In this document: positions 1 through 44,915 of the stretch, in pieces
Layout: the number at the start of each line of letters is the position of its first letter
Position numbering within the stretch: position 1 is the stretch's first letter
Source: a bacterium
GTDB lineage: Bacteria; CG2-30-53-67
Direction: 5' to 3'
Assembly: GCA_919901565.1 (NCBI GenBank)
Contig: CAKKPE010000035.1
Coordinates: 78,317-123,231, forward strand
Length of the DNA: 44,915 bases
The notes under the pieces: model-generated
Databases searched by the model: none
The model's input: only the letters and a program-made list of their open reading frames with translations
Told to the model about the DNA's origin: nothing
Translations under genes and position numbers: made by a program

Positions 1-288
1 TTCGGAGTTATCTCCACCATAGGTCTGGCTCCACTCCTCATGACCTGAAGCATCGCTCTTGATCAGATAGACATCGAACTTTCCTGCGCCGAAGGAAGAG
101 GTATATCCTGCAATGATATAGCCGCCATCGGTGGTCTGTTGGACTGAGTAGCCGTAGTCGTAGGAAGTTCCACCGTAGGTCACCGCCCAGAGTGTAGCGG
201 GTGGTTCGGCAGCGAAGACTTGCGTGTTAATTCCTGCGAGCATAAAGATACCAACAATTACCTTCATCCAGCTTCTTATTACTTTCAT
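1..288 (-). CDS. Secreted repeat protein, N-terminal part (runs off window)
   Basis: The reading frame starts at an ATG at 288 with an AAGGA Shine-Dalgarno 8 nt upstream and is still open at base 1, so only about 96 N-terminal residues are visible. They begin with a signal peptide (MKVIRSWMKVIVGIFM, then a cleavage site after QVFA). The mature part carries a repeated pattern of the type W-x-x-TYGG, DYGYSVQQT, DGGYIIAGYTS, FDVYLIKSD, and then EEWSQTYGG again. A repeat of roughly 50 residues of this kind is known from large secreted beta-propeller-like proteins. The protein is probably exported and bound to the surface or matrix. Whether it ends in a PEP-CTERM tail like its neighbours cannot be seen. 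Function is unknown. Confidence 0.75.
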   Translation of the reverse strand, partial: MKVIRSWMKVIVGIFMLAGINTQVFAAEPPATLWAVTYGGTSYDYGYSVQQTTDGGYIIAGYTSSFGAGKFDVYLIKSDASGHEEWSQTYGGDNSE

Positions 289-483
289 AATCAATTCCTT
301 TCTTTTTGTACCCTCCCAGTGCGGAGTTTACTTATTCCTCCTGCCAGTATACTTTATTCTAAAATCTATACACCCTTCCCAAGGAGGAAGTCAAGGGTCA
401 TGAACCGGAAAACATTATACCCAAGTCTGCTCCTGGCTCGTGTTGATAACCAATAAAAACTGTTTTCCCGATAACTGATTACT

Positions 484-702
484 CTATCCCCGGCGTCTCC
501 GGTACCCTGCTCCCGCCAATCCAAACAGGCCGCTTCCCAGAAGAAGGGTGGAGGACTCAGGGATAGCGGCGGATTGGCTGAACTGAATATTATCCAACTC
601 GATGTTGTCACTGGAACCACCAAGCCCGTAAAGATCTTGCGGCAAGGACCAAAACAGGAGGGCCACCCTGCACCCCCCCCTAAACCAAAATAACCGAATA
701 AC
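484..702 (-). pseudogene. C-terminal remnant of a PEP-CTERM protein
   Basis: The frame encodes a tail ending in IPESSTLLLGSGLFGLAGAG and then an arginine-rich end. This is the PEP-CTERM sorting signal: a PEP-like motif, a hydrophobic helix and a basic tail. The preceding DNIELDNIQFSQ resembles the end of the usual PEP-CTERM ectodomain. No plausible start, Shine-Dalgarno or signal peptide precedes it; the frame is closed by a stop near 703, and a run of eight G at 672-679 lies in the upstream part. It is best read as the surviving 3' end of a gene whose 5' part was lost or frameshifted. An alternative is a very short expressed fragment from a GTG at 666, which is unlikely. Confidence 0.55.
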
Positions 703-725
703 TCAAATCACCAAATCACCCATGA

Positions 726-1355
726 TCATCCATGCAGCCGCTTCGCCCTCTTTCTGAACAGTGCCAGCCCTGACAAACCGGTACCCAAAAGAAATAGCGT
801 GCCCGGCTCAGGAACGGCGGCTACATCAGCTGAACGAACAGCCCAAGCATAGTAGACGTTGCTGTCTGTATAGTAGGTGTTCTGGAGGCCGTACATATAG
901 AAGTGCCACACGAAGTAAGAATTAAGCTCCGTACTCAAGACGTAGGGGGACTGCACGTTGGTAAAGGGAGACGGTGAAGAAGAGGTGACTCCCTCGACGT
1001 AGAAGAGATGCCCCATTTCGCTGTCTGAGCAGCCGTAGCCGTTGCAAGGACCAGAGCCGTCTGAATTCAGAGCAGAAGGCAGTCGCCAGTCATCGTAGCC
1101 TGCATAAGAAAGACCATCGGCCCAGCCCATGGCTGTAGCCCAGTTCATGATGCCGTCTGCATCATCACCCAATGTCATGGCCAGGTTTGCATCCTGGACC
1201 CACATGAGGTTGGTGTCTTCATCGAGAACAACAAACTCTCCTGGTACGGGTTCCGAAACAATGAGTACTGCGTGCGATAAGGCGGTCAGCCCAAAAACCA
1301 AAAATAGTGCGGTCAATACGGGTAAAATCCTTCTCCTGAAAACGTTCTGTTCCAT
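726..1355 (-). CDS. PEP-CTERM sorted secreted protein with DUF1566 domain
   Basis: A protein of about 209 residues. I chose the ATG at 1355 (MEQNVFRRR) because AGAAGGAG sits about 6 nt upstream; a longer frame from 1388 has no such site. Residues 1-30 are a signal peptide ending near LSHA. The middle matches the DUF1566/Lcl C-terminal pattern: an early segment with TNLMWVQDAN, then W-x-x-A near WATAMGWADG, and the hallmark YDDWRLPSA. It ends with VPEPGTLFLLGTGLSGLALF and a basic RKRAKRLHG tail, a complete PEP-CTERM signal. PEP-CTERM proteins are processed by an exosortase and usually reach the envelope or matrix together with exopolysaccharide. No exosortase gene is in this window. The substrate of the DUF1566 domain is unknown. 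Confidence 0.85.
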   Translation of the reverse strand: MEQNVFRRRILPVLTALFLVFGLTALSHAVLIVSEPVPGEFVVLDEDTNLMWVQDANLAMTLGDDADGIMNWATAMGWADGLSYAGYDDWRLPSALNSDGSGPCNGYGCSDSEMGHLFYVEGVTSSSPSPFTNVQSPYVLSTELNSYFVWHFYMYGLQNTYYTDSNVYYAWAVRSADVAAVPEPGTLFLLGTGLSGLALFRKRAKRLHG

Positions 1356-1541
1356 TGCACTCTCCTTCTCTGTTGGATTAATGATCAAAGCTTTAAAACA
1401 AAAATGCTGTCTTAGATGCCATAATGATCTGTTATGAAAAGTAACATTTGGAAGGCAAAAGTCGCGAAAAAAATTAAATTATTAATAAAATAGCCATAAA
1501 TCATGATAAATCAGGAAATCTATTAGAATATCCATGGATAT

Positions 1542-1688
1542 TTATAACGGACGATATCTTGCTGTGTACGGTACTTGTCCATTATTGTGTGCCAGGAGGC
1601 GGGCATCGAGATCCTGGGTAAGCCAGGTATAGTGCCGGGACGGGTCAGATTCGCTGACCAGAATGTAGACATAGTGGAAAGCGTGCAT
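1542..1688 (-). pseudogene. Truncated GIY-YIG endonuclease-like ORF (copy A)
   Basis: A 48-codon frame starting MHAFHYVYILVSESDP and containing RHYTW, then LDARLLAHNNG and VPYTARYRP before a TAA. It matches the N-terminal half of small GIY-YIG domain proteins (usual length about 85-100 residues): YVYIL is the GIY strand, and the YIG strand has become YTW. The family's C-terminal half, with the catalytic glutamate, is missing. It lies in the 3' flank of the tRNA-Met fragment, in the same arrangement as copy B at 8574-8732. Probably a relic of a duplication rather than a working nuclease. Confidence 0.55.
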
Positions 1689-1843
1689 GATTAATTAAAA
1701 GGTGTTTGTTTGCGTGTACTTATTGGCTTGCCAAGGAGTAGTTCGAAACGATTCGTTATACTGATTTTATATTCGAAGTCCGGCTTCGTCTTACGACTAC
1801 GCCGTGACAGTCTTCGTTCTCACTGAGTTGATCGAACGCGGAA

Positions 1844-1909
1844 TGGTGGCGGTGGCTGGACTCGAACCAGCGACTCTACGGATATGAGCCGTATGCTCTG
1901 ACCGGCTGA
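1844..1909 (-). pseudogene. 3' fragment of a tRNA-Met(CAU) gene
   Basis: These 66 bases are identical to the 3' part of the intact tRNA-Met at 8887-8963, including the encoded CCA, T arm, anticodon arm with CAT and part of the D arm. The acceptor 5' strand and the first D-stem strand are absent; the sequence diverges abruptly after 1909. Identity here is complete while the flank beyond the 3' end has clearly diverged, so the tRNA part is conserved by selection, gene conversion or more recent recombination. Fragments of this type are the usual footprint of site-specific integration into a tRNA gene. The coding end of the LarA-like gene reads into it. Confidence 0.8.
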
Positions 1910-2694
1910 TTGACAGGGCAGGAATAGATTTTCCTGGCGTATCTGACCGCGTCATGGAAAGATTTTTTTGCTCTTCCCAAAGAATAGAAGGCGATTTCTT
2001 TGTTGAGATTGTTCACGATGTTCAGGGAATAGACCGGCCTCTCAAGTTTATTGGATACTTCCCAAAGGAATTTCTGAAAGGGATTGGCCCTGATGTTCGA
2101 AACGCTCACCCCTTTCCGGGAAAGATAGTCCACGGAGTGTGTATGGAGTATGGTTTTCTCGCCGGCCAGTCCGATGGCGATGCCCTTGACCCCTCCGCTG
2201 AACCCGGCATAGAGATGGGGTTCCACGACACCAACGGTAAAGATGATATCATAGGAAAAGAGTCTCCTGTTCAGGGTGGCCGGTACCCCGTTGATCCTGC
2301 CCAGGGACGTGACCTGGTCCGGGGAATGCTGCAGAACGTTCTGTTCTTTGATGAAGCCTTTACCCAGAAAACCGGTCAATTCCTTTTTCCCCAGCCTCCG
2401 GTGAAGTCCCAACGCGATGATACTGTCCACCTCTTGAGAGAGCCTTCGGAGGTGTCCGGCAAGAGGCCTGACGGTCTTTGCGGCATAGAAATCCCGGGTG
2501 TTGTCAGGAAGGACGATACAGACTTTATTGCCTGCAAATCGTTTGCTGTTCACTTGGAAAAAAAGTTTCAGAGATTCATGGAGAGAGGAAGATGCTCCGG
2601 ATAAGGCATGACGAGGGCGAAGAAAAACCACGTTCTGATTGTTTTGTAAATGAATAGGGATTTTCTTTTTTCCTGAATAGGCGAAATAGGGCAT
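1876..2694 (-). CDS. LarA-like (nickel-pincer) racemase, C-terminally truncated
   Basis: The 272-residue product matches the N-terminal domain of LarA/DUF2088 proteins, which use a nickel pincer nucleotide cofactor to racemise or epimerise 2-hydroxy acids; lactate racemase is the type example. Visible motifs are PDNTR at 63-67, GLHRR with His98, and EPHLYAGFSGGVKG with His160 and Lys170, followed by His186. The spacing of these residues matches LarA His108, His174, Lys184 and His200. Family members are about 420 residues, so roughly 150 C-terminal residues are missing. The last ten residues (QPVRAYGSYP) are encoded by the tRNA-Met fragment, which shows that the 3' half was replaced by recombination. 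Probably non-functional. No larB/C/E genes for cofactor synthesis are nearby. The start has only a weak ribosome site. Confidence 0.75.
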   Translation of the reverse strand: MPYFAYSGKKKIPIHLQNNQNVVFLRPRHALSGASSSLHESLKLFFQVNSKRFAGNKVCIVLPDNTRDFYAAKTVRPLAGHLRRLSQEVDSIIALGLHRRLGKKELTGFLGKGFIKEQNVLQHSPDQVTSLGRINGVPATLNRRLFSYDIIFTVGVVEPHLYAGFSGGVKGIAIGLAGEKTILHTHSVDYLSRKGVSVSNIRANPFQKFLWEVSNKLERPVYSLNIVNNLNKEIAFYSLGRAKKSFHDAVRYARKIYSCPVNQPVRAYGSYP

Positions 2695-2751
2695 AACGTT
2701 TTCTTCGGGAATTTACTACGGGGAGCATAAAATTAGAAAATCCCCCTCAAT

Positions 2752-2770
2752 CCCCCTTTCCCAAAGGGGG
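2752..2770. repeat. REP-like palindrome CCCCCTTT-CCC-AAAGGGGG
   Basis: A perfect 8-bp stem with a 3-nt loop, preceded by a related TCCCCCTCAA segment at 2741-2750. C/G-rich palindromes of this style are scattered in intergenic DNA of many environmental bacterial genomes. It lies between the LarA-like gene and the upstream minus-strand gene. No T-run follows on either strand, so I treat it as an interspersed repeat rather than a terminator. Confidence 0.5.
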
Positions 2771-2890
2771 ATGCTTCCTTAGGTGCCACATTGAAATGTA
2801 ACCTATTTTATGACCCCGTTAATAATTAAAGAATAAGATCCTGATTATCCCATGCCATGGCTGTCCGCGGAAAAGACGGAGCGGATTTTT

Positions 2891-2927
2891 TTGCGGGGAA
2901 GATGGCGCCCCGCCACCTTCCCCGCAA
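2891..2927 (-). terminator. Strong stem-loop downstream of the GltB-like gene
   Basis: Two 17-nt arms (2891-2907 and 2911-2927) surround a 3-nt loop. In a minus-strand transcript every position pairs, with one G-U; in a plus-strand transcript the same position would be an A-C mismatch, so the structure fits transcription from the minus strand. It begins 24 nt after the stop of the 530-residue gene. It lacks a U-run on that strand, so it may act as an mRNA 3' end stabiliser or a non-canonical terminator. Confidence 0.5.
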
Positions 2928-2950
2928 GATTCCGGCATCTGTGCAATGAT

Positions 2951-4543
2951 TTAAGAGTTCAGCACCTTCATGGCCTCTTTGCGGTACGATTCCATGAGAT
3001 AAGGGATCCCCGTGACCTTGGCGCACTCTTCTGTCAGGGACATGAGATCCGTCCTGGAAACGGAAGATGTGTTAAAACAGCGTGCGCCTGCCATGAGCTG
3101 TTGTAAACCTACCTTGAGTTTGTCTGAATAGCTGTATATTCCGATCGCCCCGAGAGGGATCTTCTCGATTTCTTTGCTGCCCACCAGATCTTTCACCTGC
3201 TCATAGCAGACAAAGATTTCTTCCTTGGTTTTTCCGTACTCACTGACCGTTTTCGGGAGGTTATCCTCTTTCATCCACTTCTCTATATTCTTTCCGACCA
3301 TACCTGGAATCATCAGCGCCCTTCCCATACAGACCGCCTTGGCATAAGGCGCTCCCATGGCCAGGACCTTGAAGATCCCGTCCTCGGAGCTGAAACCGCC
3401 GGCAAAGGCCAGGTCCGGAACCCTATCTCCTTTTTTCTCGATGTGCTTTGCAAATTCATGGGCTGCAGAATGCAGATAGATTGAAGGCATTCCCCACTCT
3501 TCCATCATTCTCCAGGGGCTCATTCCGGTCCCGCCGGGGGCTCCGTCTATGGTGATAAGGTCGATCTTTGCCTTGGAAGACCACTTGATGGCCATGGCAA
3601 GCTCCCGAAGGCCATAGGCCCCGGTCTTGAGTGTGATCCTCTTGAATCCCAATTTTCTGAGTCTCGTCACTTCTTTGTAGAATTCTTTTTCTTCGATAAA
3701 ACCGAGGCGGCTGTGACGTTCGAACTCCTTGAGCGCACCCTGCTTGAAGGCCGCCTGGTTAACAGGGTCCGAGGGATCGGGTGTGACGATGTACCCTCTC
3801 TTCTGGAGTTCCAGGGCCCGTTCCAGAGAGTTGACCTTGATCTCACCGCCGATGCATTTTGCACCCTGTCCCCATTTCAGCTCTATGGTCTCGATCCCGT
3901 GTTTGTTGATGATATATTCGGCCACGCCCAGACGCGTGTCCTCCACATTCATCTGAATGAGTATCTCGCCCATGCCCCTGTGGTAACGCCTGTAATTCTC
4001 GATCCTCCTGTCCATGTCCGGAGCTTCTTTGACTTTATTCTTACTGTCCAGTATCAGCTTGGGGTCGATGCCGCAGACATTTTCCCCGCAGACAATGGTG
4101 ACGCCGCTTAATGCAGCGCCCACGGCAAAATGCTCCCAATTCTTTCTGGCGATCTCTGTCGAACCCAGAGCCCCGGTAAACACGGGAAGACTCATCTTGA
4201 CTTTCTTGGTCCAGCCGTATTCCGTCTCGGTGTTGACAGAAGGGAAACGGGCCGTATCCGGATCTCCTTTCACGCCCTTGGGCAGACCCTTGGCCCCCAG
4301 GGCATAGCCATGGATATTCAGGTGGGAATAATCCACAGGATAATTCTTGTCCCCACCGGCGGTCACTTCGCCAAAGGGGCCCGGATAGATCAGTTCACGT
4401 CCACGGAAGGTGGCTTTGAATATTTCACAATTGCCTCTGCATCCGTCCATGCATCTCGTACAAATCCCGCTCATGGGACTCACACTCTTTGATCTGTTAA
4501 AGGTTTGTGTTGCATCATTGGCGTTGGGTTGTTGCAAATTCAT
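2951..4543 (-). CDS. FMN-binding glutamate synthase-like protein
   Basis: A 530-residue protein with a very good start (GGAGGAGGAAC before the ATG at 4543). Residues 28-39 form a cysteine cluster C-x2-C-x3-C-x3-C, which probably binds an iron-sulfur centre. The rest matches the central/FMN domain of the glutamate synthase large subunit (archaeal-type GltB): WGQGAKCIGGEI, LITIDGAPGGTGMSP, and later segments of the alpha/beta barrel. The amidotransferase and GXGXG domains of full GltB are absent. Archaeal-type and stand-alone proteins of this family are proposed to use ammonia from separate subunits; whether this one makes glutamate is not shown. Its divergent neighbour is an NrpR-like nitrogen regulator, which supports a role in nitrogen metabolism. 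A structured hairpin lies just downstream. Confidence 0.85.
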   Translation of the reverse strand: MNLQQPNANDATQTFNRSKSVSPMSGICTRCMDGCRGNCEIFKATFRGRELIYPGPFGEVTAGGDKNYPVDYSHLNIHGYALGAKGLPKGVKGDPDTARFPSVNTETEYGWTKKVKMSLPVFTGALGSTEIARKNWEHFAVGAALSGVTIVCGENVCGIDPKLILDSKNKVKEAPDMDRRIENYRRYHRGMGEILIQMNVEDTRLGVAEYIINKHGIETIELKWGQGAKCIGGEIKVNSLERALELQKRGYIVTPDPSDPVNQAAFKQGALKEFERHSRLGFIEEKEFYKEVTRLRKLGFKRITLKTGAYGLRELAMAIKWSSKAKIDLITIDGAPGGTGMSPWRMMEEWGMPSIYLHSAAHEFAKHIEKKGDRVPDLAFAGGFSSEDGIFKVLAMGAPYAKAVCMGRALMIPGMVGKNIEKWMKEDNLPKTVSEYGKTKEEIFVCYEQVKDLVGSKEIEKIPLGAIGIYSYSDKLKVGLQQLMAGARCFNTSSVSRTDLMSLTEECAKVTGIPYLMESYRKEAMKVLNS

Positions 4544-5031
4544 TTTGTTCCTCCTCCTATGTTAGAAATTGAAACGACTTGCCGCAAAACACTCTTGATG
4601 TGACCTATAGCACCTCCTTATCGAATAGGTTTAGTAAAAAGTCTGTTGACACAGGTTTCATCCTGCCCAGGAAATGTATTGTCTATTTTACCCGGATTAT
4701 GTGGCAATGGATTACCAATATTATTAGGAAGCTATTGGGTAGTCAATATAAAAAACCCTAAAAATGGCCTGCACGCACATTTCTACCGTGGCACGTCTTG
4801 ATTCATGATATCTTTTCACTTCCTATCATTAACGGCAATTTTACCGAATAAGATATCGCTTTCACCAGCATGCCGTTGGCCGAACCTGACACAGATTCGC
4901 TTTTATGGAAGAGTTTTTCAACGCTTCAAACAGAAGAGGAGTAGAATGCCTGGATCTTTGTATCTCAAAGGTTGCGGCAAAATTTCCGTTTTTTGTTTGA
5001 AAATAATCGCCGGATCAGGTATTTTCTTTTT
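4544..5031. promoter_or_regulatory. Divergent intergenic region between GltB-like and NrpR-like genes
   Basis: This 488-bp region must hold the promoters of both flanking genes. I see a TTGACA hexamer on the plus strand at 4647-4652 without a convincing -10 at the right distance. A small palindrome TCCTG-CC-CAGGA lies just after it. At 4907-4920 there is GGAA-N6-TTCA, one base off the GGAA-N6-TTCC operator described for methanogen NrpR. None of these is secure. No protein or RNA gene was recognised. Confidence 0.35.
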
Positions 5032-6039
5032 ATGAGTGAAAAGACAGAAAAAAAAGAGCTGTCTATTTTGCGGCTTTTGCAGAAAGCGGAAGGACCGCTC
5101 ACCAGTTCCAAGTTGATGGAGAACCTCCAGGCCATGGGACATGAGGTCAGCGAGCGGACGGTCCGGTATTATTTTAAGGACCTGGACCGTAGAGGCCTGA
5201 CCAAAAACCTTGGCAAAAAAGGCCGGGTCATTACAGAGTTGGGCCTTAAGGAATTGGGCAATGCAAGAGTCTTCGACAAGGTCGGCTTTCTGACCGCCAA
5301 GATCGATCAGTTGACCTACCGGATGAGTTTCGATCTTTATAAGAAAAGCGGGACGGTCATTGTTAATGTCAGTATCTTCGATGCCGACCAGCTTCTCCAG
5401 CTTTGCCCGCTGATCCAGCGGGTTTATGAGGCGGGGTATGCCATGGGAACCATGATGGCACTTCTCAGGCCGGGTGAACGGGTGGGGGACATCATCATTC
5501 CAGAAAATATGGTGGGGCTCGGCACCGTTTGTTCCATAACGCTGAACGGCATTCTTCTGGCCCAGGGTATTCCCACCCACTCAAGTTTCGGCGGCTTACT
5601 GGAGCTTCGGGATCACAAACCCACACGATTTGTGGAGATCATCAAGTATGATGGGACCAGCCTGGACCCCCTTGAAGTATTCATCAGAAGCGGGATGACT
5701 GATTACTCCGGGGCGACCGAAACCGGGAACGGCCGTATAGGAGTGGGCTTCAGGGAAGTGCCGGCGGATAGCCGGGATAGTATTTTAGCGCTGATGCAGA
5801 AACTCAAGGATGTGGGGCTGGGAGGCTTTTTGATGATCGGCTGGCCAGGACAACCTCTATTGGAAATTCCAGTGATAGAGGGGAGATTGGGGGCCATCGT
5901 CATCGGCGGCCTGAACCCCGTTGCCATTCTTGAAGAGAAAAACATAAAGGTGCAATCAAGAGCTTTGGCCGGCATGGTGGAATATGATAGATTATTTCAT
6001 TACCATGAAATGGAGGAACGAATTCGGGAAATACTTTGA
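5032..6039 (+). CDS. NrpR-like transcriptional regulator (winged HTH plus one NrpR domain)
   Basis: A protein of about 335 residues from the ATG at 5032 (MSEKTEKKEL). The frame extends upstream to a TTG at 4972, but that start has a poorly placed ribosome site. Residues 5-70 form a winged helix (SILRLLQKAEGPLTSSKLME, then SERTVRYYFKDLDRRGL). The rest is a single NrpR (DUF128) domain with FDVGFLTAK-like, FGGLLELRD and GIGVGFREVP segments, ending in a GMVEYDRLF motif. NrpR represses nitrogen genes in methanogenic archaea and is released by 2-oxoglutarate; archaeal NrpR often carries two such domains, this one carries one. The divergent GltB-like gene is the obvious candidate target. Function in this bacterium is inferred from family and context. 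Confidence 0.85.
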   Translation: MSEKTEKKELSILRLLQKAEGPLTSSKLMENLQAMGHEVSERTVRYYFKDLDRRGLTKNLGKKGRVITELGLKELGNARVFDKVGFLTAKIDQLTYRMSFDLYKKSGTVIVNVSIFDADQLLQLCPLIQRVYEAGYAMGTMMALLRPGERVGDIIIPENMVGLGTVCSITLNGILLAQGIPTHSSFGGLLELRDHKPTRFVEIIKYDGTSLDPLEVFIRSGMTDYSGATETGNGRIGVGFREVPADSRDSILALMQKLKDVGLGGFLMIGWPGQPLLEIPVIEGRLGAIVIGGLNPVAILEEKNIKVQSRALAGMVEYDRLFHYHEMEERIREIL

Positions 6040-6069
6040 CGGGAGGGGACATCCTATAGTCCCCCTATC

Positions 6070-6198
6070 CCCGTCTTGGGTGAAGAGCAGGGCAGCCGTC
6101 AGATCCAAGCCGTAGCAATTTTCAATAAGGACTGGCAATACTTTAATTCGCTTACCGGAAATCGATTGATTCATCGCGATATCAACCTCCTGCCTCAC
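6070..6198 (-). pseudogene. Possible TIR-domain gene remnant
   Basis: A short frame beginning RQEVDIAMNQSISGKR and continuing IKVLPVLIENC resembles the internal strand of bacterial TIR-domain proteins, where a run like E-x-x-AM-x-x-x-I, then KVLPVLI-x-x-C precedes the last helices. The frame is closed by a stop upstream and becomes unrecognisable downstream. If real, it is a fragment of about 40 residues from a signalling or defence protein. The match is short, so confidence is low. Confidence 0.3.
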
Positions 6199-6225
6199 TC
6201 AACCCGATAGAAACTCACTCAAGAT

Positions 6226-6429
6226 TCACACCGCAACCAGGACAAGGGGCTCAACCTCTGCGATGGATTGAAAATCTCTGTCCTTTGCGAGCAATGCAAC
6301 CCCGTTTTCCAGGGCCACAACGGCAATCATACAGTCAATCGTGCTTCTTAGAGCATGAAGTAGTTTTCTATGAGAAGAACGGCTTCCTCCCAGAAAATCA
6401 ATCCAGACACTTGTGTCCACAAGAATCAT
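6226..6429 (-). pseudogene. VapC-type PIN toxin with internal deletion
   Basis: The 67-residue product begins MILVDTSVWIDFLGGS, the usual start of a VapC ribonuclease with the first catalytic aspartate. It then jumps after KLLHAL directly to RSTIDCMIAVVALENG and LLAKDRDF, which belong to the last third of the family. VapC proteins are about 130 residues, so about 65 central residues, including the second acidic residue, are gone in frame. The deletion should inactivate the nuclease. The start overlaps the stop of the antitoxin gene by 4 nt (ATGA), typical of vapBC operons. Confidence 0.75.
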
Positions 6430-6626
6430 ACGCGGCTTCTTCTCATACGGTCCAGTGACCCTTCCCAGATCACCTTTCCTTCAAATTCAAGAAGGCCTTT
6501 ACGTTTCTTCCGCCGGATAAGTTCTTTCAAAGCATAGTGGACCAATTCTTTCCTGGTCTTCAGCTTGGTGGCCTTCAGCCCTTGTTTAATCAGTTCATCA
6601 TCCAGCTCAATATTTGTTCTTGCCAT
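6426..6626 (-). CDS. vapB: VapB-type antitoxin
   Basis: The 66-residue protein starts MARTNIELDDELIKQGLKAT, a ribbon-helix-helix DNA-binding segment of the VapB family, followed by TRKELVHYALKELIRRKKRK. The C-terminal part (LLEFEGKVIWEGSLDRMR) is the usual toxin-binding tail. It overlaps the truncated VapC by 4 nt. With the toxin broken, it may persist as a free DNA-binding protein or cross-react with a related toxin. An inverted repeat at 6648-6675 just upstream is a candidate autoregulatory operator. Confidence 0.8.
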   Translation of the reverse strand: MARTNIELDDELIKQGLKATKLKTRKELVHYALKELIRRKKRKGLLEFEGKVIWEGSLDRMRRSRV

Positions 6627-6647
6627 GATTAACCCTCCGGCATTTAA

Positions 6648-6675
6648 TACACATAAAATACATAATTAATGTGTA
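6648..6675. promoter_or_regulatory. Candidate operator upstream of vapB
   Basis: An inverted repeat with 7-bp arms TACACAT and ATGTGTA separated by 14 nt, lying 22 nt before the vapB start in AT-rich DNA. Ribbon-helix-helix antitoxins commonly bind such repeats over their own promoter. Assignment is by position and symmetry only. Confidence 0.4.
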
Positions 6676-6778
6676 TATGTCAATGGAAACCAAAAAGCAA
6701 AAGAACAAAAAGTAGCCTATCCCTCTTTTTTTTCTAAGGATTTCTCAGACTGTCCGGTATGTATTACGCACTTCAAGG

Positions 6779-7174
6779 CTAAGTGGTTTGCAGATACTGG
6801 CTTAGGTTGATAATTTTAATCCCCTCGTACTCACCCAACCTGAGCATTGCCCGATCACCGGTAACAATGACATCCGCTTTGCCGGCGATTGCGCATTCCA
6901 AAATCCTGTTGTCTGCCTCATCCTCCAATACACTGATCTGCTTTTTCGGTTCAACTCGTTCGCCGATCTCGAAAAGGTAGACCGCGACACGGGCAAGCTC
7001 TTCCTTGTCACGGTCAAATTTTCTGGAGAGCACGGTCAGGAGTTCATGGATGATGGCTCGCGAAAGAATCAATTGATCTGTCTCCTCAATCACCCTCTGC
7101 ATGGCATCATCGGCACGCCCGCCGGGGATTACGAGGGCGGAGACAAATATATTGGTATCAAAAACCACTCTCAC
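6779..7174 (-). CDS. PIN-domain toxin (putative TA toxin, PIN family)
   Basis: A complete 131-residue PIN-domain protein. It begins MRVVFDTNIFVSALV with the first aspartate, has an early acidic residue near AIIHELLTVLSRKF, then EDEADNRILECAIAG and DVIVTGDRAML with the later aspartates. This pattern is the family annotated as a putative toxin component, PIN family, presumed to cleave RNA. The start overlaps the antitoxin stop by 4 nt (7171-7174). Unlike the VapC at 6226-6429 all expected acidic positions are present, so this pair may be active. Confidence 0.85.
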   Translation of the reverse strand: MRVVFDTNIFVSALVIPGGRADDAMQRVIEETDQLILSRAIIHELLTVLSRKFDRDKEELARVAVYLFEIGERVEPKKQISVLEDEADNRILECAIAGKADVIVTGDRAMLRLGEYEGIKIINLSQYLQTT

Positions 7175-7413
7175 TTGGGACCCTTGAGATAACGCTTCAA
7201 CTCCTTTTCGGTGAGAATACCTTTGTCTCTGGCCTTACGGCTCCAATAATTCTGCATTCCCCTGAACTCACCTCGGAGTCGTTCCATGCGAACCAACCGG
7301 AGAGCGTCCTGTATGACCCCGCTCAAGGTCTTTCCTTCATGCCGGGCAATCTCCTCCGCCAGTTCGACAAGTTCCGGAGGAAGAGAAATGGTTTTCTTTA
7401 CTGCAGTCCCCAT
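7171..7413 (-). CDS. Ribbon-helix-helix antitoxin paired with the PIN toxin
   Basis: The 80-residue product starts MGTAVKKTISLPPELVELAE and continues with KTLSGVIQDALRL, a typical ribbon-helix-helix (CopG/RHH) fold. A charged C-terminal tail (KGILTEKELKRYLKG) probably wraps the toxin. AGGAGC lies 7-8 nt before the ATG at 7413. The gene overlaps its toxin partner by 4 nt. A 25-bp inverted repeat at 7439-7463 upstream is a candidate operator. Confidence 0.8.
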   Translation of the reverse strand: MGTAVKKTISLPPELVELAEEIARHEGKTLSGVIQDALRLVRMERLRGEFRGMQNYWSRKARDKGILTEKELKRYLKGPK

Positions 7414-7438
7414 AATAATAGCTCCTAAGCAAGGATCG

Positions 7439-7463
7439 TCTGGTATGAATAAATACTACCAGA
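7439..7463. promoter_or_regulatory. Candidate operator upstream of the RHH antitoxin
   Basis: Perfect 7-bp arms TCTGGTA and TACCAGA flank an 11-nt AT-rich centre, about 25-50 nt before the antitoxin start. This position and symmetry suit autorepression by the antitoxin-toxin complex. The arms differ from those at 6648-6675, so the two TA pairs are probably regulated independently. Confidence 0.45.
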
Positions 7464-7541
7464 CCTGATATGGGCTGTCAAGGGTTTAAATTATGGAGAT
7501 GGTGAGATCCCTTCCCGAAGGCAAGCCGGCACAGATCGGCC

Positions 7542-7715
7542 ATTGCTCTTAAAAAATACAGGACGCCTGAGGAGATCAAGAGGGCGACCATGCATTCGAC
7601 CAACAAGGCCTTTGAACGGTACTTCTGGATTGAGACGGAGGACTTACGCGAGATTTATGGGGATACGGTGGGGAGGGAAATAGCCCGGTATATGAAGGGG
7701 GAGAGGGAGAGGTAA
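7542..7715 (+). pseudogene. Possible integrase C-terminal remnant
   Basis: In one plus-strand frame ending at TAA 7713-7715 I read IALKKYRTPEEIKRATMH, then STNKAFERYFWIETEDLREI and a basic tail. The block MHSTNKAFERYF recalls the final helix of some site-specific recombinases, where the nucleophilic tyrosine region is followed by an acidic helix. No start or catalytic core precedes it. Assignment is from memory of the family pattern and is uncertain, but a dead integrase would fit the tRNA fragment that bounds this region. Confidence 0.35.
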
Positions 7716-7720
7716 GCCGC

Positions 7721-7765
7721 GATACTGGTCCTTTACCTGTGGATGCACTTTTGGCAAACGACACG
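7721..7765. repeat. Direct repeat, copy 1, left of the transposase remnant
   Basis: About 45 bp starting GATACTGGT and containing CTGTGGAT and TTTTGGC. About three quarters of its positions match copy 2 at 8226-8270 in the same orientation. The pair flanks the transposase remnant at 7819-8040. The repeats are direct, not inverted, so they are not simple IS ends; they may be equivalent ends left from two nearby insertions. Confidence 0.35.
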
Positions 7766-7818
7766 TCTCTTCATAATTATGCTTAAAATTATCAGAATTC
7801 TATTCAAAAACAAGATCA

Positions 7819-8040
7819 GAGCTTCTCAACCATGTGATCATCTTCAGTGAAGAACATCTAATTCGTCTACTCAATGAGTACGTTGAATACTACAATCATG
7901 ATCGCTGCCATCTCGCACTGGATAGGAATACACCGATGGGTCGGAAGGTCCAGGCGAAGCCGTCAGAATCTTCCCAAGTGATTGCCTTTCCCAAACTGGG
8001 CGGGCTTCATCATAAGTATGAGTGGCGGAAAGCTGCGTAG
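7819..8040 (+). pseudogene. IS481/IS3-type transposase, C-terminal remnant
   Basis: The frame from 7819 reads ELLNHVIIFSEEHLIRLL, then EYVEYYNHDRCHLALDR and TPMGRKVQAKP, ending LGGLHHKYEWRKAA. This is the C-terminal end of the integrase catalytic (rve) domain of IS481/IS3-like transposases, including the usual YYN-x-x-R-x-H-x-x-L segment. The DDE catalytic core and the helix-turn-helix N-terminus are missing, so the element is dead. The 285 bp between this remnant and 8327 contain no gene I can recognise, only repeat copy 2 at 8226-8270. Confidence 0.7.
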
Positions 8041-8225
8041 GCTTTTCGTCCGAGTTACTTTTTCTTCGACACTTGAGCTTCCCAAGTTCGGATGGGGAGA
8101 TGTGTCTTCCTACTGCGTTCTTCGCCTTCCTCCATCATTCGATTCAAATATTCAACATCACAATTCCATTCCAACCTGCACGCGTTCTCAACCCGGGCGT
8201 AAAAACTGTCTGATTGGAAGGTCTG

Positions 8226-8270
8226 GATACTGGTATTTTTTCTGTGGATCTAATTTTGGCGAACCACAGG
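8226..8270. repeat. Direct repeat, copy 2, right of the transposase remnant
   Basis: Second copy of the 45-bp repeat at 7721-7765. Here it also contains a small palindrome with arms CTGTGG and CCACAG. It marks the right side of the decayed insertion area. Confidence 0.35.
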
Positions 8271-8326
8271 CCTAATTCGGTTATTTATACCTTTGCTTTT
8301 TTATTTTTTCCTTCTAACGTCTGTCT

Positions 8327-8569
8327 TTACCTCCTCCGGAGAATTAAACCTAACGCTCCAAGGCCCAGCAGGTAAATAGTCGACGGTTCTGGAACTGGTA
8401 CCGCCGCAACTAACTGCCGGTCAGCAGGCCAGGAACCCAGGAGGAGCCAATTGTTTAGAATCTGGTCATGAATAAGGTACCCAGGCGGCACGCTCCCTTC
8501 GGCTCGGTTAATGCCATAACTACGTGTTGTTCCAGCCCAGGTCTGACTGCCCCCGGCAGAGCCGGGGGT
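8327..8569 (-). pseudogene. PEP-CTERM protein remnant
   Basis: Reverse-strand translation ends in VPVPEPSTIYLLGLGALGLI followed by LRRR and a stop, a clear PEP-CTERM sorting signal. Upstream in frame are WLLLGSWPADRQLVAA and SYGINRAEGSVPPGYLIHD. The frame closes at a TAA at 8570-8572, and no start or signal peptide is present, so only about 80 codons remain of a longer secreted protein. The 5' end runs into the hairpin at 8550-8568, next to the GIY-YIG copy B. Confidence 0.6.
8550..8568. terminator. GC-rich hairpin CCCCGGC-AGA-GCCGGGG
   Basis: A perfect stem of at least 7 bp with a 3-nt loop followed on the plus strand by GTTTA. It is similar in style to the hairpin at 44872-44890. It overlaps the truncated 5' edge of the PEP-CTERM remnant and ends 5 nt from the GIY-YIG copy B stop. 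It may be a terminator or a repeated palindrome associated with recombination. Confidence 0.4.
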
Positions 8570-8573
8570 TTAC

Positions 8574-8732
8574 CTAAGTGCTAATTATCCATGGACGATA
8601 TCTTCTTGTGTGCGGTACTTTTCCGCTATTGTGTGCCAGGAGACGTTCTTCCAGGTCTTGTGTATGTCCCGTGTAATGCCGGTGCGGGTCAGACTCACTG
8701 ACCAGGATGTAGACATACTGGAATGAATCCAT
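8574..8732 (-). CDS. Short GIY-YIG domain protein (copy B), probably truncated
   Basis: The 52-codon frame starts MDSFQYVYILVSESDPHRHY and continues with TGHTQDLEERLLAHNSG and VPHTRRYRPW. It is a good match to the N-terminal half of small GIY-YIG proteins (YVYIL and HYTG strands, conserved arginine and HN-x-G). The second half of the family, with the catalytic glutamate and the KSGSGRAF-type tail, is missing, so catalysis is doubtful. It begins about 155 bp beyond the 3' end of tRNA-Met and is paralogous to copy A. It is slightly longer and less damaged than copy A. Confidence 0.5.
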   Translation of the reverse strand: MDSFQYVYILVSESDPHRHYTGHTQDLEERLLAHNSGKVPHTRRYRPWIIST

Positions 8733-8886
8733 GATTAATTCAAATGTGTTTGTTTTTCAGGTACTTATTGGCCTGCCAAGGCGAAGTTCGAAACGATTCG
8801 CTAATTTCAATCTGAATTCAAAGTCCGGCTTCGTCTCGTGACTGCGCCGTGACAGTCTTCGTTCTCACTACGTTTCGAACGAAGAC

Positions 8887-8963
8887 TGGTGGCGGTGGCT
8901 GGACTCGAACCAGCGACTCTACGGATATGAGCCGTATGCTCTGACCGGCTGAGCTACACCGCC
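8887..8963 (-). tRNA. tRNA-Met(CAU)
   Basis: The minus strand folds as a complete tRNA. The acceptor is GGCGGTG/CACCGCC, the D arm starts GCTC and closes with GAGC. The anticodon stem TACGG/CCGTA encloses a loop CTCATAT (anticodon CAT), and the T arm is GCTGG-TTCGAGT-CCAGC. The discriminator A and an encoded CCA end the gene at 8887. The CAT anticodon could also be an Ile2 tRNA modified to lysidine; sequence alone does not exclude this. An 11-bp inverted repeat (AGTCTTCGTTC / GAACGAAGACT) lies just beyond the 3' end. Confidence 0.93.
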
Positions 8964-9076
8964 CCGAACTATCAGAATCATATAAAATAATGAATTCCGT
9001 TTAGATTGTCAAGAATATTTCTGTAAATGGGGCCCAGACACCCATTTGCCTCCTGATCCCGAATGGGTGCCTGACC

Positions 9077-9958
9077 TTAATTCCCCTGCTTCGCATTCTC
9101 ACGGATATTCTTGCCGAGCGAGACAAGCAGGGCATCCAAATGCTGGTAGACCTGCTGCCGGAGCATGGGCCCGGGCAGGTTCTGCTCCAGGGTGAACCTC
9201 TCCTCTTTGAGGCCGAGCAGTGCGGCATCCCTGGAACGGACGGCCCTGACCCAGATGTCCACATGGTACCCTCGGGCCTGCTGCATGTCCTCCCTCTTAT
9301 CCTTCATGCTGATCTTGACCTGTCCCAGCACCACCACATCACCCCCGATCCGCCGGCCCTGAATAGCGGTCAGCTGGTTGTTCTCACGGAGCTTTTCAAA
9401 ACTCTCGGGCGTGTCGTCGACCGAAACCGGAGCATCGACGACCTGAAAGCCCATTGCCCGGTACTGCTGTGCCGCAAAACCTGTAAGGTCCTCTCCCCCG
9501 CCTGGAAATAACGCGATGAGAGAGTTGCTCTCCATACCGGCCGCTATCAGTATCCCGAGCCGGATGGCCTCATGGTTACGGATCAGCCCGATATCCGAGA
9601 GCCGTCTCTTGATCTTATTCTCAGAGACAGAAGCCTCCACCTCAACCTTATAGAGGTTGCCTTCACGGTCATCCAGGACGAACCGGTACCACTCGATATA
9701 ATAGAACGGATCCGTGGAGAGGATCTTCTCCACAGCCTGGTCCATGCCTGCAGGTTCCTTAGAGTCGAAGACGCCGTAGACCGACTCCCGGATCGCGTTC
9801 CTCAAAGCCTTGTCAAAGGCCCGGTTTCTGGCTCCCTCTACATCCCCTTTGAGGATGACACCGGTCCCTGAGCCCTGAGTGATCTTTCCCGCCGAAACAG
9901 TACCGGGGAAAAAGCAAAGAAGCACTAAAGCGGCACAAAGGATTCGTAAATACGACAA
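9077..9958 (-). CDS. Secreted FlgT_N-like / LPP20-family protein
   Basis: About 293 residues. I choose the TTG at 9958 because GGAGGGTGA lies at the right distance and the upstream gene stops at 9960; translation is probably coupled. Residues 1-22 are a signal peptide ending near TVSAGK. The next part has the FlgT N-terminal domain pattern: GSGTGVILKGDVEGARNRA, FDKALRNAIRESVYGVF, then YKVEVEASVSE. The rest contains ALFPGGGEDLTGFAAQ and a beta-rich C-terminal part. FlgT and LPP20 relatives are periplasmic or outer-membrane-associated, and some stabilise flagellar basal bodies, but no flagellar genes are here. Function unknown; its coupling to a dehydratase-like gene is unexpected. Confidence 0.65.
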   Translation of the reverse strand: MSYLRILCAALVLLCFFPGTVSAGKITQGSGTGVILKGDVEGARNRAFDKALRNAIRESVYGVFDSKEPAGMDQAVEKILSTDPFYYIEWYRFVLDDREGNLYKVEVEASVSENKIKRRLSDIGLIRNHEAIRLGILIAAGMESNSLIALFPGGGEDLTGFAAQQYRAMGFQVVDAPVSVDDTPESFEKLRENNQLTAIQGRRIGGDVVVLGQVKISMKDKREDMQQARGYHVDIWVRAVRSRDAALLGLKEERFTLEQNLPGPMLRQQVYQHLDALLVSLGKNIRENAKQGN

Positions 9959-9959
9959 C

Positions 9960-10973
9960 TCACCCTCCAAAAACCGGCGTGCAGGAACGGCTCGCCTGAA
10001 GCATCTCCAGAAACGCCTCGATCCGGATGCTGGTCCTCTGGTCGAGGGGCCCGGGCTTGTCTCCCTCGAGGGTCAGCACCGGGACATTCAGCTTTTTCCT
10101 GAACAGGATGTCTTCGATCTGCCGGAAGCAGAAGGCCTGGACATAATGGATCACCCCCTGGATCTCGCGCAGCCGGATCTGGGCCGTGATATCCTCAATC
10201 CGACCGTACACGCTGTAGGGATAGGTGTAGCGGAGGTACTGCTCCACCAAGTCCCCGGTCTCGTACGGCATGGCAAACTGGCGCTGGATCTCATTGTAAA
10301 CCACCCTGGCCCCGGCCTCTTCGATAAAGTCATAGATTCCCCGCGTGATGGGTGGGACGCCGATAAACCCGATGCGGGGCCCGTCGTGAAAGGGCCTCCG
10401 CTCATGGATTCCCAGCAGGAAGCGGTCGATATCCTTTTCGTATGCCAGGGGGTCTCCCCTGAAATCACTCGAGCAGACCTGATAGATATGGTTCTCCTGC
10501 CCGGTTACCCGGTTCCCCTCCCAGGTCTCACGGTCGATCAGCCTGATCTTTTCCCGCACCCGGTCCAGCCCCTCCTTGACCTTGCGCACGTCCGCCCATA
10601 CAGCGCCGAAATGCCCGACCATCTTCTCAATCTGAAGGCTGAGCAGATCATGGTCCCGGTCGTAGGGAAAGGCAAAGGGGAAGATCCGTATCCCCTCTTC
10701 CTCAAAGACCTCCATGAGGGCATGTGTGTTACTGCAGTCACCCTGGGTCACGGCCACGATTTCGGAGAGATGCCGGACTCGGGCCGCCGCATAGATCCCC
10801 TTGATCCATCCGCAGGTATTTCTTGGGAACCCCTTGGTCTCCGCTTCTTCCACACGAAGACCGGCTTCGGGGTCCTCAATAAAGATATTATTCAGATCTA
10901 CTGGAATACGGCCAGCCGCGAAGAGGACTTCCACGGGAATGCTGGTGGTAAAACCGACCTTCTTCTGTTCCAT
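9960..10973 (-). CDS. 2-hydroxyacyl-CoA dehydratase / benzoyl-CoA reductase-like subunit (HGD-D family)
   Basis: About 337 residues from the ATG at 10973 (MEQKKVGFTT); a GTG three codons earlier is possible. The start KVGFTTSIPVEVLFAAG, the motif PRNTCGWIKG, TQGDCSNTHAL, and the late FCFRQIED with its cysteine match the HgdB/BcrC-type D component, which binds a [4Fe-4S] cluster through cysteines. These proteins form dimers and need an ATP-dependent activator (HgdC/BadG type). Related solitary homologues are the double-cubane cluster proteins. No partner subunit or activator gene is in the window. It is followed 1 nt later by the secreted FlgT_N-like gene. Substrate unknown. Confidence 0.75.
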   Translation of the reverse strand: MEQKKVGFTTSIPVEVLFAAGRIPVDLNNIFIEDPEAGLRVEEAETKGFPRNTCGWIKGIYAAARVRHLSEIVAVTQGDCSNTHALMEVFEEEGIRIFPFAFPYDRDHDLLSLQIEKMVGHFGAVWADVRKVKEGLDRVREKIRLIDRETWEGNRVTGQENHIYQVCSSDFRGDPLAYEKDIDRFLLGIHERRPFHDGPRIGFIGVPPITRGIYDFIEEAGARVVYNEIQRQFAMPYETGDLVEQYLRYTYPYSVYGRIEDITAQIRLREIQGVIHYVQAFCFRQIEDILFRKKLNVPVLTLEGDKPGPLDQRTSIRIEAFLEMLQASRSCTPVFGG

Positions 10974-11169
10974 GAAGCTCACTCTACAACACTGTCATGA
11001 CCATGTCAACATGAGGGATGACCCCGATTTTATTGACGGGTTATAGGGAGCTGGGGCATTTGCGGGTTCATGCGCTGGAGAAGATCCCTTCCGGCAATGT
11101 GTCTCAGTCCTCCTGTCAGGCTCGCAGGAAACTTTCACTCCCAAGTGAGATCGCCCCTGCCGGACGTAC

Positions 11170-11201
11170 AAAAAAGGAAAAGAGGCATAAGCCCCTTTTC
11201 C
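11170..11201 (-). terminator. Rho-independent terminator after the molybdoenzyme gene
   Basis: On the minus strand, GGAAAAGGGGC and GCCTCTTTTCC pair around a TTAT loop (one G-U), followed at once by a run of six T. It lies 98 nt after the molybdoenzyme stop, within a 325-bp gap (10974-11298) that otherwise holds no gene I recognise. It separates the EPS/molybdoenzyme transcription from the dehydratase-like operon. Confidence 0.85.
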
Positions 11202-11298
11202 GGTCGTATTGATCTTTTTATGTCAGATAAGAAATAAGTTCAGAAAACGATCCGGTGTCTCACCTCCATCTCAAGCCGAAACAGACGGGTACTCAAAT

Positions 11299-13419
11299 TC
11301 ATTCCTCTTTCTCAATTTTACACAAGAGCCCTCTTAACTGATAGGTTCCGAACGCAGGATCATATGGCGGGGCGCTACTGGTCAGGATATTGGCATTTGA
11401 TTCCCATACACCATAATCCGGTCCTTTTTCTTCAGGGAACCACCAACCGTGTTCAACATTGACCACATCAGGACGGATATCTTCTGAAACCAGGGCTTTC
11501 ATTCGTATACTTCCCCGAGGCGATGTGATTTTGACCCAATCACCATTTTCAATTCCATGCTTTTTAGCTGTCTCTACATGAATTTCAACCTGCGGGTCTG
11601 GTCTGAGGCGTCGCAAGGATGGCACCTGCCGCTGCTCGCTGTTAAAGAATTCAATCCGCCGGCTGCCGGTAGTCAGCACATAAGGGAATTCATTCAAAAG
11701 TTCAGGTGTTTGAAGAGGACTTTCCGATGGCTCTCTATAAGCAGGCAAAGAATCATATCCCATTTTTTGAAGCGTCTTGGAATATAATTCGATTTTACGG
11801 CTTGGTGTCTTGAATCCCTCCTGATCATATTTCTTATACTTGTGAGGCGGATAGACAAAATTTTTCTCCTGCAATTCCTCATATGTTATTCCCATCGGAG
11901 CCAACTGGTAGTCCATAATATCTCTTAAAGTCTTTTCAGATTCAGGAAGGTCCAGTCTCCTGCCAATCTCATCCATGATCCATTCATCCTGCCTGCACTC
12001 ACCGACCTGAACAACTTTTTTCTGTGCCATGACCAGGTTTTGAGCAACAAGAGGAAAAGCGATGATCTGTTCAACTTCAGGCCAATATGCCGCAGGAAGT
12101 ACATAATCGGCTATTGCAGCGGTCGGTGTCATGAAAAGGTCGGTAACCACCAAAAGATCAAGGTTTTGAAAGGACTCGTAGGTTTCTCTTGGATTTGCAA
12201 TCGTCGTCAATGCATTGTTTCCAAATATCAATAATGCCCTGACCTTATAGGGATCTCCTGTTTTCATGGCTTTCAACAACGCCGGAATATGGGCTGACGG
12301 CATATATGAACGCCAGCCGCCCAGGAGCTTATAGGTGTCAGCACCAAGCCGTTTCTTGAACATCTCGACCGGAAGTCTGTTCTTAAGAGTCGGATAGCTC
12401 CGTATAACATGCATCCCGAGGATGTCTCCGCCCGGAATATCAATATTGCCGGTTAATGCACGCAGAATGGCAATCGCCCTTACGGTCTGAAGTGAATTGC
12501 AGTTCTGCTCGATTGCCAGGCCCCAGTCAAGAATTGCCGGCTTATGTGATGCATATATTCTCGCTGCCTTGACGATATCAGATGCAGGTATCCACGTAAT
12601 TTTTTCCGCCCATTCCGGGGTGTAAGGAATGATATGTTTTTTCAGTTCTTCAAATCCGAGAGTCCATTTGTTTACAAATTCCTTGTCATATATTTCTTCA
12701 TTGATAAGGACGTGGATCATCGCCAGCGCCAGGGCGTCATCTGTGCCGGGTCTGATAGGCAGCCATAAATCGCATTTCTTTGCCGTCTCCGACCGCCGGG
12801 GATCTATGGCAATGCCTACAGCGCCTTTGTTCAGTGCCCTTCGCGCAACGATAGCGAGTTCGCCGTCTGCGCTCGAAACAAGGGGATTGTGCCCCCAGAA
12901 CATAATGCATTTTGGCTGGACATCTCCGTAATAATCTCCGACTACAAAACCACCGTATGTCATGAAGCTGGCTGTAATCCTCGGAATGAAGCATTGAGCC
13001 AACCCGGGCTCGTACCAGTTCGGCGTACCAAGGGCATTTGCAAACCTGACCACATGCATATAGTGGTGACGTCCGGTCCCCTGCCCCAATGCTATGGATT
13101 CGGCACCGGATTCTTTGCGGATTGCGTCAACCTTACCGGCAATTTCATCAAGCACTTCGTCCCATGGAACCTTTTCCCATTCGCCGCTGCCCCTTTTGCC
13201 TTTCCGTTTCAGGGGCTGCTTCAAGCGGTCAGGATGGTTCACGATCTCAGGGGCGGTTAATCCTTTGATACACATCCAGCCTTGATTCATCGGCGAGTCA
13301 GGGTCAGGCCTGACTTTGACCAGTTTGCCATCCTGGACATGTAGCATGGCCCCGCATCCGCCATGACATCCCCTGCAAACGCTTTTAAATACCTGATTCT
13401 TATCTTTCGGCTTGGCCAT
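11299..13419 (-). CDS. Molybdopterin (bis-MGD) oxidoreductase, acetylene hydratase/DMSO reductase family
   Basis: The 706-residue protein has an N-terminal [4Fe-4S] motif C15-x2-C18-x3-C22-x27-C50. The bis-MGD domains follow: FWGHNPLVSSADGEL, IDPRRSETAKKCDLWLPIRPGTD, LFGNNALT, and a C-terminal dinucleotide-binding domain (VLTTGSRRIEFFNSE, VNVEHGWWFPEE). Cys143 in GLAQCFIPR is the likely Mo/W ligand. The order and many motifs parallel acetylene hydratase and thiosulfate/polysulfide reductase catalytic subunits. There is no Tat signal, so it is cytoplasmic. No ferredoxin-type or membrane-anchor subunit is adjacent. It starts 3 nt after the glycosyltransferase gene and so appears co-transcribed with it. 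Substrate unknown. Confidence 0.85.
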   Translation of the reverse strand: MAKPKDKNQVFKSVCRGCHGGCGAMLHVQDGKLVKVRPDPDSPMNQGWMCIKGLTAPEIVNHPDRLKQPLKRKGKRGSGEWEKVPWDEVLDEIAGKVDAIRKESGAESIALGQGTGRHHYMHVVRFANALGTPNWYEPGLAQCFIPRITASFMTYGGFVVGDYYGDVQPKCIMFWGHNPLVSSADGELAIVARRALNKGAVGIAIDPRRSETAKKCDLWLPIRPGTDDALALAMIHVLINEEIYDKEFVNKWTLGFEELKKHIIPYTPEWAEKITWIPASDIVKAARIYASHKPAILDWGLAIEQNCNSLQTVRAIAILRALTGNIDIPGGDILGMHVIRSYPTLKNRLPVEMFKKRLGADTYKLLGGWRSYMPSAHIPALLKAMKTGDPYKVRALLIFGNNALTTIANPRETYESFQNLDLLVVTDLFMTPTAAIADYVLPAAYWPEVEQIIAFPLVAQNLVMAQKKVVQVGECRQDEWIMDEIGRRLDLPESEKTLRDIMDYQLAPMGITYEELQEKNFVYPPHKYKKYDQEGFKTPSRKIELYSKTLQKMGYDSLPAYREPSESPLQTPELLNEFPYVLTTGSRRIEFFNSEQRQVPSLRRLRPDPQVEIHVETAKKHGIENGDWVKITSPRGSIRMKALVSEDIRPDVVNVEHGWWFPEEKGPDYGVWESNANILTSSAPPYDPAFGTYQLRGLLCKIEKEE

Positions 13420-13422
13420 AGG

Positions 13423-14400
13423 CTACTTTCTCTTCCTTCTCTCCGATGTGATCCCCCAGATGATGCCCAGTCCCAGTGAAACCGCTCTCAAGAAAAGAAA
13501 GAACGGCGACAACACGGCAATGGCCATGTCATGTTTGACGGCAACCATGGTGAAGGGTAGCATAAAGAGTATGAAAAAAACTAAAGAAACGACCAGGGGA
13601 TATAACATAAAATGAGTTAAAAACCAAAAGGGCAGACAGGTCAGAAACAAAAATGAGAATAATATCTGGAGCTTCAAGGTTTGCGGGGTGTAAGAATCCT
13701 TGAACATTTTATCCGGGTATTTTTTATAGACCACCATACGCCAGTAGCCTCGCCAGAATTTAAGGCGTGCATATTTCCTGATTGAATCCGGATGATTGAG
13801 ATGATAAACAATGGCTTTGGGGTTGAAGACCATTTTGAAGCCTGCATGAGACATCTTATATGAAAGATCCGTATCCTCATTGTTGGCAACGGGAAATGAC
13901 GGGTCGAATCCGCCAAGGGAAAGAAAGACGGATTTTCTGTAGCCTGCGGAATAGGTATCGATCATATCTATGGATTCCACTTTTTTGAGCATCTCGAACC
14001 TCTCTTCGAATTCAACCTGGGCGAACCTTGCTGTTAAAGATTTCTGCTCTGTCAGGTAGGCTCCCTTTACAGCCATAACCGTTTGGTCATCAAAAGACCT
14101 GACCATTTCTTCTATCCAGTTATGCAGGGGCACACAATCCGAATCTGTAAAAAGAATGATCTCCCCACTTGCTTCACGAGCTCCCTTGTTCCTCGCAACG
14201 GCCGGTCCATGATTTGACTGCCTGAAATATCTCACAGGAAAACGCTGTGCAATATCTGACGTTTCATCGGTTGAACCATCGTCAACTACGATAACCTCAT
14301 AGTTTATTTTAGGAACATTCTGCTTATCTAATGCATCAAGGCATTGACCGATTGTGTTCTGCGCGTTATATGCAGGAATGATGACAGAGTATAATACCAT
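13423..14400 (-). CDS. Family 2 glycosyltransferase with C-terminal membrane helices
   Basis: A 325-residue GT-A fold enzyme: YSVIIPAYNAQNTIGQCL, VIVVDDGSTDETSD, NHGPAVARNKGAREA, then the metal-binding FTDSDC. Later EEDT-type acceptor residues appear as NNEDTDLSYKM. Residues about 245-315 form two or three membrane helices (SFLFLTCLPFWFLTHFM, VVSLVFFILFMLPF). It transfers a sugar from a nucleotide donor to a lipid or glycan acceptor on the cytoplasmic face. It is divergent from the FkbM gene and 3 nt upstream of the molybdoenzyme gene. The 105-bp AT-rich gap at 14401-14505 must hold divergent promoters. Confidence 0.88.
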   Translation of the reverse strand: MVLYSVIIPAYNAQNTIGQCLDALDKQNVPKINYEVIVVDDGSTDETSDIAQRFPVRYFRQSNHGPAVARNKGAREASGEIILFTDSDCVPLHNWIEEMVRSFDDQTVMAVKGAYLTEQKSLTARFAQVEFEERFEMLKKVESIDMIDTYSAGYRKSVFLSLGGFDPSFPVANNEDTDLSYKMSHAGFKMVFNPKAIVYHLNHPDSIRKYARLKFWRGYWRMVVYKKYPDKMFKDSYTPQTLKLQILFSFLFLTCLPFWFLTHFMLYPLVVSLVFFILFMLPFTMVAVKHDMAIAVLSPFFLFLRAVSLGLGIIWGITSERRKRK

Positions 14401-14505
14401 TTTTTATAATTGCATTTTTTATAATATTGTTATATATTTATTTATTCGTATAGAAACATAAAAAACGTTCATATTGATACACATAAAATCTATAAGGGAT
14501 GACTC

Positions 14506-15288
14506 ATGACTCCTATATCAGTTCGCTCCAAACCCATAAGGCAACTGCGTTCACTATTTCGGAGGTTCCGTAATGCGGTCAAGGCATTTCGTAACAACGA
14601 AATAGGGTATCATCTTTCCATCGGGCGTTTTGGCAACTTTGATGTTGCCTACCGGCAAGGGACAACAGATGAGGAAGTTATTTCGCACAGTTTTGAAAAA
14701 GATATGTTTTTCACGAGCATTACAGACTATGCGCCGGAGCCGCATCATATTATTCTTGATGTAGGCGCGCACATCGGCACATTTTCTCTTCTTGCCGCTT
14801 CGAAGGTGACTAAAGGAATGGTATACGCTGTCGAGGCGAATAAAGAATCTTTCAATTATTTGAGAATTAATCTTGTTCTGAACAAGTGTCATAATGTAAC
14901 AGCAAATCATTTGGCATTATCCGATCGGAAGGGAGAAACAACGCTTTACTATCGGGATGTAAACTCCGGCCATTCTATTATGACAAAAACATCGCATGGT
15001 GAGCAAGTACCGACTGATACTCTGAGCGATTACTTCTCTATGAATGGAATTGAGCATTGCCACTTCGTCAAGTTTAACTGTGAGGGAGCCGAGTTTCCCA
15101 TTTTACTGAGCGCGCCGGCCGAGGTGCTAAGCCATATTGACAACATGCTGATTCTTTATCATTGTGATCTGGCAATGGGATACAACTATAAGGATCTTGA
15201 AAAACATCTGCAAAATTGCGGCTTCAAAACAAAGACTCTTAATCAGGAAGACGATCGTGGATGGATAGTTGCCCGGCAGATGAAATAG
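14506..15288 (+). CDS. FkbM family SAM-dependent methyltransferase
   Basis: A 260-residue protein with AAGGGA 6 nt before the ATG. The SAM-binding motif is ILDVGAHIGTFSLLAASKV (residues about 83-100), followed by VYAVEANKESFNYLRIN. The FkbM hallmark VPTDTLSDYF and FVKFNCEGAEFPILLSA come after. FkbM-type enzymes O-methylate sugars or polyketides, and in EPS loci they are expected to methylate a sugar of the repeat unit. It is the only plus-strand gene inside the EPS locus, convergent with the adenylating enzyme that ends at 15341. Confidence 0.88.
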   Translation: MTPISVRSKPIRQLRSLFRRFRNAVKAFRNNEIGYHLSIGRFGNFDVAYRQGTTDEEVISHSFEKDMFFTSITDYAPEPHHIILDVGAHIGTFSLLAASKVTKGMVYAVEANKESFNYLRINLVLNKCHNVTANHLALSDRKGETTLYYRDVNSGHSIMTKTSHGEQVPTDTLSDYFSMNGIEHCHFVKFNCEGAEFPILLSAPAEVLSHIDNMLILYHCDLAMGYNYKDLEKHLQNCGFKTKTLNQEDDRGWIVARQMK

Positions 15289-15340
15289 AACTTTCATAGC
15301 CGAGCTGTCGCCCCCAAGAGCCGAATGAGTCAGGGGAAAA

Positions 15341-16783
15341 TTAATGACGTATGAGTTTCCCGCTGGCTGTCCTTTTCAGCTTATCAACAAATATTATTTT
15401 TCTGGGCACCTTGTAATTTGAAAGATGCCTGGCGCAGTGTTCCGTCAATTCGTTCTCAATTTCTTCTTTATTCACAGAAGCTGCGTCTCCATGCATTACG
15501 ATATACGCGTAAGGGAGTTCTTCAAACTGGCTCTTTGCATGAGGGAAAACGCATGCCTCTTTCACAGCCGGATGTTTCAGCAGAACGTCCTCAACTTCAT
15601 ATGGAAAAAATTTCATCCCTGCGATATTGATCATTTCCTTTGAGCGCCCTTTAATAAAAAGAAAGCCTTCTTCGTCCATGACTCCTAGGTCACCGGTATC
15701 AAACCAGCCGTTCTTTAACAATTCCTGGCGTGGGATCCATGGTTCATAATAAGCATCAAAAAAACCTTTTCCTCGAAGCTTTATATTTTTTAGATTCTCA
15801 CCTAACCCGCTATCTTCAAGAAGTATTTCATAATCAGGCAGTAAACGGCCGACTGAACTTCCTTTATCCCGGGGATTGTCAAGATTGATGAATGGAAGAC
15901 CAACCTCTATGATGCCGTATGCCTGACTAAGAGGCACATTAAACAACTTGCAGAATTCTTCTGATATCTTTGGCGACAACCCGCTTGTCGTTGATATGGC
16001 CAGCCTCAGGTCAGGCAATTCTGTTGCTCCTGTATTATTCATGAGCTGGTAATGCGTGGGAGAGGCATAAATAATTGTGCATTTAATATTTTTCATGTTC
16101 CGGATGATGATCTCTCCCATAAAGCCCGAAGATAGGACAATCGTTGCACCAGAAGAGAGGTAGGATACAATAGATACGGTAAAATGGTACGCCATCGATA
16201 ACAACCACATGACTCTATCCCCGGGTCCTATTTTCAGTACCCGATTTGCTGCTTGTATGCGTTCGTTGATCGACTCGTGTGAGATCACGACGCCCTTTGC
16301 CTGGCCCGTTGTTCCTGATGTGAAGCGCAGAAACGCCGGATTGATTTTTGAAAAACCCTCAGGATGCTCTCGGCTCCGCGAAATGGGTACAATGTGCACC
16401 CGGTTATAAAGATTTTTGCTCTCATCCCGCTGCACCTGGCTAAACGCTCCTATTCCCTGTTCCAGGCAGATGATCGCGTCCAATGCAATATTCCTGCAGA
16501 GAAAAACCTTCTCATCCAGCGCCATTTCATTTGCAATGGGTACAATGCATACACCAAGCCGCCAGGCAGCGTATGACATAATGATATAATCCGGACTGTT
16601 AGAAAGATGAATCCCAAGGCATGTGCCCTTCTGGACTCCCGCTCTGCTTAAGAGTTCTGCCTTTAATTCAACTTCCTCAAGAAGCTGAGCGTATGTGTAC
16701 TCTTTTTTCGCGCCTGAGTCTATAATGGCCGGATGATCCGGCTGTTGTATTGCACGTTCACGGAAATTATTAAAAATATTCAT
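15341..16783 (-). CDS. AMP-dependent acyl-CoA synthetase/ligase family protein
   Basis: A 480-residue ANL superfamily enzyme; AAGGATGG precedes the ATG. The P-loop is RFTSGTTGQAKGVVISH, the adenine motif is AYGIIEVG, the hinge region is GWFDTGDLGVMDE followed by KGRSKEMINIAG, and the catalytic lysine is in RTASGKLIRH. Such enzymes activate a carboxylic acid as acyl-AMP and pass it to CoA or a carrier protein. It is the last minus-strand gene of the DUF362/radical SAM/FAD set. It may activate the product of that set, or supply the carrier protein at 33810-34046. The substrate cannot be read from the sequence. Confidence 0.88.
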   Translation of the reverse strand: MNIFNNFRERAIQQPDHPAIIDSGAKKEYTYAQLLEEVELKAELLSRAGVQKGTCLGIHLSNSPDYIIMSYAAWRLGVCIVPIANEMALDEKVFLCRNIALDAIICLEQGIGAFSQVQRDESKNLYNRVHIVPISRSREHPEGFSKINPAFLRFTSGTTGQAKGVVISHESINERIQAANRVLKIGPGDRVMWLLSMAYHFTVSIVSYLSSGATIVLSSGFMGEIIIRNMKNIKCTIIYASPTHYQLMNNTGATELPDLRLAISTTSGLSPKISEEFCKLFNVPLSQAYGIIEVGLPFINLDNPRDKGSSVGRLLPDYEILLEDSGLGENLKNIKLRGKGFFDAYYEPWIPRQELLKNGWFDTGDLGVMDEEGFLFIKGRSKEMINIAGMKFFPYEVEDVLLKHPAVKEACVFPHAKSQFEELPYAYIVMHGDAASVNKEEIENELTEHCARHLSNYKVPRKIIFVDKLKRTASGKLIRH

Positions 16784-16827
16784 GAGTCCATCCTTATGAA
16801 TCTTCCGGCAACTGCCGCCTTCAAGGA

Positions 16828-18033
16828 TTACAGGTTCTTATGTATGCCGTCTGCAACGGCCTCCCCCATAGACCAGCAGCATCCCACTACACGCGCCGAT
16901 GCCCTTGCCTTCGAATCTCCTGAGAAACACTTGCCCGCGGCCCAGGCATTCCTGATGTTGCGAACCTTCAATGCCCTAAGGGGAATTTCATAAAAAGCGT
17001 TGTCTTCAAGATATGCAATGGTTACTCCCTTCTCAGGGTCCCAGTATTCAATCGGCCATGAGCAGCGGCAGGCTGCATCATCAAACTTGCGGGCCTCCAT
17101 AATATCCGCCTGTGTAAGACAATATTCTCCTATGATTCTTCCTCCATCACGTAAACCCAAATCTCCGGTTTTATATAGGTAGGCTTTTGAGAAAGCCGGC
17201 ATGGTGCGCAAAAACGCCATTAATTCATCTCTTATTTTATTTAAGGTTCTTACAGATGTCCGGCCTGCCTGATTGTCCGGATCAAGCTGCCCGGATTGCA
17301 CGCTGACAGTCATCTTCACATAACATTCTCCCTCATATACGCCCTGGTCTATCCATGTCTCAGCGCATTCAACGGGGAGTATGCCTTTTTTCACAGCGTC
17401 CCTGATACCATGCAGATACTTGATATTGCCTGGGAAATTCAATGCCTCCGACTCCACGTCTTTCAGGATAAAAATAAAACCGGCAGCCGGTTTAGGTTCA
17501 CTGTCGTTTGCCAGGCAGGGATCAATAAGCCTAATAACACTGCCAGAACCTGTTGTGTCAATTAGGGCAATAACACCGGCATCCAATCTCCGGTCCCCGC
17601 TTCTTACAGTAATTGATTGAATAGAAGGAATAGCGTTCTGATGATCAATGCTTACTTCTGCGCCGCATATTTCGCTATTCAGCATAAGCTTGATGTTCGA
17701 TTCTTCTTTTATCCACTCTTCGACAACCCTTCCATAGATTTCTGGTGAGCACTGCAATGTCCAGGTTCTTCCTATCTTTCTTTTTTTTGCAAAGGGATCC
17801 GATTTGAATAACCTATTGGCAAGCTCAACGATGATTCCGTTGTTGATAAATTCGCCCGATGAGCTAAAAATACCTCCCAGCGTATGAATCAGCGATTTGG
17901 TTACCGTCCCACCTATAGCAGAGGATTTTTCGACAAGAACAACCGGATGGCCTTTTCTGGCTGCACTGATCGCAGTCGAGATCCCGGCAGAGCCGGCACC
18001 GGAAATGACTAATATCTCTTTTGCATCACTCAT
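16828..18033 (-). CDS. FAD-dependent oxidoreductase
   Basis: The 401-residue protein starts with a dinucleotide-binding fold, VISGAGSAGISTAISAARKG, then VVLVEKSSAIGGTVT. This is the FAD_oxidored/GG-reductase-like class. The C-terminal part includes GRIIGEYCLTQADI and the FAD-closing NIRNAWAAGKCFSGDSKA plus SARVVGCCWSMGEAVADG. It is soluble, with no signal peptide. It overlaps the upstream radical SAM gene by 4 nt (18030-18033), so the two are translationally coupled. Relatives act on 2-hydroxy acids, tricarballylate-like acids or lipid double bonds; the substrate here is unknown. Confidence 0.82.
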   Translation of the reverse strand: MSDAKEILVISGAGSAGISTAISAARKGHPVVLVEKSSAIGGTVTKSLIHTLGGIFSSSGEFINNGIIVELANRLFKSDPFAKKRKIGRTWTLQCSPEIYGRVVEEWIKEESNIKLMLNSEICGAEVSIDHQNAIPSIQSITVRSGDRRLDAGVIALIDTTGSGSVIRLIDPCLANDSEPKPAAGFIFILKDVESEALNFPGNIKYLHGIRDAVKKGILPVECAETWIDQGVYEGECYVKMTVSVQSGQLDPDNQAGRTSVRTLNKIRDELMAFLRTMPAFSKAYLYKTGDLGLRDGGRIIGEYCLTQADIMEARKFDDAACRCSWPIEYWDPEKGVTIAYLEDNAFYEIPLRALKVRNIRNAWAAGKCFSGDSKARASARVVGCCWSMGEAVADGIHKNL

Positions 18034-19490
18034 TTATCAGATATATCGGATCCCATCACAAGATATTTAATAAACGTCTTTGCCGATTTAAAATTTCTTT
18101 TCATCTCGGCAGGACTTGTCATGGTCTGCGCAAGTTTATAAAGAAGATAGCCCGGCCTTAAATAGAAATCCCTTCTTGCATAATCACAGAATCTTACAAG
18201 CTCATCAGAAGACAATTTCTCGGTTTTTATTACCGTGTTGTGGAGGCCGTCCGGGGTGAGCCACTTGGAAAAATCACTTGTAGTAATAAGATTCCTTTCT
18301 TTGTACCAGTTATACGCCTCAGTACCCGGGTAAACCATGATCGGATAGAATTGGACCGTATCGGGCTTGAGTCTTTTTGCAAGCTCAAGGGTCTGCTTCA
18401 TGGTTTCCTTTGTTTCTCCGGGATGTCCCACCATAAAACATCCGTGAACAAAAATACCGGCCCTCTTTGCATCGTTTATAAATTGTTCCATTTTTTCAAT
18501 ACTAACTTTCTTCTTGATGTTATCAAGCAATTGCTGGTTACCGCTTTCAAAACCAACGCACATGCATCTGCATCCGGCCTTCTTCATGATCTTCATTGTG
18601 TCATAGTCAAGGTCTGCCCTTGCATTGGCTGTCCATGAGATTTTTATGTTTCTTCTTAGCATTTCCTCGGAGATTTCCATGCATCGCTTCTTATTGGCTG
18701 TTAATGTGTCATCCTCAAAAAATATCGCCTTCACCCCAGGAAATGAATCAACGATATATTCAATTTCATCCACAACATTTTTAACACTCCTCAATCTCAT
18801 TCTGTGCCCCATCATGGTCTGAGGATATACGCAGAAAATGCACTGAAAAGGACAACCTCTGCTTGTGGTTATCGTAACCATCGGATGAAGGGCATTAGGA
18901 TTAAAATAGTTTTCCATTTTCAGGAATCTTTTATATACGGAACTGACAAAAGGGATCTCGTCGAGATTTTCCATCAGCGGCCTTTTTTCAGTCTGTACAA
19001 TCTTTTCTGCATTCCAGTAGCATATCCCCTTCACCGATCCGATATCTTTCTTTTCAACAAGAGCTTCAGCTATTTCCTTCACAGTATAGTCATACTCGCC
19101 TACGGCAATGGCATCTACAGACCTGCTGATTTTCAAAGACTCCTCCGGCAAAGCGGAGACGTGAGTGCCGACAAGGAGTAGAAAAACTTCCGGGAATGTC
19201 TCCTTGATTTCATCGCAAATCTTAACATCGTTATATATGCTCGGTGTGCTTGTATCCACAACGATCAAGGAAGGAGCATAATTTTTTATCCTTTCTTTTA
19301 CATAATTCAGATCATGCCCATCGGCCGGAGCATCAATGAGATCAATATCATGGCCTTGTTTCTCTGCCAATGCCGCCGCATAAGAAAGCCACATGGGATA
19401 ATAAAGCGTCCCGCTTTTTGTTACTGCCGGGCTCCGCTGTGAACGGGAAAACATTTTCATAAAGGGTGGATTTAAAAATAATATTTTCAT
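18030..19490 (-). CDS. B12-binding-domain radical SAM protein
   Basis: A 486-residue protein. Residues 1-150 form a B12-binding-like Rossmann domain (MKILFLNPPFMKMFSRS, LVVDTSTPS, LLLVGTHVSALPEE). The radical SAM core has TTSRGCPFQCIFCVYP (C-x3-C-x2-C), GVKAIFFEDDTLT and VGFESGNQQLL. The enzyme would bind a [4Fe-4S] cluster and SAM; methyl transfer or C-C bond formation are typical for this class. Its ATG overlaps the DUF362 stop (TGATG) and its own stop overlaps the FAD oxidoreductase, giving a tightly coupled trio. Whether the B12 site is functional cannot be told; the usual D-x-H-x-x-G motif is not evident. Confidence 0.85.
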   Translation of the reverse strand: MKILFLNPPFMKMFSRSQRSPAVTKSGTLYYPMWLSYAAALAEKQGHDIDLIDAPADGHDLNYVKERIKNYAPSLIVVDTSTPSIYNDVKICDEIKETFPEVFLLLVGTHVSALPEESLKISRSVDAIAVGEYDYTVKEIAEALVEKKDIGSVKGICYWNAEKIVQTEKRPLMENLDEIPFVSSVYKRFLKMENYFNPNALHPMVTITTSRGCPFQCIFCVYPQTMMGHRMRLRSVKNVVDEIEYIVDSFPGVKAIFFEDDTLTANKKRCMEISEEMLRRNIKISWTANARADLDYDTMKIMKKAGCRCMCVGFESGNQQLLDNIKKKVSIEKMEQFINDAKRAGIFVHGCFMVGHPGETKETMKQTLELAKRLKPDTVQFYPIMVYPGTEAYNWYKERNLITTSDFSKWLTPDGLHNTVIKTEKLSSDELVRFCDYARRDFYLRPGYLLYKLAQTMTSPAEMKRNFKSAKTFIKYLVMGSDISDK

Positions 19491-20725
19491 CAGGTGACCT
19501 CACGTGTAATTTTATCATACTGCCTTAATTGTTCTTCCATAAAACCAAGCTTACCCCTGAATTCAATTGCGCACGTCGGGCATACGAGAAAACAATACAT
19601 ACATTCAATGCACGCGCTGTTCTCTTCGCCTATCTGGTCAGGCAACTTCAAGCCGACAGGGCAATAATCATGGCATTTGGTACATCCCTTCCTGCATAAT
19701 TTATCATTCACGGCAAGACCTTCGTATTCCATTTCATCCTTAATAAAGTTGTCCTGCCTGAGCCCGCTTAAAAACAGCATTTTACCCACAAGTTCCGTGG
19801 AACACAGATAGTTAAACAGGAGCGTGTTCCTGACCGCAAGAAAATATTTCTGTCTCTTTGGACTATGTATGAACGATGCAAGAAATCCGGCTTCCGGCGG
19901 CAGGAATTTTCTTTGATATTTAGCTATATCCATCGAATCGACAATGTCGTGATGTGACTGATTCAAGAACCCCGCTGTCTCGGCTGCTTTAAGAGTGGTT
20001 ACTTTTTTATAATCAAACATAGCAATTTTCGCACAGAGAAGGTCAAGAAGAAACGGGTCTGTGCCAGCAATGATCAATCCTGTATTTACCGGAACACCTC
20101 TTGTAGGGCCAAGACCTTGCATGGCAATAATGCCGTCCACAATATGAAGCCGTGGCTTCAGGCGTTCATTAATATGAATAATATTTCTTGCAAGGCTTTT
20201 GTGGGTCTTTTTTTTATTTTCCTGACCCACAAGGCATCCCATGAGGTTCTTCAGGCAGGCGCTCATCCCCGCTTCAAAATGCGTCTTCATTTTTGGCATA
20301 TTGATTAAAAAATCAGCTTCTGCAGCGTCCCTGGCTACAGAAGCCCTCACGCCATCTTCAAAGTCGACATCAACAGGCTCTGAATAATTGAGATCCACGA
20401 CCTTGACACCATAATATTCCGCCAATCTGTCCACCTTCAGGCGGGAAATAACACTGATATTATTTCTGTAGTAACCGCTGTTTGTCCCTTCACCGATCAC
20501 AATATGGTTATAACCCAGGTCTTTTAATGACTGGATGGTTGCCGCGATAAGACGTAAATCCGTTGTATTACCGGTAAGGGCATTCATATTTGCGTTAAAA
20601 TTCGGTTTAAGAAATATTTTTGTGTCAGATGATTGGGGAATGATCCTCTTGAAGGAATCGAATATTTTATAGGTTATCTCCCTTATTTGGGTCATTCCTT
20701 CAGCTTTGAATATCTCCGGCTTCAT
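19490..20725 (-). CDS. DUF362 protein with C-terminal two-cluster ferredoxin domain
   Basis: About 411 residues from the ATG at 20725 (MKPEIFKAEG), chosen because AAAGGAAC sits just upstream; a GTG start 24 nt earlier lacks this. Residues 1-270 match DUF362: IFLKPNFNANM, ADFLINMPKMKTHFEAGMS, LKNLMGCLVG and VDGIIAMQGLGP. The C-terminus carries CRKGCTKCHDYCP and CIECMYCFLVCP, suggesting two Fe-S clusters. DUF362 proteins are of unknown chemistry and often occur with redox and cofactor genes. It lies 1 nt after the glycosyltransferase and overlaps the radical SAM gene. Here it may deliver electrons to, or act with, the radical SAM and FAD enzymes. Confidence 0.83.
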   Translation of the reverse strand: MKPEIFKAEGMTQIREITYKIFDSFKRIIPQSSDTKIFLKPNFNANMNALTGNTTDLRLIAATIQSLKDLGYNHIVIGEGTNSGYYRNNISVISRLKVDRLAEYYGVKVVDLNYSEPVDVDFEDGVRASVARDAAEADFLINMPKMKTHFEAGMSACLKNLMGCLVGQENKKKTHKSLARNIIHINERLKPRLHIVDGIIAMQGLGPTRGVPVNTGLIIAGTDPFLLDLLCAKIAMFDYKKVTTLKAAETAGFLNQSHHDIVDSMDIAKYQRKFLPPEAGFLASFIHSPKRQKYFLAVRNTLLFNYLCSTELVGKMLFLSGLRQDNFIKDEMEYEGLAVNDKLCRKGCTKCHDYCPVGLKLPDQIGEENSACIECMYCFLVCPTCAIEFRGKLGFMEEQLRQYDKITREVT

Positions 20726-20726
20726 G

Positions 20727-21866
20727 TCAGTTCCTTTTGTAAACCGCACTTAAGACTTCCAAAGTTTCTTCTGCAGCCTTCTTCCATGAGAATGTTTTTG
20801 CTCTTTCAATACCTTTGTCAGATAAACACCTTCTAAGTTCCGGATCCTGTAATAGTTTTTTTAGATTATATGCAATCTCCGCAATGTTATAAGGATCAAC
20901 TTGTATACCTGCGTCACCCACAACCTCGGGCAGGGACGAAGTATTAGAGGTTATCACAGGCGCCCCGCATCTCATAGCCTCAAGGACCGGGAGCCCAAAG
21001 CCTTCCCATATCGAAGGGAATAAGAAAACCTCTGCAAGAGAATATACTGCAGGCAGGTCTTTCTCTGCAATGAACCCGATATGCTGAACCCTGTCTCTTA
21101 TACCAAGCTTCTCTATTGCAGCATTTATCCTGTCAATAGAGAAATGCTTTAACCCTCCGATAACCAGTTTTATATTGTTTTGCAAACCGATTCCAGAAAG
21201 TTTAGAGAACGACTCAAGCACGCCATGGAGATTTTTATAAGGCTTGATGCTTCCAAGATAGAGCACAAATCTGTCTGGAAGCTTATATTGGTCCTTAACC
21301 TTGATAAGAATCTCTCTGTCAGTAACAGGCTTGAAATTATCTTCTACTCCCTCAAGTATGGCGGTAACCTTTTTTTCATTCATACCAAAATAGCTCAGAA
21401 GATCGCGTTTGGTGCTCTCTGATACCGTAATGATTGCCGATGCTTTATTTACACTTTTGGGAATGGCATATTTAAAAAAATGTTTCAGACCCGTTCTAAT
21501 AAAAATATTATGATGTGTGAAGGCATCTTTATACATCAAGTCCATCATATCATGCAGAACGATCACCATTGGACATAAAACATGAAGCGGGGCGACCTGG
21601 AATGTCGATAAAAATATCTGAGGCCCATATTTGTTTATAAACCGGGAGAATGCATAGAAAGTCTTGTAAGAAAGAACCGGATATTCTGTCTGAACAATTC
21701 TAAAATTTTTATGGGCATGAAGAAAATCGAGCTTTTCAGGGGTAAGGGTAAATACTATGTATTCATTGTCTGTGTCTATATCCGACAGTCCCTTTAAGAC
21801 ATTAATACAATATCTCCCAAGCCCCGGATACTGCTTAATAACCCTTGCGTCTACCCCTATTTTCAT
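20727..21866 (-). CDS. Family 4 glycosyltransferase
   Basis: A 379-residue GT-B enzyme. It begins [19 protein letters not shown], the usual GT4 start, and later has [15 protein letters not shown] and the donor-binding [15 protein letters not shown] (E-x7-E motif), then [15 protein letters not shown]. It retains or inverts a sugar from a nucleotide donor onto the EPS intermediate at the cytoplasmic membrane face. A second GT4 is at 30555-31619. Start ATG at 21866; the next gene follows after 1 nt. Confidence 0.9.
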
Positions 21867-21938
21867 ATCCCTGAGTCAATCTCGAAGCGTACCCTATGGA
21901 AAAGCAGGTTCAATTTGATATAACCTGCCTTCTCATAA

Positions 21939-22913
21939 TCATATTTCATCCCAGAAGTGCCAGCAATATGGATATTTTTTTACATAACTTTCTGCAACAG
22001 ATATAAATTTTTCAGTTAAATATACCACATCCTTCTCAATGTCATTATGAATCCCCTCAACCGGTTCTTCAAATACTATTCTAAATTGGTCATATCTTTC
22101 AGTGATTATAAATGTGGGGATAAAAGCAGCATTTGTTCTTAAAGCCCATATTGCGGGCCCCATAGGAAACATTCTTCTTATTCCCAGAAATTCAAGCTGT
22201 CTTTGTTCTCCGAGTGCTATGCCTCTGCCTGCCCCATCCCCGGTAGTAAAAACAACGCCGCCGTTTTTAAGATGCCTGTATGCCCTGCCCAGGTATTTAT
22301 TTGCCGGCAGTATCGGCGGCAACAACGCCTCGTATTTTTGTCTGTTTTTATATGCAACTGTACGGCCTATCCTGCTAAGCCCTCTATCCGTTGGATAACC
22401 GATCTGAATAGGGTTATAACCGTACAGGGCCATTGCAAGCAGTGTAATCTGGACAGGCCCAAAATGCGGCTGAACCAGAAGTATGCCTCTCCCTTTTTTG
22501 AGTTCCCTGTCTACCAAATCAATATTTTCTATATGTACATACCTTGCAATTTTTTCTTTTGATGTCAGTTTCGGGTAATAACATATATGAAGCCGGTCAA
22601 TATAATGATTCTCATAGGTTTTTTTTGTGATTTCAAGAGCGGCCTTTTGCCCTGTTCCCAGAACGGCTTCTAAGTTGGAGGACGTTCTTTTCTTCTTTCC
22701 GCTGCTTGCGTAGAAATGCAAATCCCCCATCATCTTAAACATTAAAAATCCCCATTTAACAGGAATAATACTTAAAAGCCACCTGAATGGATACCAGACC
22801 AATAACCTTAATATGTCACGTATTATATTTTCATTTGTCTGCATTGTATTGTTAGGTAGTACACGATTGTTGTCGGGAAATTCAACGGATTTTAGCCTTA
22901 AGGAAATTATCAA
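21939..22913 (-). CDS. LpxL/HtrB-like acyltransferase family protein (atypical active site), copy 1
   Basis: About 324 residues, matching the lipid A lauroyl acyltransferase family (PF03279). An N-terminal hydrophobic anchor (LRLLVWYPFRWLLSII) is followed by RGILLVQPHFGPVQ and KNGGVVFTTGDGAGRG. The catalytic H-x4-D/E is here H150-F-G-P-V-Q155, so the acidic residue is replaced by glutamine. The later acceptor/donor segment MGPAIWALRTNAAFIPTF is present. It may be an altered acyltransferase or a non-catalytic relative. It overlaps the flippase stop by 4 nt. The start is uncertain: the TTG at 22913 has AGGAA too close, and an ATG at 22844 is an alternative. Confidence 0.75.
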   Translation of the reverse strand: MIISLRLKSVEFPDNNRVLPNNTMQTNENIIRDILRLLVWYPFRWLLSIIPVKWGFLMFKMMGDLHFYASSGKKKRTSSNLEAVLGTGQKAALEITKKTYENHYIDRLHICYYPKLTSKEKIARYVHIENIDLVDRELKKGRGILLVQPHFGPVQITLLAMALYGYNPIQIGYPTDRGLSRIGRTVAYKNRQKYEALLPPILPANKYLGRAYRHLKNGGVVFTTGDGAGRGIALGEQRQLEFLGIRRMFPMGPAIWALRTNAAFIPTFIITERYDQFRIVFEEPVEGIHNDIEKDVVYLTEKFISVAESYVKKYPYCWHFWDEI

Positions 22914-24367
22914 TTCCTATTTTTCTTAAATCTTGCCGGGATCGCACTCTTGAAGATCTCAATCTCATCTGAAGTAAAAGTATTGGATAAGAATAAAACT
23001 CCAAAATACATAAGAAATGCGCATACACCTAACAGTGCTATATTAATTTTATTCGCAAATAAAATAAAGAAAAGGTACATCGTCAGCCCTGCAAACAGCG
23101 GTTGAATAACAATATGATGAACCGGGATGAAATAAAGATATTTAGATATGTAGTAAAAATTAACCATAAAAAGAACCATGCATGAAATCAAAAAAGCCCA
23201 GCTGGCCCCAATGTTTCCATAATTCTTAACAAGAATAAAACCCAGCACACAATTGGTCATAAAACAGATCGAACTGCTTATTGTCAGGACTTTTTGTTTA
23301 TTGATTGAAGTTATGAGAAAACCTATCAAGGCGTTTATAAAAACCGGTATAACTGTCCATAGCAGTATCTGAAAAGATGCCGCAGATTCCGAGAATTTTT
23401 CCCCGAAAAGCAGCGAAACAATTTTCAATGCATTTATCGTAGCATATATGCAGAAAGGCAATGTGATAATAATAATGTATTTAAATGCCTTGCGATATGC
23501 GAATCTGAGCTGCATTCTGGCATTGCTTTCATGCCCTAAACGGGATAGCGTAGGAACCGTGGCAAACAGAAAAGCGTTGGGAACAATCATCAGGGGGGCA
23601 ATAATCCGTTGAGGAGCCTGAAACAGAGAGACCTGTACAGCGTCCCAGTATATTTTTATCTGGAATACGTTAATATATGTGTACGCCTGGGATAGAAAAG
23701 TGGATATGGCGATAGGCAAAGACTCCCTGAATATGAAGGCAAAGTATTTGAAATTGACGCTCCACTTGATTTTAGTAAACCTGTAAGCCAGGATTACAAT
23801 AGTCGAAAGCACGCCTATAGCATTCGCTATAACCAGAGAAATAAGAAGTCCCATCATACCCAGGTCTAAATAGGCAACCAAAACGAAGAGTAATATAGTC
23901 AGCGTTCTGGGTATGATGCTCGTCGCTGCATCATAGACCATATTTTCATAGGCAATGAATACAGTACCAAGGGTATTTGTCATTATGTATAAAACTTGTG
24001 ACAATAAGGCGAAATAGAGGGCGATAACGGTAGTGGAATCCATTCGATAGAAAAAGGCAATCAGCGTTGCTATTATCCAGACCACTATGCTCGTTAAAAC
24101 GTTAAGGGCAAGCCCTGAGATCACAAATTCAGAGGCATGTTCTTTTTTAACAGATATTTCTCTTATCAAGATTCTCAAAGAACCAAATGCGATGATAGGT
24201 GTGAGGGCAAAGGCTATGACCCTTATAAATGCATATTCTCCAAATACCTTAACACCCAGGTAACGGGTAGCAAGCATAATTGTCAATATTCCGGAAATTG
24301 CTTCTGATGCCCTCCCAATAGTGCTGTATACTGTATTTTTGGCTATTCTGTTAATGGCATGTTTCAT
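22910..24367 (-). CDS. Wzx-like polysaccharide flippase (MOP superfamily)
   Basis: A 485-residue, very hydrophobic protein with about 12-14 predicted helices. It begins HAINRIAKNTVYSTIGRASE and LTIMLATRYLGVKVFGEYAF, the usual first two segments of polysaccharide flippases of the MOP superfamily. It would move the lipid-linked repeat unit across the inner membrane. Neighbouring GT4, Wzy-like and acyltransferase genes support a Wzx/Wzy-dependent EPS pathway. No catalytic residues are expected. A ribosome site before the ATG at 24367 is weak. Confidence 0.88.
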   Translation of the reverse strand: MKHAINRIAKNTVYSTIGRASEAISGILTIMLATRYLGVKVFGEYAFIRVIAFALTPIIAFGSLRILIREISVKKEHASEFVISGLALNVLTSIVVWIIATLIAFFYRMDSTTVIALYFALLSQVLYIMTNTLGTVFIAYENMVYDAATSIIPRTLTILLFVLVAYLDLGMMGLLISLVIANAIGVLSTIVILAYRFTKIKWSVNFKYFAFIFRESLPIAISTFLSQAYTYINVFQIKIYWDAVQVSLFQAPQRIIAPLMIVPNAFLFATVPTLSRLGHESNARMQLRFAYRKAFKYIIIITLPFCIYATINALKIVSLLFGEKFSESAASFQILLWTVIPVFINALIGFLITSINKQKVLTISSSICFMTNCVLGFILVKNYGNIGASWAFLISCMVLFMVNFYYISKYLYFIPVHHIVIQPLFAGLTMYLFFILFANKINIALLGVCAFLMYFGVLFLSNTFTSDEIEIFKSAIPARFKKNRN

Positions 24368-24424
24368 GAAGAAGTCTTACCTTAGTGGACCTATTCGTAA
24401 TACAGCGGCATTGGAGTGCCGTAG

Positions 24425-24505
24425 GGCGGCCTCATCATCGTTCCCCGCTCTCTGCACCGTACCAGATGGGTACCGCGCTGAGTCGAACTCCTTGATGAGG
24501 CCGCC
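24425..24505. repeat. Long imperfect inverted-repeat element with inner hairpins
   Basis: Perfect 13-bp arms GGCGGCCTCATCA (24425-24437) and TGATGAGGCCGCC (24493-24505) enclose about 55 bp that contain a second palindrome with arms GTACC and GGTAC. Another short hairpin (CGGCA / TGCCG) lies just left. The region of about 185 bp between the flippase and phosphodiesterase genes is more GC-rich than its surroundings. It could be a small mobile palindromic element, a structured RNA or a terminator; no T-run marks a Rho-independent terminator. Confidence 0.5.
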
Positions 24506-24553
24506 ATAGAACCCTATCGGTGCGTCACAGTATCTACGGACAGAACCACTTAT

Positions 24554-26230
24554 TTATTTTAAATAGCCGAGGAGTTTTAATCGTTCTTTTATACTTTCAG
24601 CCTCTTCTTCGTTATAGGTGAGTTCATTTTCGCTTGGCTGAGATCCTTGCCGTTCTTTATTATCGTATGTTACCGGATGCATTTTAACAAATGATGGTTC
24701 AAATATACCCAGAAGAACCTTCCCGTCCATGTCCCGAGGTATCTTTTCCCCCATCGCATAAAGGATAGTAGGTGCAAGATCACCGATTTCGGCACCGTGG
24801 ATAACCGCCGCCCTTTTAATGCCTTGGCCATATGCAATCATAATACCATCAGGACGGTGCATGCCTGTAAATCCGTCGTTTCTTACAGATTCAAGGATTT
24901 CCTCACCGAAGAGATCATCTCCAGGTTCGTAAGGCTCGTTACCAAAACCCAAAATAATGTCGGGGGCATAGGTAATGTATGGTCCAGTGTAGATTTCCTC
25001 TCTTTTATATACTTTCTCAAAAACTCTTTTACCGGTATATGGGTCCTTCAGTTCGGATAGCTTTGATATGATGTTTTGGCGTAACTCCTCATATTCTTCG
25101 GGGCTGACAATTCCTTCTTTCTCACGCCCCTTAAGATTACAGTAAATACCATGTTCACTGATTCTTCCTGCAAACGCCTTTGTCCTGGTCCAGTCAATGG
25201 CACTCTGGGCTGAAGCCATTCTCTTCGCAAAAGTATCCAGCCTGAGTTTCTTGAAAAATCCGGTAAAGTCATAGACCAGGGCATAGCTGTAAAGCCTCCT
25301 GAGTAAGTGCTTCAAGCCTCCAACAAAAGAAGAATCCCTGCTTTTCCGGTCATTTTTCAGAGTCATGAGGCCCTGTGTTTGAAGCCATCTGTTCAATTGA
25401 ACAAACTTGTGAAGGGGGCCGCCGCCATGGTCGGACATGACAATAACAACCGTATTCTCATCAATCATCTTCAATCGGCTTCCAATAATGTCATCTAATG
25501 TCTGATAACATTTCTCTATCAGGGGAAGATGCGTACGTGACTCTCTCTCGCTATAATTCGGATGGGAAGGATCCATATATTTCCAGAAAACATGGTGAAT
25601 AACATCAGGAATAGCAAATAAATTCGCAAACAAATCAGGAGAATATTTTTTATAGAGATAGCTGTTTATCTTTTCCTGACGATTCAGAAAAACAGGAACC
25701 TCCTTTAAGAATCTTCTTGTTTTGGAAATTCTCTTGAAAGGTTCTGCCTCGTATTTTGGCTCCACTTGAAGTATCTCTTTTTTAAGGGCGGGAGGAGAAG
25801 TATATTCACTATCTTCGCTTGGTGTTTCCTTGCCCGTTACAATAAACCCCTTTACTTTCCGGGGCGGGTAATTTAACATGATATTCAGTACACCAACACT
25901 TCTTCCATAGTCAGAAACAATTTCCCATAAGGTTTTTGATTTTAATAAAGTGGAATTTACCGGCAGATAACTATGATCGCCAGGTAAACTTTTGAAGAAG
26001 TCAAACACGCCGTGTTTTCCAGGGTTTTTGCCTGTCTGAAAGGTTGACCAAGCCGCCGGTGAAAGTGGAGGCATGGTACTTTTTAAATTCCCGCTTGCAC
26101 CATTCTGAATCAAACTCTCCAGACTGGGCAGTTTCCCTTGGCTGATGAGCGGACTGAGTATGTCAAAGGTAGCCCCATCCAGACCAATAACCATAACTTT
26201 TATTTTCTCATTACCTTTTTCAGCCTGCAT
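24554..26230 (-). CDS. Alkaline phosphatase superfamily phosphodiesterase-like protein
   Basis: A 558-residue protein of the type I phosphodiesterase/nucleotide pyrophosphatase class. Metal and nucleophile motifs are VIGLDGATFDIL at the N-terminus, LSPAAWSTFQTG containing the probable Ser/Thr nucleophile region, IPDVIHHVFW, VIVMSDHGGGP and GFTGMHRPDGIM. There is no signal peptide, so it is probably cytoplasmic. Such enzymes hydrolyse or transfer phosphodiester groups; in EPS loci they may turn over a nucleotide sugar or modify a glycan with a phospho-group. It is separated from the Wzy-like gene by a terminator and may have its own promoter in the gap 26231-26340. Confidence 0.8.
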   Translation of the reverse strand: MQAEKGNEKIKVMVIGLDGATFDILSPLISQGKLPSLESLIQNGASGNLKSTMPPLSPAAWSTFQTGKNPGKHGVFDFFKSLPGDHSYLPVNSTLLKSKTLWEIVSDYGRSVGVLNIMLNYPPRKVKGFIVTGKETPSEDSEYTSPPALKKEILQVEPKYEAEPFKRISKTRRFLKEVPVFLNRQEKINSYLYKKYSPDLFANLFAIPDVIHHVFWKYMDPSHPNYSERESRTHLPLIEKCYQTLDDIIGSRLKMIDENTVVIVMSDHGGGPLHKFVQLNRWLQTQGLMTLKNDRKSRDSSFVGGLKHLLRRLYSYALVYDFTGFFKKLRLDTFAKRMASAQSAIDWTRTKAFAGRISEHGIYCNLKGREKEGIVSPEEYEELRQNIISKLSELKDPYTGKRVFEKVYKREEIYTGPYITYAPDIILGFGNEPYEPGDDLFGEEILESVRNDGFTGMHRPDGIMIAYGQGIKRAAVIHGAEIGDLAPTILYAMGEKIPRDMDGKVLLGIFEPSFVKMHPVTYDNKERQGSQPSENELTYNEEEAESIKERLKLLGYLK

Positions 26231-26340
26231 CTTTATTATGCCTTCCTAACAATGACCTTTTGTATAAGCATTTCAAAATATGGGGAGATATATATTTTTT
26301 ATATCATATTATAACGCGCTCTTTATAAGAACTGAACATG

Positions 26341-26361
26341 AAAAATCCTGCTTCAAAGCAG
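26341..26361 (-). terminator. Rho-independent terminator after the Wzy-like gene
   Basis: On the minus strand CTGCTT-TG-AAGCAG forms a 6-bp stem, followed after G, A by TTTTT. It begins 28 nt after the stop of the polymerase-like gene. It would separate the EPS transcript into two blocks, with the phosphodiesterase and later genes needing a promoter or read-through. Confidence 0.55.
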
Positions 26362-26388
26362 AATGGAAGCCATAAAGCAGCACCATGT

Positions 26389-27777
26389 TCATAGGTTATT
26401 CTCGACTGGCAACTCTTTTCCCGCCAAGCGGAATGTTGCGACAGCCAAACCTAAAACAAACCACACGAAGTCCATATAGTATGTAGTATATACCAAGCCT
26501 GTCAGGGCAATAAGAACCAGGCTAATCCCGTATGCTAAAGACATATTCTGAAGATAGGTTTCCTGCCGACTCAGCACTTTCAAAAACAGCTTCAATAAAA
26601 TGAACATAATAATGCAGCAGACGATCAGCCCCATAACGCCAAAATCAAAAAAAAGGGAAAGATATATATTATGGGCATGTGGTATCATGTAGGCTCGGGT
26701 AAAGTATTTATAACCACCTACTCCCAAGCCAAAAAGAGTCAGCCTCTTTTTGTCGAGTTCCATAAATCCAGTCTTCCAGAAATATATTCTTTTCCCAATG
26801 GAACTTTGCTGTGCTGTGCTTACATTGACAATACGGGGATCTTTGCTGCCTTGCGACCTTATGACAAGAGCCATAGTAAGGAAAATAGATACAAAGATGG
26901 CAAGGGTGGCCAGAAGATTCCGGATCATATTTTTCCTGAGCTTTATACTGAAAATTACGAATAAAAATAAAACCATAACAAGCGACCATGACCCGGCCTT
27001 GTTTCCTGTTAGAAATACAGCGGTGATACACATCAGAATTGCTATTCGCAGAAACCATCTCCTTGCTTTGTTGTTTTCTGTCAATAGAAGGCCCACGGCT
27101 GTAAAAACAACGATATCCAGCATGATGGAGGATATCTGCGGGCCGAGGAAAAAACCGCTGGCATTCAATTCGTTGAGGTTGCTTTGTGATAAAACCTGAA
27201 TACTAAAAACATTCAGGGCCTTTATGATCAGGTCCTCTTGTATAAAAGCAAGGTTTTGGACGACATAGCCGAATTCCACCATGGTTTGAACAGAGATAAC
27301 CAGTCCTGAAAAAACCATGCACCACATCAGCCTTCGATGGAGTTTTACATCGTCGATGAAATAAAACAGGTAGTAGAATAATATAATATCGATGATTAGA
27401 TGAAATAGATAAAGCAACTTGAAGCCCATGCCGGCGGGGCTCCAGAACAAGGTTGAAATACTATAGGATACAAGAAGAAAAACCGGCAAGAAGATCGGGT
27501 TTTTGATGATATCTCTGGATGGCTTGGTTAAAACATTTATTATGAGGAACGGAAAAGGAATTACGGCTAATAAGAGCATCAGGGGTATGGCATCGGATCT
27601 ATCGAATCCGCGCATATTCAAATAGACATTTGGATATTTCATCCCAATCATCGGAAATAAAAATACCGACAAATATACCCATACCCGCGGGAATATATGC
27701 AGAACTATTACTAAGACAATAAAAAAAGAGAACCCGATAGCCTGGTACCATGGGAGAAAGATACACATTAATCCCAA
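26389..27777 (-). CDS. Wzy-like polymerase / O-antigen ligase family protein
   Basis: A polytopic protein of about 462 residues with roughly 11-12 membrane helices. The C-terminal half has the O-antigen ligase-like pattern: FLTGNKAGSWSLV, GKRIYFWKTGF, then LFGLGVGGYKYF and MIPHAHNIYLSLFFDFG with the conserved histidines. It would polymerise the repeat unit in the periplasm or ligate glycan to a lipid. The start is not clear: no good ribosome site lies before the TTG at 27777 or the ATG at 27768, and the frame stays open almost to the previous stop at 27849 (reading LINRIIETYSFFHPKWLG), so the true N-terminus may be up to about 23 residues longer. Confidence 0.8.
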   Translation of the reverse strand: MGLMCIFLPWYQAIGFSFFIVLVIVLHIFPRVWVYLSVFLFPMIGMKYPNVYLNMRGFDRSDAIPLMLLLAVIPFPFLIINVLTKPSRDIIKNPIFLPVFLLVSYSISTLFWSPAGMGFKLLYLFHLIIDIILFYYLFYFIDDVKLHRRLMWCMVFSGLVISVQTMVEFGYVVQNLAFIQEDLIIKALNVFSIQVLSQSNLNELNASGFFLGPQISSIMLDIVVFTAVGLLLTENNKARRWFLRIAILMCITAVFLTGNKAGSWSLVMVLFLFVIFSIKLRKNMIRNLLATLAIFVSIFLTMALVIRSQGSKDPRIVNVSTAQQSSIGKRIYFWKTGFMELDKKRLTLFGLGVGGYKYFTRAYMIPHAHNIYLSLFFDFGVMGLIVCCIIMFILLKLFLKVLSRQETYLQNMSLAYGISLVLIALTGLVYTTYYMDFVWFVLGLAVATFRLAGKELPVENNL

Positions 27778-27848
27778 TCCAATCTGCAGCAGGACTAGTC
27801 CTAACCATTTTGGATGAAAGAAACTATATGTTTCAATTATCCTATTAA

Positions 27849-29498
27849 TTAGTCACCCCATACAAAATAGATTGGACGCCCATCTATTAAAAACTTATAG
27901 GCCTGAATATGGTTACCAAGGGTCAAGGCTTCTGCTGTCTTCAAATTAACACCTTTAAATGCTTCAACGAGTTTTTTGTATGAGTAATAAGCCAGTTTTT
28001 CATGTGAATCCCCGTGATTACGCGGATTGCTTATAAGCCCTGTGTTATCAAAATAACCATTTGACCGGCCCTTGAATCCGCTCCATTCTATTAACCTTAC
28101 CCAGAAGATTTTTGATACACCAAGACTGAGAGAGCGCACATATAGTTTCACCAATTCGCTGGCGTGCTGCTGTTCTGAAACTTCAGGCATACTTTCTGGT
28201 TTAGCGCTATATGACGCCATCTCGGCAATCCAGACAGGAACATCCTGGTATCCGACCTTGTCCAATTTCTTCCTGACATTCTGTATGTACTCAGTCAGTT
28301 GTTCAATATTCTCCATATGTCGGTCTGCATGGAGAAACCAATGACAGTCAAATACGTCAAAACAATGTGCCTTCCCCTTTTCTTTTTCCAATAGCATAAA
28401 AATTTGTGACCAGAAATTTTCATCCAGCGCTCTCGGATGAGAAGCACCACCGATCACTACCAGAGCATCCGGATTTGCATGTTTAATAGCCTGGTAAGAC
28501 GCTTTAAGTAATATCAAATAATTTTCAGGAGTGTCTGCCCAAAACATAGGATTATTCGGTTCATTTTCAATCTGCCATGCATTAACAAATGGATATCTCT
28601 GGACTGCCTTTTGCAGAAAAGATTGATAGGCATTTATATCCTTGACCAGTTTCTTGCTCCCCCGGCCCCTTTCACGTCCCTGGTCCCAATGATTAAAAGT
28701 ACTGATATTGACTATCATACATATATTATTTCTACGGAGATCATTAAGAACGGTATCGGTCCGGGACCAGTCATATTTTCCTTTTTCAGGTTCTGCAATG
28801 TTCCATACCAGAGATGTGCGCCCCGCATTGCGAACCCAGCAGGTTCCTAAATTCACCAGTCTGTCATCAAACTTATCTATATCATGTATGCCGAAAGGTG
28901 AATCCTTGCAGTTGGAAACTATCTGTTCTGACTTTACAGTGTCTTTTTGATTTGGGACATCCTTTACCATTAAAGGCACAGAACCTACACTTAATTGTAC
29001 ATGACCATTTTTAGAGATTAACGGGTATGATTCAAACGCAGAAGTATACCTCTCTATATCTTTTCCTGATGTATGGTTCGGCACCAATTCGATCACTTCA
29101 AACTGTCCGGATCCTACCGGCAATTCTATTTTTCTTACAATGGATTTCGTTGGTATAATAGATTCGCTTTTTGTCTGCGCTACGGCATTTTCCTCGCCCA
29201 AAGATGCAACGGCCCTATCCAATAACCTGAGGCACTCTTCTGCGTTGCCATGCTGCATGGCGATTCTTGACTGTTCCAGGAATAACCTTGCCGCAGAGAC
29301 ATCTGCACCCGCTCCTTCTTTTTGCTTCATTAGCCTGTGGACATATGCTTTTTTTTGCGCTATCTCCGGATTCAAGGGTTGACGGACCTGACCTCTTGAA
29401 GGATTCTCCGCACAGGCAAGAGGGCCTTTCAGGCCCATGACCAGAAGGATGACAAGAGCGCCAATCATGTATAATTTATTTTTAGCGCAGCTTCTCAT
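27849..29498 (-). CDS. Secreted clan GH-A glycoside hydrolase (PslG/GH39-like)
   Basis: A 549-residue exported protein. Residues 1-30 are a signal peptide ending PLACA. Residues about 45-190 form a non-catalytic, partly coiled region. The catalytic barrel follows: GTCWVRNAGRTSLVWNIAEP, then WQIENEPNNPMFW with the likely acid/base Glu313, and VWIAEMASYS with the likely nucleophile Glu426. This arrangement is the GH-A clan (GH5/GH39). PslG in Pseudomonas is a similar glycosidase located inside an EPS synthesis locus and trims or releases the polymer. GGGGG lies 4 nt before the ATG at 29498. The enzyme probably acts in the periplasm on the polymer made here. Confidence 0.82.
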   Translation of the reverse strand: MRSCAKNKLYMIGALVILLVMGLKGPLACAENPSRGQVRQPLNPEIAQKKAYVHRLMKQKEGAGADVSAARLFLEQSRIAMQHGNAEECLRLLDRAVASLGEENAVAQTKSESIIPTKSIVRKIELPVGSGQFEVIELVPNHTSGKDIERYTSAFESYPLISKNGHVQLSVGSVPLMVKDVPNQKDTVKSEQIVSNCKDSPFGIHDIDKFDDRLVNLGTCWVRNAGRTSLVWNIAEPEKGKYDWSRTDTVLNDLRRNNICMIVNISTFNHWDQGRERGRGSKKLVKDINAYQSFLQKAVQRYPFVNAWQIENEPNNPMFWADTPENYLILLKASYQAIKHANPDALVVIGGASHPRALDENFWSQIFMLLEKEKGKAHCFDVFDCHWFLHADRHMENIEQLTEYIQNVRKKLDKVGYQDVPVWIAEMASYSAKPESMPEVSEQQHASELVKLYVRSLSLGVSKIFWVRLIEWSGFKGRSNGYFDNTGLISNPRNHGDSHEKLAYYSYKKLVEAFKGVNLKTAEALTLGNHIQAYKFLIDGRPIYFVWGD

Positions 29499-29555
29499 AT
29501 TTCCCCCATATTTATTAATATAGCCTTCATAGGATGATGCTTGATTCCTTAAAAC

Positions 29556-30524
29556 TTACTCCCACATAGGACCATCTTTTCCATAAATCTGCGAACAGGC
29601 ATTACAGGGTTTAATATTTTTGCAGCTCTTACCTTCCATGGCATTCCTTATTTCTTTAAACTTATCATTATTATAAATTGTCAGTATAGACTCATTTTCT
29701 ATATTACCCAGACCCACCAGGTTATCGTAGTCCCAGCAGCATAAAGCGACATCACCGTTCCAGTAAAACAGCATAAGATAAAAGGGCTGCATGCACCTGC
29801 TCAATTGCTTTTCGGTTAATTCGCCGCCATGTATTGAAGTTTTTTGTACAAGAAAATTATGAGCCTTCTTAATGAATATTCTATCCGCTTTATCACCCCA
29901 TAACTCCTTATATCTGCTAACTTCATGCATGTTGTCCTTATTCATGACCATCTGCATCGTCACATGAATCCTTTTGTTCATCTCTTTTTTCATTTTAAGG
30001 AAATGGAGTATATTTTTTTCTATGACGTCATACTTTAAACCTATTCTTATATTTTCATAGGTTTCTTTTGAAGCACCATCAACGCTGAATGTAATTGAAT
30101 CCAACGGAGAATTCAGGATGCTGAGGGTCTTCTCTTCGTTCAGCAGCATTGCATTCGTGTTGAAATGGGTCCTGCTCTTCTTCAACTTTGATTTTATGTG
30201 GGCAATCCTTTTAAAGAGCAAAGAGTCCATTAATGGCTCTCCGTCCTTATGAAGATTTATCTCTAATCCAGCACCTTCTAACTGAGTGCACTCATCAACG
30301 ATCCTTGTAAATATATGCCATGGCATAAATCCTTTCGGCCTTTTCATTTTTGGATAGGGGCACAAAATGCATCTTGCATTGCAATAGTTAGTAACTTCAA
30401 TATGGATGACTTTAGGAATATACTGGCTGTTAAATTGCATGTTTCTTAAGGTGTTAATGATATAATTGCGAAAAGGCACCGCAAAATACAGATTCGCCTT
30501 AAATCGTGCTATGATTCCCTTCAT
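29556..30524 (-). CDS. Radical SAM protein with SPASM-type C-terminal cysteines
   Basis: A 322-residue enzyme. The cluster motif is IEVTNYCNARCILCPYPKM (C-x3-C-x2-C), followed by EINLHKDGEPLMD and SITFSVDGASKET. The C-terminus holds extra cysteines: CMQPFYLM, VALCCWDYDN and CKNIKPCNACS, resembling a SPASM or twitch auxiliary cluster domain. Such proteins often modify peptides or sugars. No precursor peptide is obvious nearby, so a sugar or lipid substrate in the EPS pathway is more likely. AAGGGG lies upstream of the ATG. Confidence 0.85.
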   Translation of the reverse strand: MKGIIARFKANLYFAVPFRNYIINTLRNMQFNSQYIPKVIHIEVTNYCNARCILCPYPKMKRPKGFMPWHIFTRIVDECTQLEGAGLEINLHKDGEPLMDSLLFKRIAHIKSKLKKSRTHFNTNAMLLNEEKTLSILNSPLDSITFSVDGASKETYENIRIGLKYDVIEKNILHFLKMKKEMNKRIHVTMQMVMNKDNMHEVSRYKELWGDKADRIFIKKAHNFLVQKTSIHGGELTEKQLSRCMQPFYLMLFYWNGDVALCCWDYDNLVGLGNIENESILTIYNNDKFKEIRNAMEGKSCKNIKPCNACSQIYGKDGPMWE

Positions 30525-30554
30525 GTTTTTAATTACACCCCTTTCTATGCATGC

Positions 30555-31619
30555 CTATGTATGATGTACCATTTCTATCACATTTTTCCAGCGCATAGCA
30601 GCTTCCTTTACATCATACATCTTGATTACCTTCTCTCTCCCGTTTCTGCCAAATTGATTCCTCAAATCCGCAGAGGCCTCCAGTTTTAATATTGCGTCTC
30701 TAAATCCCGCTTCATCATTTTTTGCAACAAGAAATCCATTTTCCCCGTCATCAACTATTTCACTTGGGCCGGCACAGTCGGATGAAATCACCGGTATTTG
30801 GCAGGACATCGCTTCGATCAAAACAATACCAAAGTTTTCATGAAATGACGGAAGGATTACAATGTCTGAGTTCTGATAAATCGATACCAACTCCTTTTTA
30901 TCCCTGATAAAGCCGAGATATCTGACAGGATAGTTTTCATTCTGCAGTCTCACGATCTCTTTTTCGTAGGGCCCGCCGCCGGCAACCAAAAACTCTATGT
31001 TTTGCCAGCTGTATTTTTTAATTAAATTTACAAGCAGCGGCATTCCCTTTATTCTCAAAAATTTCCCCACATAGAGCACTCTAACTTTATCCGAAGGAGT
31101 TTTATGAGAAGCAGGCACAAACAAATCCGTGTCAACAGAGTGCGGCATGTAAAAGGACTTGGCGCCGTACTTTGCTACGCCTTCGCATGAAGCCTTTGTC
31201 ACCCCGGCAGATATGGTCCCGTTTAGAAATTCACGCCATGCCGTCATCTGAGAAGCAAAATAAATTTTTTCGAGGTATTTTTTACCATCCCAATACGGCC
31301 AGGAGGTGTAATAAATACATTTATGTTTTAACTTCAATTTATTGAGCAGAAATACCACGATGCTGAAAGGTGCCGCTCCTATGATGAGGGTTTTGTTTTC
31401 AGAGAATAGGAGTTTGATGATTTCATAAATGTTTGTAAATATTTTGAGAAAAAGCCGTTTGTCCTCAAAGCCGTGAAGAATGATCGAAACCTGCTTGAAT
31501 AATGAAAATTCGATAAACTTTATTTCAACGGTTCCATCTTTTATCAAAAGGCTTAGCGCTTCGCTGTAACTTGAATTCTCAATTCTAAGCGGCTGCAAGC
31601 TTATGATTTCATACTGCAT
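30555..31619 (-). CDS. Family 4 glycosyltransferase
   Basis: A 354-residue GT-B enzyme: VRVLYVGKFLRIKGMPLLV, EFLVAGGGPYEKEIVRLQ and PSFHENFGIVLIEAMSCQIP (E-x7-E donor motif), then SDCAGPSEIVDDGENGFLV. The N-terminal acceptor domain is less conserved. Its ATG overlaps the stop of the acyltransferase-like gene (TAATG), so the two are coupled. It probably adds one sugar of the EPS repeat. Confidence 0.88.
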   Translation of the reverse strand: MQYEIISLQPLRIENSSYSEALSLLIKDGTVEIKFIEFSLFKQVSIILHGFEDKRLFLKIFTNIYEIIKLLFSENKTLIIGAAPFSIVVFLLNKLKLKHKCIYYTSWPYWDGKKYLEKIYFASQMTAWREFLNGTISAGVTKASCEGVAKYGAKSFYMPHSVDTDLFVPASHKTPSDKVRVLYVGKFLRIKGMPLLVNLIKKYSWQNIEFLVAGGGPYEKEIVRLQNENYPVRYLGFIRDKKELVSIYQNSDIVILPSFHENFGIVLIEAMSCQIPVISSDCAGPSEIVDDGENGFLVAKNDEAGFRDAILKLEASADLRNQFGRNGREKVIKMYDVKEAAMRWKNVIEMVHHT

Positions 31620-32590
31620 TAGATATTTTTCCTCTCTTGAGCCCTGTTCACATTTTGAAAAAGATTCGTTTCCAGCGCGCCTTCTTGAATTAATTCCTCA
31701 ACACGCATTAATGTCATTGCATAATGGCATGGGTATTGTTTAATGTATCTCTCAAATGTCTTGGCGAATTTGGCTATATTCAACGCAAGGGTTCCCTCCT
31801 CATCTTTCGCCAACTCAAATTCAAAGGGCGGCTCAATGATGAGCCTGTGCCTGTCATCTCTTTGTCTGATTATGAATGTAGGCAATATGGGAGCCTTTGT
31901 CTTAAGAGACAATTTAAACGGCCCCGGCGCAAAGAAAGCCTTATGGCCGAAAATATCCGCCTGGAACCAACGATTCCCTTCTCCTCCGTCAAATGCTATA
32001 AAAAGTATCTCGTTCTTTCTTAATGTATTGAATACAGATCTCATATAATTCCCGACTAAAATGAAATTAATCGGCAGTTTCTCTGACTCTCTTAGCCTGA
32101 CTTTAAATATCTTTCGATGCATTGGACTCTGTTTATCTATCAGTGGTACGCCTGCAAGCTGATGGATCTTGTATCCCTTGAAGCCTAACGCAAGGGGAGG
32201 AAGCATGTGAGACCCGAAGTGAGCAGTAAGGAGGATTGCGCCGTTGTTCTTTTTCAGGGCATTATCAAGATTTTCAATTCCTTCTATCGAAACCATCCGG
32301 TCTAACAATTCCGTAGAACTTTTACCCATATAAATATTCTCCACCTGTCTTTTGCTGAATATCTGTAACCCTTCATATGTCATTTTCTTAATCGTTTTCT
32401 GGTCCAACGATGAGGTCTTGCTGAATAGAAAGGCAAGTTCCCTGCTCATGAGGTATCTCTTCCTTTTTGAGAATACATATAGCACAATTCCGATTAACTT
32501 CCCGGTGAAATTGACCAGCTTCAAAGGCAAGCGCTGAATCAATAACCGGAGTGGAAACCAGACAATCCAGAGAACGATATCCGAAAACAA
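31619..32590 (-). CDS. LpxL/HtrB-like acyltransferase family protein (atypical active site), copy 2
   Basis: A 323-residue relative of the protein at 21939-22913. It starts at a TTG (32590) with AAGGA at a suitable distance, then a hydrophobic anchor (FSDIVLWIVWFPLRLLI). The active-site segment is GAILLTAHFGSHMLPPLAL, so H124-x4 is followed by Met129 rather than Asp/Glu. FIAFDGGEGNRW and PFKLSLKTKAPILPTFII are the expected later blocks. It may have lost acyltransferase activity or may use another residue. It directly follows the SGNH gene of the Dlt-like cassette. Confidence 0.78.
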   Translation of the reverse strand: MFSDIVLWIVWFPLRLLIQRLPLKLVNFTGKLIGIVLYVFSKRKRYLMSRELAFLFSKTSSLDQKTIKKMTYEGLQIFSKRQVENIYMGKSSTELLDRMVSIEGIENLDNALKKNNGAILLTAHFGSHMLPPLALGFKGYKIHQLAGVPLIDKQSPMHRKIFKVRLRESEKLPINFILVGNYMRSVFNTLRKNEILFIAFDGGEGNRWFQADIFGHKAFFAPGPFKLSLKTKAPILPTFIIRQRDDRHRLIIEPPFEFELAKDEEGTLALNIAKFAKTFERYIKQYPCHYAMTLMRVEELIQEGALETNLFQNVNRAQERKNI

Positions 32591-32639
32591 TTTCAGTTTC
32601 CTTCCACTAACAGTTTGTGGTAATGCATCCCAATCATAA

Positions 32640-33644
32640 TTATTTCGTCATTGCAGACAGTTTAGATGAAATAAGTTTTGAGAATTTAACGGCTCCTTTA
32701 TAGTTTAAATGGTCCTGATTCAGAAAAATCGTGTGATCAGCAGCATAGGCATCTTCCAGAAAATCCAAATGCTTATCTATATGTTTTTTGAATCTTGGAT
32801 TTTCCAATACCCTTTCATAGAGCTGGTCTTTGGTTACATATTTCTTCGAATATTTCAGATAGTAGTCTGTCTCCGGAAGACTCAGAGTTATAACCTTAAT
32901 GTTCTTGTCTTTGCACATTTTCAATATTTTTTCGAAATAGAGCAGGAAGATATCGTCAAAACTATTTTGGCCATCGAACTGTCGTTTCACTCTTCTCAAA
33001 GCGTTTCCCTCTCTGATATCACTTCCTGTTTCCTTTACATATCCATTATGGATTTCTGTCTTATCAATAGGCTGATTCATGAGTAGGCTCTTTACATTCC
33101 TGAAGAAATTAATCATCTGAATTCTTTTAATGACAGGACAATAGCTCAACAGCTTTTCTCTAAACACCATCATCCCTTTTATTTTATATAATTCCATAAT
33201 CTCCGGGTATGTTATGTACCCATATGAAAAATATTCCCATTGTATTTCGTCTGCCCTAAACGATGAAAAAGTTGGCAAGGTTACTGACAATATAACTATT
33301 TTCAGTTCGGGCATATCATTGATATAGTGTTTCAATTTATAATAGGTTTCTATAAAACTTTCTCCGGCACCTGCAAAATTAAACGTTCTATCATTAAATT
33401 CATCCGGGACAATGCCAAACTGTATATCTGACTGACCGAGGGACAGGATCTGGATTTCGCCTTTTTGCTTTTCAAAATCCTGTACAACCCTTTCAAATAT
33501 GCTTTTAGGTCTGAAAAGCACTCTGTCTGTGATCTCTATAGAGAATATGATTATAAAAAAGATAAGAAATGCCATACATATTCCCTTAAACCAGTTCTGA
33601 TTTGCAACGCCGGAAGACGTCAATGATGACTTAGAATTTTTCAT
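32640..33644 (-). CDS. SGNH-like transferase with N-terminal membrane anchor (DltD-like role)
   Basis: About 334 residues from the ATG at 33644 (MKNSKSSLTS), with GAAGG about 8 nt upstream; this start overlaps the microprotein gene by 14 nt. Residues 20-38 form one membrane helix, and the rest should lie outside the cytoplasm. The SGNH block I is ILSLGQSDIQFG with probable nucleophile Ser72. Block V is FLNQDHLNYKGA with His312. Proteins of this kind accept an acyl group and move it to a polymer, as DltD does for teichoic acids and AlgJ/AlgX-type proteins do for alginate. It follows MBOAT, carrier and microprotein genes, which strongly supports such a role. Overall similarity to DltD itself is low. 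Confidence 0.72.
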   Translation of the reverse strand: MKNSKSSLTSSGVANQNWFKGICMAFLIFFIIIFSIEITDRVLFRPKSIFERVVQDFEKQKGEIQILSLGQSDIQFGIVPDEFNDRTFNFAGAGESFIETYYKLKHYINDMPELKIVILSVTLPTFSSFRADEIQWEYFSYGYITYPEIMELYKIKGMMVFREKLLSYCPVIKRIQMINFFRNVKSLLMNQPIDKTEIHNGYVKETGSDIREGNALRRVKRQFDGQNSFDDIFLLYFEKILKMCKDKNIKVITLSLPETDYYLKYSKKYVTKDQLYERVLENPRFKKHIDKHLDFLEDAYAADHTIFLNQDHLNYKGAVKFSKLISSKLSAMTK

Positions 33645-33753
33645 ATACGAAGCCTTCAAGTTTGTAGCCTGAAAGGTACAAAACATAAACCACCAGAATA
33701 ACGATAAGAATAAGAGTTACTGTTAATGCTAATGATTTTTTCCCCTTGTTCAT
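33631..33753 (-). CDS. 40-residue membrane microprotein ending in FVYEKF (DltX-like acyl shuttle candidate)
   Basis: A small gene with a strong Shine-Dalgarno (AAAAGGAG, 6-7 nt before the ATG at 33753). The protein is a short basic start (MNKGKK), one membrane helix (about residues 8-28, LALTVTLILIVILVVYVLY), and an outside tail SGYKLEGFVYEKF ending at the stop. The last six residues fit F-x-Y-x-x-F exactly. In the Dlt pathway the DltX microprotein has this layout, and its C-terminal hexapeptide tyrosine carries the acyl group from the MBOAT to DltD. Here the tyrosine is Tyr37. The gene sits between the carrier protein and the SGNH protein and overlaps the latter by 14 nt. Function is inferred from layout and neighbours. 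Confidence 0.72.
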   Translation of the reverse strand: MNKGKKSLALTVTLILIVILVVYVLYLSGYKLEGFVYEKF

Positions 33754-33809
33754 AATATTCTCCTTTTTAAACTTTTCCAGCCTATCTTTCCTGTTGTTTA
33801 AAAACAGTG

Positions 33810-34046
33810 CTATTTATGCATTTTGCTTTCTATGGTTTTCATCATATCATTGATCGTGCTAAATTTATCCATAGTAACTTCGCTCATATCAATAGAAACC
33901 TTTAACTTCTCTTCAATAAATGCAAGCAGTTTAATAAAACCAAGCGAATCTATGATCCCTGATTCAAATAACTGCTCATCATCCGCAATGGTTCCCTGAT
34001 CATACATAAAGTTACTGACTATAAATTTCTTCAGCAGTTCTTTCAT
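33810..34046 (-). CDS. Acyl carrier protein (DltC-like role)
   Basis: A 78-residue, acidic carrier protein. AAGGAG precedes the ATG. The phosphopantetheine site is ESGIIDSLGFIKLL with Ser34, and the flanking helices match the ACP/PCP fold. It would carry an acyl or aminoacyl thioester made by an adenylating enzyme; candidates are the ligases at 39989-41491 and 15341-16783. It lies 12 nt after the MBOAT stop and 56 nt before the microprotein start, in the position expected for the intracellular donor of a Dlt-like system. Confidence 0.88.
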   Translation of the reverse strand: MKELLKKFIVSNFMYDQGTIADDEQLFESGIIDSLGFIKLLAFIEEKLKVSIDMSEVTMDKFSTINDMMKTIESKMHK

Positions 34047-34058
34047 TCATTATCTCCT

Positions 34059-35246
34059 TTATATTATCTGATATACAATAGCCTTCACGGTGCTCATGTC
34101 AAAAGCAAACAAGATATATCCAAAGCTTACAAAGGTAAATGTAATGAATGTAGAAAATGGAACTGCGTAAGGGTTGTCGACCAGTTTTCGTATTTTAGCA
34201 TGTTTCTTTTTTATTTCCTGGAAAAACTGCCATATAAGCAGACCGGAACCATGATATACCCCCAAGAGAAGAAAAGGCAGGCTGCCCTCGTGCCATAGCA
34301 TAAAAATTACCATGGTTGAAAATATGCCGATGTAAATTTTTGCCTGAGATGCCCGGTAGCCAAAAAAAGGGAAAAAAAAGTAATCCCTTATAAAGCTGTA
34401 GACAGACATATGCCAGTTTCTCCAGAAGAGCGCTATATTTTTCTTGAGATAGGGATTATTAAAATTCTCCACAATCTTGTATCCGAACAATCTAGACACG
34501 CCAAGGGCCATGTCTGTATATCCAGAAAAATCCATATAAATCTGGATCGCCAGACCGTAAACTGAAAGTGTGACCAGCAGAGGCGAAACGTCTTGCGGAG
34601 AAAGAAGCAAGGGCATTATATATTTTTTAATTGAGTCAGCAACAACAAACTTTTTTATCATTCCGGAGATCATGCGGAACAACCCGTAATTGAAATCAGA
34701 AGAATCAAAAGATTTACATCCCGCAGTCTGAGGCTGAACCTTCTGAAACCTGTCGACCGGCCCGGCCAGGAATGTCGGAAAGAAAAACGTATATAACGCC
34801 AAATCCCAGAACGTATGTTCCGGCAAGGTTTTCCTGTAGATCTCCACTATATAATGAATCAGCCTGAAAATAACATAAGACATCCCCAATGGCATGATAA
34901 TCTTTGAGAATGTAGTTTCGTTCATGAATGGAAGGCTTATTCCAAGCCTGGATAAAGCATCGAGCATAAAATTAATATATTTGAAAATACATAGATTCCC
35001 GATGAGCCAGAATAAAGAAAGCTGTAAAAAAAGTTTTCTGTTTTTTTCGTCCCTGCTGACATAGCTCCCTGCAATATAAATCAATAAAGAATTAAAAAAA
35101 AGATATACCGCATACTTCGGACTAAGAAAACACATAAAAACAAGGCTCGCTCCAACTAAAAATATACTGCGCTTTCTCCACGGGAGAAGCCAGTAGATCA
35201 AAACACTCACAGACATAAAAATTAAAAAATATAATACCTGCTGCAC
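34059..35246 (-). CDS. MBOAT family O-acyltransferase (DltB-like role)
   Basis: A 395-residue polytopic protein starting at GTG 35246 with AAGGAAC in front. Family blocks are MPLGMSYVIFRLIHYIVEIY, FFFPTFLAGPVDRF, YMDFSGYTDMALGVSRLFG, NFNNPYLKKNIALFWRNWH and MLWHEGS, with catalytic His319. It has about 10-11 helices. MBOATs such as DltB and AlgI take an acyl group from a cytoplasmic thioester and present it outside. The protein is shorter than AlgI (about 500 residues) and close to DltB (about 400), and its C-terminus (MSTVKAIVYQII) lacks a fused F-x-Y-x-x-F tail, which agrees with a separate microprotein. Confidence 0.9.
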   Translation of the reverse strand: MQQVLYFLIFMSVSVLIYWLLPWRKRSIFLVGASLVFMCFLSPKYAVYLFFNSLLIYIAGSYVSRDEKNRKLFLQLSLFWLIGNLCIFKYINFMLDALSRLGISLPFMNETTFSKIIMPLGMSYVIFRLIHYIVEIYRKTLPEHTFWDLALYTFFFPTFLAGPVDRFQKVQPQTAGCKSFDSSDFNYGLFRMISGMIKKFVVADSIKKYIMPLLLSPQDVSPLLVTLSVYGLAIQIYMDFSGYTDMALGVSRLFGYKIVENFNNPYLKKNIALFWRNWHMSVYSFIRDYFFFPFFGYRASQAKIYIGIFSTMVIFMLWHEGSLPFLLLGVYHGSGLLIWQFFQEIKKKHAKIRKLVDNPYAVPFSTFITFTFVSFGYILFAFDMSTVKAIVYQII

Positions 35247-35325
35247 TTCTGTTCCTTGCTTATTCTTTGTAAATGCCAGAACGGAGCGTTGAGATAAAAT
35301 CCCTCACCACCAAGGCTGTCCTTCC

Positions 35326-36681
35326 CTAATGTCTCCTCAATACAAATTTGGCAAACGGTTTCAAGACCTTATCAATGAATTTAATCAAATATATTATAAA
35401 ATAATCCAGACACCGATAAGAAGATTTAGTGTAAAAAAGCTTTTTTAATTCTTTTACATCTTCCGGCAATAAATCAGTATCCTTACGCAACAACCCGTTC
35501 TCAACGGCGATTTTGTGTATTTCAGTGTAAGGTTCTATGCGTATCCAACTGAGGAAGACCCCGCCTCGACCAGAGAGATAGATAGGGATCTTAAAATAAA
35601 GATACAGAGTTTTTATCACATTACCAAATCCTGCCTGAGGGATGAAAAAGAAACTATAGCCTGCCTTTACACCATCTATTTTCTTCATCATTCTCAGATT
35701 TTTCTGTATATCCTGCTCCGTAATACCTTTTCTCAAGAAGGAAAGCGCCTTATCGGTTGCACCGTCAGGCGAGAAACCAAAATGTTTACAGCCTGCCTTC
35801 CTGGCAAGAAGCACAAGGTCTTCAGTGGTGTGTTTTATCTCAAACCAGGCACTCCATTCAACATCCAATTTTCTTCTGATAATTTCTTCGCAAATCTCCT
35901 TCGCATGCGAAGGAGGGATATTAAAGATATTGTCTACAAAAGTAAACTTTTTGATTCCCAAACTGATCAGATATTCTATTTCATCAACAACGGACTCGGA
36001 CGAACGGAGACGTAATTTCTTGCCGCTTAGAAAAGGATAACCGCAGTAGGTACAATCAAGCATGCATCCACGCTTGCTTTGAATCCCGATAAAGTTGTCC
36101 ATTGGCCCGTTATATTGCTGAATATCTACAATCTCTTTGTCCCTTTTCGGAACAGGCAATTTGCTGAAATCGGGAAGTTCTCTGGGGCCGGTAAAATGAA
36201 CTGAATTGTTCTTGCGTATATAAATTCCTTTAACCATTCCTGGTGAATCTATATGATCTAACAATTCCGGTGTGGATTCCTCTCCCTCTAAATAAATCCC
36301 GAAATCAAATTCCGGAATTCTTTCCATGATTTTTTGAGCAAATATGGAGAAGCCTGCACCACCGACCAGAAGTTTAATGTTCGGATTGATTTCTTTGATC
36401 AGATGCGCTGTTGGCTTAATGGTTTTAAAATGATAAAAAATATCCGGCCTGTAAGTAGAATCGATGTTGCGAATAGAAATTCCGACAACATCAGGATGAA
36501 AATTCATGATTTCTGTTTTCAGCTGATCATAGGCGGAAGACAGCTCCCACATATTCAGATCAACTATTTTTACATGGTGTTTCTCTCTTAAGGCATTGGC
36601 TATATAACACAAGCCTATCGGAAACAACGGGTGGGAAAACGTTATTCTTCCCAAATGTGATTGTAGTAATAAGACTTTCAT
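35326..36681 (-). CDS. B12-binding-domain radical SAM protein
   Basis: A 451-residue protein with AGGA 8 nt before the ATG. The N-terminus is B12-binding-like (MKVLLLQSHLGRITFSHP, VVGISIRNIDST, LLVGGAGFSIFA). The radical SAM core has SKRGCMLDCTYCGYPFLSG (C-x3-C-x2-C) and KKFTFVDNIFNIPP. It resembles the protein at 18030-19490 in layout but not closely in sequence. It lies between the MBOAT and the Wzc-like gene. A methylation or rearrangement of an EPS sugar or lipid is plausible, but no substrate can be assigned. Confidence 0.85.
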   Translation of the reverse strand: MKVLLLQSHLGRITFSHPLFPIGLCYIANALREKHHVKIVDLNMWELSSAYDQLKTEIMNFHPDVVGISIRNIDSTYRPDIFYHFKTIKPTAHLIKEINPNIKLLVGGAGFSIFAQKIMERIPEFDFGIYLEGEESTPELLDHIDSPGMVKGIYIRKNNSVHFTGPRELPDFSKLPVPKRDKEIVDIQQYNGPMDNFIGIQSKRGCMLDCTYCGYPFLSGKKLRLRSSESVVDEIEYLISLGIKKFTFVDNIFNIPPSHAKEICEEIIRRKLDVEWSAWFEIKHTTEDLVLLARKAGCKHFGFSPDGATDKALSFLRKGITEQDIQKNLRMMKKIDGVKAGYSFFFIPQAGFGNVIKTLYLYFKIPIYLSGRGGVFLSWIRIEPYTEIHKIAVENGLLRKDTDLLPEDVKELKKLFYTKSSYRCLDYFIIYLIKFIDKVLKPFAKFVLRRH

Positions 36682-36771
36682 ATTCTAAATCCTAAATGTT
36701 TTATTTGATTATCAGGTTAAAAAGCGTGTTTACATGAGGTGGGGGGTATCTGGGGTGCGGACATGAGTGGC

Positions 36772-38808
36772 TTACACACAGTTTATAACGACTCCTATGG
36801 CGGGGATATTTGCATTTTTTAAGAGCTCGTCGGTTCTGGACATGTCATCGCGGGTTGTCTTTTTGCTCCTAAGCAGAATTATCATATCGTCTAAATTCTT
36901 CATCAATAAAACAGCGTCATTCTTCAGCAAGAGCGGCGCTGAGTGGAATAAGAGAATATCATATATTGCTTCCAGTTTTCCTACGACATCCTTCATCTTG
37001 TTTGACTTGATAAGCAGCCCTGAGTCAGAAGGTGCAGAACCTGCGGGCAGGACATCCAGACCGTCAATCCCTGAAGCAAGTATGGCTTTTTCTATCTCTG
37101 TGTTTTCCAATAACAAATCAGCAAGTCCCTCTGTGTTCTGAAGATCAAACAATTCGTGCAGCTTAGGTCTTCTGAAATCAGCATCCACCAGAAGAACTTT
37201 TTTCCCTTCTCTGGCAAGTATAATGCCCATATTGGCTGCTGCAGTAGCACTGCCTTCTTTGGGGTTGATACCGCTGATTAACAATTTTTTATATGGATGA
37301 TCAAGACTTGCAAATTGAGCGCTGGATAGAACCTTCCGGTATGATTCATACAACGGATCATTAGGGTCTGTCATTGAAATGAGATGTTTCCCTTTTTTAA
37401 ATTCGGGAATCGAACCCAGGAATGTAAACCGATAATCCTTCAGATCTTTATAATCCCTGATTGTTTGATCCATATAATCTATCAAGAATGCGATGAAAAC
37501 ACCCCAGAATAAACCAAGGAAAATTCCGACGATATAAATCAGCGTTTTCTTGGGGAAATACATTGCCTTAGAGTCAGGCGCCTGCGCAGGTTCAACCAAT
37601 CTGATCTTAGAGACAGTCATCGATTCAGCGACATTCACCTGACTTAAAAATTCCAGAAGCTCTTTGTATATACTCTGATTTGCAGTAATTGAAAGGTCTA
37701 AGGCAGTGAGTACCATGTTTTTATTAGGTATTTTTAACAGTTCCGTCTGGGATTTGTTCAGGAATTTATTTAATAGCTCTCTCTTTATTTCTCCAATCCT
37801 TTTACTAATATATGCATCTTTCAGATTTTTCACTAATTCGTCATAAACCGGAGCCATAGAAATATCATTCTCACCGAATGCCACCTCCAACTTTTCCTTA
37901 AGCAAACCTCTTAAAACCTCAACCTCCTTGTTAATCTGTAAAACATCAGGATGTTCTTCGGTAAGTTCACTCCTTTTCCCGGCGACTTCGACTAATAAGT
38001 CATTCAGCTTGCCTTCCATGGAACTTATTAAATTGCTTGATGCATATTCTTTCCCTGCGAGCTTTTTTTCAATCAAGGCAATGCTTTCGACAGCCTGGAA
38101 AATAGCGATTTCATTGGCCTTATAATCAGTTTTCAACTGCTCAATATAAGTGAGAAGATTTTTGGTCTCGACATCTATATCCACAGTTCCTTCCTGAATC
38201 ATAAAAGCCTTTTTCTTCGCTAAAGAATCATCATATTCTTTCTTAATATCCTTTATCTTGTCTTGTATATATGTACGGGCGATTTTGAAGCTCTCTCTTC
38301 TCCTTTCAAGGGTGTAGGATATATAGAGTTCCGCCAATTTGTTTGCTATATTGGCGGCTTCTTCACGGTTTGTAGAACCGCCGGTGATTTGCAGCATGTC
38401 CGACTGTTGATACTGATCAACATCTATATAGGGTCGCGGAAAAAGCAGGGTAACCGGAGAGAATATGATCTTGTCCGCTGTCATTTTATCCCCATTCCTC
38501 TTTTCGAGATTCAGTTCAGCAATCAGTTTTCCGAGGACGGGTTTTACCTGGGCAAGAGCTATCTCCGTATCATAAGTTGGAGTCTGGGATGTGCTCTTCT
38601 GTTGAGTATCCGGAATATTAAGGCTGGCCATCAGGGTAGACATGCCATCGTCTGATGACTGAATAAGCACCTTGCTTCTTCCCTCGTAAAGCGGAGTTGC
38701 TACATTAGCCCCTATCACAGCCGTGATTAAAATGATTAAAAAACTGGCGATAACTATCCATTTTCTACGAAGGATAATTTCCCAATATTTTCTGAGTTCC
38801 ATAGCCAA
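36772..38808 (-). CDS. Wzc-like chain-length/BY-kinase protein with degenerate ATP site
   Basis: A 678-residue inner-membrane protein. Residues 1-40 hold a Wzz-type helix (MELRKYWEIILRRKWIVI). A long periplasmic coiled-coil region follows, and a second helix lies near ALIYIVGIFLGLFWGVF. The cytoplasmic domain has Walker A' VLLVDADFRRPKLHELF intact, but the P-loop reads GINPKEGSATAAANMG where a G-K-T/S is expected, and Walker B reads ILLFHSAPLL where D-x-P-P is expected. The C-terminus ends IGVVINCV without the tyrosine cluster of bacterial tyrosine kinases. It probably controls chain length and export without kinase activity. The start may be the ATG at 38802 instead of the TTG at 38808. Confidence 0.85.
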   Translation of the reverse strand: MAMELRKYWEIILRRKWIVIASFLIILITAVIGANVATPLYEGRSKVLIQSSDDGMSTLMASLNIPDTQQKSTSQTPTYDTEIALAQVKPVLGKLIAELNLEKRNGDKMTADKIIFSPVTLLFPRPYIDVDQYQQSDMLQITGGSTNREEAANIANKLAELYISYTLERRRESFKIARTYIQDKIKDIKKEYDDSLAKKKAFMIQEGTVDIDVETKNLLTYIEQLKTDYKANEIAIFQAVESIALIEKKLAGKEYASSNLISSMEGKLNDLLVEVAGKRSELTEEHPDVLQINKEVEVLRGLLKEKLEVAFGENDISMAPVYDELVKNLKDAYISKRIGEIKRELLNKFLNKSQTELLKIPNKNMVLTALDLSITANQSIYKELLEFLSQVNVAESMTVSKIRLVEPAQAPDSKAMYFPKKTLIYIVGIFLGLFWGVFIAFLIDYMDQTIRDYKDLKDYRFTFLGSIPEFKKGKHLISMTDPNDPLYESYRKVLSSAQFASLDHPYKKLLISGINPKEGSATAAANMGIILAREGKKVLLVDADFRRPKLHELFDLQNTEGLADLLLENTEIEKAILASGIDGLDVLPAGSAPSDSGLLIKSNKMKDVVGKLEAIYDILLFHSAPLLLKNDAVLLMKNLDDMIILLRSKKTTRDDMSRTDELLKNANIPAIGVVINCV

Positions 38809-38831
38809 TGTTCTCCATTACTATTGATAGT

Positions 38832-39992
38832 TTATACTTTCAGCAGAATCTTTCCGCCTGTCCTCTTTGTAGAAGCAACGATGGCATCCAAAATCTTCTC
38901 GAATGGGTATTTTGCTGTAATCATTTTTTCCGGATTCAATTTCCCTGAAGCAATTAATTTAATGATATTCGGAAATATTTCATAACCTGAATGGCCCCTC
39001 GCGCCTATAATCTTATTAGCGCCGGAGACGAGGGCATCCAGATACACAGGCGTAGTTGTAGCTGCTCTACCCAGATAGATGATCTTGCTGTTTGCTGACA
39101 TGGACTTCTCCATTTCGGGTATTGTCAAAGGCGCAGCCCCCGCAGCCTCTATTTGAATCTCGGCGCCCCGCCCGTTTGTAATTTCCATGACTTTCTCACT
39201 CGGTTTATACCCGTTTAACTTTCCAGCATTAAAAACATAATCAGCTCCCATATCTTCTGCTATCCTTAACCTCTCATCGATCACATCAAATACTATAATC
39301 TGGCTGGCGCCGGCTAACCTGGAGAGGGCAACAGCCCCAAGTCCAATAGAACCTGCGCCATATACGACAACGGTTGCTCCCGGATTAAATCCTCCACCGG
39401 CAATGAAAATACCATTGTAGGCACACCCTATCGGCTCAATAAGAGCTGCTATGTCAAATGTTTTATCTCCCGAAAATACCTTTGCAATACTATTAATCTT
39501 CCAGCAATGCCTTGCATTGACGCTTATATATTCGGCAAAAGCGCCGTCAGCGCTTAAGCCTAATAATTCCACATGTTCACACTGGTTAGGATGCCCGCTC
39601 CTGCAGGGCTGGCACATCCCGCACCACATAATACTCTCTACCGCAACTTGATCGCCAACCTCAAGGGTACTTACCCTGCTGCCGGTTTTTTCAATAACTC
39701 CCGAGAATTCATGTCCCAGAATACACGGCAGTTTGGTTAAGCCGGAAAATATGATATATCCTTCATGATCCGTTTCATATAAATGTGTATCAGAACCGCA
39801 TATGCCACAGGCTTTAACCCTGATCAGCACTTCATCATCTCTGATATCGGGTACAGGCACATCTTTCACTTCAAAATGAGGATGACGCCATACCTGACTG
39901 CCGATCATGGCTCTCCTCTTTACCTTTTCGTCTTCACTCATGCCATAGTTGTTTTTCGGTGACCACTCGGCATCAACAACCAGTGCCCTCAT
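38832..39992 (-). CDS. Zinc-dependent medium-chain alcohol dehydrogenase
   Basis: A 386-residue MDR enzyme. It has the catalytic zinc motif VKACGICGSDTHLYE, GHEFSGVIEKTGSRV, the structural zinc cysteines CGMCQPCRSGHPNQC, and the NAD-binding VVYGAGSIGLGAVALSR. The overall pattern resembles scyllo-inosose or polyol dehydrogenases more than ethanol dehydrogenases, but this is only a resemblance. It overlaps the stop of the adenylating enzyme by 4 nt, so the two should be made together. It may supply an oxidised sugar or polyol for the glycan or for its acyl modification. Confidence 0.85.
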   Translation of the reverse strand: MRALVVDAEWSPKNNYGMSEDEKVKRRAMIGSQVWRHPHFEVKDVPVPDIRDDEVLIRVKACGICGSDTHLYETDHEGYIIFSGLTKLPCILGHEFSGVIEKTGSRVSTLEVGDQVAVESIMWCGMCQPCRSGHPNQCEHVELLGLSADGAFAEYISVNARHCWKINSIAKVFSGDKTFDIAALIEPIGCAYNGIFIAGGGFNPGATVVVYGAGSIGLGAVALSRLAGASQIIVFDVIDERLRIAEDMGADYVFNAGKLNGYKPSEKVMEITNGRGAEIQIEAAGAAPLTIPEMEKSMSANSKIIYLGRAATTTPVYLDALVSGANKIIGARGHSGYEIFPNIIKLIASGKLNPEKMITAKYPFEKILDAIVASTKRTGGKILLKV

Positions 39993-41491
39993 TTCATCTC
40001 CATCTGCAATTGCTTCTTATTGATTTTCCCGCTCCCGATCTTTGGCAGACTTTCTCTGAACTCCACTATTCTCGGCACCTTGTAATGGGGCATTTTCTCT
40101 CTACAGAATTCGATTATTTCCTTCTCTGTTAAATTCCTGCCATTCTTTAAAACAATAATGGCCAAGGGTATTTCTCCCCTTAGTCTGTCCCTTGAAGAGA
40201 CGACTACGGCTTCTTTAACATCCGGGTGCTCAATCAGCACAAGCTCAATCTCCATAGGATAGACCTTAAGACCAGCCACCTTCAGCATGCCTGTTTTCCT
40301 ATCTACAAAATAGAAGTTGCCGTTGCCGTCCGTTCTGCCCAAATCTCCGCTGTAATACCAGCCATCTTTAAAAGATTCCTGGTTATTCATTAAGTCTTCA
40401 TAATAGCTCTGGATGACTGCGGGCCCCTTAAAGATCATCTCCCCGATTCTCCCATTCGGGAGTTCAACACCATTCTCGTCAACAATCTTTATCTCATAAG
40501 ACATGCAGGGTTTTCCTATGGAACCGGGAATGAACGGCTCTCCAGGAACGTTGGCAATGGCGATACCCGTTGTCTCGGTGCTGCCCCATACAGGCAGAAT
40601 GGGTACGCCGACCTTCTGCCTGAAATTGTTGATAAGATCTGCCCTTGTATGCATGCCTCCGCTTTCCGGAATCCTTAAAGAACTAAGGTCATATTCTTTA
40701 TGTTCGAGTAACTCCAGCATGGTCTCATACATTGGAGCTAACCCCATCATACAGGTAACGCCATGAACTGAAATTGCTTCGGCGATTGATTTAGGATATA
40801 TTGTATCCACCAAGACTATTGTCCCTCCTAAATAAAGGGGCCTGGCAAATATCTCATGCGGGTGGGCAAATGGAGCAAACATGCAAAGGTGGACATCATC
40901 GTGTGTCAGTTTAAGAGCATCTACTGAAGCAAGAGTATTCCAATATATATTTGAATGGGTAGTTAGTGCACCCTTGGCATTCCCTGTAGAACCCGATGTA
41001 TAGTTAAGATAAACAATATCATCTTCATTTACCTTAATGAAGAGATTATCGGAACTTCTGCCTTTTAAAACATTATCCCAGGATAAGCTTTCCTCAAAGC
41101 TCCCTTCACCAACAGATATGACAGGAATTTCTGAGCATGAGGGGATAGAACTTCTCGCCAGCGCCAAATATTTTTTATGGACGAAAAGGCAGCGGGGCTT
41201 GATATGTTCCAGAATGACTCTAAGCTTATCATCCATGAACTCATAATTCAAAGGAGCCAATATCCCCTGAGCCTTTGCGACTCCAAGAAAAATAACAATA
41301 AGTTCGGGTATTCTGGGAAGCATAACGCCGACCCTGTCACCTTTCTTAAACCCTATGTCAATCAAGGTATGAGCCAGCCTGTTTGCGGATTCGTTCAGTT
41401 CTCGATAAGTAATCCTGATGCCATGATAGGCTATGGCTGTCTTCTCTGGAAAATTTTTCGCATTTCTTTCAATCATCTCTACAAGAGTCAT
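39989..41491 (-). CDS. AMP-dependent acyl/aminoacyl adenylating enzyme
   Basis: A 500-residue ANL superfamily protein. It starts TLVEMIERNAKNFPEKTAIA, then the P-loop YLNYTSGSTGNAKGALTTH, VWGSTETTG, GWYYSGDLGRTD with DRKTGMLKVAGLKVYPMEIE, and the catalytic lysine in GSGKINKKQ. It forms an acyl-adenylate and transfers the acyl group to CoA or a carrier. As the only such gene upstream of the MBOAT/carrier cassette in the same transcription direction, it is the best candidate to charge the carrier at 33810-34046, in the role of DltA. Substrate choice (D-alanine, other amino acid or fatty acid) cannot be read here. Confidence 0.88.
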   Translation of the reverse strand: MTLVEMIERNAKNFPEKTAIAYHGIRITYRELNESANRLAHTLIDIGFKKGDRVGVMLPRIPELIVIFLGVAKAQGILAPLNYEFMDDKLRVILEHIKPRCLFVHKKYLALARSSIPSCSEIPVISVGEGSFEESLSWDNVLKGRSSDNLFIKVNEDDIVYLNYTSGSTGNAKGALTTHSNIYWNTLASVDALKLTHDDVHLCMFAPFAHPHEIFARPLYLGGTIVLVDTIYPKSIAEAISVHGVTCMMGLAPMYETMLELLEHKEYDLSSLRIPESGGMHTRADLINNFRQKVGVPILPVWGSTETTGIAIANVPGEPFIPGSIGKPCMSYEIKIVDENGVELPNGRIGEMIFKGPAVIQSYYEDLMNNQESFKDGWYYSGDLGRTDGNGNFYFVDRKTGMLKVAGLKVYPMEIELVLIEHPDVKEAVVVSSRDRLRGEIPLAIIVLKNGRNLTEKEIIEFCREKMPHYKVPRIVEFRESLPKIGSGKINKKQLQMEMK

Positions 41492-41537
41492 ATTGTCAAG
41501 ACCTTCTACGATATGTTTTTAAGAAATAAAATTTTGT

Positions 41538-42368
41538 TTATTGGGCAGGAACGGATATGCCACTAGAAGCGCCTCCACTATTTCTCAGTTCTATTGACTG
41601 GCCAATATAATATCCACTTTCAAGCGAAACTATCGGTGAAATGATCGCCGATAAGTGGGTAAAAAATTTGTCCACATTAGAAATAGTGGTTCTTGGTACA
41701 TAAATGATGTCGCCTCTTTGCAGTACAACATTTTGCGATAAATCGCCTTCTCTTAAAGCTTTTTCCAGATTAAGAACGGATAATTTTGGTTTTTTTATAT
41801 CTCCCCTTATAAGTAAAACGTTTTTCTGTTTACCATCCAGAGTAAAACCGCCTGCCTGAGATATCAGATCAAGGGCGGTCAGGGTAGTCTCCATCTGGAA
41901 ATATCCCGGGTTTTTAACCTCACCAAGGACGATAACCTTTTGAGCCTGGAAACTTACAACACCAACCGAAACCTGAGGGTCGATAATGTATTTTAAAAGT
42001 CCTTCCTGAATCTTGTCTCTTAACTGGAAAATGCTCCCCCCGCCAGCCTGGATATCCTTAACCAATGGAAAAGTAATTTTTCCCGATGAGCCGATCTGAA
42101 TGGTCCTATGCAGATCGTCATGACGATAAACCATAATTTCAATCTTGTCTCCAGGGCCAAGGATAAACTCACTGACTCTTGCCTCATTAGCGGATTCTTC
42201 CGATGTTGGAGCAATTATATCTTCTGAACTAATTTTAGGGGATTCTTCCGATGTTGGAGCAACGATATCTTCTGAACTAATTTGTGAAGTATCTTTTGTT
42301 GTTGCGCAACCAAATAAAAAAAAGAGAATAAAAATAGATGCATATAATATATTTCTTTTAAGAAGCAT
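41538..42368 (-). CDS. Wza-like polysaccharide export lipoprotein (OPX family)
   Basis: About 276 residues from the ATG at 42368 (MLLKRNILYAS), which has AAGGAG 7 nt upstream; an extended frame to 42431 lacks this. The signal peptide ends in the lipobox FLFGC, so it is a lipoprotein. Residues about 25-52 are a low-complexity acidic repeat. The export domain follows: FILGPGDKIEIMVYRHDDL, the poly-export segment with KITFPLVKDIQAGG, and an SLBB-like part (KVIVLGEVKNPGYFQM, DGKQKNVLLIRGD). The protein is shorter than E. coli Wza (379) and would form an outer-membrane or periplasmic exit path with the Wzc-like partner. Confidence 0.88.
   Translation of the reverse strand: MLLKRNILYASIFILFFLFGCATTKDTSQISSEDIVAPTSEESPKISSEDIIAPTSEESANEARVSEFILGPGDKIEIMVYRHDDLHRTIQIGSSGKITFPLVKDIQAGGGSIFQLRDKIQEGLLKYIIDPQVSVGVVSFQAQKVIVLGEVKNPGYFQMETTLTALDLISQAGGFTLDGKQKNVLLIRGDIKKPKLSVLNLEKALREGDLSQNVVLQRGDIIYVPRTTISNVDKFFTHLSAIISPIVSLESGYYIGQSIELRNSGGASSGISVPAQ
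42193..42283 (-). repeat. Tandem 48-bp coding repeat in the export lipoprotein
   Basis: Two units start at 42193 and 42241 (48-bp spacing), nearly identical over their shared part. They encode SSEDIVAPTSEESPKI and then SSEDIIAPTSEESANE, just after the lipid anchor. The acidic, flexible repeat probably forms a spacer between membrane and folded domain. Recent duplication is likely, and copy number may vary between strains. Confidence 0.75.
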
Positions 42369-42439
42369 ATTTATTCTCCTTGGTTTTAAGTTTTTGAACA
42401 TGGAATACCCGCCTGATACTAAAACAGACAAAATTCGTT

Positions 42440-44245
42440 TTAATACGCTCCTGATTTTTTGATGACAACTTTTATTGTCTTAAACAATATCGTCAGATCC
42501 AACCATAATGATCGGTTATTTACATAGTACATATCATATTTTATCCATGTATGGAAAGGCACTTCACTTCTACCCTGGATCTGCCATAATCCTGTCAGAC
42601 CGGGCTTTACTTTCAGCCTTGAATCTCTCCAACTTGGGCTGAATTTCATCTCATTCATGATTAATGGCCTGGGACCAACGAGACTCATTTCACCTTTTAA
42701 AACATTATACAATTGAGGAAGTTCATCAAGACTGGTACTTCTAAGCAGCTTGCCAAGCCTGGTGACTCTTGGATCATTGGTGAGTTTGAACATCGGGCCG
42801 TCCATCTCATTCTGAGAAATGAGTTCTTTATGAAGCCTTTCAGCTTCCGTAACCATGGTTCTAAACTTTACCATCCCGAATAATTTGCCGCCGAGACCGC
42901 ATCTTTTCTGGATATAGAATACAGGTCCTTTAGAATCTATCTTTATCGCTATGGCAAGCAGCAGAAAAAACGGCAGCAAAAGAACAGCGCCGCTCAGAGA
43001 GACAACAAGATCCATTAACCGTTTTGCTATCTTGTATATATGATGCTTGATCTTGGGCAATGAGACAGCACCGGATATATCAACTGTACCTTGAATAATA
43101 TGATCTGAAGGAACAAGGTTTGCATCTCTGGCACTGAACCCATTTAATACAATCATGTTTTTAATATAGGAGTTATTCGGGACATGAGATTTCTCTCCGA
43201 TTATGGAATGCTCTACTTTTGCACCGGCTGATAAAAATATACCATCCCACAATATACTCTCACGAATCAGAGTGCCTTCTGATATTTGGCATCCTTTACC
43301 AATGACTGTAGGACCGATGATCTGCGCCCAGTCTCCGATTGTGCAACCATCGCCTATAACAATTGGGCCCAATAAATAGGCATTGGAAGATAATTTCACA
43401 TCTCTTCCTATCCATGTTTTTTCTGCTATTTCTTCCTTGCCGTAGAGGTAAAAGTTGTGGATTTCATTATCCAGGAGGATGTCCCTCTGAATCCTGATAT
43501 AATCGTTTACACTTTCAATGAATTGATAAGAGCCTTTAATTTCATGTGCAACGACATTCAGTGATTCTCTTTGCAATGCAGGAATCAGTTGTTCTTTGAT
43601 ATCCATATAAATATTTTCTTTGATAAACTTAAGAACAGTAGGATTGAAAATATATATACCGCTGGTCCTCCATGGCGATCTTCTATCTATTGAAGAATGG
43701 ATAATATGGAAACTTGTTATTTTATTTTCTGCATCTAATTTTACGCACTCTCGTGCAAGATTATTTCTATTATCTCTATATATCCCTACAGTGGCAGCCG
43801 CCTTCGATTTATAATGAAAGTCAATAGCACTACCTAAATCAACATGTTCTATGAAAACATTCCCATTGATTACTATAAAGGCTTCTTCATTAATAAATTT
43901 TTCAAGATCTTTAATAGTGCCTGCTGGGCCTCGCAATTTGTTTTCTTTGTGGAAAAATATTTTAATGCCCGCAAAATAGAGTTCTTTTAATCTTTTCGGG
44001 ATCTCATAATTCTCGGATACGGCTATGGTTATTTCCTCTATCCCGTTTCTGACTAAAAAACCAAGAATCAATTCAATAATAGGCACATTGACAATTGGAA
44101 GCATCAAAGGGGGATGGTATTGTGTTATGGGCCTTAAATGCGTTCCCTGTCCTCCAGCTAAGACTATAGCTTTCCTGATCTTTGTCTTTCTCAGGAAATA
44201 GCTTGTAAATATATTCTTTTTTTTACTCTGCAGTTTCAATTCCAA
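42440..44245 (-). CDS. Degenerate nucleotidyltransferase/LbH fused to a polyprenyl-phosphate sugar transferase
   Basis: A 601-residue fusion. The start is the TTG at 44245, set by a strong GGAGG 6 nt upstream. Residues 25-250 are a nucleotidyltransferase domain with LAGGQGTHLRPITQ and YHPPLMLPI: the usual GTRLRP arginine is His36, the usual KP lysine is Pro, and N-G-N replaces N-G-D. Residues about 270-380 are left-handed beta-helix hexapeptide repeats (GPIVIGDGCTIGDWAQIIG). Residues 408-601 are a WbaP/WcaJ-type phosphoglycosyl transferase with one helix, VKFRTM, TSLDELPQLYNVLKGEMS and VGPRP. This part starts repeat-unit synthesis on undecaprenyl phosphate. The N-terminal half may now be regulatory. 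It is the first gene of the EPS block. Confidence 0.85.
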   Translation of the reverse strand: MELKLQSKKKNIFTSYFLRKTKIRKAIVLAGGQGTHLRPITQYHPPLMLPIVNVPIIELILGFLVRNGIEEITIAVSENYEIPKRLKELYFAGIKIFFHKENKLRGPAGTIKDLEKFINEEAFIVINGNVFIEHVDLGSAIDFHYKSKAAATVGIYRDNRNNLARECVKLDAENKITSFHIIHSSIDRRSPWRTSGIYIFNPTVLKFIKENIYMDIKEQLIPALQRESLNVVAHEIKGSYQFIESVNDYIRIQRDILLDNEIHNFYLYGKEEIAEKTWIGRDVKLSSNAYLLGPIVIGDGCTIGDWAQIIGPTVIGKGCQISEGTLIRESILWDGIFLSAGAKVEHSIIGEKSHVPNNSYIKNMIVLNGFSARDANLVPSDHIIQGTVDISGAVSLPKIKHHIYKIAKRLMDLVVSLSGAVLLLPFFLLLAIAIKIDSKGPVFYIQKRCGLGGKLFGMVKFRTMVTEAERLHKELISQNEMDGPMFKLTNDPRVTRLGKLLRSTSLDELPQLYNVLKGEMSLVGPRPLIMNEMKFSPSWRDSRLKVKPGLTGLWQIQGRSEVPFHTWIKYDMYYVNNRSLWLDLTILFKTIKVVIKKSGAY

Positions 44246-44370
44246 CCCATACCTCCGTCCTCTGAATTACACAGGAACAACAGAACATGTATGAAAAACT
44301 GGTTTTATAAAAAAATTCAGCTCAAACGTTTTAAAAAACTTCTTGCTTTACAGATAGTATATACAGCTAT

Positions 44371-44401
44371 TGTCAAGATATAAGTTCTGCTTTATTGTCA
44401 A
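44371..44401 (-). promoter_or_regulatory. Possible promoter elements upstream of the EPS block
   Basis: Two TTGACA hexamers on the minus strand (44371-44376 and 44396-44401), 25 nt apart and each followed by ATA, lie about 130-150 nt before the first EPS gene. AT-rich sequence with TATACT and TATCTG follows the inner one, but spacing to a -10 is not ideal. The position suits the main EPS promoter; the assignment is tentative. Confidence 0.3.
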
Positions 44402-44685
44402 TAAAAAATATATTATTTACAAGTAGTTATAATATTAACATCCTATCATCAATCATGTCAATTACGAAACTTGCTCCACAAAATTATTCCTCTTAAACCT
44501 CCATAAATCTATATATTACTGCACATCTCTGCTTACTTTTGCAATAACAATGCCAAAACATCAAATGATTTGCAGAATAAATATAACCCCTTAGAAAAAT
44601 AACGAATTAAAAGTTTTTTATATTTTTTTATAAAAAATCGGTCTGAAATTTGCTGGTTGGTGTGAAAAAATAGTAGGTTAATTAT

Positions 44686-44740
44686 GAAAAAGTTTTCACA
44701 AAAAGAGAAAAAGTTTCCATAAAAAGAGAAAAAGTTTTCC
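44686..44740. repeat. Three 21-nt tandem repeats GAGAAAAAGTTT-type
   Basis: Three consecutive units with a 19-21 nt period each contain GAAAAAGTTT followed by TCAC, CCAT or TCCTC and then AAAAA. They lie about 440-495 nt upstream of the first EPS gene. Phased A-tracts suggest DNA bending or a binding site array for a regulator. Confidence 0.5.
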
Positions 44741-44871
44741 TCATTGATTATATAACGATAAAAACTGAAAAACAATATATTGAATCTAAATTATTGGCCC
44801 CACCCAAACCAACCGAACCGGACAAGGGAATTTAGTTTGGATGTGTAACGTCGTGCCGAATAAATAAATAT

Positions 44872-44890
44872 CCTCCGGCAAAGCCGGAGG
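44872..44890. terminator. Hairpin CCTCCGGC-AAA-GCCGGAGG
   Basis: A perfect 8-bp stem with a 3-nt loop. On the minus strand it is followed by ATATTTATTTATTC, a loose T-rich tail, so it could end a transcript entering from the right. Its layout is close to the hairpin at 8550-8568 next to a PEP-CTERM remnant. Confidence 0.45.
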
Positions 44891-44915
44891 TATTACGATT
44901 GCTGGCCCCTCAAAG

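Follow-up and report, generated by a model that had tools for sequence, protein, structure and literature searches.

The window, a 44.9-kb stretch of DNA analysed here as a whole, encodes on its minus strand, in this order, a B12 radical SAM protein, an MBOAT, a carrier protein, a microprotein, an SGNH protein and an LpxL/HtrB-like acyltransferase. The first-pass annotation had placed the open-reading frames from the MBOAT to the SGNH protein in a single direction, and all four are indeed found on the minus strand at the positions below, which are given together with the other features of the locus:

41538-42431, minus strand: Wza-type polysaccharide export protein (PF02563, E=3e-19)
39989-41491, minus strand: AMP-binding acyl ligase (PF00501, E=4e-83), not DltA-like
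35326-36681, minus strand: B12-binding radical SAM protein (PF02310, PF04055), directly upstream of the MBOAT
34059-35246, minus strand: MBOAT, DltB-like, short, 395 aa, with a GTG start (PF03062, E=4e-14)
34054-34059, minus strand: ribosome-binding site AAGGAG of the carrier, from the sequence
33810-34046, minus strand: acyl/aminoacyl carrier protein, 78 aa, with the phosphopantetheine serine in DSL (PF00550, E=7e-9)
33760-33765, minus strand: ribosome-binding site AAGGAG of the microprotein, from the sequence
33631-33753, minus strand: microprotein, 40 aa, with one TM helix and the C-terminus FVYEKF, recognized as an ORF with the motif
33643-33645, minus strand: codon of Tyr37, the proposed acyl acceptor, which overlaps the SGNH start codon (33642-33644) by two bases
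32640-33644, minus strand: membrane-anchored SGNH (DltD-like) transferase, 334 aa, assigned by Foldseek matches to DltD
31619-32590, minus strand: LpxL/HtrB-like acyltransferase, downstream (PF03279, E=1e-27)

The Wza-type protein marks an outer-membrane EPS locus, which also encodes a Wzc-type kinase, a Wzy-type polymerase, a sugar-phosphate transferase and glycosyltransferases. LptD was found in the source genome, which is therefore that of a diderm with LPS-type export, and the earlier description of a Gram-negative-type EPS locus holds on both grounds. At 42440-44245 of the window, a single protein of 601 aa joins a nucleotidyltransferase with hexapeptide repeats to a bacterial sugar transferase. 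A second LpxL/HtrB-like protein, similar by eye only, lies in the polysaccharide locus at 21939-22913.

The MBOAT contains the conserved His279 and His319, the latter within LWHEG. Its PF03062 score is over the cut-off, and its AlphaFold model (pLDDT 85.5) has DltB (8jem/6bug) as the best Foldseek match with a TM of ~0.78. DltB is also its sole PDB match by sequence, and the two proteins are comparable in length. The fold and the catalytic histidine required of a relay are thus present. The score against the DltB equivalog model TIGR04091 (LTA_dltB) is 166 bits, below the cut-off of 375. As had been read from the sequence, the 395-aa protein carries no C-terminal FxYxxF.

The FxYxxF shuttle motif of the relay is found instead at the C-terminus of a separate protein, the microprotein, which consists of a KGKK N-terminus, a single hydrophobic helix and the FVYEKF end with Tyr37. 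A protein of 40 residues is easily missed by gene finders. The brevity of its ORF and the overlap with the beginning of the SGNH gene might suggest a chance frame or an SGNH leader peptide, but such an origin is improbable to the point of being negligible. The window has exactly one small TM ORF ending in [FY]xYxxF, 60 Markov-shuffled windows have none, and 1.73 Mb of other loci hold one, which is the contig-end-cut tail of a fused MBOAT, so that the background is about zero. The strong ribosome-binding site, the adjacency test and the codon-position bias of orthologs, both described below, also argue against it, and a chance ORF was rejected on the background counts and the adjacency test.

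Neither the window microprotein nor nine relatives matched PF12459 (DltX) at E<=10. The same model was over its cut-off in 0 of 386 diverse genomes, the B. subtilis and L. lactis controls matched it, and a 61-genome set centered on an Exiguobacterium gave four matching genomes. The surveyed loci yielded no close ortholog of the window microprotein.

No Pfam family matches the SGNH protein. Its model, of moderate confidence (mean pLDDT 67), gives DltD (3bma, 6pfx, 7dxm) as the best Foldseek matches, followed by other SGNH hydrolases including PatB, which agrees with the anchored SGNH-like protein claimed earlier and points to the DltD-like anchored transferase that is a feature of Dlt systems. 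Gly70, Ser72 and His312 are invariant in an alignment of 13-14 sequences, and Ser72 and His312 provide the catalytic Ser/His pair of a relay partner. The Asp of the SGNH triad, located three residues before the His in nearly all relatives, is Asn309 in the window, where Asp311 adjoins His312. The plasmid rows were left out of the alignments for structure prediction.

The named family nearest to the carrier is of the DltC type, and its scores of 43 bits for NF003464 (cut-off 68) and 34 bits for TIGR01688 (cut-off 52) both fall short. The two AMP ligases of the window match acyl-CoA ligase families best, and DltA is not among their 25 best NCBIfam families. The ligase at 39989-41491 is a candidate for loading the carrier. 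The radical SAM protein encoded upstream of the MBOAT is a possible modifier of the acyl group.

The gene 50 bases downstream of the SGNH gene is LpxL-like, and LpxL-type enzymes use acyl-ACP. In one alternative, the microprotein is a shuttle, the MBOAT draws on acyl-CoA like PatA, and the carrier works for the LpxL-like acyltransferase or for fatty acid synthesis. Two observations favor it: apart from the locus carrier there is no PP-binding match in the draft genome, where the housekeeping AcpP was not found, and a linked carrier is missing at most split MBOAT loci. This alternative is nevertheless considered rather unlikely, because the carrier gene, with its own ribosome-binding site, is located between those of the MBOAT and the microprotein, because its best score is to the DltC type, because carriers recur beside split systems in three other loci (L047, L055 and L270), and because the absence of AcpP may be an assembly gap.

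Among the surveyed split loci, a PP-binding domain is linked to the MBOAT only in the window, in G002 (L047) and in G125 (L055). L047 has a ligase C-terminal domain and a carrier in one ORF beside the SGNH, MBOAT and microprotein genes, and L055 has a complete ligase-carrier fusion in the same setting. No linked PP-binding domain was found at the split MBOATs of G042, G146, G187, G195, G212 and G321. In locus L058 (4032-10712) a carrier is encoded beside an SGNH protein and an MBOAT with a fused motif (LIYGGF), and MaoC-like, B12 radical SAM and FkbH-like proteins are encoded upstream, the radical SAM protein being similar to that of the window and also upstream of the carrier. L058 is perhaps a carrier system with a fused shuttle, for which an unusual acyl group is conceivable. 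With no linked carrier at the majority of split loci, and one beside the fused motif of L058, a carrier does not define the split systems.

If the microprotein is the shuttle, MBOATs devoid of the motif should have a neighboring microprotein and those bearing it should not. This prediction was tested on MBOATs gathered from 386 diverse genomes and by a scan of genome contigs. The number of residues after the WRRWH signature separates the MBOATs into two classes, short (119-131) and long (185-238). A fused C-terminal [FY]xYxxF is present in 116 of 117 complete long MBOATs and is missing from the short ones. All nine complete short MBOATs, which come from eight genomes and do not include that of the window, have an adjacent same-strand TM ORF ending in YxxF, YxxI or YxxL, which encodes a single-helix microprotein of 36-52 aa. 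Near the long MBOATs such ORFs were found in 2 of 117 cases, one DUF5989-like and the other out-of-frame inside another gene, a count that leaves out the C-termini of the fused MBOATs themselves and the tails of neighboring MBOATs (list read by eye). The difference, 9/9 against 2/117, has a Fisher p of 3e-12, and the pattern is one motif per system, detached or fused.

A short MBOAT with the motif nearby in another frame (L082) was excluded because a frameshift is probable, and the distant MBOATs L248-L252, without an SGNH-like neighbor recognized by eye, were not counted as relays. Split MBOAT relays occur in at least 10 of the 108 MBOAT-bearing genomes surveyed, one of them on a fragmentary MBOAT.

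The same data bear on a different role of the microprotein, that of an accessory subunit stabilizing or docking the MBOAT-SGNH complex with a tyrosine that is not acylated. A regulatory role has been discussed for DltX (PMC11035591), which lends this possibility some weight. On the other side, the tyrosine keeps a constant spacing from the C-terminus in the otherwise variable microproteins beside 9/9 short MBOATs, a constancy that is partly selection as these ORFs were found by their ending; the weight of the test lies in every short MBOAT having such an ORF, not in the constancy itself. The same motif is fused in nearly all long MBOATs, and acyl-Tyr was shown for PatA, so that a purely accessory role appears improbable. 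The idea put forward in the first-pass annotation, that the microprotein replaces the motif absent from the MBOAT, is supported by this comparison, and the conservation of the microprotein and its C-terminal tyrosine in related loci does not speak against it, motif microproteins being found beside short MBOATs.

More microproteins are found in two families of genomes, with common tails such as GPQFIYAMF and EEFTYAMF; the tyrosine motif thus recurs in divergent microproteins beside motif-less MBOATs. In orthologous Gram-negative pairs, codon position 2 differs least in 6/6 and position 3 most in 5/6, the most divergent pair (L054/L239) showing no position-3 excess. This bias indicates selection on the protein, and the orthologous microproteins mostly evolve as coding sequence. 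At L208, L240 and L242 the MBOATs are frame-broken in draft assemblies and the microproteins are intact.

Exceptions are L236, L237, L238 and L241, four loci with a short MBOAT and an SGNH protein in which no microprotein was found within a few kb, even among stop-to-stop frames; other split loci are present in the same genomes. The microprotein of L255, near 4374, is on the opposite strand. In view of these loci, one microprotein may possibly serve several MBOATs in trans.

In a maximum-likelihood tree of 64 MBOAT cores, for which the root was not inferred, 40 fused proteins form one clade (99/91). The split MBOATs, DltB included, form a grade outside it, and two fused carrier-linked proteins are placed elsewhere. 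True DltB proteins are a clade of their own, apart from the window MBOAT, although the long branches of the window, L059 and L270 leave the exact placements unsure. Two independent fusion events were not claimed, since a topology with one fused group passes the AU test (p=0.17). Monophyly of the three carrier-linked split MBOATs lacks support but is not clearly rejected by the same test (p=0.075).

A broader scheme can be offered tentatively, as one that may well prove incorrect. Split relays with detached shuttles would be widespread outside Bacillota, some using carriers and others probably acyl-CoA, microproteins might be shared in trans, the fused AlgI/PatA arrangement would be derived, and DUF5989 would extend the principle to carbamoyltransferase systems.

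The gene set of the window is probably best explained as a split Dlt-like transmembrane acyl relay. The carrier would be loaded with an acyl group, probably by the AMP-forming ligase of the locus, and the group, bound to the carrier or, less likely, to CoA, would reach the cytoplasmic side of the MBOAT. By analogy with DltB/DltX and PatA, His319 would pass it to Tyr37 in the periplasmic FVYEKF, and the tail of the microprotein would then swing to Ser72 of the DltD-like, membrane-anchored SGNH protein. This enzyme would acylate the exported polysaccharide of the Wzx/Wzy-type locus as its presumed acceptor. The microprotein would stand in for the helix and hexapeptide fused at the C-terminus of most bacterial MBOATs. 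It thus probably carries the acyl group on its last tyrosine from the membrane enzyme to the outside enzyme that decorates the secreted polysaccharide.

Formation of acyl-Tyr has been demonstrated in the fused motif of PatA, and DltX is described as the separate shuttle of Dlt (PMC12148441). The Discussion of the same 2025 paper describes the non-Dlt MBOAT/SGNH pathways as having neither a carrier protein nor a DltX-like microprotein. Having both a carrier and a microprotein, the window contradicts this description, and the survey suggests that it is not an isolated case. No report of free microproteins beyond Dlt was found among the open-access papers searched, and an earlier mention elsewhere is possible. 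A detached acyl carrier was thought to be confined to the Gram-positive Dlt system, and the present data suggest that many bacteria outside Dlt have related versions. Current family models cannot capture microproteins of such small size and diversity, so that these systems would read as incomplete or inactive. The finding bears on the acylation of exopolysaccharides by bacteria, and a separate shuttle peptide permits direct in-trans tests of acyl-group and partner specificity.

A single-helix protein with a similar end is known as DUF5989 (PF19451). It is ~50 aa long, is present in 120 of the 386 genomes and has the C-terminus PF[IV]YxxF in 30/30 loci (L271-L300), none of which contains an MBOAT. 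In the source genome it is encoded (L301, G000:C47, ~6066-6227) after a NodU-type carbamoyltransferase and SxtJ. DUF5989 is like the window microprotein in its single helix and PFIYTLF-type end, but differs in its partners, which are the carbamoyltransferase and SxtJ in the loci checked, and is possibly a detached shuttle for another group.

The Dlt system of Bacillota (DltX and DltA-D) resembles the window in its short motif-less MBOAT, free single-helix FxYxxF microprotein, carrier protein and anchored SGNH protein with the DltD fold. The locus could accordingly be read as an orthodox D-alanylation system, having in principle the same five functions, the DltB and DltD folds and a carrier nearest to the DltC type. 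However, there is no DltA-like ligase among the best matches in the locus, the MBOAT and the carrier score far below the DltB and DltC cut-offs, the microprotein is not detected by the Pfam DltX model, the window MBOAT is not grouped with DltB in the tree, and the locus is one of outer-membrane polysaccharide export. This reading is therefore very unlikely, and it was rejected on the model cut-offs, the ligase type and the tree. The Dlt-type system inferred in the first-pass annotation is Dlt-like in mechanism without being a Dlt member; it is not filed as Dlt because the DltX, DltB, DltC and DltA tests were negative.

PatA/PatB, which act on peptidoglycan, and related pairs are similar to the window in being Gram-negative MBOAT-SGNH relays with a C-terminal hexapeptide, but their MBOAT is longer and bears the hexapeptide as a fused part, and neither a carrier nor a microprotein is reported (PMC12148441). 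A further set is located on plasmids of Enterobacter cloacae (NZ_CP071862.1, L270) and Klebsiella electrica (NZ_CP041250.1). In the Enterobacter plasmid, DltD, a 40-aa TM ORF, a short MBOAT, a DltA-like ligase and a carrier are encoded together, and the 40-aa ORF (2572-2694), annotated as a hypothetical protein, ends in FEYQKF. Like the window, the plasmid set is Gram-negative and comprises an SGNH protein, microprotein, MBOAT, ligase and carrier. Unlike the window it is not an EPS locus, and its ligase is DltA-like, so that its substrate is probably D-alanine. The FEYQKF ORF of the plasmid set indicates that there are other microprotein-containing Dlt-type sets in Gram-negative bacteria.

Follow-up and report, generated by a model that had tools for sequence, protein, structure and literature searches.

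Gene content of the locus

The window (the whole 44,915-nt stretch of DNA that was analysed) carries on its reverse strand a cassette encoding an MBOAT protein, an acyl carrier protein, a microprotein and an SGNH protein. This cassette lies inside a Wzx/Wzy/Wzc exopolysaccharide cluster of a diderm bacterium, in which glycosyltransferases are also encoded (Table 1). The assignment to diderms follows from the presence of LptD in the genome; the cluster itself includes an outer-membrane exporter.

Table 1. Features of the cassette and its surroundings (positions in the window unless another locus is named)
Feature	Position	Strand	Remarks
Wzx-type flippase	22910..24367	-	
Wzy/O-antigen-ligase family protein	26389..27777	-	
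LpxL-like acyltransferase	31619..32590	-	Adjoins the cassette, also in L034
SGNH/DltD-like transferase, 334 aa	32640..33644	-	One N-terminal helix, GQSD (Ser72), DHLN (Asp311, His312)
Microprotein (putative acyl shuttle), 40 aa	33631..33753	-	Single hydrophobic helix; basic N-terminal end; FVYEKF as the last six residues
Ribosome-binding site AAAAAGGAG and 6-nt spacer to ATG	33754..33768	-	AAAAAGGAG at the same place in L034
Acyl carrier protein, 78 aa, DSLG site	33810..34046	-	PP-binding, E 7e-9; DltC model 43 bits, cut-off 68
MBOAT, DltB-like, 395 aa, no fused shuttle motif	34059..35246	-	TIGR04091 166 bits, cut-off 375
B12-binding radical SAM protein	35326..36681	-	Precedes the MBOAT gene; kept in L034
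Wzc-like chain-length determinant/tyrosine autokinase	36772..38808	-	
AMP-forming acyl ligase, candidate carrier loader	39989..41491	-	67% ortholog in the L034 locus
Outer-membrane polysaccharide export protein (Poly_export/SLBB)	41538..42431	-	
Fused nucleotidyltransferase and polyprenyl sugar-phosphate transferase	42440..44245	-	
Dehydrogenase and amino-acid ligase in an MBOAT/carrier/microprotein cassette	L035:7490-10244; L038:8459-11258		

Other genes of the cluster include a second LpxL-like acyltransferase (21939-22913) besides the one adjoining the cassette, and two further radical SAM proteins (29556-30524 and 18030-19490), two of the three having B12-binding domains. Between the genes for the Wzc-like protein and the acyl ligase lies that of a scyllo-inosose 3-dehydrogenase (38832-39992; IolM, over the cut-off), no counterpart of which was seen in the Wzc/acyl-ligase gap of L034, and a Type I phosphodiesterase-family protein is encoded at 24554-26230.

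The microprotein gene and its conservation

The ORF starts with ATG and has 40 codons, its product being MNKGKKSLALTVTLILIVILVVYVLYLSGYKLEGFVYEKF (MNKGKK...FVYEKF), and the coding strand ahead of it reads AAAAAGGAGAATATT-ATG. A preliminary description of this DNA had pointed to a strong ribosome site, a clean helix and a functional-looking C-terminus exactly at the stop, all of which were recovered in our analysis: AAAAAGGAG is separated by 6 nt from the ATG, and a single hydrophobic helix precedes the FVYEKF tail. A single helix, a basic N-terminus and an F-x-Y-x-x-F sequence ending at the stop are DltX-type features, the last six residues corresponding to the acyl shuttle of the Gram-positive Dlt system, and the orthologs keep these features. 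It had also been argued that the starts of this gene and of the SGNH gene are fixed by the 14 nt that they share. The overlap is indeed of 14 nt (33631-33644, with the SGNH start at 33644, MKNSK...) and is identical in the L034 ortholog. However, it does not fix the starts on its own, because the SGNH ORF has an earlier in-frame ATG both in the window (33686) and in L034, and the microprotein gene of L035 does not overlap an SGNH gene. The lack of overlap in L035 also indicates that conservation of the tail is not a by-product of the SGNH coding sequence.

One scan of the collection identified five close orthologs of the MBOAT (46-66% identity, then 34%), in MAGs of Nitrospirae, Syntrophaceae and Omnitrophota. 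L036, the contig of which ends soon after the MBOAT gene, was kept out of the count of complete loci. A microprotein ending in F-x-Y-x-x-F was found in the four ortholog loci of four that were complete (FVYEKF in L034, FVYEEF in L035 and L037, and FLYSLF in L038), even at more than 4 kb from the MBOAT gene. The preliminary description had proposed a comparison for synonymous-biased substitution, and had taken frameshifts or stop codons in close relatives as evidence against a gene. The comparison between the window and L034 revealed such a bias, with 33 nucleotide differences distributed as 7/3/23 over codon positions 1/2/3 (7/3/22 without the codons overlapping the SGNH gene), a pN of 0.155 and a pS of 0.73. 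These amount to 10 amino-acid differences, versus 20.6 expected at random, and none of 5000 simulations gave a value as low. The differences between L035 and L037 were distributed as 6/1/17. No frameshift or stop was present in any ortholog, L034 being one codon shorter.

In the whole 44.9-kb window, this is the one ORF of at least 30 codons that ends in F-x-Y-x-x-F, the mean in 200 dinucleotide shuffles being 0.05. A search of the genome with the motif only yielded 16 matches, not above the reversed control (43), so F-x-Y-x-x-F is informative only with its context. An ORF of just 40 codons might be thought to have arisen by chance. However, the strong synonymous bias, the conserved ribosome site, the motif in every complete ortholog locus and the low shuffle expectation all speak against this; the substitution pattern and the shuffles rule it out, and its probability is negligible. 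The microprotein ORF is a real, conserved gene under protein-level selection.

Partners of the microprotein and a proposed acyl relay

In the MBOAT, His319 is shared by all the orthologs and occupies the aligned position of the conserved MBOAT histidine (WH in DltB), and a profile built from this protein and its orthologs matched DltB in the PDB (E 4e-40). Its structural model (pLDDT 62) was too weak to be used as a structure-search query. A plasmid search retrieved distant MBOATs only, with about 28-35% identity among the matches listed. The best-scoring model for the carrier protein was DltC, below the cut-off, and the carrier gene, which lies between the MBOAT and microprotein genes in the window, directly follows the MBOAT gene in the window, L034, L035, L037 and L038. 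In the SGNH protein, S72 and H312 were invariant across seven SGNH proteins. Neither a DltD nor any other informative family match was obtained for it by sequence; the 11 best PDB matches of its model were all DltD (E 2e-6 to 9e-5), and these were the sole matches under E 0.001. The SGNH partner is DltD-like as judged by comparison of a weak model (pLDDT 68). The cassette is conserved, with partners that belong to the DltB, DltC and DltD types. The Syntrophaceae locus L035 has two SGNH copies, one on either side of the microprotein gene (L035:10364-12600).

The preliminary description had presented the ORF as the element that makes the MBOAT/SGNH pair an acyl-shuttle system, a view supported by the absence of the motif from the 395-aa MBOAT: this MBOAT is short and lacks the F-x-Y-x-x-F extension, so that the motif is supplied by the microprotein gene. 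The carrier gene, the separate microproteins of other lineages and the DltD-like SGNH protein are additional to that description. We propose, with a probability of about 0.75, that the 40-aa protein acts as a free-standing acyl shuttle in a Dlt-like relay acylating an exopolysaccharide, a scheme in which we infer the chemistry, the cargo and the acceptor. An acyl acid would be activated, most likely by the AMP-forming ligase of the cluster, and loaded on the carrier protein; this ligase is the likely loader since a 67% ortholog occupies the matching place upstream in L034. From the carrier thioester, the MBOAT would then transfer the acyl group across the membrane onto Tyr37 in the periplasmic FVYEKF tail, the tail would swing to the SGNH protein and pass the acyl group to Ser72, and the SGNH protein would esterify the exopolysaccharide, or a lipid-linked repeat, produced by the Wzx/Wzy/Wzc cluster. 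Tyr37 is proposed as the loading site because F-x-Y-x-x-F is a published shuttle motif, the tyrosine of which has been shown to be acylated in PatA and is described as such in DltX (PMC12148441). Several points count against the relay: the window microprotein itself has no DltX match, the SGNH and MBOAT models are weak, the LpxL-like neighbour could also draw on the carrier protein, and the gene following the microprotein gene in L038 (L038:11466-12863), considered as a candidate SGNH gene, encodes a sulfatase, and no SGNH partner was identified in that locus.

As a single-helix protein, the microprotein could instead be a structural subunit joining the MBOAT and the SGNH protein, with the acyl group travelling another way, and DltX also binds both of its partners (PMC12148441). 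However, in the alignment extending from the window to L103, invariance beyond the start methionine is confined to F35 and Y37 in the tail, the helix sequence being free to vary, and the same tail is kept in MBOATs with a fused motif. A purely structural role is therefore very improbable. The carrier protein might also have a different client. LpxL-type enzymes take acyl-ACP as substrate, and the carrier could serve the LpxL-like acyltransferase that adjoins the cassette both here and in L034, with the MBOAT, microprotein and SGNH protein using acyl-CoA like PatA; several split MBOAT loci, in which motif and MBOAT are encoded separately, showed no carrier gene. Yet the carrier gene comes right after the MBOAT gene even in loci in which no LpxL-like gene was noticed (L035, L037 and L038), and we consider such a division of labour unlikely, if less so than a structural role.

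The resemblance of the partners to DltB, DltC and DltD raises the question of a true Dlt system, with a DltA gene outside the locus, that would place D-alanine on a surface polymer, and a few Gram-negatives, Dickeya and Pectobacterium among them, are reported to have dlt genes (PMC5541007). However, nothing in the 97%-complete genome exceeded the cut-off for DltA, the best match being the window ligase (114 versus 560 bits), which is of the acyl-CoA-ligase rather than the amino-acid adenylation type, and the DltB and DltC models scored below their cut-offs. A D-alanine system is thus improbable, ranking between the two preceding alternatives. The DltX profile (Pfam PF12459) did not match the window microprotein and gave scores below the cut-off of 25 with its orthologs (L035: 18.4 bits, E 0.0015, ending at the model end; L037: 14.6), and a PDB profile search with the microproteins yielded chance matches only. 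Given a microprotein that the DltX profile does not recognise and the absence of DltA from the locus, we do not file this locus as a Dlt system; it would nevertheless work like one.

The type of the ligase argues against an amino acid as cargo in the window, and the acyl group is probably other than D-alanine. The cassettes of L035 and L038 include a dehydrogenase and a ligase. The best models for the L035 dehydrogenase were PigA (450 bits, cut-off 500) and RedW (393 bits, cut-off 650), and its best PDB match was a prolyl-ACP dehydrogenase (4irn, E 7e-123), far above ordinary acyl-CoA dehydrogenases. The ligase of both cassettes is of the amino-acid adenylation type, with the L-proline carrier ligase 6o6e as the best free-standing PDB match, and the specificity residues in L035, read by motif position, are D-L-L-Y-L-A-L-V-C, which we take to agree with the code of pyrrole-forming prolyl ligases. 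These genes suggest a prolyl-derived acyl group destined for a surface polymer. In L037, a fatty acyl-AMP ligase gene (L037:10942-12993) directly precedes the microprotein gene, which makes a fatty acyl cargo possible there. Because of this difference between L035/L038 and L037, the cargo probably varies between relatives. Candidates for a PigA-type dehydrogenase in the genome of the window were discarded, as the matches were far below the cut-off and belonged to an apparent fatty-acid oxidation cluster.

Split and fused shuttle motifs compared with known systems

We compared 135 loci, the MBOATs of which were chosen by likeness to the window MBOAT. A C-terminal extension with F-x-Y-x-x-F, absent from the window MBOAT, was present in 112 of them. 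In each locus we looked for a separate ORF that encodes a single hydrophobic helix and terminates in the motif; none was found in the 112 fused-MBOAT loci (914 kb), versus 13 of the 23 non-fused loci. Among these 13, L150 duplicates L156, the MBOAT of L100 is a fused one with a frameshift, and the ORF of L081 is antisense and doubtful, leaving ten firm split loci (L034, L035, L037, L038, L004, L022, L103, L156, L157 and L158), and the separate microprotein occurs in six further lineages. Some of the remaining non-fused loci are cut by contig ends, and no shuttle ORF was found near the short MBOATs without a fused motif of L041, L046 and L080. L081, from Woesearchaeota, has a short MBOAT and a hydrophobic ORF ending in FVYIDF on the minus strand, with its stop near base 71; this ORF lies in antisense over the beginning of the SGNH gene and may be a product of chance or an archaeal shuttle. 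Phosphodiesterase- or sulfatase-like genes lie beside the split cassettes of L038 and, apparently, L004.

In trees built without the columns of the fused extension, the fused MBOATs formed one clade (SH-aLRT 99 with 79 rows; bootstrap/SH-aLRT 99/95 with 38 rows), and DltB and all split MBOATs fell outside it. It is likely that an older free shuttle was fused to the MBOAT, a direction that an unrooted tree with a long DltB branch does not prove; with a single fused clade, the order of events is testable. A broader proposal, to which we give somewhat less than even odds, is that separate shuttles define a widespread, largely overlooked class of diderm (and perhaps archaeal) MBOAT/SGNH systems. 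This class would either predate the fused form or be its sister group, and the fused form would have a single origin. The shuttle being modular, such systems might place carrier-bound cargo of many kinds on surface polysaccharides, among them pyrrole-2-carboxyl or dehydroprolyl groups of prolyl origin. Annotation readily overlooks genes of about 40 codons, and the short MBOATs that look like 'orphans' in many genomes may therefore belong to complete systems. A carrier protein also opens cell-surface acylation to cargo beyond acyl-CoA pathways, and two relatives point to proline-derived groups.

The window has the features of the MBOAT/SGNH shuttle class, namely an MBOAT with its histidine, a shuttle motif, here separate, and an SGNH protein with catalytic serine and histidine. 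It shares the motif, the pairing and, in the proposed scheme, polymer acylation in the periplasm with PatA/PatB and AlgI/AlgJ. In fused pairs of this kind, however, the motif lies on two extra MBOAT helices, the donor is acyl-CoA and there is no carrier or microprotein (PMC12148441), whereas the window MBOAT is short and both carrier and microprotein are encoded by separate genes. According to a 2025 paper (PMC12148441), carrier proteins and DltX-like microproteins are absent from non-Dlt MBOAT/SGNH pathways. This does not hold for the clade of the window, which has both, or for the other split loci, which have the microprotein. The working principle, an acyl shuttle, is already known, and the dlt genes reported in a few Gram-negatives (PMC5541007) make it probable that a diderm shuttle microprotein is in itself nothing new.

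The window and the DltX-DltA-DltB-DltC-DltD system have in common a single-helix F-x-Y-x-x-F microprotein, a short MBOAT, a carrier and an SGNH protein of the DltD fold. The window differs in having no DltA and no significant DltX match, an MBOAT and a carrier below the DltB and DltC cut-offs, a location in a diderm exopolysaccharide cluster and a cargo that is probably not D-alanine. Gram-negative dlt operons (dlt of Dickeya and Pectobacterium, dra of Bordetella) are described as including DltA, with the order dltDXBAC reported for Dickeya; they resemble the window in that Dlt-type genes occur in a diderm, but the window lacks DltA and its genes belong to a polysaccharide locus. The prolyl-carrier ligase and dehydrogenase of L035 and L038 recall those of pyrrole biosynthesis (PigI/PigA, PltF, RedW and AnaB). 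Whereas the pyrrole pathway enzymes feed natural-product assembly, their counterparts in L035 and L038 sit in an MBOAT/microprotein cassette, and the window locus has no pyrrole-type ligase or dehydrogenase genes.
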